Positions 1-64,000 of a DNA stretch of 64,000 nt are shown in pieces (position 1 is the stretch's first letter; each line of letters begins with the position of its first letter). Both the position numbers and the translations under genes were made by a program. Source of the DNA: Lineus longissimus (lineage: Eukaryota; Nemertea; Pilidiophora; Heteronemertea; Lineidae); the NCBI RefSeq assembly GCF_910592395.1, contig NC_088321.1:13330001-13394000 (forward strand), read 5' to 3'. Under the pieces are notes generated by a model that was not told where the DNA came from, searched no databases, and saw only the letters and a list, made by a program, of their open reading frames with translations.

Positions 1-412
1 TACGCTCATGAGTCAATAGATGTCCATTCTGTGAAAATTCACAATACTTGCACTTGAACGGTTTTTCTCCAGTGTGAATACGTCCATGAGTCAATAGATG
101 TCTCTTCTGTAAAAATGATTTCTCACAATATTTGCATTGGAATGGTTTTCCTCCATTGTTCTGGCATATGTGTTGTATAAGCTTTTGCTTGGTTACAAAT
201 GATTTCTCACATAGCAGACATCTCAATGGTTTTTCTCCAGTATGAATACGTTTATGAGACAAAAGATTCCTCTTACCTGAAAATGATTTCTCACAATATT
301 GGCATTGGAATGGGTTTTCTCCTGTATGAATGCAAATATGTCTGACAAGACTTTGCTTGGTCAAAAATGATTTCTCGCATTGTACACAAGTGAGGGATGA
401 TTTTGGTGCCAT
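1..412 (-). CDS. C2H2 zinc-finger gene copy 1 (partial, runs off left edge)
   Basis: The frame opens at an ATG at 412 (MAPKSSLTCVQCEKSF) and stays open to the window edge, so the 3' end is missing. It encodes about five C2H2 fingers with TGEKP-type linkers, very close to the 12-finger gene at 3257-5689; both start with MAPKSS. In-frame sequence upstream of this ATG is not conserved between the copies because a 1-bp difference shifts it, which supports MAPK as the true start in both. The last visible finger has lost two codons between its cysteines and histidines (CEFSQ instead of CEKSFSQ), which should break zinc-ligand spacing. Another linker is altered (CQNNGGKPF). It could be a living diverging paralogue or an early pseudogene. 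Inferred role: sequence-specific DNA binding in the nucleus. Confidence 0.6.
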   Translation of the reverse strand, partial: MAPKSSLTCVQCEKSFLTKQSLVRHICIHTGENPFQCQYCEKSFSGKRNLLSHKRIHTGEKPLRCLLCEKSFVTKQKLIQHICQNNGGKPFQCKYCEKSFLQKRHLLTHGRIHTGEKPFKCKYCEFSQNGHLLTHER

Positions 413-488
413 CCTAGTGCTCAAAGGGGCACAATAATTAGGCCAATACAAGTCCACTTCTTTGAAACATCTAACATAGATCTCGCAC

Positions 489-688
489 TGCGTCAATCAC
501 CTTCTTTGCCCATTCAAAATATTCCGCTACTCGATCATCCGTCCGACCAACTGGGGTCGTCAATCAAGGTCACAGAGATTGTACAGTATATCTGCTAATT
601 TTAAGAGTTTCACACGATTCAACAAATCGAAGACGTTTCCGCACCTGTTTTGGTAGTAATTTATCATCAGTGATCTCTGCCACGACAC
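489..688 (-). pseudogene. MESH1/HDDC3 pseudogene, remnant of exon 4
   Basis: The reverse strand reads [15 protein letters not shown] at the start and [17 protein letters not shown] near the end, clearly homologous to exon 4 of the intact MESH1 at 5849-6147. Between them are frameshifts and stop codons that destroy the ADKLYNLRD motif carrying a metal/catalytic Asp. The last roughly 30 codons are gone: the sequence jumps straight from the zinc-finger 5' region into the middle of the exon, a deletion of about 160 bp relative to the intact copy. No counterparts of exons 2 and 3 were found between here and the exon-1 remnant at 2431-2548. Confidence 0.85.
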
Positions 689-946
689 CTGCAAATAAAA
701 AGGATTATAGACAGGTACAAATTGTTTTGTTTGAATTGTTTAATGAAAGCCAAAATACTTCTAACAGATTGCGTTTACATCTTTTTACAAGATAACCATG
801 AACCAGGTTTCAAACCCTAATCATATGAATTTTGGATGAACGCTACAATAGCAACCGGCATCATTTTGGGTTTTTGATCGGGCACGAAATCCACCATTTG
901 GATTAATTTGATAAAATGATATTAGACTTAATGATATACATGTATA

Positions 947-1137
947 AAGTGGAACCTCTCTATTAAGGACACCCTCGGGATTGATAAGTCCTGTACCTAA
1001 TCATGTGACTAGAGAGGTGCCTGATTAGACACAGGTCTAATTGAATGGTAACAACCAATTTGGGACCAAACCTAGTGTCCTTCATACAGTGGTTGTCTCG
1101 AATAGAGAGGTATTTGATATTAAGGGAGGATCCACTG
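947..1137 (+). mobile_element. Pogo-like MITE, degenerate copy 1
   Basis: It begins GTGGAACCTCTCTATTAAGG and ends near GGATCCACTGCA. The internal phrases about 'attaaggacac' and 'agagaggtgtc' recur in seven other elements in this window. No coding capacity. It lies in the intron of the MESH1 pseudogene. Confidence 0.55.
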
Positions 1138-1204
1138 CATATGCTTTCCTTAGTTACCGCTCCAGATAAACGAATCTACGCAGATGGAGGACTTCACCAG
1201 ATTC

Positions 1205-1430
1205 TTAAGAAGGTGGGAATCAGATTATGAGCAGTTTCACCACGTGGGAATAAGCCTATGCAAGATCAATATCAGTGTCAGGGGGTAGGGATCAGATTAT
1301 AAATGATGTCAGCATGCAAGAATCGGGAAATGATAGAATAAGCAGGGGGCGGGGACTTGATTATGAATGTTGTCAGCATTTGAGAATTAGATTATGAATG
1401 GTGTCAGGGAGTGGGAATCAGATCAACACC
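1205..1430 (+). repeat. Short degenerate copy of the 31-bp minisatellite
   Basis: Several irregular units contain GTGGGAATCAGATTATGA. This is the same repeat as the large array at 6640-7470 inside the intact MESH1 gene, so the repeat predates the duplication but expanded, or survived, only in the second copy. Confidence 0.6.
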
Positions 1431-1559
1431 TGCAACGATTATTAAAGGCTTACACTAAATGCTGATAATTTGAAATATGATTTTGAAAATTACCCATTGC
1501 GTAAATACACACTAAATAAAAGTGTCAGTACTTGCTGTTGTCAAGACATCTATACAAAT

Positions 1560-1835
1560 ACTATAAACACCGGGGTAGTAAATTCATATGCATAATTACT
1601 ACCATATGGCCTTGTGTATAACTGCATTTTCATTTTCCTTGACCACCAGTTAAAGAATGCATCAGACCTTTAAAAACCAGTCTCAGCTGGTTGAGATTAT
1701 CCTTTGCCTCGTTCTATGCCATTAAACTTTTAAAGGGATACACCATTCGTGTTCAATATATTTACTGGTGGTTCAGGAAAATAGAAATACAAAATCGATG
1801 CGGTAGTGCAGTTATAATGCAGGCCAATGGTCAGG
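1560..1835. repeat. Dispersed repeat present as an inverted pair
   Basis: Sequence around 1730-1830 (ACTGGTGGTTCAGGAAAAT, then GCAGTTATAATGCA) also appears in reverse complement at about 1575-1680 and as single copies near 12405, 21885, 56215 and 56865. It looks like a non-coding dispersed element with foldback capacity; family not recognised. Confidence 0.45.
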
Positions 1836-2430
1836 TGTCTGACATTGTTTGAAATTTCACAAGCGTTTACTGTAGATATTGAAGATAACTGCGGCTTTTC
1901 CCGTGTTCAGATATAGTATTCTCATTCATGCCAAACAGTTCAGTTGAGTTGAAGCTTTATAGGCTTGTGACTCTAGGTTACACAAAGGTTGAAGTTTTGA
2001 GAAATCTTTCGAGATGACTCAGTATAATAGTAATCGTTGTTGCAAATGTGACAACCGATATTGCACAATGGAGGCCTACAGTACTGGAGTGCCTTCTATT
2101 CTTTTACGTATTTTATCAGTGGTGGGCGTTTGTCAGTCGATGGGGGGGGGGGGGGCATGACCGTGGGAGGATGTCTTATTTCAACGTGGTAAAGCCTCAG
2201 TCTTAGTGATAGTGCAGCAGGTAAACATGCCATGCATATGCGCAAAAGCAATCTTCTGATCGTGAGATACGCCTCCCGTTCCTCTAGTCAAAGGCCAATC
2301 AAAAACCAGGAATATTGTAATTTTTCAGGGACACCCGGTAGCCAAGTTTAACGATGTGCACCACACTTGTCTCTAGTTATTACGGCTGATATAGCATATA
2401 TATAGATAAACGATGGAATTACGAAGTTAC

Positions 2431-2548
2431 CAAAAGGATGAGTGATACACGGAGTAGCGTCTTTATTATCTCCTACGCTGATCTTTTAGTTTGATCGCTG
2501 CGAAATTGGCACATTTTATCAAAATTGGAAACAATAATAGGATTTCAT
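2431..2548 (-). pseudogene. MESH1/HDDC3 pseudogene, remnant of exon 1
   Basis: The reverse strand reads LIKCANFAAIKLKDQRRR and then hits a stop, matching exon 1 of the intact gene ([18 protein letters not shown]). The start ATG is out of frame with this reading, a small indel after QRRR creates the stop, and the catalytic-type His of the AAIKH motif is replaced by Leu. Homology to the intact locus continues upstream to about 2690. With the exon-4 remnant this defines one dead MESH1 copy. Confidence 0.85.
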
Positions 2549-2689
2549 GATATCGTAGTTGACTAATTGGTTCACAGATGGCACTTTTGGATAACCGTAA
2601 GGGTTTTGGAAAGTGAAGAAGCGGTCTATCTGAGTTCATGACAGCCAAGACACTTTACTGTTTTTTCTTCGGGACATACCAGCTGACAT

Positions 2690-3256
2690 TTCAAGCAATA
2701 ATCGCGCATTAATATGAAGTGATATTTTGACTCATAGAGTGGCCTTTGGAGGGGTCAGGAGCAAGCCATTACAGCCTACTGAAGTGAATTGCTGCCTTAC
2801 AAGGTATGCAAAGGAGCAAGCCACTGGCTTTGGAGGGATCCTTTTCAGATTCAAGACACCGCGGCCGCTATCTGGAGTGTACTATGGAAGGGTGGTTCCC
2901 CTCGGACGGGGTCAAGACAGGTGACTTGGTTGTCTTGTTTGTAGATCAATACGAAATTCCTTGTATGGAAATCCTTCTCATTCCAGACTATTTACCGGTA
3001 CAAATTGTTTATGGAGAAGGCTGACAAGAAATGAATACAGCCATAGTTTAGTTATTTTAATTTTATTGTATTCACTCGAGCTTTTACACAATGTATTAAT
3101 CACGTGGTCTATTTCCATGGATACTCGAACTCGCTAAAAACTCCAAAAAAAAAGAGGAAACCGAGCCCTCCATACACATGAGACTAAGACTGGTCGCCTT
3201 TTTGAATCATCGATCACTGATTTAACAGGAGAATACAACAGTTATATTCTATTGAC
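2690..3256. other. Spacer between the two duplicated blocks
   Basis: Homology to the second block ends near 2690. No supported coding exon is seen. The 3' part is the presumed 3' UTR of the 12-finger gene. Confidence 0.4.
3062..3067 (-). terminator. Polyadenylation signal AATAAA
   Basis: TTTATT on the plus strand reads AATAAA on the minus strand, about 190 bases past the stop of the 12-finger gene. Position and strand fit the 3' end of that mRNA; motif match only. Confidence 0.4.
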
Positions 3257-5689
3257 CTAATCTGTATTTTCACACAACATTTCTGCCCAGCGATCAAACA
3301 CTGCAATGTATTCATCAATCTTGGACATAGCGACATGTGCACCACTGGAGTTTTCCTGCTCTACCCTAACATGCCCTGCTTGAGACATGTCATCCCCCAG
3401 ACCTACAGGAGATGTTGCACTTGTTCCACTTTTAATATTGGCCATCTCTACAGGAGAAATGTCACATGGTTCGCTGTTAATACCTGGTTCACCTTTGACA
3501 TTGGCCTGATCTGTAGGATATATGTCACATGGTCCAACTACCTGTATGATATATCCCTGCTCTTGAAGAGACAAGTCACATTGCTCACTTTTGACATTGG
3601 CCCCCTCTTTAGGAAATGCGTCAAACGGCTCACCTTTGACATCTGCCTGCTTAACAGGGGACATGTTACCTGACATATCACACGGTCTCACTACCTCTAT
3701 GATATAACCCTGCTCTTGAAGAGACATGTCACACTGCTTACTTTTTACATTGACCTGATCTGTAGGAGATGTGTCACCTGGCTCACTTTTGACATTAGCC
3801 CCCTCTTTAGGAAATGCGTCAAACGGCCCACCTTTGACACTCGCCTGCTTAGAAGGAGACATGTTACCTAACATATCACACGGTCTCACTACCTCTATGA
3901 TATAACCCTGCTCTTGAAGAGACATGTCACACTGTTCACTTCTGACATTGGTCTGTTCTATAGGAGATGTGTTACATGGCTCACTTTTGACATTGGACTG
4001 TTCTATAGGAGATGTGTTACATGGTTCACTTTTGACATTGGACTGTTCTATAGGAGATGTGTTACATGGCAGGTTGAAGGCCCGAATGTTAACATTTCTC
4101 TCCTCTGTAACATGAACAGAACGTATGTCTAGTTCAACCCTGGACTGCCCTGTAGCAGATGTGAGGGCTGGTTCAACACTTCCATCAGACTGGTCGGCAG
4201 CAAACATGTCAATGAGTTGACTTTTAACATTTCCAAGCTGATTAGAATGATGATCAATCAAATCTCGTTTCACACCCAGCCGCAAAACTTGATAATCTTC
4301 ACTTTTGGCTGTACCCAGACCAACAGTTTCATTCCCATTGATAACAGTCATTTTTGCAGCAGCATCCTTGATATCCATGTCTGAACACCCGACTGCAGCA
4401 GGCAACTTTGATACCTCACTCTCAGCCTCTCTGCTGATCAAACATTCATTCGTCGCAGAACATGCAGGGACTGGGTTTTGTCCATTTGGAGAATTATTGC
4501 TATTTGAAGGACCAGTCAATACTACTGCATCTTCTCCCACATCAGTTTCCTCACAACGAGACCTTGAACAAGAACTTTTCATAGCTTTGCCACTTTTTGA
4601 CTTTAACCGTTTATCCTTGCCGGGACTTGCATCAGACACCTTGCGAGTATTACGAGAGGTATCATTGTGGCTGCGTCTATGTTTTTGTAAGCCAGACTCA
4701 CTCTTAAAGGTTTTATGACAATATTTACAGTTGAAGCTGAGTTGGAATGGTTCGTCTCCTGCATGAATATGACTATGACCGACTAGAGCCTGCTTTGAGA
4801 AAAATGATTTCTCACATTGTACACATCTGAACGGTTTTTCTCCAGTGTGAATACGCTCATGAATCAATCGATGTCCAGTCTGTGAAAATGATTTCTCACA
4901 ATACTTGCACTGGAATGGTTTTTCTCCAGTGTGAATCCGAATATGCATTTCAAGACTTTGCTTGGTTACAAATGATTTCTCACATTGCACACATCTGAAT
5001 GGTTTTTTTCCAGTGTGAATATGCTCATGAATCAATCGATGTCCAGTCTGTGAAAATGATTTCTCACAATACTTGCACTGGAATGGTTTTTCTCCAGTGT
5101 GAATACGTTCATGTTTCAAAGTATTCCTCTTATCTGAAAATGATTTCTCACAATATTTGCATTTGAATGGTTTTTCTGCAGTGTGAATTTGCTCATGGGT
5201 CACTAGATATCCCTTATGTGAAAACGATTTCTCACAATACTTGCACTGGAATGGTTTTTCTCCAGTGTGAATACGCTCATGAATGAATAGATATCCCTTC
5301 TGTGGAAATGATTTATAACAATATTTGCATTGGAATGGTTTTTCTCCTGTGTGAATCCGAATATGCATTTCAAGACTTTGCTTGGTTACAAATGATTTCT
5401 CACATTGCACACATCTGAATGGTTTTTTTCCAGTGTGAATATGCTCATGAATCAATAGATGTCCATTCTGTGAAAATGATTTCTCACAATACTTGCACTG
5501 GAATGGTTTTTCTCCAGTGTGAATACGTTCATGAGTCAATTGATTCTTCTTACGTGAAAATGATTTCTCACAATATTGGCATTGGAATGGTTTTTCTCCT
5601 GTATGAATGCGAATATGTCTGACAAGACCTTGCTTCGTCGAAAATGATTTCTCACATTGTACACAAGTGATGGATGATTTTGGCGCCAT
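3257..5689 (-). CDS. 12-finger C2H2 protein with SUMO-site-rich C-terminal repeats
   Basis: One uninterrupted exon, 810 aa from the MAPKSS start at 5689. The frame is open 29 codons further up, but that part is not conserved in copy 1. Twelve C2H2 fingers of about 28 aa with HTGEKPFQC-type linkers fill roughly the first 370 residues; fingers 3-4 and 8-9 are nearly identical. A basic and Ser-rich stretch follows, then a C-terminal region of tandem repeats built on SPIEQSNVKSEP, QCDMSLQEQGYIIEVVRPCD and PFDAFPKEGANVKSE. Six perfect VK[S/G]E sites match the SUMO-acceptor consensus, with decayed forms (VRSE, VKGG, VKSK). YIIEVV repeats resemble SUMO-interaction motifs. Inferred: a nuclear DNA-binding regulator, probably SUMO-modified. 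It lies 160 bp downstream of the MESH1 stop on the same strand. No effector domain such as KRAB, BTB or SCAN is visible. Confidence 0.85.
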   Translation of the reverse strand: MAPKSSITCVQCEKSFSTKQGLVRHIRIHTGEKPFQCQYCEKSFSRKKNQLTHERIHTGEKPFQCKYCEKSFSQNGHLLIHEHIHTGKKPFRCVQCEKSFVTKQSLEMHIRIHTGEKPFQCKYCYKSFPQKGYLFIHERIHTGEKPFQCKYCEKSFSHKGYLVTHEQIHTAEKPFKCKYCEKSFSDKRNTLKHERIHTGEKPFQCKYCEKSFSQTGHRLIHEHIHTGKKPFRCVQCEKSFVTKQSLEMHIRIHTGEKPFQCKYCEKSFSQTGHRLIHERIHTGEKPFRCVQCEKSFFSKQALVGHSHIHAGDEPFQLSFNCKYCHKTFKSESGLQKHRRSHNDTSRNTRKVSDASPGKDKRLKSKSGKAMKSSCSRSRCEETDVGEDAVVLTGPSNSNNSPNGQNPVPACSATNECLISREAESEVSKLPAAVGCSDMDIKDAAAKMTVINGNETVGLGTAKSEDYQVLRLGVKRDLIDHHSNQLGNVKSQLIDMFAADQSDGSVEPALTSATGQSRVELDIRSVHVTEERNVNIRAFNLPCNTSPIEQSNVKSEPCNTSPIEQSNVKSEPCNTSPIEQTNVRSEQCDMSLQEQGYIIEVVRPCDMLGNMSPSKQASVKGGPFDAFPKEGANVKSEPGDTSPTDQVNVKSKQCDMSLQEQGYIIEVVRPCDMSGNMSPVKQADVKGEPFDAFPKEGANVKSEQCDLSLQEQGYIIQVVGPCDIYPTDQANVKGEPGINSEPCDISPVEMANIKSGTSATSPVGLGDDMSQAGHVRVEQENSSGAHVAMSKIDEYIAVFDRWAEMLCENTD

Positions 5690-5848
5690 CCTAGTGCTCA
5701 AAGGGGCACAATAATTAGGCCAATACAAAGTCCTCTTCTTTAAATAATCAAACATAGATCTGGGATTGAAATACAAGTACTGTCATTGCTTAGCAAGGAC
5801 TCCTCGCCAGCTATGTCGTAAAATGTTTACGAACCTGATCTGTTGAAA

Positions 5849-8800
5849 TTACTCTACGACTACTGAAATGCAACGTGCTGCAAACATTGCATCTAAACTG
5901 TCCTCCAATGCTTTATTCGTACCACGGACTCCATCAATCACCTTCTTTGCCCATTCAAAATATTCCACTACTCGATCATCCGTCCAACCAACTGGGGTCG
6001 TCCTGTCCAGGTCACGCAGATTGTACAGTTTATCTGCTAATTTTACGAGCTTCGCACGATATGTTTTCTTAGGTGCATTCACAATTTGGAGGCGTTTCCG
6101 CTCTTGTTTTGGTAGTAATTTATCATCAGTGACCTCTGCTACGACACCTACAATGTGCGAATGGAAAGGAATCTTAGATTAAAGCCCAATATTTCTGCTT
6201 TAATGATTGTATGTCATATACAAATCATCCAAAACTGGAATAGATGCTCCGTATAAAATAAAGTTTGATCAAAATTGAAGCACCCAGTCCAGAACAATAG
6301 TAAATTGATTGTTTTGTTTACATGTTATGTAACAGCTTTAGTTTGGTTATCTAATGGTGCACAATAGAACCTCTCTATCAAGAACCCCCTCGGAACTGAA
6401 AAGTGGTGTCCTGTTAAAAGAGATCAAGTTGAATGGAAAGAACCAATCTGGACCAAAACTAGTGGCCTTCATCGGGAGGTTGTCCATAATAGTGAGGTGC
6501 CTGTTAAGGGAGGTTCAACTGTACGTGCTTTCCTTAATTATTGCTCCTGATAAACAAGTCTACGCAGATGGAGGACTCCGATCACCAGATTCTGAAGCAA
6601 GTAGGAATTTGACTATGACCAGTTTCAGCAATTTGGAATCAGGCTTTGAAAGATCGAATTCTCAAATTATGAATAGTGTCAGGGAGTGGGAATCAGATTA
6701 TGAATGGGAACAGGGAGTGGGAATCAGATTATAAATAGTGTCAGGGAGTGGGAATCAGATTAAAAATAGTGTCGGGGAGTGGGAATCAGATTATAAATGG
6801 CGTCAGGGAGTGGGAATCAGATTATAAATGGTGTCAGGGAGTGGGAATCAGATTATAAATGGCGTCAGGGAGTGGGAATCAGATTATAAATGGTGTCAGG
6901 GAGTGGGAATCGGATTATAAATGGGACCAGGGAGTGGGATTCAGATTATAAATAGTGTCAGGGAGTGGGAATCAGATTATAAATAGTGTCAGGGAGTGGG
7001 AATCAGATTATAAATGGCGTCAGGGAGTGGGAATCAGATTATAAATGGTGTCAGGGAGTGGGAATCGGATTATAAATGGGACCAGGGAGTGGGATTCAGA
7101 TTATAAATAGTGTCAGGGAGTAGGAATCAGATAATAAATGGTGTCAGGGAGTGGGAATCAGAATATGAATGGTGTCAGGGAGTGAGAATCAGATTATAAA
7201 TGGCATCAGGGAGTGGGAATCAGATTATGAATGGTGTCATGGGGTGGGAATCAGATTATGAATCGTGTCAGGGAGTGGGAGATTATGAATGGTGTCAGGG
7301 AGTGGGAATCAGATTATAAATGGTGTCAGGGAGTGGGAATCAGATTATGAATGGTGTCAGGGAGTGGGAATCAGATTATAAATGGTGTCAGGGAGTGGGA
7401 GATTATAAATGGTGTCAGGGAGTGGGAATCAAGATTATGAATGGTGTAAAGGAGTTGGAATCAGATAATGATTTGTATCTCGCATTTAAATAAGATAAAT
7501 TATTATATACCCTAAATGAACTAATCTTTCAGACATGCTATGACAACCATTGAATTTTACCACAAGAAGTGTGCGAAAACTGCTTCAAAATCATCGAAGT
7601 GCCCTGAAGGAATGCTATTGTGTTCAAATGAAGTCTCCACAGCATAAAATTTCATTTTAATCAGAAGGTCAAGCTTTCCAATTCCGGAGAAAATCAACCC
7701 ACGCGATCTAGTGACCCGGATCACACACTTGAGCAGTATTTAAGATCCTCAGATGGTTTGATTTTTGACCAGCCGAGGGCTAGGTTGGTGACCTTTGGAG
7801 ACCGCCTTTTCTTGTGTCGCTCCAAAGCTGTGGAACCGACTGCCAATCAGCTTGCGGACACTAACCAGCACCCCTGTATTCGGGGGTCACTTAAAAATCT
7901 ATCTCTGCTTGGTATAATGTAATGGATACTGGCACTACAAACACCCTCATTTTGATTGATTAATTGATTCTTTTTTACCTGCTACTTCTTTGCCAAAGAT
8001 GCTTTCTATTTCCTCTACTGTTGTATCTGTATCCTCAACGGTGTCGTGAAGCAATGCAGCCTGGTATAAATCAAGATGCATATTGGTATTATCATACAGG
8101 GTGTCCATAAAAAAAGTATACCTAACTTTAAATGCAGATTACTAGAATTCTGAGGAATATTTCTAAAATACTAAGGTAGAAAGCCTTGTCTGACTTCTAT
8201 ACAATGGTACCTGGATCATAATGTATTGTAACTGCCATGGATAACTGAGCAATCATGACCATTACAAAAGGTTGTATTATAAAATCAGCACCACATGAAG
8301 GAAAAATGCAAGCCAAAAAAATGATTTTTGTTCACCATTGCTTGGATGTATGGTCCCAGTTAGAAACATTTAAATTGAGGTTACATGACTACTCAAATCA
8401 TTTCCTCAATAGAAATGCCTGGTTAAATGAACTGATACCGAACTGGAGGGATTGGGTGAGGTATCAATTTCCCTCCTTAAACTGCTCAAATGCAACACTG
8501 TACAATGCAAATTTTAAATACTTTACGACAGCTCCCGTATGCACTAACCCAAGCAGTTTTTGTTGCCTAACCATAACCGTGGAATTTAAGACTAGGTTTT
8601 GTTGACGCGTAAACACTTTCACTGTAAAATTGCGGTTCATCATAAATCAGGATGTTTTAGATTCTTCCATAGTGGTCAATCACGATTGTAGCCAATTTAC
8701 AATGGAGTTGGATGACCAATCAATCGAATTCTAGTCCAATTTTTATTTCCAATTTAAGATTGAGTCTCTGTTGCTATGACAACCAACACTCACCTGAATA

Positions 8801-10671
8801 ACAATTGGATCAGTTACAGCACCCTCTTCCGTCAATATGTTCGCAACACCTGTGAAGAGTTTTTAAGGCTTAATAATAGGCTGTTCGGTTATAATTTGAA
8901 ATAAGTCACATAATGAACATAAATTATCTGTCTACACAGGCACAAACTTGCACAGTTGACGAAATTTAAATTGAATTTCAGACACTGGAATTGATCAATT
9001 GCTGTGTATTCAATTAAAATTTTCAAATTCAATCACAAATTTCAAAGGTGTAGGCCAAGACTTTGTCTGTACAGGCAACCTGCAAAAATAAATTTCAGCC
9101 ATTTTGAAAAGGCCCTTTTCACAGGCATTGACAACATATGTTTACCTTGGCATAAATGTTATGTAAATACGTGTATTATACAAGCTTAATCTGGTCATAA
9201 ATATTCAAGCAGTTTACTTGAGGTACATGGTCCATGTGTTCCAATTTTCATGAAATTTTGAATACTTTTGCTGATGATTTGATTTAAAACATTAAACGTT
9301 AAATCTCAAGAATCGAACCAATGACCAAAGCACTACACCACCCACAATATGGAAGTATGTGGCCGTGTTAGCCCATAGTTTATTTTAGGAACAAGAGCTG
9401 GCAGGTCAAAAAATAGTGGTCGCTCCCCACTGCACTTGTTGCGTCGCGCCAAGTCCAGTAAGCCCAAAATCAGCGCCTCTAGTGTCACGATTCGGACCGT
9501 TATGACTTTTGAACACCCACTTGCACGTTTTTCCCAATAGACGGGCCACTGCCTTAAGCGTAAAAAACATGACTAGTCCAACAGTCCTTGTAGTATGATT
9601 ATCTGTGAGTTATATGAAAAAAAATTATTTAGATAAAAAAGATGTATTTTTGGCATAAAGAATACAATACAATACATGCAAGATATGAATAAGTAACATT
9701 AAATAAAGTATTGCTCTATTGGAGAGCGAACATAATGAAATCCTAACGGGGATAAAAGTTAGAATAGATATGTTTTGTGAATTGTATTCTTTATGCCAAA
9801 ATACTTATTTTTTATTTAAAACCTTTTTTCATATAACTCACGGATAATGATCGGTACAGCCTCAGTGAGTTGATATCTACGACGTCTCGGAGAATGTAGC
9901 GCCTCGGGAAAACGGTTTACTGTCGTTTCGCTACATTGCCAGTTCGCTACCAGTCGTTTCGCTACATGTGGCGGTCGTTTCGCTACATGGTAGGTCGTTT
10001 CGCTACATGGGTGGAGTCGTTTCGCTACATGATGGGTACGGTCGTTTCGCTACATTGAGGACGTTTCGCTACATGGGTGGAGTCGTTTCGCTACATGGAT
10101 GTAGGTAATTTCGCTACATCGTAGGTCGTTTCGCTACATGGGTGGAGTCATTATTTTTTCAAGTTTGTGCTAAACTCCGGGCTAAATATTTGTTGTGAAT
10201 TTAGGGAAAAAATGCTCGAGTATACTACAATCAAGATGTACATGTCCACCCATGTAGCGAAACGTCCTCCATGTAGCGAAACGACCGTACCCATCATGTA
10301 GCGAAACGACTCCACCCATGTAGCGAAACGACCTACCAATACCATGTAGCGAAACGACCGCCACATGTAGCGAAACGACTGGTAGCGAACTGGCAATGTA
10401 GCGAAACAGCCTGATACCGGGAAAACTGTACAGGTGGATGTTCAAAGTCATAACCGATTCATGGATTGGGACACCCCGTAGCCAAGTTTCAACAATGCAT
10501 CTCTTAACGCCTCATTTTTGCATATATATAGATAAACAACTGGAGTATGAAGTTACCAATAGGATGATTGATATACGGAGTAGCGTCTTTATCTTTCCTA
10601 CGCTGATCTTTATGTTTGATCGCTGCGAAATTTACACATTTTATCAAAACTGGAAGCAAATCAGAATTCAT
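5849..10671 (-). CDS. HDDC3: MESH1 / HDDC3, (p)ppGpp-type 3'-pyrophosphohydrolase
   Basis: Four exons join in phase into 183 aa: 10671-10557, 8849-8794, 8060-7979 and 6147-5849, all with GT-AG boundaries. The length matches the usual size of about 180 aa. Visible HD-family residues are His in [11 protein letters not shown], the TPYINHPIG block, the HD pair in [14 protein letters not shown], and Asp in [11 protein letters not shown]; the C-terminal [12 protein letters not shown] is typical of animal MESH1. Known family role: metal-dependent HD hydrolase related to bacterial SpoT, which removes the 3' pyrophosphate of ppGpp and, in animals, also dephosphorylates NADPH. Intron 3 holds a minisatellite and a LINE remnant; intron 1 holds two foldback elements. 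A decayed paralogue lies at 489-2548. The identification is firm; expression is not shown. Confidence 0.95.
6362..6522 (+). mobile_element. Pogo-like MITE copy 2 (MESH1 intron 3)
   Basis: It runs from CAATAGAACCTCTCTATCAA to AGGTTCAACTGTA, with the same inner phrases as the copy at 39518-39695. No coding capacity. A similar element sits at the equivalent place in the pseudogene block (947-1137), so it probably predates the duplication. Confidence 0.65.
6640..7470 (+). repeat. 31-bp minisatellite in MESH1 intron 3
   Basis: About 25 head-to-tail units of 31 bp, each containing GTGTCAGGGAGTGGGAATCA followed by GATTATAAATG. Some units are shortened, and variants (GGGACCAGGGAG, GGCGTCAGG) recur in blocks, suggesting multi-unit amplification. 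Confidence 0.95.
7795..7917 (+). pseudogene. 3' end of a non-LTR retrotransposon (reverse transcriptase C-terminus)
   Basis: One frame reads [20 protein letters not shown] and ends with a HLKIYL-type tail and a stop at 7915. Phrases of the form S.AP.LWN.LP..LR near the C-terminus are characteristic of CR1/L2-like and related LINE reverse transcriptases. Only about 40 codons are recognisable. It lies in MESH1 intron 3 in antisense to the gene. Confidence 0.7.
9296..9346 (-). mobile_element. tRNA-like SINE fragment
   Basis: The minus strand shows an A-box-like GGTGGTGTAGTGC followed closely by a B-box-like GGTTCGATTC. The two boxes are too close for a real tRNA, so it is probably a SINE scrap. 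Confidence 0.3.
9596..9851. mobile_element. Foldback MITE with about 75-bp inverted arms
   Basis: TGATTATCTGTGAGTTATAT at the left end is matched in reverse by ATATAACTCACGGATAATGA at the right. The arms continue through an A/T run and GGCATAAAGAATACAAT. The centre is AT-rich and non-coding. It lies in MESH1 intron 1, just beside the next foldback element. Confidence 0.75.
9905..10432. mobile_element. Foldback element A, arms made of GTTTCGCTACAT units
   Basis: The left arm (about 9921-10146) is a string of irregularly spaced GTCGTTTCGCTACATG units. The right arm (about 10246-10408) is its reverse complement in nearly the same order, including the odd units TTGCCAGTTCGCTACCAG and GATGGGTACG. 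Arm similarity is very high over about 160 bp, implying recent formation or conversion. The spacer of about 100 bp is unrelated. No transposase is present. Confidence 0.85.
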
Positions 10672-11347
10672 GATTACAATTACGTAGTTGACTAATTTAT
10701 TCGCAGATGGCGCTGTGGGACTACCGCAAGGATTTTGGGAAGTGACGAATCGGTCTGTCTGAGTTCTTGGCCAAGACACTTTACTTTTATTTTTTCTTTT
10801 GGCCACATCAAGACATTTCGACCAATATTCGTGATGATTTGTAGTATAATTCGATTTGCCAATCTAGAGTAGCTCCTATGCAATCCACTTCATCATCCTG
10901 AACGTCTTTCTGGGTGACAAAGCGAGGCTGGTCCACGCTGTGTAATCCAGAATGGACCTGGTTTGGGTTTCTACTTTGAATCTATATTTTGCACACCCAA
11001 CGGTACAATGCTCTCAATGAAATCCTGAATCCAAGTTTGTATCAAGAGTCGCCCCTCTCCCCAAATTGATGCCCATCTCCGACTGAAAATAGTCAGGCAC
11101 CTCCGATTATCAGAGGGGCCGGGGAGGGAGGGAGAGCACCAAGCGAGCCCTCTTATTCATGAAAATCTTTGGATTTGAACATAAAACTTGGAACACATCA
11201 GAAATTTACTGAGAAATGCAGTCATGACAGTGCATGTCTCCTTCTTTCTGGCTCCTGGATCAGCCCCGGATTACAGGCCGAAATTCTGCACGGGTGAAAG
11301 GAATATCCTTCGAGCTGTTTCTGATTGCGGTACCGGTACTTGAAGTA
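10672..11347. other. Upstream region of MESH1
   Basis: Up to about 10830 this is homologous to the region upstream of the dead copy (2571-2690), presumably 5' UTR or promoter. No TATA box or other clear control element is seen. The rest shows no supported feature. Confidence 0.35.
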
Positions 11348-12211
11348 GGGGTGTACCCCCATTTCGCCTACACCCATTTCGCCTACACCCATTTCGCCTA
11401 TTACCCATTTTGCCTACCCCCATTTCGCCTACCCCCATTTCGCCTATTCACCATTTCGCCTACACCCACTTCGCCTACTCACCATTTCGCCTACTAAAAA
11501 GGAAGAGTGGTGTGCGCTGGACATTTGAACAATTTTACCAATTGTTGAGCTTGGATTTTTTCCTTCATATTATAGCATATTTCCCAGTTAAACTTTACCA
11601 TACTTTATCATTCCAACCCGGCCTCTTGAGACAAGACCACCATTGATTTTTTAAGCCTTTTTGCAGTTAAATTGTCACAGTTTGACCGCCTTGCATCAAA
11701 TAATGCTTCGGGTTGTGAATCTGAAATTTGGATATGACATTCCAGACAGTCAGGCGAGTAAATGGTGAAATTTTATTAAAACTGGTGGTTGTCCACGAAT
11801 TTGTTTTCTTCAAATTGGACAAATTTGAGAGACCATGATATTCCACAGTTTTCAGCCAAATCATGACCCTACTTATGACCCTACTCAGTTCGTCTGATAG
11901 TATTTAGTTGGTATTTAGTTGGATAAACTGCATATTTCTAAAAGCGTTACAAAATTCTGGCACCAATAGACATTTCAAATTAGACTAGGAGGCTGAAACA
12001 TCTTTTGTATTTAAAGTCACTATCATAAAACATTTGAAATGATGTAGGCAAAATGGGTAATAGGCGAAATGGTGAATAGGCGAAATGGGTGTAGGCGAAA
12101 TGGTGAGTAGGCGAAATGGGTGTAGGCGAAATGGTGAGTAGGCGAAATGGTGAGTAGGCGAAACGGGTAAATTTTGTAGGCGAAATGGGTGTAGGCGAAA
12201 TGGGGATGAAC
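11348..12211. mobile_element. Foldback element B, arms made of CATTTCGCCTAC units
   Basis: The left arm (about 11350-11500) holds nine or so units of ACCCATTTCGCCTAC type. The right arm (about 12040-12211) carries the reverse-complement units GTAGGCGAAATGG. About 540 bp of AT-rich non-coding sequence separates them. Architecture, and the core TTTCGC(C)TAC, resemble foldback element A. Confidence 0.85.
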
Positions 12212-12404
12212 CGAAGTAGGACCACAGCACAGAGGCCGGGAAAAGTGCAATTCTCTCAAGAGTCAGAAATTTGCACAAATCACAGTCTTTGATCAGCAGT
12301 CTGGCTCTATCTTGATCCCCATTGTCACATCTGCTACCAAGTGTAAATCTCTTCCAGGGTAGACAGTCATACTTGTTAAAGGCCTCTGCCCTTTGACTTT
12401 GTAA

Positions 12405-12535
12405 CAACTGGCGATACAGGAAAATAGAAATGCAGTTCTACACAATGCTGTGCAGTTATTATGCATATGAACTTGCTGAAAACTGTTATTCATAGTATTA
12501 GTAGGCTTATTTGTATATCTGTCGACATATACAGC
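12405..12535 (+). repeat. Dispersed repeat copy
   Basis: It shares CAGTTATTATGCATA, a GCTGAAA phrase and TGTATATCTGTC with the copies at about 56215 and 56865. Non-coding. Confidence 0.4.
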
Positions 12536-14436
12536 AATGCTGATATTTAGAAGTTAGTGCTTATGCAACTGAAAATTTTCCATTTCAAATTTTATACCAA
12601 TGGCATTCAATTTCAAAGTTTCCAATGGCATAAATACTTAGGCCTACAGAACATAAATTTCAGCATTGGTTGGTAGCAGTCTGCCCCATTTCGTTCCCAA
12701 AATCCTATGGAGAGCTAGCCCATGTGGATGACTGACCATCGTACTCCTTCATTCGCCCTAGAATACCCTACCAATACCTTACAGTACCCTAGCCAAGGGT
12801 AATTTTTTTGGTAAGGCGGTGTCCTAAATATTTGTTGCTGATGCTCTCATACCAAGTACATCATGCGGTATCTGCCTTCCCATCGAGTAGTGCACTGGTC
12901 GTAATGGGTATATTCAGTAGAAGATCCAAATAACTGCACATCACCAACATTTCCGAGTGTTTGGTTTTGGCCCATATCAGGAATGTATATATATTCGACC
13001 AGTCAGCTTTATAAAGAAACAATTAAATCCCTTTCGAAACAAACTACCAGCCATGTCGCCACTCTGTCATTGTCTCCAGCGAAAAATTGAACTTCTCAAA
13101 GATCCAACAGTCCAAGTGCAGGTCATGGCGATGAAATCATGTTACAGCAAACAGGCCGGGACAAGTGCAATTCCAAGTTAAGTTAGTCACAGAATCTTGC
13201 ACAAGTCGCATCCTGCTCGACAACATGGGCCAAGCCATTTTTTGCCGATGTTGGAAAAACCATGGAATAAAGATCCCATTTTAATTTAAGTCAAAAATGA
13301 AATTTTGCACAACTAAGAACGTTGTCGTCTTTTGCCCTGCTTGTCATCTTTTTACCTGCATCTTCTTCAGAACGTCACCTGCCTCGAAGCCTTTTTTCTA
13401 TTACGAGGCCTATAACTTTTTCCGTATACCTTTAATGGATTCCACAAACCTCCCTGGACAGTGTCACGAGTGTGTTAAGCTGTGATATAGGCCTAGCCTA
13501 GGCCTAAACTGATCCTGATACCAGTGACTGAGTGAGTGAGTGACTGCATAATGCAGCCCATCAATCAACGTTCATGACGTTGCGCCATGGGTCAACGTAG
13601 TGACCAATACCCCCAATTAGCATCACTGCCTAATACTGAAGTGGCCATGCTTCACATTAATAAATTTCGCTGTCTTTGTAGGACATTGATGGATTGTCGA
13701 ATCGAACATCATTGATTATCATCATCCATATCACCATCATGTCGAAACGCACATGGCTTCACCTACTGCGCATCGTTGTCTGCGCGCTTCCGTGGCCGAA
13801 AGGGATTTTGGCTTTGTGCGAAGTAGGTTTTCTTCATCGAGCAATATGATTTTTACAGGAATAGCGTGTATAAATAGTATGAATCTGCTATAATATTTAT
13901 GATTATGTTAAACAATGTTGCTTCAAAAGACTAGAAAGTCGGCAGAATTGTACAGTAACTGTTAAACTGAATTTCCTCGCGGTTCTCATGATGAACTCAT
14001 CCCGCATCGCATGGCCCCCGCATTGCGCATATGACATGTTTTAGCATTTGTCGGCCGTGTATGTTGTAAACATTAGAAACTCAGCCTGACCAACCAGAAG
14101 GACTGAGCGGTACCTCGGTTACAATCAAAGCCTGCATGTTCATCAGGTCAGTCACTGAGTTGGAGACGATTCGGAAAACTGAGCCGATTACAGCGGTCGT
14201 CCTAAACAGCGTCCACCAGCGCCCAACAGTGTCCGCCAGGGTTAAAGTCAGGTATAATAAAGTCATCACAATAAAATTTAGTAGCCATAAACGAAATAAG
14301 TATGCAATAAAACGCATTTCCTGAAAACTTCATGACACTTGAGTGTAAGATAAGTGAGATGTTGTCTAAAATCACAAGGCTCGATCCTGTCAATCATTAA
14401 GAGAGTGAATATTTTCTTTACTGCTATCTACTACAG
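12536..14436. other. Intergenic region upstream of the coiled-coil gene
   Basis: No convincing coding exon. A splice-acceptor-like pyrimidine stretch ending CTACAG at 14436, just 12 bases before the ATG, implies an upstream 5' UTR exon. One possible donor is GTCAG|GTATAA near 14250, but this is uncertain. Confidence 0.35.
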
Positions 14437-14448
14437 AATCCTGAAGCC

Positions 14449-17400
14449 ATGTCTTCGAGGAAAGAAGTCCTTGGTGTCTCCCAAGGATCCAGTCTCCTTC
14501 CTCTTCGCTTGCGACGGCAGCTTGCTGCAGCGAAATCAACACCAAGCCGCGTGACAGCAGCGCCACCTGCAGTTGAACAAGATGACAGTGATGACGATGA
14601 TTGCTGTATCATAGTGCCAGATTCTCCGAAAAAGAAGCTGGAGCTGGTCGAGGTTCCCGAGGAAGAAACGGCATCCACCAGTAATGCCACGAATGAGTCT
14701 GTGAGAGCTTCGATAGTTCGACAGTCTGAAGAGGGCCAAGGTAGGCCAAAATAATTAACAAAATAAGTTCAGTTCATTTTTTGGTTTAACACTTATAGGG
14801 CAGGACTCCTGGGATAACACCGGGATAAAAATTTATGAGGGATAACTGCATGAGATTTTGTACACCCTAAAGCTAAAAAATGGCAGGAAGTGGAGGGTCC
14901 ACTGAACACATTAAAAATTGGTGTGGCCTACAAAACATAAAATATGTTAATTACACTTTTCAGGTACCAACAGTGATGGCAGAACGGAAAAATCGAAAAA
15001 AACATTTCTGTCGAGTGAGTCACTTACAGCTCGGATCAGAAGAAACTTGCAGTATCTACGCGACGGGCGGGAGGCAACACCATTACCTGTTACACAGTTG
15101 CCAGCATCGGATGATGATGACGTTGGGTCCATGTCAGTCGGGGAGCTCATGAAACGAGCTAAAGGTATTAAGACTTAAAGGCCTATGTCGTTCGTTAAAA
15201 ATTTTGAACTTTTAATTGAATTTTAAAATGTCAAATTGCGAAAATACGTACTACATTGTATGTTGAACAAATGTTGCATTCACTGCTTGCAGGCATGGTT
15301 GTATTAACAAATGAAAACAAAGAGTTGAAGAGAAAGGTGTTGGATCTGGGCGCTCGGTTCAATTCGTTGGAGACTCGATTGCACCAGAAGGAGGGCCTGG
15401 TCTCGCAGTACGAGTCGGAGATTGAGACGATGACAGATTTGCTGAAAGATGCGGAAAATGAACTGGATAAGGCACACAAGGAACGGATGATGAAAGGCCA
15501 CTCGTCGGATGAGGTCAACAAACTCAATAAACAGTTACAGTCGCAAAAAGTAAGGTTGCAATCTCACTGTGGTATGTCTGGCCGCTGGGGTCTCCTAAAG
15601 CCCGCTACACACGAGGGATTTCTCACCAACTTAGTTGGTTTTTAAATTAAGAACAGGTGCACAGGTGACTGGAAGTTGAGAGTCGTTCACCCACTCACAC
15701 GAAAGACATAATCCCAGCAATATTTAGGGCCTGCACTATATTTAGGCCAAAACCTTGGTCAAGGCTAAGATAAAGAGTCAAAATATGGCCCAACTATGTT
15801 GTTGACTGAATCACACGGGGAAATTTCTACCCCACACTCCTTATATAAACAAAAAAATCCTTATATAAACAAAAGATGTCGTCGAGAAATGGAACAAGTC
15901 GGTAGTGCAGCCAGCAACTCCAACTAATCGGGCAAAGTATCAGTTACCTGGTCTGGATTCCTGTTATGAATTAAAATTCCAACTAAGTTGGTGAGAAGTC
16001 CCTTGTGTGTAACGGGCTTTAGATCTTGCAAGAGCTCTGCGAGAGGTCCCTGGTTCGATTATCACTGTCGGTGTGAAAGTCTCGGCTGGGCTTTTAAGGA
16101 ACGGCGTAGGCCTTTAACCACTATGCCACTGGTAGCCGTTTACTGCTTGATGACATTTTGCACTGTTTTTATTTCAGGAAGCTCAAGAAATGCAGGACCA
16201 GGCATTGAACGAACTGCAGCGGCAGCTCAAGGCCAGTCAGGCGGAAAACAAGACGCTAAAGTCGTCAGTATCAAAAGCGACAGAGGCCGGCCATCGCGAG
16301 GAAAAGGACCTCACCAAGAAGACACAGGAGATCGTCAAGTTGAAACAAGCGCTAAAAGACGCCGAGACGTCGTTGACTAAAGAAAAGCAGGAGAAGAAAC
16401 TGGCAAATTTGGCGGAGCAGAAAGTGAAGTCTGAGATGATTTACAAGTGTAGCTTGTTGACGATGAAGACAGAAAAGCTGCAAAAAGTGAGTTTTGGGAT
16501 AATTAGTAGCTGATAGTGATATGAATAAAATTCACGGTTAAAATATTCCATTTTATCAATCGAAATTGATTCTTTTGTACACAATCACATATTTGGCCTA
16601 ATTTCCAGGAGGAGCGAGAGGTGGCGTCCTACCAAGAGAAACTGAAGCGCTCGGAGGAGGTCAGACGAAAGGCACTCGATGTCACCAATATGTGCTATAG
16701 TACCATTGGGGCGATGGCCAAGGAGTTGAAACGATGCAAAGAGATCAGTTGCTCCCTCAGCGATCTACTACAAGAAATACAGGTAACATTTTAACCACTT
16801 ATTAATGCCGCATAAAATTGGTCGCTTTTCTGCTATGGAAACTTGGACAAGCTCCGGCAGAGTTGTTCTCGGCTGAGTTGTTCTCGCCTCGGGTGCAATA
16901 ACCAAGCCGACTTTGACTTTCATTTCACTGCTACTAGTCTTTGAAGCAGGCTTGCTGATGGAGTGATTGATATATGCTTCTCTTCTGCAGCTGAAACTCA
17001 TCGACCGCCAAGTCAAACAGATAACGGACGGAGCAGGACGCACTGACATCACAATGGATCAAAATCTAAAAGAAATGCTCAGGAAAATCTGGGAAGTGCA
17101 AAAACAATTCCGCCCAGTCATCCTTATCGATGTGAAAGACGACAACGTCGGGAATATCAGGAGCAATGTTACGGAAGCACCAAATATGGATACTGGGACT
17201 GGTACCAGTGGCAAAGGGAAAGGGCGTGGTAGGGGAAGGGGACGAGGGAGTATGAAGGGCACCCCGAGTGTAGCTTTGCCCTCGGCACCAGCTATTACAA
17301 ATATTCCCGGTGACATGACGGAATTTGACGAAAAGACGCATCAGAATAATAAGTTGTTGTTGCAATGTTTGGATTTGTTGGCCGTGGCGCATAGTGATGT

Positions 17401-20400
17401 GTCGTCGAAGGAGACGCAGTTGGCAGGGCTGAGCGTGGAGTTGCAGGAAGTTCGGAAGGATCTCCAGAAGAAGGAGGAATGTTACACGATTCATGTGTAT
17501 GAGCAGAGCAAGGAAAGGGAGGGACAGATTGGGGTGAGTGTCAGATTCATGTATATGAGTAGAGCAGTGTAAGGGGGGCCGAATGGGGTGAGTGCGCTTT
17601 GATTCATGTGTATAATCAGAGCAGTGTAATGGGGACCGAATGGGGTGAGTGTGCTTTGATTCATGTGTATGATTAGAGCAGTGTAATGGGGACCGATGGG
17701 GTGAGTGTGCTTTGATTCATGTGCATGATCAGAGCAGTGTAATGGCGACCGATGGGGTGAGTGTTCTTTGATTCATGTGTTTGAGCAGAGCAGTGTAATG
17801 GGGACCGAATGGGGTGAGTGTGCTTTGATTCATGTGTATGATCAGAGCAGTGTAATGGCGACCGATGGGGTGAGTGTTCTTTGATTCATGTGTTTGAGCA
17901 GAGCAGTGTAAGGGGGAACCAAATGGGGTGGTTGTTGTTTGATTCATGTGTGTATGAGCAGAGCTGGGAAAGGGGGAACAAAATGGGGTGGGTTGCAGGA
18001 TTCATACCAGTTTACATATATGGAATATTTTTAATCAAACGGCATTAACAGATAAGATACCTCATGAAGACGGACATGCTCATCATTTGTCTTGAAGGAT
18101 GTGACTATTTTAGTTTTGTTTGTTTTCAGGATTCTGATGCTGAAGGTGGAGATGATAACACGGGCAGTAAGGTAATGCAAATTTCTCAAATTTTGATTCC
18201 TCAAATGTTTTTTTTCCATTATCTGATGGGGTTAGGTCACTAGCAAAACTCCTAACTCTCTTCATTTTTTCAACTGGGCCCTTGACCAGCTGAGGCCGAG
18301 TTTTATGAGTATATGCCCTCGTCAATAGCATTCTGCCATAATGACGTCATTGCAACTGCTGCCCTCTATTTCCCCATCGCTGAATTACAGGCAATTTTGG
18401 ACAAACATACAGTTTCGTAATGGATTCAGGCTTTCTAACTAGGGCAGTTAGATTGAATCTGGCACATGTTCGAGTGGCGAGAATACTACACAATTGTTTT
18501 GAATATTTTTCTCTCTGACTCTATGTCATCATTCATGCTAAAAACAATGCAGGGTTAAAGATAATTGACTTTGAAATAAGCTCAAATGCGTAGAAATAAG
18601 TGTAGATGTCCGACTGTCACGTGACTAAAACGTCATCGATATATTATTCAAATGACCTTGTGATCTATAAAAGTAATGTCGCGGGATGCTATTCCTTTAT
18701 CTATTGCCCAGGCAGTCCAGAGGGTCATCACGTCGTATGCCGCCTTACCAAAACCCCTCGACTCGACAAGTCCAATCAAGGAGCGTCGCTCGAGCGCGAA
18801 TGTCACAGTGATCCCGGCCAATGACGCAGCGCAGGAGAAGATGAACGTGAGGATGGAATGCGAGAGTGACGGTGAGATGGACGAGGGGTCAAGGACACTC
18901 GGCATACAGACAGAACCAATCAAAGATCACGTTCTGGTGCTTATTGACTCGGGTAAGGAACTGAGTCTTGTTTGATGTACGGTGGACCCTCCCTCAGCCT
19001 GCAGTTCTCTACTTAGGACACCCTCTCTAACCACTAGTTTGGGGATTGAATGAAACGATCAATTTTTTTGTTTCAAGTCAATCCTACCTATCTAATTGGG
19101 AAATGACAGAGGTCAGTCCCAAGAGTGTCCTTAATAGAGAGGTTCTAGTGTAGTGTTTTAATGTTGAGGGGTGAAAATGGCCGGTTGTTGGAGAGCACGT
19201 TAGCTGTTAAAGTGATAACTACTGCGGGGTTCACCAGGAATGACTCATGCCATTCTCCAGTTATCATCATCATGTGTGCAAAAATGGCCAGATCACAGAA
19301 TGATGCCGATTTTTCAATGGCTTATTATCAATCACAACAGCCAATTTCTAGGTGCACATTTTCAAACAAATTCCTGATGTTTCTAGTTCATGATGTCATG
19401 ATGAGGAACCTGCACAACAAAACCTGCCAATAGGGGGTTATGCAGGCAAGTGGACCATGGTTGTAGTGAGAAAGCCATTCTCCGGGTCAATGACTATTGA
19501 ATATTTCATCCCTTAATCATGTTATTTACTCTACATGGGGAAATAGCACCAAAACCGTTGTTTTATTGGTCCTTAATTCTATTTTGATGAGTTTTAGGAA
19601 GAAAATCAACAAAAATTAATTTTCATGGAAAATGCACTGGCAGTGTACCTTTTAGTACTGGTGCTGCCATCTGGACTTTAGTTTTGCAGGTTCCTCATTG
19701 TATTAAGTTTTTCTGCTTTGCCCCTTTCGCCGACAAGAAAACTAATTTCACGTATCTTGAATTCAGATGATGAAAATCCTGTAGTCATAAGCGATACGGA
19801 GGACGAACAAAATTTATCCATGGACGGGGAGTCTAGAAGCGTAGGCATTGGTGTTAATACCAGCGCAAGGTATCGCCCCGATTCCAATCCAACAGATATC
19901 ACAAAAGACGAAAAATCAAGCTCACCAGTCAAAGCCTTATTGACAAACGTCACAACAATACCGCAAAGTTTGTTTGATAACTTTTCCACGCCTTCAGATG
20001 ACGTCTCCACCTCGCAGGCAGATGAGGAGAAATCTACCAGTAAAAATGACAGTTCTGAGAATATTAAATCTTTTGATGCGGAGATGAGAGTAGACGCCGA
20101 CTTGGTTGCACCTCGTGAAGATGTGAAGGAGGAAGACGCGTCAGATTCTAAAGAGAAATCCCTTTGTAAAGATGATGCGACTGACAAGATTAAGGCTTTA
20201 GAACTAATTGATGAGCTCGAGAGCCAGAAAGTCGACTTGAGCAGGGGCCCGCCAACAGCTCGGTATACTATCAACCAGATTATGATGGCGCGGATGATGC
20301 TCAAAACGAAGCGGGTGGGTTCTTCGGGTGTGGATGGAGACGCAAAGGGTGCAAGTGAAGCTGAGCAAGGTTCTGAAGGTGGCGTTGAGAAAACCAGTGG

Positions 20401-20872
20401 TAAGGAGTCGGACTTGGATCGGTCTGCAGAAGGAATTGATCAGGATTTGGAAAAAGACGCAGCAAGCGAAAAAGCACATTTGACTAAAGACAAAGCAGAC
20501 GTGCAATCAGTACCATCGAACGAGAAGTGCGTATCTCAGAATGATGAGCAGTCGAAAGAGGTTAGCACAAGTGCTGAAAATACGGGCACTGCTGAGCGGG
20601 ATTCGGATGATCAGGTGGCTCCATCTGCTGGAGATGAGCCAAGCAATGAAGTCGAGAATGATATTATGTCAGAATCGTTGTCTGTTATGAAAAGTCTGGC
20701 GGAAGATGCAGCAAAACTTTTTGATTTTGACGACAAGGGGGGAAAGTCTGATGATACTGCAGAACCACCTAGTGGCCAGTGTCAGAAACGGAAGCATTCG
20801 GCGGATGATGATGATGATGTCGATGATGATGACAAAAGTGAAAAGAAACAGAAGCGAGATGCGAGTGACTAG
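14449..20872 (+). CDS. Large coiled-coil protein with several SUMO-interaction-like motifs
   Basis: Nine exons join in phase into 1,054 aa: 14449-14740, 14964-15164, 15293-15549, 16178-16486, 16609-16782, 16991-17533, 18130-18171, 18712-18952 and 19767-20872. Family not recognised. Residues about 165-470 are Lys/Glu/Gln/Leu-rich heptad-like sequence (ENKELKRKVLDL, KQALKDAETSLTKEKQEKK), predicting coiled coil, with a second stretch near 540-590. Residues near 490 hold a GR dipeptide run (GKGKGRGRGRGRG). Hydrophobic cores beside acidic or Ser residues fit SUMO-interaction motifs: CCIIVPDSP (about 52-60, after DDSDDDD), VILIDVKDD (about 454) and a tandem pair VLVLIDSDDE and PVVISDTEDE (about 679-699) spanning the exon 8/9 junction. 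The acidic, Ser-rich tail ends in basic clusters (KRKH, KKQKR) that could be an NLS. Inferred: a nuclear SUMO-binding scaffold. The ATG has a purine at -3. Confidence 0.85.
15596..16021. mobile_element. MITE with about 52-bp terminal inverted repeats
   Basis: The left end TAAAGCCCGCTACACACGAG continues to CACCAACTTAGTTGG. The right end carries the reverse complement, ending TGTGTGTAACGGGCTTTA. TA flanks both termini. The inner sequence is non-coding. It lies in intron 3 of the coiled-coil gene. Confidence 0.8.
16030..16135. mobile_element. tRNA-like fragments beside the MITE
   Basis: The plus strand has a B-box-like GGTTCGATTATC at 16052. The minus strand has an A-box-like GTGGCATAGTGGTTAA at about 16115-16130. 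The opposite orientations suggest two SINE scraps rather than a tRNA gene. Confidence 0.3.
17489..17997 (+). repeat. 57-bp array amplified from the exon 6 splice donor
   Basis: The first unit is coding (it starts at GATTCATGTGTATGAGCAG) and ends in the real donor GGGGTGAGTG at 17534. Eight further units follow in the intron at spacings of 56-58 bp. The first six keep GGGGTGAGTG; the last two have decayed it (GGTGGTTG, GGTGGGTT). Confidence 0.9.
18978..19151 (+). mobile_element. Pogo-like MITE copy 3 (intron 8)
   Basis: It runs from ACGGTGGACCCTCCCTCAGC to AATAGAGAGGTTCTAGTGTA, with inner 'acttaggacaccctctct' and 'aatcctacctatctaat' phrases shared with the copy at 39518. Non-coding. Confidence 0.6.
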
Positions 20873-21534
20873 TTTGAATTTCAAATGGGCATCATGGCCT
20901 GTAGATAGCGAGTGTTTCAGATGAAGAGTTGTAGCAGGGCTAGAGGGCAGCACAGTGCCTTTTCTCTATTTCATCTTTTTGCCTTTTTCTACAGTGGCCA
21001 ATTTGCGACGTTGAAATTGTTGCGTCATGCCAGCCTGTAGAATGCTGATGCTCGCAGCCAAATATTTTTTAAAGCAATGTCAGAATGACGTCACTTCTTA
21101 ACTGAAATATCCATGTAGTTCGATGCGACTTTGGTCGATCTTAGGGTTGGCAGGAGAGTGTATGTTTTTCAGTATTGCAAATGTTTCCAATGTTTTATTG
21201 CATGTATGTAAGGTGTCAAGTTGTAGTGGTCTATAGTTACCTGCCTCAAGTTTGTCAATTTCATGCTTGAAGGGATAAGGAATATAAATATCACGGACAA
21301 CCCTTCCTCGGTAAATTGCATTTCTATTTGTTTGTTTACTTGTTCTTATTGATGAATAAGATTCGTTGCTAACTTTAGCTAGCATTGGCGAGTGCCACCC
21401 ACATATGTAGAAAAATGGCCTTGTTGTTCAGTGCATCAGATTATATTTGATACTTGTCTAGGTTTTATCTGGCTCACATGATGCACTTGGGAAGGTAGTT
21501 AGTCATGAACATTACCAAGTTTACTGTAATTTTA
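20873..21534. other. Probable 3' UTR of the coiled-coil gene
   Basis: No coding exon. No AATAAA was found before the tandem array; the first seen on this strand is in TATAATAAAATC near 22066, so the UTR may include the array. Confidence 0.3.
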
Positions 21535-21868
21535 ATGCAGTAGATGTTTGCGACTAACCCCCTGTAATCTTAATTACACTAGACTGGGTAATGTTCGTAA
21601 TACAGTAGATGTTTGCGACTAACCCCCTGTAATCTTAATTACAGTAGACTGGGTAATGTTCGCAATACAGTAGATGTTTGCGACTAACCCCCTGTAATCT
21701 TAATTACAGTAGACTGGGTAATGTTCGCAATACAGTAGAAGTTTGCGACTAACCCCCTGTAATCTTAATTACAGTAGACTGGGTAATGTTCACAATACAG
21801 TAGATGTTTGCGACTAACCCCCTGTAATCTTAATTACAGTAGACTGGGTAATGTTCACGACTGTTTTA
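21535..21868 (+). repeat. 65-bp tandem repeat, five units
   Basis: TAGATGTTTGCGACTAACCC recurs at 21541, 21606, 21671, 21736 (one change) and 21801, exactly 65 bp apart. Units are nearly identical, so the expansion is recent. Confidence 0.95.
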
Positions 21869-21884
21869 TTTTCAACTTTAATGC

Positions 21885-21990
21885 ATTAAAGGAGTAACCC
21901 ATTTTATGTCGGTTGTATTTACTGGTGGTTCAGGAAAATTGAATACAAAATGCTGTGTTGAAGTTATGATGCGTGAAGACTCGCAATGAC
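21885..21990 (+). repeat. Dispersed repeat copy
   Basis: TTACTGGTGGTTCAGGAAAA followed by TACAAAATGC is shared with the copy near 1755. Non-coding. Confidence 0.45.
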
Positions 21991-22173
21991 GTGGTAATTT
22001 TTTGTATTTGTTTACTGTTGTATACTGATTTCCACTGATTGGTCAGAACAAAATCCCTTTTATAATAAAATCATGATCAAATTTATATAGGGTTTTGTTC
22101 TTATCATTTCAATTATTGGATGGGTGGCTATGATAAATCACATGTTGAATATGAAAGATCGAGGGCTACGAAA

Positions 22174-22496
22174 TCACCCTGGGGAATCAAAATCCTGATA
22201 GTCTGGGCATAACGTGCCAAATTCAGGTTTCAAGTCATCGAACAAGTAGGTCATACGTATACTCCCAGTATTTACACTTTGGATGTAGTGGACCGGCCAC
22301 GTCCTGTTGCCCAAAAAGAGGATCTGGATGTCGAAGTGGACTGCATGGGAGTCTTTTAAAACTCCCAAATGCTTACTGGTGGTGCTGGCTACTTTTTCCG
22401 AAGGACCTTTTTCCCTGATCGGCAGCGCAAGAGGAAAGACAGCCTCGGGGGAGGAATACTCCCCGGAAAATAACACCTTCAAATGTGGAGCGAATA
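22174..22496 (-). other. Candidate orphan 3'-terminal coding exon
   Basis: A strong acceptor (TTTTCTTCTTCAG) on the minus strand at 22497-22498 leads into about 107 open codons: FAPHLKVLFSGEYSSPEAV at the start, PDYQDFDSPG then stop at the end. Composition looks protein-like, but no family is recognised and no upstream partner exon was found. It lies downstream of the pogo-fusion gene on the same strand and could be an alternative last exon, a gene remnant or chance. Confidence 0.3.
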
Positions 22497-22499
22497 CTG

Positions 22500-23278
22500 A
22501 AGAAGAAAATGAATGCCGTGGTCACGACGTGGCAACGAGTTTGTGGCATCTGCATTGCAATGGAATATTTGAGAGACTTTGTTAATACACCGTAAATATT
22601 AGAAGTGTCATCTCCTGACTGACTTGACTGTAGAAAGTAAAAGTCGAAACAAACCAGTACTGTAATAATTTGAATATTTAATGTATAACTATAGATGAAC
22701 AATGCTACAATAATGCCACCATTCATCACATGAAATGGTATCGATCAATATCCACAAATGGATTGAGTATTTAGCTAGGGAAGAGTGTAAAGGTTGACAC
22801 AACCAAAGATAAATGAACCCAAATCATATGAACCGGATAAACACTCCCAAACATGAAACTGATGATCAGATTGAGATGTAATTTTCATGTACATGTAAAC
22901 TTTCATTTGAGGTTAACATTGCTTATTTGTTTGTTTAGTTTGGCTTGGGGTCCATCCATTTGTTTGGTATGTACACACTGAAGGGGAGCGGGTCTGGGAG
23001 TTTTGGGGAAAATGCTTACACTTGTGTATTTGCCCTGTACATTTTGTCCTAAATGTGCGTACAGGGGGGGGGGGGGGGGGTCTCAAAATCCCCAGTTTGA
23101 TGCGTACATACATTATGGATGGTTGTTTGTTTCATTTGGCTTGTTTCAACACATACATGGTACATTCAGTGTCACAAATGTCAGCTTTAACTCATCCGCA
23201 GTCCACTAAGCAAAGGTGGTCCACCGAATCCACAACTAAGAGGGAAGATATCAATCTTAGGAGTGTCCGCTCAAACGC
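22500..23278. other. Region downstream of the pogo-fusion gene
   Basis: Apart from a run of about 16 G at 23066, nothing supportable is seen. It presumably contains the 3' UTR of the minus-strand gene. Confidence 0.3.
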
Positions 23279-26200
23279 TCAATACCAGAAACCGTGAGCC
23301 TTATCGTGGTCCTGTTCCTGACAAAAAGATGTCACATCCAAATACGAATCATTTCGTATCAAATTCGATTCGGACCCATCCACAGCATTGGAAATTCCGC
23401 AAACTTTAAAAGACTTCTTGATCGTCTGTAAATTGTCCCGCCAAACCTTCTCCCAACCTTTTACAACCCATTTCGCGACTGATTCCATTTCTTCATTCGT
23501 CCAATGAGCGCTTGGCATGTTGGCTAACTTGCTGACCGCTTCATTGACCGTGTGGAACCACGACTCTTTTAGATGTGAGCGGAAAAGTTTACAAACGCTG
23601 ATCGACACCGGTTGTAATCGCGAGTTGCATCCCTCGGGTATCACTGCTACGATGACGTTGTACTTGGAGAATAAATCCATGATGAATTCGACTCTGTGAG
23701 GTTCGTATGAGTCGATGACGAGGAGGGATGGGCGGCCATGCGTGTACGGGAGGAGGACGCGCTGGATCCACTCCACCATGATGCCCTGGTCAACGCTGCC
23801 TTTATCCGTTACCTGAAGGATGCAGTGCGGGGGTGTATCGATGTCAGCATCAGATTTACCTGGAAGAAATGTTTACAAAATATTTGTATTACGTTGGATT
23901 AAAATTAGAGTACTAAATTAATATACGAGACAAACGCAAGAGCAAGGTTGGCCCACTTCAGTTCCAAAACTAAGGTCAGCAATAAGTGCCTCAACTCACT
24001 AGGTGACACGACATTTGTACAAGGAACATGTCTATTAGTTTCAGAACTGGTAGAGCCTGCTTCAACTTAGTAACTGTGGACAATAGCCGACTGGACACCA
24101 CTTGAACCCCCCTAATTCCTCCTGCCTGTAGTCCGATCAAAAATTTATACAACGGAAAGGGTGTCGGTTACATTGTAGTAACTGACACTTTTAGCAAATT
24201 TCTTGGAGTCCCTGGTACCGTGCCATCTTGTTCATCAGACTCCTTGCTCGACTAAAATCTAAATAATTTTTCAATGATTTTGTTTGGCGACAGTTACGGT
24301 CTATTAAATGGGAGCCCTTTTTGCATGAAAAACCAACATACTGTATCTCCCTCGTGCTCAAGTTGTTGCTTTAAAACATTGTTGTAACATTGACAGTTAA
24401 AACATTCTAGGATTTTACCGACGACAATAAGTTTTAATCATATCATTTACCTTTCATGACCAACATTGGCTTCAATCCCTTCCCCTCGCCCGTCACCGCT
24501 CCGAGCAATGTCAAGTGCTGTTTCCGCCCAATCGTCACACGAACGACGACTTCCTGTTTCACCTTCGTTGACGTCTTCATCTTTTTACCCGTCAAATCGA
24601 AGTAAATCGGCACCTCATCCATGTTGATAATCAGCGATGGATCAATCGAGTACTCCTGTCGAATCTCATGAATCTGGCGTTGAAATTGGGTAATCAAGTT
24701 TTCCAATTTCGGCGGTAACTTTTGCGACATTGGCGTACGACCATCAAGCATTGCCACATGGCGGTTCCGAAATTTCGCAACCCAACCATGCGATGCTTTG
24801 AAAGACTCGCACCCGTCAACTTGGCGGACAATTTTTCCAGCGTAATTACCAATATCGTCCACGGTCGTTGGACGATGCAAATCCCGACATTCTAAAATCC
24901 ATTGCAAAATCAATTCATCCACTTCATTCCCATAGCACAATTTTCGTCCAGAGCCGATTTTTCGCCCCGATGTGGGGTCGCGATTTGCATCTTTCTTGAA
25001 CGTCCGCTTCCAGCACGATATCGTAGAGACCGGTATATTAAGTTTGCTCGCCACCGCCCTCCCACCGAATTCCTCCGCCAACTTCAACAAGTCCTCCTTC
25101 TGTTGATAGTTGTACGAGTTATATTTCCCGCCACGCAACGACTTCTGCACGACCCAATCTGGTATTGCAGAATCCGGAATCACGCTCCCACGATCGACAT
25201 GTATGATCTTATCTTTCTTCGGGCGGCCACGTTTCTTTTTCCCAACCTCATCCCCAGTCAGTTCAACCTCAGGTTTAGCAGTTTCGACATTTGTCACTTT
25301 CTTTTTCGGGGGTTTGCTGCAAGGTTTTATGATAGCCCCCGGGCCGACAACAGAAGTTTCAGCCAATGTCTTACTGGTACCCTCTTTGTCAAGTGATTTC
25401 TCCCCAGTGTCATCATCGCTTTGGTTTCTCTCGGCTCTCTCAGAGGTTTTCACGTTATCGTCATTTGATTGCACCATTTTATCTGCCTCCGATTGTGTGT
25501 TAACCCTTTGTTCCGGCTTACGTTTCCTGGGAAACTTCTTCCGAATCTGCGGCAATTCCCTCAAATCAATCTCAAGATTTGAATCTAATAGCTCAACATT
25601 TGACGCATGATCTTCACCATCACCAACAGTGGATCTCTTCCACATTTTCCCTTTTCTCTCCTGATCACCTCGGTCTTCCAGCTGCTTCTTAGTTTTAGAG
25701 GCACCCACCCAGTCATCTCCATCAGTCAATTTTCGCTTCCTCATGTTATATGCACCCTCATGATCATCTCCATCTGCCAGTTTCCGCTTCCTTGTTTTAG
25801 ATGCACCGTCATCTACATATTTCTCTCCCTCCTTCAACTCTGATGGCAATGTAATTAGATTCCCCATTTCTTTAGATGCTGCTTCAGGACCACAGGAACC
25901 AGCCAAGGGTGCTACATCCAACATCACAGTATCACTGTTCCCAGCAACAGGTTTTCGTAAGTTGTGTCTCATTGGATGCTTGTATTGTTCTGCACTAGGG
26001 GTCGGCGGAGTCCTTTCAATTTTCTTCGGCCTTCCTGCTTTACGTTTTGTCTACAAAGAGAGTGATTTAAAGGGATTCAGAATCAAATAAGTGTACCAGA
26101 CCGGGCTCCTTAGCCCTGGCAGACAACAATTCTCAGGGATGGTAAACTCAGCGATTTGTGTGCTGGGTTGGAGAAGCGAACATTAACCCCCCCCCCCCCC

Positions 26201-29200
26201 CCCCCCGATTTCCTCAGGATGAAGCAAAGCTCAGGGATGTGGAAAGTTGTTTTTGCATTTTAGACAGAAAAATGGAGAAAAAAAATTGAATGTTGATTAT
26301 GTTCTTTGCTTGGACTCCTCGAAATGATAACAACAACATAGTACCCACCTTAGGTGTGTTTGAAGCGCTCCGTACCACCTCATCTGTAGCGACTCGTACA
26401 GGTGCTGAACTTTCATTTTCCTGCCGTATCTCTTTATTTTGGCTCAGTCTGGTCTTGCGGGGACGGCCTCTCTTTTTGTGTGGGGCAGAAGGTTCCAAGG
26501 CAGCATTCTCCACTGCTGCTAAGGTGGTGCCAACTTGCCGCCGACACGACACTTCACTTGTGATATTCTGCTCATGATGAACTGGAAAACAAAAACCTAT
26601 ATCTCCATTTACCAAATTACTGTCAGCCCGGACATTTTCGTGAGCCGTTTATTTTCCTGTTAACAGATAATCGAGACAATATCATGACAATGACCTCGAA
26701 AATGAAAATCTAAATTAAATTATTGCTACGGATTGTCAAAACGCTGAATTAAAAGTATTGGTACGCACATTACAATTATTTCAAAAAACCGCATAATAGA
26801 ATGGCCTCAAATATTAAAAAGTTGTAGAACATTTCATCACAAGCTACTCAAGTTTATCAGTCGGTTTGGTCTTTTGAGAGAGGTTCTATTATACTTTTAT
26901 GGTGGTGTTTATTAGGTCTGCCTACCTGGCTGAGAAGTCTGTTCTGATCTGCCCTCCTCTTCCTCTGATTGTTTACTCATTGCAGGTAAACCTTCCGGTC
27001 TCTTGGCATTCTTGGTAGGACCACACATCTTCTTGAGGAGCTCCTCAGTTTGGACAGGAGCTGGGTCTTCATAATCACGACTGGTGCCAGCAACACTTGA
27101 GCCATGTTTCTGTTTGCTAGGAGTGATGTTGTCCTTGGCGACAACAGTTTCCATGGTGTCACCACAGGGACCAATAGCAACAATAGGGCTAGCAATATTG
27201 TCCTCTCCACATGTGGGTTCCACAGCAACTGAAGTTTTCATGGTAACAGTGGGTTCCACAACAACTTCTACTTCTTTTGCAACTGTAGAGCAACAAGATG
27301 CTGTTGCCATGGCAACATGACTTGTTATTGGAACCCCGGACACACCTGACCCACTTGACACCTCCTCTTCTTCACCGATAACCGGAACCCCAAACACTGG
27401 AGACTCACAAACCTCGACCGTGCTGCTTATTTCGTTTGAATCATCCGGCGTTGGCTTAAAAATTTGTAAACGTGTCGGCAGGTGTACATAAAATCCCCTC
27501 GCATGTCTTTCCCTTGTGGCTTGACTGACTGTCGCTGAACGCAGTCTCTCCTCTGGTGGATCCCCCTGTTGGGTACTATCAGGTTCACACGTCACCACCT
27601 CCACTTTCGTCCTCTTCTCAAATTCTTTCGACGTATCTTCCAACTTTCTTCGCCGTGGTTGCTTTGCGGTTGCGTTTCTGTGGCTACTTGTTGAACCTGA
27701 GGGTCTGGGCAAGTCACTTCTCCCTGTACTACTAACACTACCTATTGGCAGTTGGGCTGCACTACCTGCTGCTGCAGATGGCGCCCTGGGGCTTCTCCCA
27801 TGAGCAGAGTCTTTAATCCGCGACTGATTGGTGATCTCGCAAGTTTGTGACAGTCTCTCTATCACTGTTGATGGAGCTGCATCAGCAAATGTCAAAACTT
27901 TACGGTCCATTTTCAACTGATTTCCATTTGTGGTCTTTTCCTCTTTTCGTTCCATTTTTACAGATTGTACAGGAGTAGTGTCAGGTGGATTATAGGTGGT
28001 GCTGGTATGAGGTAGATGCAATGACTGTTCAGGCCTTTTCACACTGGGCAGTTGACTTGCTAACGAACACAGTAGGTAATCCTTTAAAGGGCCTTTGATA
28101 TCATTTGAATTCATTGAACTGAACGCATTGCTTGATTGCGTAAACGAACTAATACGAGGTAGAATATTTGTACCAATCCCATCCGGAGTAAAATACAACA
28201 CATTTTCTTTCATAGAGTTCAACTGGACTAGCGTCGCAATCTGTGGTAATGAAGTACTTTGGCCACTAGATGGTGTATTACTGAATTGACTACAGGAAGC
28301 AGTTTCTACGAAATCGGTATTTTCAGTTTTTGGAGTCGCCATCTTGGATGATTCGGAGTACAACGCCTTATCGTTTTCTGCACGTTGGTTGTGGTTTATC
28401 TCTGCATGCTTTTCTGGAATATAGGTTGATGTCGCCAGGCCAGCTTGTACCAACTGAGCGTAATTTTCTTTATCTAACGCAGGATCGCTGGGCGAGGCCA
28501 TATACTGTAACTGGTACTGGGCATCTGCGGCATCAGACTGCAAATGCCCACCAGGCTCCTGATATGAATAAGCCTGCCCCCTATCTTTAGCATTGGAACT
28601 AAAACCAGAATAATTTCCCCCTGAATAGTCAGTATAGTTGGTAGCTCTTTGATAGAGGACAGAATCCTGAGATACATTTGACATTCCAAGATGCAGTTCG
28701 TCGTCATAGCGTTCGTCTTGTGATTCGCTAGTTTCCTCTGCATACAAAGGAGTGGCCTTTGTTTGCAATGCAGTGTAATAGCTGTGATCCAAGGCGTTAA
28801 CATGTTCGTATCCCATATTCGACAGTCCAGAACCGGTCACACTCTGCGCCAACATTGCGTAATTGTGAAACAAGTCGATTGGGGTCGTCGTTTGCGGATA
28901 GTACGCAGATTCTAGTTCCGGGTCTTCGGCCGGTTCGTGCAAGACTGAATCATCCTGGTTCGTACTCAAGGAGTCATGCGAGTAGGAATAACTGGAATCT
29001 GAAGTCTCTAAGCTCGTTGAACTTGAATTAGCTGTAGGGTTTTCGTACTCGAATCCAGAATGTTGCACAATGGCTGTGTTGCTGATGTAGTGTCTGTCAA
29101 CTGCTGAAGTAATACTCTGACTGGTGTCTCCCGATTGCACGCCTTCAACAGAGTCCGAGGTGGACCCGTGTTTACTCGATGTTATCGTTTTGCTGGGATA

Positions 29201-31027
29201 ACTATAATTGGGAACAAGGGCGAAGGCACTATAAGACTGATCCGCTGTGATTTCCACTCTTGTTCCAGGGTCATGTTCCGAGGGTGGCAGATGAGATGCA
29301 CATGAAGATGCCGCTGCGATGGTTGTGAGAGAGTAGCCATAGTTTGGCACAATCGAACTGCTACTGAAAGAGCCTGACGTTGGTGCATTAATATCTCGAG
29401 TCTCAGTTCCTGCGTGGACTGAAGTTGAAGACACTGAACCTCCTGACTGACTATAATCCAAAGCTCGAGACGTCTGAACTGCATTATCTATTGAAGCCGA
29501 CTGACTGGGCTCAGCAGTTAGCTTAGAGAAATTGTAACCTGAAGGAGGCAATTGAGACGAATTTGAATCTGTTGCAAATGAGCTGGCCCCAGAAGCAGTG
29601 CTTTGATACATGTAGTAATCAGGTTCAATTCGACTGCGCGCTGCATTTGTCACTTTCGAGCCAATATTTGATGAGGACTGCGGACATCTCTCATAGTTGT
29701 TTTCCAGATTCTGCGATACTGAAGTAATTGTATCGTTGATGGCAAAGTCGGACTCTGTGGCTGTGGTAGAATATTCATATTGTGATGAAGATGTTCTTGG
29801 CGCAAGTGATACAAAACTTTCCTGACTTAGGCGCCGTGCCAATTGAGAGTACACCTGTGGAGAGTCGTATTCTGAAGCCTGAGCTGGCGGAGCTGAACTT
29901 GTCTCGCGATTTAGCGAACGCGCAATCTGGCCGTAAGCATAACTAGCCGCTCGGATTTCTGAAAGAGTCTGGTCCAAACTTAACCCCATTTCTGATGACG
30001 CCACGCTAGATGTTGCAATTGTACTCAAGTCTACACCCGTTTCTGATGGCTGGGAATAGTTAGCATAGACTGCATGTTTACTCGATTGTACCACATCAAC
30101 AGCTTGTCTACCAGCATTTGCACCCGATATAGAAGGATAATAGTACCTTGAATCATACTCAGGTTGCACTTCAGACACTTCAGTCTCCTCGGTTTTAACC
30201 AGACTTTGATCGTACATGCTGAAGGTCAACTCAAGCGAGGACTGTCCATGGCCGGCAGTCCTTCCATAAACATGGTCTGTATAGCTATCTGAATGTCCAC
30301 TGACCTTTTCCTCTCTCTCATCACTTCGGCAGCTCCCCTCCTGCTTCACCTGGCTGGCATACAGCTGGGCAGAATACACTGCTGCTATTGCCTCAGGCGT
30401 CATGGAAGCATAAGCCTCTGGCAATTTCTCCTCTACCTCATCACTCAGTGTCCCCCGGGGCGTCACCTCACCCGTTTCTGTTAGCTCGTAAGACACAACC
30501 CTACCCCGCGACGTCTCACTCCGAACGCTTGCCTGGGACACGTGGTATGTCTTTGATATAGCTCCTCTCTGCAGTGCCTTCGCCTTGGACCGACTATCAT
30601 TAGCTCCACAAGGGAACTGGAGTTCACCAGCATATCCCTGCTCATTTGTACTTTGAACAGACTGCAGGCCACTTGAATTAGATTCAACAGGGCAGCGATC
30701 ATTCACGGTCTGAACAGAATGCAGTTCATTGAGATTTTCAACAAGTTGTGTCCCACTCATACCAGCTTGAACAGAAACTGACTGTGCTGCTGCAGTGCAC
30801 ACAGATTTGGAAGTGAGAACTTTTGACGTGTTTGTTGCAGCATCCTGGCTCTCTGCCGATGTTGTTTGTGTTTGTGGCACCTTAATCCCGGACATGTCCA
30901 GCGACGAATTTGAAGCATTGTTGCTGCAATTGAGCTCTAGTGCAACTGGAGGAGAGGTCTTTGAGGCATCGTCAGCCTGGGTAGTGCTGATCTCACCAGA
31001 CGGCGAAACAGTCTTCCTCTCTTCCAT
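23279..31027 (-). CDS. Domesticated pogo transposase fused to a Ser/Tyr-rich low-complexity region and AT-hooks
   Basis: Four exons join in phase: 31027-26926, 26581-26349, 26050-24451 and 23859-23279, giving 2,171 aa from MEERKTVSP. An acceptor at 31063 means 5' exons exist; the start could be further up. Residues 1-1367 are Ser/Tyr/Thr/Gln-rich (YSYPSK, YGYSLTT, DYSGGNYSGF) without a recognised domain. Three AT-hooks follow, with GRP cores near 1406, 1451 and 1720. A helix-turn-helix (EDLLKLAEEFGGRAVASKLN, about 1762-1816) and a CENP-B-type second HTH (about 1817-1881) precede a pogo-type DDE_1 domain: Asp1 in INMDEVPIYF (about 1923), Asp2 in LVIDSYEPH (about 2028), and Ser at the third position in LQPVSIS (about 2064), where the family has LQPLDVS. 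Inferred: a host DNA- or chromatin-binding protein without cleavage activity, comparable in concept to POGK/POGZ. An intron splits the DDE domain. Confidence 0.88.
26185..26208 (+). repeat. Poly-C tract in an intron of the pogo-fusion gene
   Basis: An almost uninterrupted run of about 22 C lies between exons 2 and 3 of the fusion gene. A simple mononucleotide repeat. Confidence 0.9.
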
Positions 31028-31224
31028 CTGTTTAGGTGACGACAAAATGAAAATGGTCAAACCTGAAAAGAAAAAAGGGACAAGACGATAAAGCATCAAA
31101 TTTAAAATTTAAAAGGACTCTTGCTGGGATCTGTCTTCCATTTGATACGGCCTCTCTTCCCTCTCCCTGGTTTTGAATAAATGTCTCCCTAATCTCCCTT
31201 ATTGTGAAAATGTTGTGACTATGT

Positions 31225-31280
31225 CTTCACTCTAGCTGGTTGTGATGTCTTCACTCTAGCTGGTTGTGACAACATCTCTT
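31225..31280 (+). repeat. Outlying satellite-like units
   Basis: TCACTCTAGCTGGTTGTGA occurs twice in tandem. The phrase CTGGTTGTGAC is the hallmark of the satellite starting at 32381, so this may be an eroded edge. Confidence 0.45.
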
Positions 31281-31552
31281 CTGTTTTCACAGTAGACAGA
31301 ATGCCTCCTCTCTCTCCTTAGTTGTGGCCGGCTTTTCTGCTTATGGGGCCAGGGGGTCAGCCTTTCATGTTCTATTTTTCTCACATCAGCACATGACAGG
31401 AGTACACGGAAACATCAAAGGCCAACAGCAGAAGTCTGTCACTCTTTCCCACAGCAAAGCCTCTCACCAGAGGGCCATCACTATAGGTAACAGGCGAATT
31501 GTCTACACTGCAGGGGTTATGATTACACTAGGGCAATAATTTTAACCACTTT

Positions 31553-31680
31553 ACAGTCCAAATCACAATTTACATCGGTCCTGCTTCGCGTCAGTGACAG
31601 TGACACGCCACGCACACGAGTTGCGTGCCAATGACGCACCAGTGACACGATTATCTATGTTTCACGCATAAGAGCTCAAT
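31553..31680 (+). mobile_element. CAGTCC-type MITE, left part only
   Basis: It starts CAGTCCAAATCACAATTTAC and continues with a CpG-rich inner part (CTGCTTCGCGTCAGTGACA, GACGCACCAGTGAC) shared with the full copy at 51457-51675. It ends near a G-rich simple repeat (31712-31738), and no right terminus is seen. Confidence 0.7.
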
Positions 31681-32549
31681 AACACTGTCCCCCCGCCCCA
31701 CTCGATTCGGGGAGGGGGGGGGGGGGGGGGGGCGGGGGGACTATTGAGGCTTGAGAGCTTATTTTCACGTGCCTGTGATTCAGATGAAAATGGAATTTTT
31801 TTCACTTTTGGGTACGTCAATTTCACATTATGACATATAAGTGATACTGTGTCATAATTTTTAGGGTCCTGATATATTACCTCTAAAACTTTCAACGCAA
31901 AATATGCCTCTGTCATCTTTTTGACGTTTTAAATCCGAAAAGATTGCAATAAAAATAGTGCTAAAATTTTAGAATCTCCATTTTCAATTATGCTACTGCG
32001 CATCATCAATTACGCATAGGAGGATCGATTGGGTTTTCGTCGCCGAAAAGGTTCAACTTTCTAACACCAGGATCGCTGGTGAGAAAAATACCGTCCTGTC
32101 GCTAAGGTCTCGTTAGGGAGTTTTTCCCAAATGTACGCACATCCCAAGTTCAGTGTACATACCTCGGCAACAACAGTTAATGCACAGTTTCTTGTTAGCC
32201 GCCTATTGAGTAGCGCTCGAGGTTTCAGAAACTCCAAAAAAACATGTATTTGCCAAAACAACTGCTAAATTAACACTGACATACTGTGAGGACCGAGAAA
32301 TCAATGAGTTTAAGAACTGCGGTTAGGGCTTGGCCGCACATGAATACAAAAAATCCTTAATGAGACCTAATAAAATAAAAGCCTGTGGTCTGGTTGTGAC
32401 AGTGCCAGGCTTGCTGTTGAGGAAAGTCTGGCTGTGACCAAGTCTTATAGGCTTGCAGTGATAAAGGCTTGTTGTTGCTGAATGAAATTTTGGTTGTTAC
32501 AGTGTCTTTAAAACGCTTTTGTGACTAAATGAAAACCTGGTTGTGACAA

Positions 32550-32665
32550 TGCGTGATATGAATAAAGACTAGCAAATGCTTTTACGGAAATTTTCTACAG
32601 AAAAGCCAAATGTAAATGTAGAAGTTGCAGTAAAAGCATTTGCTAGTCTTCATATATATCGCCCA
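32550..32665. mobile_element. Hairpin MITE in the satellite, copy 1
   Basis: GTGATATGAATAAAGACTAG at the left is matched in reverse at the right (TGCTAGTCTTCATATATATC). Arms are about 35 bp and the total about 115 bp. It has no coding capacity and is the most diverged of the three copies. Confidence 0.75.
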
Positions 32666-33334
32666 TTGGCTTGCTGATGTGACCAAAGGAACGCCAGCTG
32701 GTTGTGACCACAATAGGATTGACAACATCTGATTGGTTTGCTATGGCCAAAGAAGTGCCTGGTTGTGACAGCCATAAATGCATGTTGTTGCTAAATGAAT
32801 GCCTGGTTGTGAGGACCTGCTGTGACTAAAAGAATATCTGCTGGTTGTGACCGTCATAGGCTTGGTGACTGAAGGAACGCCTGCTGGTTGTGACATCCAA
32901 AGGCTTGGTGTCGCTAAAGGAAAACCTGGTTGTGACAATATCTCATAGGCTTGCTGTGACTTAAGGAATATCTCCTGGTTGTGACCATCATAGGCTTGGT
33001 GACCAAAGGAACACCTGCTGGTTGCGACAACCAAAGGCTGGGTCTCGCTGAAGGAACACCTGGTTGTGACAATATCTCATAGGCTTGACGTGACTAAAGG
33101 AATGTCTGCTGGTTGTGACCGTCATAGGCTTGGTGACCGAAGGAACGCCTGCTGGTTGTGACAGCCAAAGGCTTGGTGTCGCTAAAGGAAAACCTGGTTG
33201 TGACAATATCTCATAGGCTTGCTGTGACTAAAGGAATATCTGCTGGTTATGACCGTCATAGGCTTGGTGACCGAAGGAACGCCTGCTGGTTGTGACAACC
33301 AAAGGTTTGGTGTCGCTGAAGGAAAACCTATAGG

Positions 33335-33450
33335 CTGATATGAATAAAGTCTAGCAAATGCTTTTATTCAATTTTGTACAGAAAGGTCTGGTGTAAATGT
33401 ACATGGAATTTTAGATAAAAGCATTTGCTAGTCTTTATTCATATCACCCA
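33335..33450. mobile_element. Hairpin MITE in the satellite, copy 2
   Basis: Same inverted-arm element (AATAAAGTCTAGCAAATGCT … AGCATTTGCTAGTCTTTATT) ending ATATCACCCA. It interrupts the satellite in the middle of a unit. Confidence 0.85.
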
Positions 33451-34338
33451 TTGCTGTGACTAAAGGAATGTCTGCTGGTTGTGACCATCATAGGCTTGGT
33501 GACCAAAGGAACACCTGCTGGTTGTGACAACCAAAGGCTTGGTGTCGCTAAAGGAAAACCTGGTTGTGACAATATCTCATAGACATGCTGTGACTAAAGG
33601 AATGTCTCCTGGTTGTGACCATCATAGGCTTGGTGACGCTAAAGGAAAACCTAGCTGGTTGTGACAATATCTCTTAGGCTTGATGTGACTTAAGGAATGT
33701 CTCCTGGTTGTGACCAAATAGGCTTGGTGACCAAAGGAACACCTGCGCATGCTGGTTGTGACAACCAAAGGCTTGGTGTTGCTAAAGGAAAACCTGGTTG
33801 TGACAATATCTGGTAGCGCGGCTTGATGTGACTAAAGGAATGTCTGCTGGTTGTGACCACCAAAGGCTTGGTATCGCTAAAGAAAGACCTGGTTGTGACA
33901 ATATCACATAGACTTGCTGTGACTTCCTGGTTGTGACCATCATAGACTTTGTGACCAAAGGAACACCTGCTGGTTGCGACAACCAAAGGCTTGGTGCCGC
34001 TAACGGAACACCTGGTTGTGACAATATCTCACAGACTTGGTGACCAAAGGAACACCTGCTGGTTGTGACAGCCAAAGGCTTGGTCTCGCTGAAGGAACAC
34101 CTGGTTGTGACAATATCTCATAGGCTTGCTGTGACTGAAGGAATGTCTGCTGGTTGTGACCATCATAGACTTGGTGTCGCTAAAGGAAAACCTGATTGCG
34201 ACAATATCTCATAGGCTTGCTGTGACTTAAGGAATGTCTCCTGGTTGTGACCATCATAGACTTGGTGACCAAAGAAACGCCTGCTGGTTGTGATAACCAA
34301 AGGCTTGGTGTCGCTGAAGGAAAACCTGGTTGTGACAA

Positions 34339-34459
34339 TGGGTGATATGAATAAAGTCTAGCAATTGCTTTTACTTCAGTTTTGTACAGAAAGGCCCAGT
34401 GTAAATGTACATGGAGTTTTAGATAAAAGCATTTGCTAGTCTTTATTCATATCACCCAA
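34339..34459. mobile_element. Hairpin MITE in the satellite, copy 3
   Basis: The most complete copy: TGGGTGATATGAATAAAG at the left, CTTTATTCATATCACCCA at the right, giving perfect 18-bp termini. The inner loop (GTACAGAAAGGCCCAGTGTA) matches copy 2 closely. Confidence 0.85.
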
Positions 34460-35365
34460 TGGGCTTGATGTGACTTAAGAATGTCTCCTGGTTGTGACCA
34501 TCATAGGCTTGGTGACCAATTGAATACCTGCTGGTTGTGACAACCAAAGGCTTGGTATCGCTGAAGGAAAACCTGCTTGTGACAATATCTCATAGGCTTG
34601 CTGTGACTAAAGGAATGTCTGCTGGTTGTGACCATCATAGGCTTCACCTGCGCATGCTGATTGTGACAACCAAAGGCGTGGTGTCGCTAAAGGAAAACCT
34701 GGTTGTGACAATATCTCATGGGCTTGCTGTGACTAAAGGAATGTCTGCTGGTTGTGACCATCATAGGCTTGGCGACCAATTGAATACCTGCTGGTTGTGA
34801 CAACCAAAGGTTTGGTATCGCTAAAGGAAAACCTGATTGTGACAATATCTCATAGGCTTGATGTGACCAAAGAAATATCTGCTGGTTATGACCACCAAAG
34901 GCTAGGTATCGCTAAAGGAAAGCCTGCAGCTGGTTGTGACAATATCTTATTGGCCTGTTGCTAAAGCCATGAAAGCAGTCTGGTCGTGACCCTAGCTTTA
35001 GACTTGTCTTTGCAAAAAGGAAAGTCTGGCTGTGACCGTGTCTTATAGTCTTATAGACTGTTCAGTGCTAAAGGAAAATCTGGTTGTGCCTCTATTCTAT
35101 AGGCTTGCTGTGACAGGAATGCCTGGTTGTGACAGTACCATAGGCGTGTTGTTGCGATAGGAAAGCATGGTTGTGACAATATCTTATGGGCCTGTTGCTA
35201 GCCAGGAAAGCAGCCAGGTCGTGAACCTGACTGGAAAGCCTGGCTGTGGTCGTGTATGTCTAAGGTTTGCGGTTAGTGCAAAAGGAAGACCTGGTTGTGA
35301 CTCTATCTTATAGGCTTAATACTGTGACTGGAATTGCATGGTTGTGACAGCTAGTACCATTGGTC

Positions 35366-36065
35366 TGCTGTGACTGAGGATAATAGGGACAACACCGGTG
35401 ATTATTTGCAATGCATTTTCTATTAAACTTAAAAATCTGCCAAAAATAGGAAATCGTGTTTTTTTACAAACCGCCACAAGGGGTTAATATCCATGGTCTG
35501 GGACATCCCTCACTGCAATGGCGTATAGGGTTCACCACGAAAATCTAGAGAAAATCCTATTTTTGTAAAACAGTTCTCAGATTCTCACTTTCCAAGCTGC
35601 TTGTCTCCAGAAATGAAGCCCTTACTGGTGCTGCCCTCCTGAAAATACCCGGGGGACCATAGAACTGAAATCAATATTTTATGAAAGATTGAATACTACT
35701 CTATAATTCAAATCAATATTTATCTTGATTACCTTGGTATTAACCCACGCCATCCCAGGGTCAACTTTTTGTTTTTATTCGCCCATACCGATGTAGGTGT
35801 CACTGGTGTTGTGCCTGGGTGACAAAATCAAATAGGCCTGATGTCGCTCAAGGTGAAACTGGTTGTGCATATTTTATAGACTTGCTGTGACTAAAAGAAT
35901 GCCTGGTAGTAACAGTACCAAAGGTGTCTTACAGACTTACTGTTGCTGCATGTATAGGAAAACCTAGTAGAGACTGGTCCTATAGGCCTGCTGTGACTAT
36001 TTCAGGAATGCCTGACTGTGATCGTGTCTCATAGACTTGCTGCCTGGTTGTGACGATATCTTATA
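35366..36065 (+). repeat. Unique stretch followed by a degenerate satellite edge
   Basis: 35366-35810 shows no feature. From about 35815 to 36065 eroded units return (GATGTCGCTCAAGGTGAAACTGG split by changes, CTTGCTGTGACTAAAAG), ending in GCCTGGTTGTGACGATATC. Confidence 0.55.
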
Positions 36066-38536
36066 TCCCTGTACTTCAACTCATGACAACTCTCGACCCC
36101 CCCCCCGCATGGATTGTAATTTAAAAACGTTTGCCTTTGATGATATTGTTCATGATATCAAATGTGTTGACTTTTAAAATAGATTCTGATAGACTCGGAG
36201 CGGAAAATTTGTTCGGGGAAAGAATCTCGCGTATTGGGTTACTAAACCGCGAGAGTGGCCTTCAGGGAACAATCAAAAACGATTCACTGCCTCTGAGATT
36301 GGCAATCTGTCCCTTGCCAGGAACAAAATAATATGGTCCCGCTGTTTCCGCTAGATTTAGAAGTGTAACTTAAAGTGTTGCGCCCTTTTCTAAATTTAGT
36401 GCCACATCTGCCCTCGGCCCTTCCTCTTCTGGTCGCCAACCGATTGTGCAGGGGACGCCTCCCCGAGGCTGAAGGGTGCATTGCCCTGGGCGCCCACGCG
36501 AACTGCGCGGTATAACATCTCAGTCATCATCTAATTTTGATCAGAAAATATCGTAACATCATCAATAATTATCTAAATAAATAAATAAATCCAGTCCTTT
36601 TTAATTGCGGTGATATACGCCAATTTCAACAAAACTCAAAACTGAACGATCCAGATGCGATGTCTTCGCCAAATTTGGACCCCTCCTCAACGCAGCACCT
36701 GCAAAGGGAGACCGACAATTATACTTTTCTTCCCAAATCATACGATTTCATGTGATTACGCAATACGACCCTTACAGACGTGGGAAGTTGGACCCTTATT
36801 TGTCTGTTCATGTTGTTTGTTTCTCCGATTGTGCGCCTTTCACAAAACCATATAGTTCTCGTCTGAGTGCGCAACAGGGCCCCGCAGACGCCCACACATC
36901 AAACGCCCTTTCATGTACAGAATCATTTCAAATCAATATCACATTACCATCGGGAATAAAATCACACTATTCAACAATAGAATCATTATTTATACCAGAC
37001 GAATCCTAACAAAACGCGTTCCCGCGGTTTTGTCCCCTCAGCAGACAGACGATATCTGAGACTGTCACGTGATCAGGGAGTGTCGCGTCAGCGTCAGCGA
37101 AAACCCTTTGAAGGCGTTTTTACTGAGCCACGTTGCATTTGAATGATATGAATGAAGTTTTATTTAGATTTATTGAAATAATCAATTTATAGTATACTGG
37201 AGTGGTTTATTTCTTTATTCAAAACTCGCGATGTAGTGACTGACATTTTTAAATTATGGCGAATGTGACCTTTTCCCATGCACTGAGAAATGCGTCTTAA
37301 TCCAGTATTGCCTGCAATGATAGGAAGGTTAGACCTAAACCTTTACAGTTTTGATAAAGAGGAATCTCATGCCGATCGAGATCGGCGTTGTGTGTATATC
37401 TATTGACGCACACCGCCGGTAGAGGGGAGCGCGTTGAGGAGAACACAGACCACGATTCAAGGAAAATTCCGCGTTTTTCAATCAATGCGACGGGTCGTAT
37501 ATATAAATGCTCAGTCTGTTTGAATAAAAATCTTCAAAAATCTTCTAGGCCTATTGACACCTATTTCTCAAGATATCATATGAAAGTATAATGAACTCGT
37601 CACATAATGTCTGTCGTGGGTGAACTATAGATTTGAAAATCATTGGAAATATTGAAATTATATGTACTCTTACAAAAACATCGATAACCATTAACCAATG
37701 CAAGGTCGCAAAATAAGGCAAAAGACTTAATTGTATCAATATTTAAAGATTGTAATATTGGAAAGTAATGTTGTCAATACCTAATGATACATGTACATCA
37801 AGGAACCAGCAAAATCCCATAACCTTCAACGTCCCGTAACGCCTAAAATCGGCGTCACATAACCGACGTTCACCTCTCTGCTCGTCGTTTAAGGTATACC
37901 TTTATCATCAATGATGATTAATTTGCCTTATCAATGTTAAAAGGGGACTATAGGCAGGAGCAGACGGGCGTATGTGGTCATCTTCAGGCGACTTAGGCTT
38001 ATATACACAGTAAGGACCCTGGGTCATGTCAGGTTTCGCACTAAATACATTTGTATATTCCTAGTACAAGCGTGAATCATTTCGACTTACTCCGAGATGT
38101 GAGAGACCCCTTCGACTTTGTGTAACTTTATCTTGCCTTCCTAGCTGCTGCCAATATTGCCCCTTTAATAGATCTTTATGATATACATGAATTAATAAGG
38201 AAATTAATCTAAACTCTTGAAAATATATTTTAACACTTGGTCTAACGCCTTCCCCGCTTCTAACTTGGTTTATTGGGCGACGCCACATTTCAAATTACCG
38301 CGGCAAAAAATAATGTGTGTGACGCGTAGTCTCAAAATATCATTATCGGGAAACATTGTATACAATTACGATAGTCCTGGAGTGCCCCGGATGTGCGCAG
38401 TGATAGTGCGCAGAGGCTGAGGGTTTCAATATACAAGGGTCGATCATGTGGTTTGCCAGGCGTCGGTGACCCTGCGAGGATTCCTCCGAAAACTCACATT
38501 TTGCACCGGTTTTCGGGCAAAATATGGGAATTACAG
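36066..38536. other. Region between two divergent genes
   Basis: No firm coding exon. It should hold the promoter and 5' exons of the minus-strand pogo-fusion gene and the promoter of the plus-strand 15-finger gene. Visible motifs are a CACGTG E-box in GTCACGTGAT at 37066-37071 and a TATATAAAT at about 37499; neither can be tied to a start site. Confidence 0.3.
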
Positions 38537-41500
38537 ATGGAGGACATAAAAGGTAAGATGTCAATTTTGGTTCCAGCGAAATCGTGGCGGTATTCGTGGC
38601 GATTTCGCAACATTAAACTAAGGGTCAAATTTGAGATCCTCCGGAGGAAGGGTTGTTATTAGGGTCATCCTAATTAACATAAATATCACTAACGGAGCTC
38701 GTGAAAATATGGGCGTTTCGTGGGCTTATTGTAACATTTTAAAAGTTTTTGGACGATTTTATCAATCATTTGATAGTTTCGAACCGGAGGGTCCAAGAAT
38801 TGTAGTAAACCGGGCTCTAAATTTCGCAATTTTGTGAAATATCGGATGACCCTAAAATCGCATTCCTCCATTTTGAAAATAGTTAAGAGTGAAGTCCAAT
38901 ATCATTTAAGCCAAACCGGACTCGGTTTTCCTACAGTTTTGTGCCTTATTTTCAACTTCTTTGGTCCCAGTTGAGTGTTTCGTGTGCATTTGCACGAAAC
39001 TTTCTTAGTTGTATACATAGTATATGAGAATTTGCAATGTAAGCGTCCCAGTTGCATTGCGCTGGCCGCATTCTATGGGACACTATCGGACTACATTGTA
39101 TAAAGGAATACAGTGCCTGAGGCTGTATCGGCGCGTAACAATTAAGGGGGGCGTGTCGGCCCCTTAAGTATTGTGGCCCTGAGGATGAAATTACTAGTTA
39201 ATATAAAAGCTCCTCCCAGGGCAGAGCAGATATTAGTTGGATGGTGTTTAATGTGCTGTGCACCACTTCAGTAGGATAAGGATTCGTAGAGGGAAAAAGG
39301 CATTTCGATATCTTGGAATTCGATATTTTGAAATGGTGATTATATATTGGTGATAGTTTGTATTTCTGTGTGTGGAAGTAAGCAGGCTAGTGAGTATGAA
39401 GTCCCTTGTTTATGCCCTGTAGGCCTACATTTTATTGCTTAAGCGTGTATAGCATAGGCCCGCTTAGTTGGACCATTTTCTTGTTGTGATATCTCTTTTG
39501 TTGTATATCAAGAAGTACAGTGGAACCTCCCTTAGCGGACACCTCTCTATTAAGGACAACCTCTCAATTAAGGACACTAGGTTTGGTACCAAATTGGTGG
39601 TTTTCAATCAATTTGACCTATCTAATCAGGACACCTCTCTATTAAGGACAGCACTTGTCAGTCCCGAAGGTGTCCGTAATAGAGAGATTCTACTGTAGTA
39701 CTTTTTGGTGATAATAATCCTTATGGTATTTCTGATGATATTGTCATAGGCCTAAATGTCATATAGTCTATTTTGTGCATAAGCTTTTGAGGTTATATTT
39801 TGAGTACTAGGTCTACCTTGACCCCCAGTGACTTCACTGGGTGACTGGGAGACTAGTAACTGGTAGCTCCCTTGCCCCCCAGTGACTGGGAGATGCATTG
39901 ACTTCACTGGGTGACTGATAGCAAGCATATAACTTCACTGGTAAGTGACTTCACTGGCAGTGGGAGAGAGAAATTGACCTTATATATTTTTGCTTGTACT
40001 AAGTGGTAGCAAGTCTACCAGTTCTCCCAGTGTCTGGGAGATGTAGTGACTTCACCGGGTGACTGGTAGCAAGCTTAACTTCACTGGCAAGTCAGTGACT
40101 TCACTGGCGGGGGGGCCGATGGGAAGTCTACCAGTGAACCCCCCCCCCCCCCCAGTGTCCCGGAGATGCATTGACTTCACTGGGTGATTGGCAGCAAGTG
40201 GGTGACTTCACTGGCAGTGGGAGACGGGTAGCAAGTCTACCTGTGCCCCCCCCCCCCCTAGTGTCTTGGAGATGCATTGACTTCACTGGGTGACTAGTAG
40301 CAATTGGGTGACTTCACTGGCAGTGGGAGACGGGTAGCAAGTCTGCCTGTGACCCCCAGTGTCTGGGAGATGCATTGACTTCACCGGGTGACTGGCAGCA
40401 AGTCAGTGACTTCACTGGCAGTGGGAGACGGGTGGCAAGTCTACCTGTGACCCCCCCTCTAGTGTCTTGGAGATGCATTGACTTCACTGGGTGACTGGTA
40501 GCAAGATTATAACTTCACTGACAGTGGGAGAGTCAGACGGGTAGCAAGTCTACCAGTGACCCCCAGTGACTTCACTGGGTGACTTCACTGGCAGTGGGAA
40601 ACAGGTAGCAAGTCTACCAGTGACCCCTCCGTGACGGGGAGATGCAGTGATTTCTTTGGCAGGTCAGTGACTTCACTGGCCAGTCAGTGACTACACAGGG
40701 AGTGGGAGTCTACCAGTGATCCCAGGCATTGACTGGCAGATGCAGTGATTTCACTGGGTGACTGGTAGCAATTCTACTAGTGACCACAACCCCTACCCCC
40801 CCCCCCCCCCCCGCCCATCCAGTGACAACTGGGAGATGCAGTGACTTCACAGGGAGACTTGAAGCCAGGTAACAAGTAGATCTTATACACCAATTTTTGA
40901 ACACTGATTTGACTGAAGCTATGATTAGGAGGGGAGGGGGTGCACAATGTCCATGTGAAAATCTAGGCAGTGAAATTTATTGTATACAAATAACAGAAGA
41001 CTATTGATAGAAGTTTCTAGAAGGATTTAAATTGAAAGTAACCTGGGATATCATTTGGCCTACATGAGGCGTATTACATCCTAGTTTGTTTTTATAAATC
41101 AGTTTCTTAAAAACAAACTGTTTATGCCATTTGAGATGCGTTTTATGTTGCCATGTTATTGTACATTGTGGTTTCTAGAAACAGATAGATACTGCTGCTG
41201 TTGTCATGGTGATTATGGTTGTTTTCTATAAAAATGGTGGCTGTTGACTCAGGATCATTTCTAGCGTTTCTGAACTGATGCGTAATGCTTGTGGACACGG
41301 AATTGAAAAACTGAACTAGGAGTTTACTGTGGGAGGGTAACTGTGTTTGTTACTCTGAATTTTTGGTTTTGTTTCTTAATTTTAGTCTGGATCAGCAGTA
41401 CTTCTGCCTAAATTAAAAAGGCTGCAAGTGAAAGATGCATTTCATCCTAGAAAAGGAAATGATACAGTGTCTGTCCTTTCATTCAAAATTTCAAGGAGCT

Positions 41501-44500
41501 AGGCTCCCGGTGGCCTAGTGAAGGCGTCCGCTTCATGAACAGAAGGTTGAAGGTTTGAGCCCAGTTGATAGCTCGTACCGATGCGGACAGTTGGTTAGTC
41601 ACCGACTGGTTGGGTACAAACTGCCTTCTCACCAGGCACCCACCAAAAGAGATAGGAGTTTGGAAGTAAAGAGTATCTCATAAGCCAAACTCTGGCTGAC
41701 CCTTTCATTAGGGGTGACACAGAAAGAAACAAACTTTACTTTACTTATGAGGGGATGGGGTGGGGGGGGGGGGGCTTTATTAGTGCAGTAGAACCTCTCT
41801 ATTAAGGAGACACTTGGGTCTGAGAAATGCTGTCCTTAATTGAGAGGTGTCCTGATCACAGAGGTCAAATTGAATTGAAATGACAAACTTGGGACCAAAT
41901 GTGCGCAGTGTCCTATTACGAGAAGGTGTTCTAGGTAGAGAGGTGTCTGCTAAGGGTGGTTCCACTGGATACCTCTACGACACCATGCAGTGGTACCAAT
42001 GGGTTATATATTCATAATCAGAAATTATAATATTTTTGGAATATTGGCCATAAATTATGCTACCTTAACTTGACAAAAATCTACAAGAAAGAAATTACAT
42101 TGCAGAAATAGGGGGCTCACAATCAAAATCAGTTGTTTTTGGCCATTGTTGGCATTTTATTTTAGAGAACTTTGAATCCCGCCTATCCAATTCAAGATAT
42201 TCTGTCAATTCATGTCCATCAAAGCGAGGGTTTCTTCATTTGTTTAAAAAGGGAGTACACGAGGGGTTCAAGGCCAGGGTAGACGAGAACCCTTATGGTT
42301 TATTCGACACCCTTTGATTATTAGTTTTGAGTTATGAATTCCATTTGTTGAAATAGGTCAAGGTTTTGAGCCCTCATAGCCTGGGGGGCGTGTTCTGAAG
42401 ACTATTGTTCTTCCCCTGCCCTTAGGAACCAGGATGCTAATTCTGCATCATATTTTATGGAGAATTTTTCACATTAGCGATTTTGATCTGTGAGTGAGCA
42501 CGAGGTGATTTTTTCTCTTGATGTCGTCAAGTTAATTTTTTAGTATTCTGGTTTCTAAGCATCGAGCCTTTCAATTACATGGTTTTTGCACCGTTAAAAC
42601 GGTGTAAGAGGGCGTCTCATGTCTGCAAATTGAGATTCGTTGTCTAAATTCCATCTTGTTCTTGTTCTCAGATGAAAATCTGGGTTTCAAACTCTGATAT
42701 ACTCAGTGCCGAGCGGGCTGGGCTTGGGTCAAGAGGCGATCAAAGCAGGCCATTTTGGTGCCATCAGACGTCAAAATATAGCGCCAAGCTGGCTGGGCTA
42801 GAGGCTTTTTGATTAGCCTATCATCTCATGCATCGTTCTTCCTCTCACATCTACTTGGGTGTTTGAACCCTCGTGTTATCATAACTTTGTCAGTGTTCAA
42901 AAACCCTTGCGATTCATTTACCATCAATCGTCAGATATCGCTTTCTCTGAGAGATAAACCAACCTCATTGTGCAAAATCATCAACTCTTCCCAAGATCAC
43001 TGTGATCTTTCCAATTGTCAAAACTATTGGGGTCAAGGTTTCGAACCCTCAGAGGATTTCGGAGTCCTAGGGAAAGGGGGCGGTCCTAACTTAATCAAGA
43101 AAATACCCTGTCATCTGTTACCAAAGTCTTCCGCCCTTGGCGAGTATAATTTGATGCCCTTTTGGTTTTCACCAATCAAGGTCAAGGTTTCGAACCCTTG
43201 GTGTCTGAAGTGCCCAAGGGATAGGGGCGGGTCTAACTTGTTCAAGAAGTCATTTGAGGACCCTGTCATCTGCTAAATTGAGTTATTGTTGGTCCCTCAG
43301 CTAACTAAGCGTGCAGTGCCCTTGTGATTGTTATGATTTGGTGTATCAAATGAGGTCAAGGATTTCATACCCTTGTGATCCTTCGGAATGAAAGCCAGCC
43401 CTAAGGGGGCAAATATAGTGTTGTTGGTTCGGAAATATTTGTTCGGAATTATCATCTGTGGTTATTGAGGTCAAGGTTTCGAACCCTCTCTGACGACTTT
43501 GTTGGTTGCGTTCCATGGGAAAATGTGCAAGTGGGAGGGACAGGCCCCTATTTGCTTGGTCCCCTTCTGAACTTTGTGATGTTATCACTAAGGTCTTCCT
43601 GTTAAATATGAAAACTTATTGGCTGATTATCCTGAAAAAAGATGTAGTTTTGAATCTTCTACTTTGAGAGATTAAAATTTCATTTGGGCATGACAATTTC
43701 AGTAGACGTTGAACTTTCTCAAAGACAATTGGTTTTTTGCATGCCCTTGCTTGATCCTCATCTTCCCGTTGGGAGAACGTGTTTATTGCATGAGTGCAAC
43801 TGTTTTGTACTGAGAGACTTTGTTTCTTGGGAATAGAGTAGGCCTAGTTCCTGTCAGAGAAGGGTTCAAGGTTCAAGGCAGGGTCACAGGGACATGTTGT
43901 TTGTACACCCTCACCCTCTGGCTACAGTGTCCTCTCATCTTTTCAAAATGTTCTGAATTTTTACTCAAATTTTGGTCCCTCAGGGTTCAAGGGAAGTAAG
44001 TGCCACACAAGTAGTTGAGCCACAGGCTGTGCCAAATCCAATGTGGAATACAGGCCATAGAATCCCCATTCTCAAAAGTTTGGTAAGGAGTCTCATAGTC
44101 TTGTGGTTAAAACTGCTTTCGACCACCAATAGGACCTGATCCCGAGCATTTAGAAAGAATGACTTTTTAAGGGGGGGGGGGAGATGGGGTAGATCTGGGG
44201 GATCCCAAGAAGAATCCAGAATTGTATTAACAAAAGATGACTTTTTGGGGTAGGGGTGGGGTTAGAGCTGGGAGGGAGTCGTCGTGGTAGGGTCTGTCCC
44301 GCAACTGGAGTGGAAACAAGACATCTAATCTGTTAGTGTTAGGCCTGGTGTCTGTTAGATGAGATGATGCAGAAGATTAGGAAAAAAATGTTCCATAGAT
44401 GAAATGATGCTGAATAGCAACTGAGGCTGCCAAGCTATGAACTTTTCTTACGCTGGGGAGGGTTCAAACTCGGAACATCTTGTTGCTTTTCAAATCGTTC

Positions 44501-47500
44501 TGACTTCTCCGACGCCCACTTGACTAAAAGCAGCAATGACAGGGTATTGCGTTACATCACCTTTGTGAGAGGTTTATATTGACTCTAAACAAACGTGACT
44601 CCTTCACCCCTAAGCCTGGAGCATGTCAAGGCCAGGAGCACTGGTCCCTCTTTGAACCCTCACCTGTATGGGACCCCTATCATCATAACTGAGAACAAGT
44701 TTTCTTTTATTTGTTTTTGTGCAAACTCTGTATTTGTTCGGAAGTTGACCAACCTTAAAAACTTGCTTCCTTTACTGGGCGCTGAGAGCCCTGGTTTCTC
44801 TACAAGTCCTTCACTGGGCGCTGAGAGCCCTTGTTTTTCTACAGTCTTTCACTGGGCGCTGAGAGCCCTGGTTTCTCTACAGTCTTTCACTGGGCGCCGA
44901 GAGACCTGGTTTCGCTACAGTCTTTCACTGGGCGCCGAGAGCCCTGGTTTCTCTACAGTCTTTCACTGGGCGCTGGGAGCCCTAGTTGCTCTACAGTCTT
45001 CACTTGCGTTCCGCCATCTCGTTGCAAAGAATTCAGTTCTTGTTCGAGGGTAAGGGTGTAAATATAACTATAAGAACTTCGAATTGTATTGCATTTTTTT
45101 GACCGGGTATGAAGAATGATCTCTACTGTTTGGCTTTGGCTTACCCTCGCTAATATCACCCTTGAAATAAATCCTTTTCGACCATTGATTGATGCAGCTC
45201 TATTCAAATTGGCTATACTTATTTTGACCCTCTGATGATTGCAAGCATCCCTGTGGTGCAGCCTCCCAACTCTTTGACCCCTTGCTTTGAAAAGGCACCA
45301 GGGAAGGATTCAGAGTCCCTTGGACCCTTCTCAAGTTACAATTATACTTTTGACCCCTTGCCTAGATTTCAATCAGATTCTGCTAGTGCTAGGAGTCTGC
45401 ATGGTCATCCAGGGTATACCTGTCATACTTGCAGTTTCTGTGGACCTCTGAACTTTTGAACTATATTGCTTTGGCCAGGTTGCAATCCTTCACAACCTAG
45501 ATTGTTTTTATTGCTGGAGATGCAGAAAGTGTCTCCTTGCAAGGGTGGGGTTGGGTCTCAGTCCCCTGTAAAAAAACATCTGTGAAATTAGGGCACACAC
45601 ACGTGTTGTTACCCTGGGACTGCACCAGGGTTAGGTGCAGAGTTCAGACAAGCACTGCCATGACCCGTGTAGTCCTAGCTTTTCTCTGCAGCAAAGACTT
45701 GGGATACAGAAAGATATTTACTTTATTTTCATGTTGTCTACTCTGAGATTGGCCAGCTAACATTTCAACTGCATTGATTAGCAAGCTATTCCCAAAAAAA
45801 TTGAGCGAACTCTTTGTGAGCTTGTACAGCAGCTTGCTTTTCAACCAAGTTAGGCAATTAATAATGGACCTGGTGGTAAACTGGTGACAGAATGTTTATC
45901 TCTGTTATTCAATGGAAGTATGATTTACGAGCAGGACATACACCCTGGTGTATGAAAGGACAAGAGGGCATGGTGTTAGATGCCTGATCAAATGGAAGTT
46001 ATGACCCCATTGGCTGTCAATTACAGGTCATAACTGTCACAACTCATTTTGAGAAGGGCATCAAGTGTCCTGGGATGGTTTGACCCCTTGGAAAGGACAC
46101 CATGAGCTCTGCAGCCGTTAGGATGCTGGCTCCAATATAAAGCACTCGAACACAGGCCATTTGTTTGTGCTTCAAGTGCTGGCTGGATTCTGACCCCTAG
46201 TATAGCAGCATGGCCTTGCTGATGACCCTGAAGTTACGTGACCCCTAAGTTATGACACTTTGAAAGTCATAGCCCCTTGTATTGTTATATGGCACCCCTA
46301 TGTAGCACTCAGTATCACGTTGTATTCTTATTATATCATAAAGTAACATTGTCTTTTTATGTCCTTTTCATTGGCTGTCCAGGTCCCTGAATAGTAACTG
46401 TGGGGGTTAAGAAAGATATTTTTCTGGTGACCCCTGGTAATGGCCTTTTAAATGTAGCAATATATCTGTCTTCCTCAAAAAAATGACACTAGGCTAGTCT
46501 CAAAACCCTTAAGATACTGATGCATGTGCACCAGTATTCCTAACAACAATGACATTGTCAGTCTGGATAACGTCAGCATCAAAATAAGGGCTGGTGTTCT
46601 GTTTCATAGACCAACTGGCTTGAAGATGACACCATGGTCCAGGGGCCTGTCTTTGCGTATTGAAACCCCTTCATAAACCACCCTTATGATGCTGATGCAT
46701 GCAGTAATATTCATAACAACAATGACATCTTGTCCTTTGGATAACATCAGCATCAAAATAAGGGCTGGTGTTCTCTTTCATAGAATGACTTGCTTGAAGT
46801 TTACACCATGGTCCAGGGGCCTGTCATTTGCGTATTGAAACTCCTTCACGCGATGAGATCCTTCATAATGTACCATTCGAGAAAGATGACAATCTGTGTT
46901 TGTGGTTTTGTGACGATTTGTTATGAAGGGGGTGACCCTTTTTGTCAGTTCTTCATGTAAGTTGTAACAATAACCTATCCTTGTTTCTTGAACCCCTGTT
47001 TGATGGCACTTTGAATGCGCAATTCAGAACTTTTGACAAGATAACATCTTTGTGCATCATCTGTTGTGATGAGACCTCAGTGAGATGAGGGTGAATAGAA
47101 AGTGTATGGGCGTGTCTCTATCAGAATTGGTATAGTGGTCGATAGATCTGCTATTGAATGCTAGAGGGCCTGAATGCCCTTTCAAAGAAGGCGAAAGTTT
47201 ACTTTATTGGGAAGATGACGTCAGCTGTCTGTTCATGAGAGTTATGTGGGTAGGGACTCTTATTTTATCGGCCGCAAAGGTCACAAGGGTCCGGGGACCT
47301 GACTCTAAGATATGCCGCTTCGAAAATGTACCAATTCATTACCTTTGGGGAAAATGACATCTTTGTCGACATTGGCCAGAGTGATGTGGGTAGGGACTCA
47401 TATTTCATAGGCTGTTGTCCCTTGCAAATGTCACAAGGGTCCGGGGACCTGCTAAGAACTGCAAGGCTGTCGATAATGCCGCTTTGAAAAAATACAATAT

Positions 47501-50500
47501 TTCTTACCCTGTGCGCTGCTTCAATGACGACCTCTTTGCGAATTGTTTCAGCCAGGGGTATGAAATCATATGATTTCGATTCAAGCTGAAGGTGTCTTTA
47601 ATGCTTCAGATTAGGATTTGATTCATGGCCCTTTTCTTGCACTTTGCAGAGGTGTACGTATAAGTGTTCTGATTGAGTTGCTAGATTTAGTCGTATTTGA
47701 CCGTAGTTGGAAAGACTGCAAAGGGTGTTGGAATTTGATTGTAACTTCAGTGTACGTTTTATGCTGAAAGATACAACAGTTAGCCCACAAAAGGTCGACG
47801 GTTGACAGAAATTCTCCTGAAAAAAAGGTTATTCGCGAAAATCTGTGTACAATCGGTGTACACAAATTGTACGGCATAAAATCATGTACGGAACTTGATA
47901 GGTCTGAGAAATCAACGGCTGGGTTATTCATTCTACGAAACACCCAAAACGAACGGGAAAATCTTGTCTAAAACGCCCAACTGTCGGACAAAGGCTAAAT
48001 AATCACCAACATAATTCATTTTGTCATATTGCGACCCCTTATCCAATGTCCTTGTCCGCACACATAATATTTGACATTTTTGAGCGATGACGTTTTTGGC
48101 CATTCACGCTATCCAGGCCAGGGGGGTACACTCGATCAAACGCTCCATTCACTGCGGACAATGGCGAGACATTGCGGAGAACGGCGGACACGATGTTGTA
48201 CCCCTTTACATCCCAGCAGCGTCCGCTGAGGTATCGACCATTCACGGGATCCAGGGCACGGCGTTGATTTTGTTTGACCCTTGGGTGTAAGGACATGGAC
48301 TCCATTACGGAGGTCGCGATGGCATTATGTCATCTCTGCGTTGGTATTAGATCCCCTGTGACAATAACTGGTCTGAATCGACAATATCGTGTTATAATGG
48401 GGCTCGTGTTTAGAATGACCAGTGGTGCGTTACCGCTTGCGATATCTCCCGGTCCTGGTAATAAGTAGGGTTCCTGAATAGCTTTGTTGGTGTGAATGAG
48501 TTCCTTAAGGCCATGCAAGATGAATTCTTCGATTTAAGTTTCTCATCGATCAGGTCCTAAAAAATTGTGCCGGTTCTTTAAAAATTGATCCGTGGATGAT
48601 CAAGGGAGAGTCTAGCAAGAGACGGGTTGAAATGATATGAGAAATTGCTACCCATATCCACCTCAACCATTCTTTTTCCACTTTGACTATCTTTGTTAGG
48701 GAGCAGGTCTGAAGCCCCAGAGCTTTGTTGTCAGGGTGGTGTCCTCTGACCAGTAGTCTTCCCTCTTCTTCATTAGGGAGCAGGTCTGAAGCCACAGTGC
48801 CCCAGAGCTTTGTTGTCAGGGTGGTGTCCTCTGGCCGGTATTCCTCCCTCTTCTTCATTAGGGTGCAGGTTTGAAGCCACAGAGCCCCAGATCTTTGTGG
48901 TCAGGGTGGTGTCCTTTGGCCAGTTTTCCTCTCTATCTTCATTAGGGAGCAGGTCTGAAGCCAGAGAGTCCCAGAGCGGTGTCCAGCCACAGAGTCCCAG
49001 AGCTTTGTGGTCAGGGCGGTGACCTCTATCCAGTATTCTTCTCTCTATCTTCATTAGCGAGCAGGTCTGAAGCCACAGAGTCCCAGAGCTTTGTGGTCAG
49101 GGCGGTGTCCTTTGGCCAGTATTCCTCTCTCTATCTTCATTAGGGAGCAAGTCTGAAGCCACAGAGTCCCAGAGCGGTTGATTCTGATTGGCCTTTAATA
49201 GTGGTTCCATAGCCTAGAGAAACTATTTAAAAAATCATTTGAATGAAGTTTTCCTAAACAAATCTTTATAAAAAATCTTGCGTGGGTAGAAGAGGTGTTG
49301 GAAGCAAATCGTCTTGGCCTAATACAGCCCAGGACATAGAACGGCTCTGATACAATACAGAAACTTGATAGTTGTACAGTCTACTGGAGGGAAAGATTTA
49401 TTAAAATAATAATCACTTTATTTCTGGCCCTGGGGAGTAGGATAATGGCTATTGAAAAGATTTTCTAACATACAGCCATCGTGACGGAATAGCGTATTGT
49501 CCCGTTGACCCCTTTTTCTGTATGGGAATTCGTTGTTGTCCCTGTCAACTGGTGATTGTGTGTACGGCATTTGAAAATATAATTTTGGCGCAATGTTTTG
49601 TATTGTTGTAAAGGGAGATGCCAGACGTTGACCCCCTTCAAATGAAAATTTGCATCCTTTTAAAAAATCACGCCCAGTTTCAAAGCATCTGAAAAACAGC
49701 TATAAAGTTCTCTACCAAACAGTGTTGATACTGTAGTGCATGGCCAGAACAAACAGACATTATGAAAATGATGTTGCACTATCCACTGTAATAGTGTATA
49801 CTTTGCATCCTAATTGTAAATAAACGGGAAACAGCTCAAATTTGGTCCTTCGGAGTATGAATTCGCTTTAGGCAAGTTGTTGACAAAGAGATCTACCTTT
49901 TCCTCATGCCAACTGTAAGATTGGAACCAGGGACCTTTTGACCGTTGCCCAAGAGCCTGTGCCATTATACCACAGCAGTTCCTGTAGAGGGTTCGAACTA
50001 GAGACCTCTTGACGGTTGGCCAATAGTCTGCTCCGCTAGACCACAGCTGCAGTTCCAGTAGAGGGTTTAAACTAGGGACCTCTTGACGGTTGGCCAAGAG
50101 TCTACTCCACTAGACCATGGCGGTTCCTGTAGAGGGTTCGAACCAGGGACCTCTTGATGGTGAGTCTGAGCCAGGAGACCACAGCGTCTCCTAATACAGC
50201 AGAATGAAATCGAGTACTTGATGTTGTTGGTTTCTTGCATCAAACTGCAAGTTATTTCCTTCAAAATTATGGTAACACCGATCGGTAACTCTTTCCACTG
50301 AGCCTTGGCAACAACTTACACAAAAGAACTACAAAGGCTCTGAAACATTTCTCTTCTGGGAAGCTACAATTTTCAAGTGAAAACTCACACCTTTAGCACT
50401 TTGCTTCAGAAGATTTTAAAAAAGGCTCGTCGCAATGCACGTCCCCCTTTCAAACCCCCTGCCACCAAATTGAAAGCCTCGATATTTCTAGGCTGTCATT

Positions 50501-53500
50501 ATACGACTATGCTTTTGAAAGTTTCACGCCTTAGTTTCTCTTCTCAGGAATCAGCTAGTTGTAAGATCCTTTCCTAACTTGGGTTGCCGGTCTGTGACCC
50601 CTTCGTTTCAGTGCCGAGATGGCACCCCTGGAATATTTGGCAAACCCCTGCTATTTGATTTGAATTTCTATGTCTTCCGTTGACGAATACGTCAAGTGAA
50701 ATTTCACGGTTTTGATTTGGTGACATTCTCTTTGCCGTCACCATTCAAGGGATTTCCCGACCTGGAACCCCTCACAAATCGGTCCCTTTCTCCGACCCCT
50801 GCTATGACATCCCATTGTAAACCCTTCTATTATATAAACTCAACCAGTCCGTGTTGAATTTTGAAATGAAAATAATTATTTACACATCTTTGGTTTTACC
50901 TCTAAAGTTCTATGAAATAATCTTTCAAAAGGGAAACAACTCTGTGACCCTTTTTACCACGCCTCTATCGTTTTCTTAACCCCCTGCTATCCTATTAAAA
51001 CGGGTTTCAGACAGAGGTGTCAGGGTATGAAATCGTCATTTGAAGAAGAAACAGCTATTGAATGGTCGCTCTGATGTTCAAATTGATAACTGAAAAGGGA
51101 CGCGGAGGGCTGCGTTCCTTCAATTCGTTCTGGTATGTCGTCTGTTGCACATTCTTAAACTTCGGAATAGTTTAGGGATATTTTGATATGTGTGTGTTCT
51201 GTTCTCAAATTCAAATTCTCAATTTTTTTTCACCATGTTGTGTATGGATCTATAAAGGAGTAAAATCAGTCAACAATTTTGACTTTTAAAATATTGGAAG
51301 TTTAGAATCAAATATATATGCAGCTGAGCTAACACCGTTTCTCAAAGTTTGGAATATTATGATAATGAGAAATCTTGTGTCTTTTCTTTTCTTATGCGTT
51401 TGGGATACAGCATTACACGAATACCATTAAAGGTTTTTCAAAAGCCTGTGTTTATACAGTCCTAATCACAATTGACCTCCATCCTGCTTCGCGTCACTGA
51501 CGTCAAAGTACACGCGAGTTACTTGCCAAGTTGCACGCTGATGACGCACCAGTGACGCACTTATCTCTGTTTCGCGTAACTTATGCGCGACCTACGCTGG
51601 ACTTACGCACGACCTATGCGCAGGGTAACGCGTCAATGACGCGAATTTAGGGATGTCAGTTGTGATTTGGACTGTGTGGGTGTGTTTGTTAAAAAGGGGT
51701 AAAACCTGTGGAGGCGTTTGCCACACTTAGATAAAACAAATATGGCCTTTATCTCGTCTTATCTTTGGTGTTGAGATAAAACGATAACTGAACGGGCACC
51801 TTTGGTCTTAAGGGTTCAAGGGTAGATATTGACACAGCTATTACGTGCATATGAAAATTATGCATGTCACTCGACAGATAAGAGAAACAATGCGACACAA
51901 CAAGGGTTCGTTTGGACAAAGTTGTGATTCGAATTTCGACATATTTTCATCACTCTTCAGTCTTATGTTTTGGCACGAACAGTCCTGTGTTCTGTTACAA
52001 TATTGATGCCATTCAACCATTGTGTCGTAGGTTTGAGGACCCGATTTCTAGCCGTACCACAAGCGCTGGAACCTGCCGACTTTGTAGGTAGCCTAGCCCG
52101 AGCTGACCTTGTGATGCCATTCGATTTCTTACCAATTTTGATTTGTTGGTGTGTTATGTGAAAATGTACTGTTTGCTTGAATGTCATGTTGCATCCAGAT
52201 TCGATGAAGGATTCACTGCAATACCTGGCATTCTTTTGCTGTTAGCTGGATAGGTGGATTCCAATTCTGACAACTAATGCTACACATTGCCATATTTTGT
52301 GATATTCCACCAAAAGTGTGTTTAATTTTCTTTTGAACTAGTCTGTTCATATTTGGAGATATTGTGCAAAAAGTGTGTTTCTATTTTCTTCTGAAAAAGA
52401 CTATTGATATTGCTGTAGGCTGGTGTACTACAAAGTGAAGGCAAAAATCGAATTTGATTGTCCTTGAAGTACTGTTTTGTATCTTTCACTAAATCATGAA
52501 TGTTTGTTATGAAAGTGATGTGTTATTGTAACGATGATGAAGATGAAAATAATTGCAGTCTTTATTTAAGTCCCGTGTTGTAAGTAGTTTAAAATTGTGG
52601 AGGCTTTTGACAGTTTTAAAAGCTATGCCCTTCTCTGATGCTAATAAATTTTAAATTCTTAAGAGAATGTGTGGCTGTGAACTCCAATTCAAGTGATTCT
52701 TTTTAGTCCAGTGGTATGCATGATCAAGATTCTAAATAGCAAAATTCTCATTAATTTACTCATATTAGTACAGTCCCGATCACAATTGACATCCCTCAAT
52801 TCATCATCATCATCATTGTCATCGTCGTCATCGTCATCATCATCATCATCATCATCATCATCGTCATCATCATCATCATCATCGTCATCATCATCATCAT
52901 CATCGTCACTTTCTTCTGATAGGGTCAAAGGCTGTTGGCTTTTAATTGGTGGCTGTGTGTTATACGTAGTGTACATGGAACCTGTGCATAAACTGGGCAG
53001 AGGTTTCACAAATACTCTGACAATCTACCTTGTTCTAGTCCTACTGTACCCCTTAGAAAAATGTGTCTCATTTTCAAAATGGTAAATCCACAATTCACCA
53101 ATCAACAAACTGACAGCACTTCACCATGGTGGATTGGTACGTTGAAATATTTCACCACGGTGAGCATGGTAAATTCTACATTCACCATGGTGAACACTGA
53201 ATTCACCATGCTGAGCATGGTAAACTCAGATTTTACCATGGTGAATCTGAGATATTTTTCGTAAGGGACCCCTAATTAGATAGAGACATTGTTACAGAAT
53301 GAAATTAGTACAGAAAAATCAAGTTGCCGTTCGTGGGAACCACATATCTTTGGAATGCCGATCTGTTTGACCATATACTCAAAACTTTCTGTACAGTGTG
53401 ACAAGTCAATGAACCTCGATAGCTCAATTAGCAGATTAGTGCACCTGCAATCCAAAGATCTGTGATTCGAATCCCATTCAAGGCAAATTGCTTTCTCTGT

Positions 53501-56500
53501 ACTAAATTCTTCCATTCATTACTGTCCAAATCCCAATTGACATCCCTTGAATCGCCGCAGTGGCACTTCAGTAACACGTCACTAAAACAACGTGGCACGT
53601 TGACTGCGCGTAACTGACTGCGGCAGAAAGGATGTCAGTTGTGACCTGGACTGTATATGAGCCAGCAGTAGCAACCATTATTTATCGCAGAGGACCTTAT
53701 AGACAATTTCAATCATCGTTTCAGAAATCTCGCAGAGTTCATTGTAAGATGGAAGGCAGCAGGCCACAGGTGATGACTCGGCATTATATGAGCAACCAGG
53801 TGACAGAATGAGTGTAAGTTAAAAGACAACAATTGTTTCCTCTTTTGGGCAAATCTGCCAGTGATGATGTCATTGGGACCAAAACCAACGTCTTTGACCT
53901 CATTTTGATAATAAATTTCATAAGACAATTCTAAAATCAGCCACAAACATTATCTATCAATACACGTACTGTATTCCTCAAAATTCGAGTATTTCTCAAA
54001 CATTAATTTTGTCTAACAATTTTTACATTAAAAACTTTGAAATTTGTATCTAAATTTGAGATTTGAAACCTGCCAGTTGTGTAAATTTGTAAATTTCAGC
54101 AATGTGTTTGTGTGGGCAGATATACAAACACTGTGTAGTTTCAGCAAATTCAAATGTCTGATAACATTCACTAGGCCATCGTGTATGATAGTCTGGGAGA
54201 TGAGCGACTTTTAATTTTAACATACAGGCTACAAATGATTTGAATGTGTTGTGGGATAGAGTATGCCTACCTCACCATAGAAACCTCATTCTTAATTTAA
54301 ACATGTTTAACTCACTCAGAGGCACCATCTTTCTATCCGGTGGTAATACATTTATAGGGTATAAATCCAACATTTCAAGATTTACATGTACATAGGTCCT
54401 TGCGCTCCTGTACAGAGCTTCATTCGTGGCCCAATGATGAAGTCATTAAAAAAAATTCTAACCGGCCCTCTGTTTCCTACACCCACCACTAGAAAAACTC
54501 AAGAATTGGGTTGCTATGGTCAGGTAGACATACTCTATCCCACAACACATTGAAATCATTTGTAGCCTGCATGTTAAATAAAAGTCACTCAGCTGCCGGT
54601 GGCAAGCCTGATGAGAAGTCTGAAGGGAAGACCTCCACTGGGACTAAAACAACTTTGGAAGATACCAAAGTTAAGTAAGAAATCAGATAGTTTTCATTAT
54701 CTGAAGAAAAATCTGAGGGTCTGAGTGTAACTGAGATCAATCCCCCCGGACTATAACCACGTTTCTGTTTTTCTAGACCACCAGAATGGCTTACCCTTTT
54801 AACAGGGTTTCAAAATGAGAGGGTGTATGGTCCACAATCATCTCTCTCTCTCTCTCGAAGGTGTTTCCTTTCTATGTTCAACCTACATAATTATCCAACT
54901 AAGGCCTTGTCTGTGTATCGTGAACTGCTGCTCATTCAACGCTGAGCTAAATGCAATTCAGGACGCATCTACCACCAACACCGGCAAACTGTGGCAAAAA
55001 AAGGAGTTAACCTCTATGTCGTTATGGTCTCACACACACAGCGTGACTATGATAAAATCTCCGTACACAAATAGGGCAAGACAACAAATAGCCCCTATCA
55101 CTAAGTCTGATTGTTCTGAATACATGTATGATAATGTGTATGCGTCTACAGGCTTTAATGTCATGTCTGTGTGATAAAGATTAGGACCTTCCTGGTTTTC
55201 TGCGATATTGGGGTGAGGAGGGGTTAAATGGGTCATCACTTTGACCCGAGGGCACTCTGGCACGAGCTCGATTACCGACGTTTAATAATGGCGTCTCAAC
55301 ATTTTATGTCGTGGACTTTATCACAGTTGTGAGAATCCCCACATAGGCCTCTCCGATAGGGCAGCCCCTATTGCTAAGCCTGTTTATGTGTGTCTACATC
55401 GTATAGGCCTAGGTGTACATTGGTCTGTTGTGTGAGAATTAAGTGCTATTGCTGCCTGGCACATTACAGTTTATCACTGTGGCTGTAAAAAAAAGACAAT
55501 TTGGAGCGACCTAAAATAATGTCTGGGCGTTCAAGTGATATTGGTTATGGAGACAGGGTTCAGAGGCTTAGTTCTTTTGACTAGCTGCTCTAAATTATGA
55601 CACCGAAAGTGAAAATAATTCGAAGTTCTTCATTGTTTTAAGAGCTGACCAGAGGCACCATCCTTTTGGCTATAACTTGAAATCCTAAAGCGATTGGAAC
55701 TCCTTCAATATGAAGTGAATGCCAATTTCAGATTTGGGAGGCTGTTATCTGGAAAACAAAAGAACAGACTCCCACTTTTGAAATTGGCATTCACTTCATT
55801 TTGATAGAGTTCTAATTGCTTTAGGATTTCAAGTTGTAGCCAAAATGGTGGTGCGATTAACCTTTTTGAAAAATTTTAAATGGAAACCTGTGAATTCAAA
55901 AGGTTCCAAAAGCATAACAATACCAGAATGTGAGGGTTAATTCATGATATCTGTAAAGCCGGCCAGGGTCCTGTGCTATCCGATATCTCGTCTAAACGTG
56001 TGACCTCCATTTTTGTTGTTGAACAATGGAGTATTTTTCAACCCCTGTCAGGCGTCCTGCAGATAAACTATGGCAAGTTCACGTGTACATAGCATACACC
56101 CTCTGTGTATGCTATCGCTCGACCATAATAGAAAACTTATTTTTAACGAATTGAGACAAGAATGGGAATTGGGAAGTGATGTTTTCATTCATGTTATTGG
56201 TAGTAAAAAACCCAATTAAAGGGTTATGCCATTCGTATTTCAAGCATTGTTCAGATAAGATAGAAGTGCAGTAATGCACAATGCCGTAGTGCAGTTATTA
56301 TGCATACGAATTTGCTGAAACTTGGTATTTAAAGTATTTGTGTATCTGTCTTCACAATAGGGTTGCGGAAATTTAGATTTTGTATGTTCAGTGGAACCTC
56401 CCTTAGCAGACACCTCTTTATTAGGGACAACCTCCCTATCAAGGACACTAGTTTTTGTCCCATATTTTTTATTTCCATTCAAATTGACCTCACTTATCAG

Positions 56501-59500
56501 GACACCTCTGTAATAAGGACAGCATTTGTCAGTTCCAAGGATGTCCTTAATAGACAGGTTCTGCTGTGTTTACATAATTTGAAATTTTCGAATTAAATTA
56601 CAAATATTCAACAAATGGCTTAGACCTTTAAGGCCACGTAATCTGTATGCACTCTCAATTGACTGGGTAATATTATTATCATTTTTTTTCTGAAACGGGA
56701 TCTCAAGGGAAGTTGGGGAGTGAGATAGGCTCAGCTGCTACTGCATCAGCCAGGGTTTTCCCTCGCTGAATCGGAGTTGGTTTTCTGCTCCACTCTCAGT
56801 ACTATGACAGATCAATTAATTTAATTGATCTTGGCTTTGTGCATTTAGTTCCTGAGGGGGCATTTTTAAAGGAGTACGCCATTCATAATAACTCTGGTGG
56901 TCCAGGAAAAAAGATTAATGCAGTTATACACCAGTTATCATGCATACGAATTTGCTGAAACTTTATATTTATATTATCTTCACACGCGCAATTCTAATTC
57001 TATTTTTTAATTACATATTTACGTAATTGGAAATTTTCAAATTCGATTGCAAATTTCAAATTTTTAATGAACGGCGTAGGCATCTAATAAATTTCATCAG
57101 ATGTCTTCATTGTATTGTGCAGTTTTTGCAATTTTATGAAAAAAGGTAAATTATGTATCAGTTATTGGGTAAAGGATTTGTTCATACGTGATAGGGAGGC
57201 TGGGGTTCATTCATCAGAATCAATTGATACTTTACATGGACATGATGGATGGGCTTGGTGCTGGCTATGAGTGTCCAAAAAAAGACTAGTTGATTAGGTT
57301 TGAGAATGATAATAATCATGAGACTTATATGGCGCTATAAAATCCAACTGGTTTCAGTCACATTATTACCCCTAGCTATTGGTATGGACATTCGTGGTTC
57401 AAGCTCTACTCTCTGGGAGTATCACAGGTCTGAGCTGCAGCTGCAGAGCGCTCAGGACCAACATTCATATTTTGCCATCTCTGCCAGCCAGGTACCATTT
57501 ACTCCTGGGTGGAGAGAAGCAAGATCAAGTGAAGTTTGGGCAATCCAAAGCAAATTTATATGAAAGTTTTCAAAACGCACTCTTCCATCCAGCAAAGAGT
57601 AGCTGGACAACATTCCTAGAGATTGCATTGAGACACTCAGGTATAGAATAGAAATACCTGTAAGTTTCTAACAGAATCTTGTTTCCTTTTTCAGCGGAGA
57701 AAATCCACTCCCAAGAAGGTGACAGAAGAGGTGTCGACCTTCATCGAGGAATATGAAGACACAGGAAACAACAATACTGCTTATGGGGAGGGGTCAAAGG
57801 TCGTGGTGGGGGCCACGACGGGGGAGTCGTCTACTACTGATCATGACGTGAACTTAGATGGTGCTATTCAAAACTTAACCAAAGATGAAACAGAAAATAC
57901 AGATAGTTATGTAACGGACGATAAAAGATTCCGACGGGAAGTTGATGATAATGCGACAGATGTAACACGTTTCATGCGTGAAACAGATTATGCCAAAGAT
58001 TTGAAAAATTATGTGCCAGATGGAACAGATTTTAAACGCGAGTTAGAGAATTATTTAGCCAAAGATGGAACGATAGGGAAAGATGGATTGAATTTCCGGC
58101 GGGAAATTGAGAACTTTGCCAAAGATGGAACAGGTGATTTGAAAGGGACGGAAAGCTTTATGAAAGATGTTGAGAGTTATGCCAAAGATGTTGCTGAGAG
58201 ATTCGTCGCTGAGGCGGGGTGCTATGATCGGGACCAATACCGGCATGGAGATCTCCTGCTCGGGAGGGGAGAAAATTGGGACGGGGTGGGTTTCAGCGGC
58301 GATGTGCGCGGGACAGGGACTTTCCCAGGCAACGGCATGGAGATGGACCCGTCGTTACAGATGGGTTTCGCCAAATATAAAATGTACGGGAAAGAACTTG
58401 AACGCGTCTCTGGTGGGAGTGCGCTGGAGAAAAGCTTGACAGTGAAAACGGACCCCAGTGTGCAAAGTGGGTTGTCGACGCCCCCGGGACAAAATGGCGG
58501 AAATAGCATGAGTAACGTTCACGTGTGCCCGTATTGCGATAAAGTGTTTCCATACAAGTGTCATTTACAGACGCATATTAGGACGCACACGGGCGAGAAA
58601 CCCTTCAGTTGCGAGCACTGCGGGAAAAATTACGCCAATCGCAGCAAATTGAAGCGCCACATGCGCTCACATACAGGCGAGCGGCCGTACAAGTGCATCC
58701 ACTGCAACAAGTGTTTTTCCCGCAGTGATAATCTCACCACGCATATCGTACGCACGCATCAAGGGTTGCGTATCTACTCGTGTGAGCTTTGCACTATGTC
58801 CTTCACGACGCTGAGTCATCTCCAACGACACGAGAAGACGCATTCGGGTTATCGCCCGTTCGCCTGCGTGCTCTGCGACCGGAAGTTCTCGCGACAGGAC
58901 AATCTGGAGACACACGTTGCGCGGGTGCATGGCGCCGAGGTGGCCCCGGGGTCGGAGCTGACGTCGTCTGCTGATGTGATTGATGAGGACAGTAAGGATG
59001 CTGGTATCATGCCCAAGATGGAGAGAGGTAAGGGCGACAGTAGGACTGACTGCGTTATAGAGTCGGTTCTGGCGCTGAAAGTGATGTGTTGGTCTTGGAA
59101 ATCGAACCCACAATATTGGTGTCATGATTCAGACGCATAGTATGTCAGGCAGAGGCTACAAAATTAGTGGAGTACGTTTTACATGCGTGTATGCTCAAAG
59201 AAAAGGTTGGGGGTAAAGATGTTTACGTACCAGAACTGTGTCCTTTATAAAGAGTGTCCTCAGTTGAGATCAATGTTTGATGCATTGGCAGTGTTGGCAT
59301 TTTGAACTCGAAAATTTTGAAGAAGTAAAATTCAGCTTGTGAAAACTGCAGTTGAACCTCCTATTAAGGACACCCTCGGGACTGACAAGTGCTGTCTTCA
59401 ATAGAGAGGTGTCCTGATTAGAGAGATCAAATAGAATGGAAACACCAAACTCTGGACCAAACCTAGTGTCCTTGATAGAGAGGTGTCCTGTAAAAGTTTG

Positions 59501-62500
59501 TTGACGAATAAATCTCTGCTTTGTTTGATATAGGTAATATTTTTGGATTGTGTGATTTATAATTGAAGAAGAATAGCAATAGCATGATATTGACTAGAAA
59601 ATTGATTATTTTTCTTATGCTGTAGCATATATGATATTTCTCAAAAACGTTGCCAGGAACACGGATACGATATTCTTTTCTGGTTTTTAAAAATCGTTGG
59701 TATTGTGTGTGCGTCCATGACCTTTACGTCTAACGTGTAATCATAAACCTTGAAAATCAGCCAAGAATATTTAGTTGTGCCGATGCGGAGTATCGCCGAT
59801 GTGTCATATGGCACATTTTCAAAAACAATACTTCAAAGTTTGAAGTAAAGCATTGTTGACATTTTATGTTACTCTGTTGAGCATTTGTCACAAATGATCC
59901 TAAAAATTAGAATACTGTAGTTTTCAATTTTGGATTTAGGTATCGTGACTATCTTTATACGGTGGACGTTTGTTGTAAATCAGAGTTCCAGTAGTGAAAT
60001 CAGCCTTGCTAGTGAAAAGGACCTCAGAGCTGAGGGGAATAAATTACCCTTTAAGTCTTGCTACCGCAGGGTTTTGGCAGTGTATAGTACCCTTGGTCCA
60101 CACCCGGTGTAGACTAGGCAGCCTGGATCCAAACTTGGCTTGGGAAAAATTTCATTGTAAAATAGCTAGCATTAGGCTACCACTCGATCAAAGTGACGAG
60201 ATCTTTATTGATTCGAGTGCAGTGCTGCCATCTCGTTTCATCAGGCATAACCAACCAAAAACTTTTAAACGGGACCGAGGTGAACAATAGCACATTGGGA
60301 ATATCTACCGGATCGGATACTGCAGGCTAATAGTATGCAGTGTACGGATCCAATAAGCACGATTACATGTCTGGTTGCAAAAGAGTTTAATAAATCAGTT
60401 GAATTTAAAGTTACAACATATCCTTGAAGATGGCAGTGTTACGCCACGGTTTTGGTCTACATTTTAGCTTCACCCATCGCGGTTTTGGTGTTACAACACT
60501 CTAAACTTCTAGCAGTATTACCTCCGTAGCCTCTGCCCATACCACTGAAGAAATACGTGTCATTATTAACTGGCTGTGTGACCTTATGTCCGTCGTCTGT
60601 CGATCGGTCTTGCCAGCGTCGGTCTGTCCGTCCGTCATCTGTCGACAATGGTGGCACATTTGCTCACTGCATGTTGAGTCTGGAAATTTCGGCCAATTTT
60701 GACCTAATTTTGACCCAGTTATCAAGTTTACAGAGGTCAGACTCTAAAAGTGTCATTGGTAGTGACACATTAAATATGTTATCATATTAAAAAGTCTGTT
60801 CCCAGGTGAGCACAATGTCCCCAGGACATTTCATTTGGTATGTCGCGCGCCTCTCCAAAATTTGACCTGATTCTGCCGTATGCAATGTACACTATGTGTA
60901 TACGGTATATAAAACGGCATATGGTGAATCCATTTTTTGATCACACCGACCTCACTTTCCATGACCACTGCGCTGCAAATATGAACTGGATTTAAAAACA
61001 GCTCCACCTTGTTTGCCCTGTTATCTTCTCTGGACACTGCGTAAGTTACAACGCAATGCGTATTGTGGTTTTTGTATGAGACACAAAAATGCTACACTTG
61101 GCGATTTATCAGAACGCCAATCAAGCAATAGCGATGGTCAGTGGCATCACGCTAACTTGACTTACTTGTTACCATTGTATGAACAGTGATGACGTTTATG
61201 AGAGAGTTTTCACTTCAGTTTGAAATAAATTGCCTATAAATGCATGCTGTACTTTTCGTCAAGGTATTGACGCATGGTGTCTGTAAGCTGTGCAATGTCA
61301 ATGCATTGAGTGGCAAAATGGTTTGCCAACGAATACCTCCATTTCATATCAATTCCTTGAAAAAAAGGCTTCGAGGCTTCTCCTGGTTTCTCAGCAGGAT
61401 CGAACCCGGGCTCTATTGCATGATAGCCAGCGGTGTATCACTAGCATGACTAGGCTATGATTGAGGCACTTCACATGATTATAACTTTGGTGTTGTTTTC
61501 AGGTGAACTGACACCAGAAATGCCTGAGGTCAAGGAAGAACCCGTCGACTACACGTCACAGAAAGATACGAAGCAAGCGACCTCGTCCAAGAGGAAACGT
61601 GCGTGTCCAAGGAAGATAGAAGACAATCAAGTTATAATTGATGTTGACGAGGAGAGTGACAGCAGTGAATGGGACGTCGGCGATAACATAGGTGGGGCAT
61701 GAGGTTGGGGAGATTGCTTGATGATATTTGGTCAAAAGGGCTTGAAATGTTCATGCGTGTGCCAGATTGTGGCTACACTTGGTTCTCCAGAAAGCTTTCT
61801 GAATAGGCTGGGTAATAATGTTTGCGATTGTCACACGCTTTAAGACCGTAGATAATACAGTGAAAAGCCTTAGATGAGAACTCGCTAATTATTGTTATCA
61901 AGTAGATCAGAAGATGATACGTCCCCAGATGTGACGAAATGAAAATGGTATATGTTAGAAATGGTAGAAATTTTATTTTTTATTCGCTCGTACGTGGCAA
62001 TCTTAGAACTTAGTACTCTAAAGCAAAACGTTTTCAAAAAAATGCTCAAAGCTGAGTTTTTGTTTATCTATATGTCACCCTCCATACCTGGGGTAACTTG
62101 TAGGTGGCCCATAAACCTATTTGAATTGACATTGGTGTTGTTTTCAGGCGAACAGTGACCGATGTCCAAAATGCAAAAATATTTGCCGAAGTTCAATAGA
62201 ACCTGCCTATCAAGGACTCACTCGAAACTGACAAGTGATGTCCTTAATGGAGAGGTGTCTTGATTAGAGAGGTCAAATTCAATGGAAATAGAGTGGTGTC
62301 AGCCTAAGAAGGTTCCAATGTAACTCTCAAGTTATTGTCTTTCCAGATGACGTGGGACAATCCACTCCACAGTTCGATGAGACCACGGCAAAAATGGATT
62401 CAAAAGATCTTCTCCAGTTAACCAAGCTGGGCGAGTATCGCCAGCTTGGGCCTTCTGGTGGCCTGGATAATGACCAATCTCTCCAGGAGGGGGCACTGAA

Positions 62501-64000
62501 TCTTCAAACACGTACAGAGTACCAGGAATCGCCAAGTGAGGCCGGGTCCGACATTGTTGTCGGTCGACCCCGGTATCGCAGTCTCATTCCGGATGCCATG
62601 AAGAAGTCCGTTGATCGTCATGCATACAATGCTGGGATGTCAGGACCACGGATGGTCAGCGCCCAGATTCCAGTCAGCGGTAACGCCATGGCAACGAGTA
62701 TCGCTCGCCGAAAACGCGGTCGGCCACCAATGGAAGATTATAACATGGAAAGTGGACCAAGCGCGAGAATCAATCCAGAAATAGACGCATTGCGGTACGA
62801 GATAATGGACGAAGACGGGTTGAATTCGTCGCGCGTCAAAGTCGAGACGATGGAAATGCGGGCAGCAGTCGATGTCCATATTTGCAAATACTGCGGCCAG
62901 CCGTTCGGGAGTTCACAACACTTGCTTGAGCATCTTAAGACACATTCGGAAAACGTCCACAAATGTCCGTTGTGTTTTGAGGAGCTCTGCACGCAGGGCG
63001 AGCTTCAGCAGCATTTGAAGCTCCACGCGGGACTCCCGTTCATCCCGAGCTCTCTCTACCAGATGCTATCCCACAATATGGAGAAGTTTCAGCAGGTCCG
63101 TGAAACGAGGGATCAAGAACGCAGCCGGGGAACTCCGCTGTTGTTCACCTGTAACATCTGCGACGCGACCTTCAAGACGGTCGATGCTTTGACGCGGCAC
63201 AGTATGGAGCACAAGCCTACAGACATGGAGAAGAACTTCCCGTGCCATATCTGCAATCTGACCTTCGCAAAGGAGGAAGACTGCAGGAGTCACTACATCG
63301 TACATCACGGTGGGACGGATTTAGCGTGCAAGCATTGCACGGCAGTTTTCCAACGCAAGTCCGACTTAACGGATCACATCCAGAAGAAACACCGTCTTCA
63401 CGTCTGCGATTATTGCGGGAAAAAGTTTGGCATGTTGAACAAATTACAGCGCCACCTCCGGCGCCACACCGGCGAGAGGCCGTACAAGTGCGAGCACTGC
63501 GCCAAGTGCTTTTCCCGCTCGGATAATCTCCAGACGCACGTGATGAGGATGCACGGCATCATCTCGGAGCCTGTGAGGTGCGACATGTGCGATAAGAAGT
63601 TCAACTCGACTGAATCACTCTCGGAGCATTATCGTATCCACACCGGAGAGAAGCCGTTTCCGTGCAAACTATGTGATAAAAGCTTCATGTGGATATCCGG
63701 TTTGAAGAAACACATGCAGACGCACTCCGGGGATGTGCCGTTTGGTTGCAAGTGCTGCAGTGAAAGGTGCGTATTACCGTAAACCACAAAAATTTGGCAC
63801 CAATATGTCTTTTCGAAATTGTCCAGGAAAAAGATGGCCTTATTTGTTTTTGGTTCAAAATAATGATGTTCTTCACTTTCTTCTCTTTCAGGTTTGAAAA
63901 CAATGATGATCTTTCCCATCACATGATTTCTCGTCACGTGCGCGCCGGCGATGGGGGGAAGTTCGGTTACGAAGGGACCAGTCCTGGGCTACAGGACCAA
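38537..64000 (+). CDS. AT-hook and multi-C2H2 zinc-finger transcription factor (3' end outside window)
   Basis: Firm exons join in phase: 57695-59027, 61503-61691, 62347-63766 and 63892-64000 (continues). Two 5' exons are tentative: 38537-38552 (MEDIK, then a GTAAGA donor) and 54593-54669 (AGGKPDEKSEGKTSTG…), which together make the frame enter 57695 correctly. The first big exon has an acidic region with degenerate YAKDG/RE repeats, then five C2H2 fingers (HVCPYCDKVFPYKCHLQTH through FACVLCDRKFSRQDNLETH). The 61503 exon carries EVKEEPVDY, a SUMO-type site, and a KRKR cluster. The next exon has an AT-hook (ARRKRGRPPMED) and fingers 6-14; finger 15 straddles the last intron. CFSRSDNL.TH occurs in both finger blocks. 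Inferred: nuclear DNA-binding regulator. It is not matched to a named orthologue. Confidence 0.82.
38553..39517. other. Start of the first intron
   Basis: After the GTAAGA donor at 38553 no repeat or exon is recognised until the pogo-like MITE at 39518. Confidence 0.3.
39518..39695 (+). mobile_element. Pogo-like MITE copy 4, best-preserved
   Basis: TA-flanked on both sides. The left terminus is CAGTGGAACCTCCCTTAGCG, the right terminus GAGAGATTCTACTG. Length about 178 bp with no coding capacity. TA target, CAGT start and GAACC phrase are typical of pogo/Tigger-type non-autonomous elements. Confidence 0.8.
39815..40870 (+). repeat. Satellite built on CAGTGACTTCACTGG
   Basis: GATGCATTGACTTCACTGGG recurs about every 100 bp (40167, 40273, 40371, 40470), with shorter TGACTTCACTGG units between. 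C-rich stretches (40138, 40246, 40796) interrupt it. Irregular, so fairly old. Confidence 0.9.
41501..41746 (+). mobile_element. tRNA-derived SINE
   Basis: The 5' part has an A-box-like GGTGGCCTAGTGAAGG and a B-box-like AGGTTTGAGCCC about 40 bp later. About 150 bp of unrelated body follows, then a short repetitive tail (AAACAAACTTTACTTTACTT). This layout (pol III promoter, body, simple tail) is that of a full-length SINE. Confidence 0.75.
41786..41967 (+). mobile_element. Pogo-like MITE copy 5
   Basis: CAGTAGAACCTCTCTATTAA at the left, GGGTGGTTCCACTG at the right, about 182 bp. It sits just after the SINE and a G-run. Non-coding. Confidence 0.75.
42340..43500 (+). repeat. Degenerate tandem units with GGTCAAGGTTTCGAACCCTC
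   Basis: The phrase, with changes, recurs at about 42356, 43034, 43179, 43353 and 43468. The core GTTTCGAACCC resembles a pol III B-box, but no A-box partner is evident. Open frames here have no protein-like features. Confidence 0.5.
44770..45005 (+). repeat. 38-bp tandem repeat, six units
   Basis: ACTGGGCGCTGAGAGCCCTG recurs at about 44773, 44812, 44850, 44888, 44926 and 44964 with few changes. Confidence 0.95.
45006..46493. other. Intronic stretch without a clear feature
   Basis: Only scattered TTTGACCCCTTG phrases (about 45277, 45351, 46079), probably very eroded tandem units. No exon supported. Confidence 0.3.
46494..46862 (+). repeat. Direct repeat, two units of about 180 bp
   Basis: AGCATCAAAATAAGGGCTGG and CACCATGGTCCAGGGGCCTG each occur twice in the same order, about 180 bp apart. 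Confidence 0.9.
47190..47500 (+). repeat. Direct repeat, two units of about 170 bp
   Basis: ATGTGGGTAGGGACTC and CACAAGGGTCCGGGGACCTG each occur twice in order; similarity continues into a GCCGCTT phrase. Confidence 0.85.
47501..48694. other. Intronic stretch without a clear feature
   Basis: No exon, repeat family or RNA gene could be supported. A short GGCGGACA-type phrase appears twice near 48160-48190. Confidence 0.3.
48695..49178 (+). repeat. Tandem repeat of about 77-86 bp, six units
   Basis: GAGCAGGTCTGAAGCC or close variants occur at 48701, 48778, 48863, 48947, 49059 and 49145. The 112-bp gap holds an extra internal duplication. Confidence 0.9.
49920..50190 (-). repeat. Four tandem tRNA-like units
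   Basis: On the minus strand, A-box-like GGTCTAGTGGAGTAGACT phrases (variants near 49963, 50034, 50109 and 50174) alternate with B-box-like GGTTCGAACCC phrases (variants near 49923, 49990, 50067 and 50137). Repeat length is about 70-77 bp, the size of a tRNA. Acceptor and T-stem pairing is poor, so they are probably tRNA-derived or SINE-derived relics, not working tRNA genes. Confidence 0.6.
51457..51675. mobile_element. CAGTCC-type MITE, full copy
   Basis: Left terminus CAGTCCTAATCACAATTGAC, right terminus GTCAGTTGTGATTTGGACTG, about 25-bp inverted ends. The 170-bp inner part is rich in GACGC, TACGC and GTCAATGACG phrases. TA precedes the left end. Non-coding. Confidence 0.85.
52771..52800 (+). 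mobile_element. CAGTCC-type MITE, left terminus only
   Basis: CAGTCCCGATCACAATTGAC then ATCCC leads straight into the TCA microsatellite at 52797. No right terminus was found. Confidence 0.65.
52797..52915 (+). repeat. (TCA)n microsatellite
   Basis: About 38 triplets, mainly TCA with TCG interruptions. The open frames across it (poly-Ser or poly-Asp) are products of the repeat. Confidence 0.95.
53085..53255 (+). repeat. Cluster of TTCACCATGGTGAA palindromes
   Basis: CACCATGGTG-type palindromes and variants (CACCACGGTGAG, CACCATGCTGAG, TACCATGGTGAA) recur at least six times at spacings of roughly 20-30 bp. Confidence 0.75.
53408..53487 (+). mobile_element. tRNA-like sequence (SINE head or tRNA pseudogene)
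   Basis: CGATAGCTCAATTAGCAGA resembles a standard A-box, and GTGATTCGAATCCC about 40 bp later a standard B-box. The ends CCTCGA and TTCAAGG nearly pair. The T-stem does not pair well, so a functional tRNA is unlikely. Confidence 0.5.
53520..53655. mobile_element. CAGTCC-type MITE, short full copy
   Basis: ACTGTCCAAATCCCAATTGA at the left, GTCAGTTGTGACCTGGACTG at the right, about 136 bp. The inner part (CAGTAACACGTCACT) is shorter than and different from that of the 51457 copy. Confidence 0.85.
54190..54592. mobile_element. Foldback element with about 65-bp arms
   Basis: GAGCGACTTTTAATTTTAAC … GTTGTGGGATAGAGTATG at the left is mirrored by CATACTCTATCCCACAACAC … AAATAAAAGTCACTC at the right. 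The loop is about 230 bp. The right end abuts the tentative exon at 54593. Confidence 0.85.
55648..55857. mobile_element. Long palindrome with about 85-bp arms
   Basis: GGCACCATCCTTTTGGCTAT … AAGTGAATGCCAATTT is mirrored by AAATTGGCATTCACTT … GTAGCCAAAATGGTGGTGC. The loop of about 50 bp is non-coding. It has the structure of a MITE. Confidence 0.85.
56215..56355 (+). repeat. Dispersed repeat copy
   Basis: GCCATTCGTATTTCAAG, CAGTTATTATGCATACGAAT and TTGCTGAAACTT phrases are shared with the 56865 copy; related to the 12405 copy. Confidence 0.5.
56389..56566 (+). mobile_element. Pogo-like MITE copy 6
   Basis: CAGTGGAACCTCCCTTAGCA at the left, GACAGGTTCTGCTG at the right, about 178 bp, the same length and orientation as the 39518 copy. 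Confidence 0.75.
56865..57000 (+). repeat. Dispersed repeat copy
   Basis: GGAGTACGCCATTC, TCTGGTGGTCCAGGAAAA and CATGCATACGAATTTGCTG are shared with the 56215 and 21885 copies. Confidence 0.5.
59349..59490 (+). mobile_element. Pogo-like MITE copy 7, truncated at the right
   Basis: Starts CAGTTGAACCTCCTATTAAG and keeps the 'gagaggtgtcctgattagag' phrase but loses the terminal inverted repeat. It lies between zinc-finger exons of the 15-finger gene. Confidence 0.65.
59491..61502. other. Intron of the 15-finger gene
   Basis: Apart from the tRNA-like piece near 61368, no supported exon or repeat. Short CCGTCCGTC / TCTGTCGAT-rich sequence near 60590-60650 is low complexity. Confidence 0.3.
61368..61445 (-). 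mobile_element. tRNA-like SINE head
   Basis: The minus strand has TAGTCATGCTAGTGATACACC (A-box-like) and GGGTTCGATCCTG (B-box-like) about 45 bp apart. No complete cloverleaf is apparent. Confidence 0.4.
62192..62321 (+). mobile_element. Pogo-like MITE copy 8, internally shortened
   Basis: TTCAATAGAACCTGCCTATC at the left, AAGAAGGTTCCAATGTAA at the right. The 'tccttaatggagaggtgtc' phrase is present but the centre is shorter. It lies 26 bp before the acceptor of the main finger exon. Confidence 0.6.

Follow-up and report, generated by a model that had tools for sequence, protein, structure and literature searches.

A predicted Lineus longissimus gene that joins a pogo-type transposase to a large, probably disordered exon and AT-hook motifs

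A predicted four-exon gene on the minus strand

The window analysed here is a stretch of 64,000 nucleotides from the genome of the ribbon worm Lineus longissimus, the minus strand of which carries a predicted gene of four exons (31062-26926, 26581-26349, 26050-24451 and 23859-23279). The exons measure 4137, 233, 1600 and 581 nt and are separated by introns of 344, 298 and 591 nt, every junction being of the GT-AG type. The phases at the three junctions are 1, 0 and 1, an agreement which, as a matter of arithmetic, would arise by chance about once in 27 on its own, and the joined frame remains open from exon 1 to the terminal TGA. Translation from the ATG at 31027-31025 gives a product of 2,171 residues beginning MEERK, whose parts are distributed as follows.

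26926-31062, minus strand: exon 1, with a short 5' leader, the ATG, 1,367 residues and a basic stretch (Pfam, composition, alignment)
26349-26581, minus strand: exon 2, with the AT-hook-like motif KKRGRPRK at residue 1403 (pattern; Pfam AT_hook below its cut-off)
24451-26050, minus strand: exon 3, with two AT-hook-like motifs, KAGRPKK (residue 1449, close to the beginning of the exon) and KKRGRPKK (residue 1717, ahead of the DNA-binding domain)
24451-26050, minus strand: exon 3 also, with the helix-turn-helix (HTH) region, HTH_Tnp_Tc5, D1923 and the first ~20 residues of the DDE_1 match (Pfam, alignment)
23279-23859, minus strand: exon 4, with the bulk of the DDE_1 match, D2028, S2064 and the TGA stop at 23281-23279 (Pfam, alignment)

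A reading of the sequence alone had proposed this structure, and its four exons, coordinates, splice sites and phases were all borne out, the join from MEERK being 100% identical to a predicted L. longissimus protein at NCBI (P0008, 2171 aa). The gene model is already public, under the name 'serine-rich adhesin for platelets-like', which is misleading. Independently of that model, the splice between exons 3 and 4 is supported by the DDE_1 match, because this crosses the junction. The three AT-hooks of the sequence-only reading are likewise present as GRP-core motifs when searched for by pattern, but Pfam reports a single AT_hook match, in exon 2, and that below its threshold (15.8 bits against a cut-off of 17.4). 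A search for tRNA genes found none.

The N-terminal region and its junction with the module

Exon 1 encodes a protein region in which serine and threonine make up 24.9% of residues and tyrosine 4.4%, with no tryptophan, and in which Pfam reports no domain at E up to 1. It had been taken for a low-complexity region of some 1,370 residues; the length (1,367) and the richness in serine, threonine and tyrosine stand, but 'low-complexity' is too strong a term, because 8.8% of the exon falls within 12-mers with an entropy of at most 2.2 bits (2.8% for the module from residue 1715 on) and because alignment with P0009, a metagenome protein of 1,539 aa, reveals conserved islands within it. The exon is probably better termed compositionally biased, its composition suggesting disorder. 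P0009 is one of two matches to exon 1, the other being P0008 itself, that were obtained by scoring the best 7,990 candidates by word sharing, such that more are possible. Of the 1,315 positions aligned between it and exon 1, 639 (49%) agree, with some 100-residue stretches at 60-67% and others down to 22%, and the two have in common the basic stretch at approximately residues 1122-1141. Motifs of the SUMO type [VI]KxE occur three times in exon 1 against an expectation of 0.38 (P 0.003); since a broader pattern gives P 0.073, since this is one of seven patterns examined and since the motif at residue 1023 is alone in aligning with one in P0009, we keep this excess out of the evidence.

The relatives of the two ends of the gene bear on whether it is a single transcription unit. 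Exon 3 has a metagenome relative of its own, P0001 (542 aa), and P0001 and P0009 are separate records on contigs unequal in size, which may derive from different organisms; moreover, the frame of exon 1 runs into a stop 14 nt beyond its donor. Such observations would suit two adjacent genes, one for a disordered protein (exon 1) and the other a pogo-derived AT-hook gene (exons 2-4), fused by prediction only, an arrangement that we regard as unlikely given the canonical donor and acceptor, the agreement of phases, the intron of 344 nt between them and the predicted NCBI model, which covers all four exons. A search for further proteins of roughly 1.2-3.8 thousand aa bearing the transposase module recovered P0008 alone among 3,489 candidates.

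Domains, copy number and catalytic site of the transposase module

Both domains for which the sequence-only reading had suggested a search exceed their Pfam cut-offs in the join of exons 3 and 4, HTH_Tnp_Tc5 with 37 bits against 22.2 (E 3.3e-9) and DDE_1 with 67.5 bits (E 1.5e-18). The latter covers positions 6-174 of the 177 in the profile, and is thus near full length, and occupies residues 514-678 of the 726-residue join, in which the exon boundary lies near 533/534. Weak Pfam matches were HTH_23 (E 0.023) and Mst1_SARAH (E 0.012), below cut-off, while neither CENP-B_N nor the CENP-B dimerisation domain was reported (E up to 1, with the Pfam filters applied). In the PDB the sole match up to E 1 is 1hlv, the DNA-binding domain of CENP-B (E 0.0042).

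The L. longissimus genome, published at 391 megabases (PMC8593623) and searched here over 391,118,348 bases, is rich in DDE_1 elements, all 150 candidates that were scored (of 1025) being over the cut-off. Against this background the 457-residue module gave 94 rows at the protein level, two of them the window's own exons and the remaining 92 showing 24-31% identity, counts which are lower bounds since 93 of 995 candidates were scored; the module thus appears to be single copy in the 391-Mb genome. In the exon-3 row of that search a TGA is found where the match overruns the donor. At the DNA level each of the 33 Lineus DDE_1 loci that were fetched has a match elsewhere in that set, for 29 of them a match of at least 94%, and among the same 33 loci there is no DNA match to the stretch 22800-32600 of the window. 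Six control loci hand-picked from the 33 all have flanking inverted repeats (27-39 nt, 78-100% complementary). The identical repeat finder, applied to the surroundings of the gene, gave no convincing flanking inverted repeats among the longest 25 of 42 pairs, most of which are poly-C/poly-G. Three pairs are not homopolymeric: a hairpin at 32547-32668, a pair within exon 1 (27509 paired with 30591) and one that extends across the gene (arms 23322-23343 and 31902-31923, 22 nt, 77%), which we take as chance because one arm is coding sequence of exon 4. Similarly, no trace of the terminal repeat TACCGTATTT...GTATAA, which is seen at four Lineus loci (L011, L012, L014 and L016), lies near the gene, the whole window containing one match with 3 mismatches, at the distant position 1600, and 8 of 100 shuffles containing at least one match. 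That the DDE exon might belong to a numerous set of young transposon copies flanked by terminal repeats, a possibility which the sequence-only reading had itself raised, is rejected on three grounds: the module appears single copy among the best candidates scored, the gene region has no DNA match among the 33 fetched loci, and the pairs listed include no convincing flanking inverted repeats, which 6/6 controls do have. Absence of terminal repeats is expected for any old insertion and is alone no proof of function.

P0001 matches exon 3 and continues into non-matching residues on either side, as would result from a frame running on into introns past conserved splice sites. It is 88.2% identical to the Lineus protein across the first HTH region, 88.7% across the HTH_Tnp_Tc5 region and 91.4% over the rest of exon 3 beyond it, compared with approximately 72% just upstream of the HTH and 39.3% in the exon 3 linker. 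Such a contrast within one exon, seen at the protein level, is what would be expected if the transposase-derived part were under purifying selection. The AT-hook motifs of P0001 comprise an identical KAGRPKK, one altered form (KKPGRPKK) and one additional motif (KRRGRPPK). No viral-contig relatives were found with P0001 or P0009 as query. A pogo transposon decaying in or near a host gene, with no host function, might be anticipated in a genome so rich in DDE_1 elements, and the third catalytic residue is gone, as decay might cause; yet the spliced module is free of frameshifts and stops, it is single copy in the protein-level search, and 88-91% identity in the module with 39% in the linker is the opposite of what decay produces, such that we consider this reading quite improbable. 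That a pogo transposase was domesticated as part of a chimeric gene, as the sequence-only reading had proposed, is well supported, the module being apparently single copy and kept at 88-91% identity in P0001.

Alignment with relatives places the catalytic triad at D1923 (residue 478 of the join of exons 3 and 4, just upstream of the stretch matched by DDE_1), D2028 and S2064; D2028 and S2064 are separated by 35 residues, the same spacing as in P0002-P0006. The module described as complete is hence of full length, but the D-D-D/E signature is not intact, its third aspartate being replaced by serine. At this third site the aligned Lineus DDE_1 ORFs have D in 25/31 cases, a gap in 5/31 and Q in 1/31, and all six outside relatives (P0002-P0007) have D; P0001 stops short of it. 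The single Q belongs to L020, whose end looks out of register. A still-active recombinase that cuts host DNA could be argued from the two aspartates retained and from the complete length of the domain. However, the serine stands at the 35-residue spacing shared with P0002-P0006, in a position at which D prevails among the Lineus ORFs and is present in all six outside relatives, and we judge such activity very improbable; the pogo-derived protein is probably catalytically dead. The NCBI name would imply an adhesin that is secreted or lies at the cell surface, which would agree with the serine richness but is scarcely credible for a protein that has AT-hook motifs and the DNA-binding domain of a transposase, together with basic stretches and an N-terminus that is hydrophilic (MEERKTVSPSGE).

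A probably captured transposase and its counterparts

In the tree, the window sequence groups with P0001 (100/100); the stem of the pair is long and separate from the Lineus elements that were included, and the nearest transposases are P0004 (99/96), P0002 (97/88) and P0003 (95/95), although with branches of this length the joins, including that of P0004 with the window, may be false. These three ENA DDE_1 proteins resemble the module and differ from the gene as a whole, since they measure 477-574 aa and are without the large N-terminus; P0002 and P0003 retain D-D-D and in P0004 the first position is G, whereas the Lineus gene is D-D-S.

We favour, with a probability of about 0.72, a domesticated L. 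longissimus host gene in which a complete-length pogo-type transposase was captured behind a big, probably disordered N-terminal exon and AT-hook segments, and which would now encode a non-cutting nuclear regulator. Such a protein would be expected to reside in the nucleus and to bind DNA specifically through its bipartite helix-turn-helix domain, the AT-hooks providing looser contacts with AT-rich minor grooves. It would not cut DNA, and conserved short motifs in the disordered N-terminus might recruit partners. A function in chromatin or transcriptional regulation is suggested by the domain content and by CENP-B, POGK and POGZ, and by analogy a CENP-B- or POGZ-like regulatory role can be proposed. 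A more specific version, which we put forward as speculative and rather doubtful, is that of a nemertean-specific chromatin factor convergent with CENP-B, whose pogo domain, aided by the AT-hooks, would bind satellite DNA or what is left of pogo terminal repeats throughout the genome and whose N-terminus would concentrate partners there, thereby silencing the parent-type transposon or marking centromeric or heterochromatic sites.

Domesticated pogo genes are well known in vertebrates, in which at least 12 have been named, CENP-B, POGK and POGZ being termed chimeric among them (PMC7386202). Several pogo domestications are also discussed in PMC7325037, and CENPB-type domestications are described in molluscs and other lophotrochozoans (PMC10027918). 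The Passer-derived POGZ of vertebrates is, like the Lineus gene, a large chimera of HTH_Tnp_Tc5 and DDE_1 with an extra region, but its additions are zinc fingers and it retains DD35D, while the Lineus gene has a probably disordered exon of 1,367 residues, AT-hook motifs and DD35S (PMC7386202). Loss of the third acid has occurred among the vertebrate genes too, for example in the Tigger-derived TIGD2, in which it is likewise changed to serine (DD34S); TIGD2 differs in its size of approximately 525 aa, in having no additional domain listed, in a spacing of 34 rather than 35 and in being described as a mammalian (Theria) gene (PMC7386202). CENP-B is similarly pogo-derived and its DNA-binding domain provides the one sequence match in the PDB, but the two further CENP-B domains sought with Pfam went unreported in the Lineus protein within the limits given above.

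The process, pogo domestication, is known, and what is new is the partner, the architecture and the lineage. The combination of a very large, probably disordered region, AT-hooks and D-D-S is not in the table of section 9 of PMC7386202, and the term 'nemertea' is absent from the main text of PMC7386202, PMC10027918 and PMC7325037, as is 'lineus' from that of PMC10027918; open-access searches returned neither the gene nor its architecture among the matches listed. If confirmed, the gene would show transposase capture repeated independently in a ribbon worm, and would be another case of transposon recycling, probably as a regulator. The Lineus genome still contains DDE_1 relatives in many copies, with terminal repeats that can be read, and would thus allow a direct test of whether a domesticated pogo protein recognises the termini of living transposons.

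Pogo-type relatives

Among the 33 DDE_1 loci fetched from elsewhere in the Lineus genome, the pogo-type elements at L011, L012, L014 and L016 all bear terminal repeats that begin TACCGTATTT, and their best DNA matches to another copy reach 97.7-99.8% identity. Because of this closeness to other copies, together with a matched stretch that runs without a stop in L012, L014 and L016, these elements have, to judge from their sequences, probably been active in the recent past. In the tree, the module of the window has close to it the ENA DDE_1 protein P0004, which has Gly at its first catalytic site and is perhaps another domesticated or decayed copy.

Genes around the chimera

The chimeric gene is flanked on either side by C2H2 zinc-finger genes or exons, and the window also holds a series of plus-strand open frames, four pieces of which, when tested, gave no Pfam domain over the cut-off; the series may represent one multi-exon gene, acidic and coiled-coil-like.

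Neighbouring genes and open frames (window positions)
3257-5782, -, C2H2 zinc-finger gene or exon
14401-20872, +, series of open frames
57647-59140, +, C2H2 zinc-finger gene or exon
62292-63782, +, C2H2 zinc-finger gene or exon

Repeats in the window

Two pairs of short tandem-repeat arrays lie in opposite orientation, both looking like non-autonomous elements whose ends bear repeats.

Opposed array pairs (window positions)
9952-10149 with 10246-10379, GTCGTTTCGCTACATG versus CATGTAGCGAAACGAC
11354-11494 with 12036-12206, TACACCCATTTCGCC versus GGCGAAATGGGTGTA

Upstream of the chimeric gene are found an inverted repeat at 32547-32668 (47 nt, 83% complementary, with a loop of 28 nt) and, at 32818-34903, long tandem arrays with units of about 91 and 134 bp, which contain CTGGTTGTGAC.
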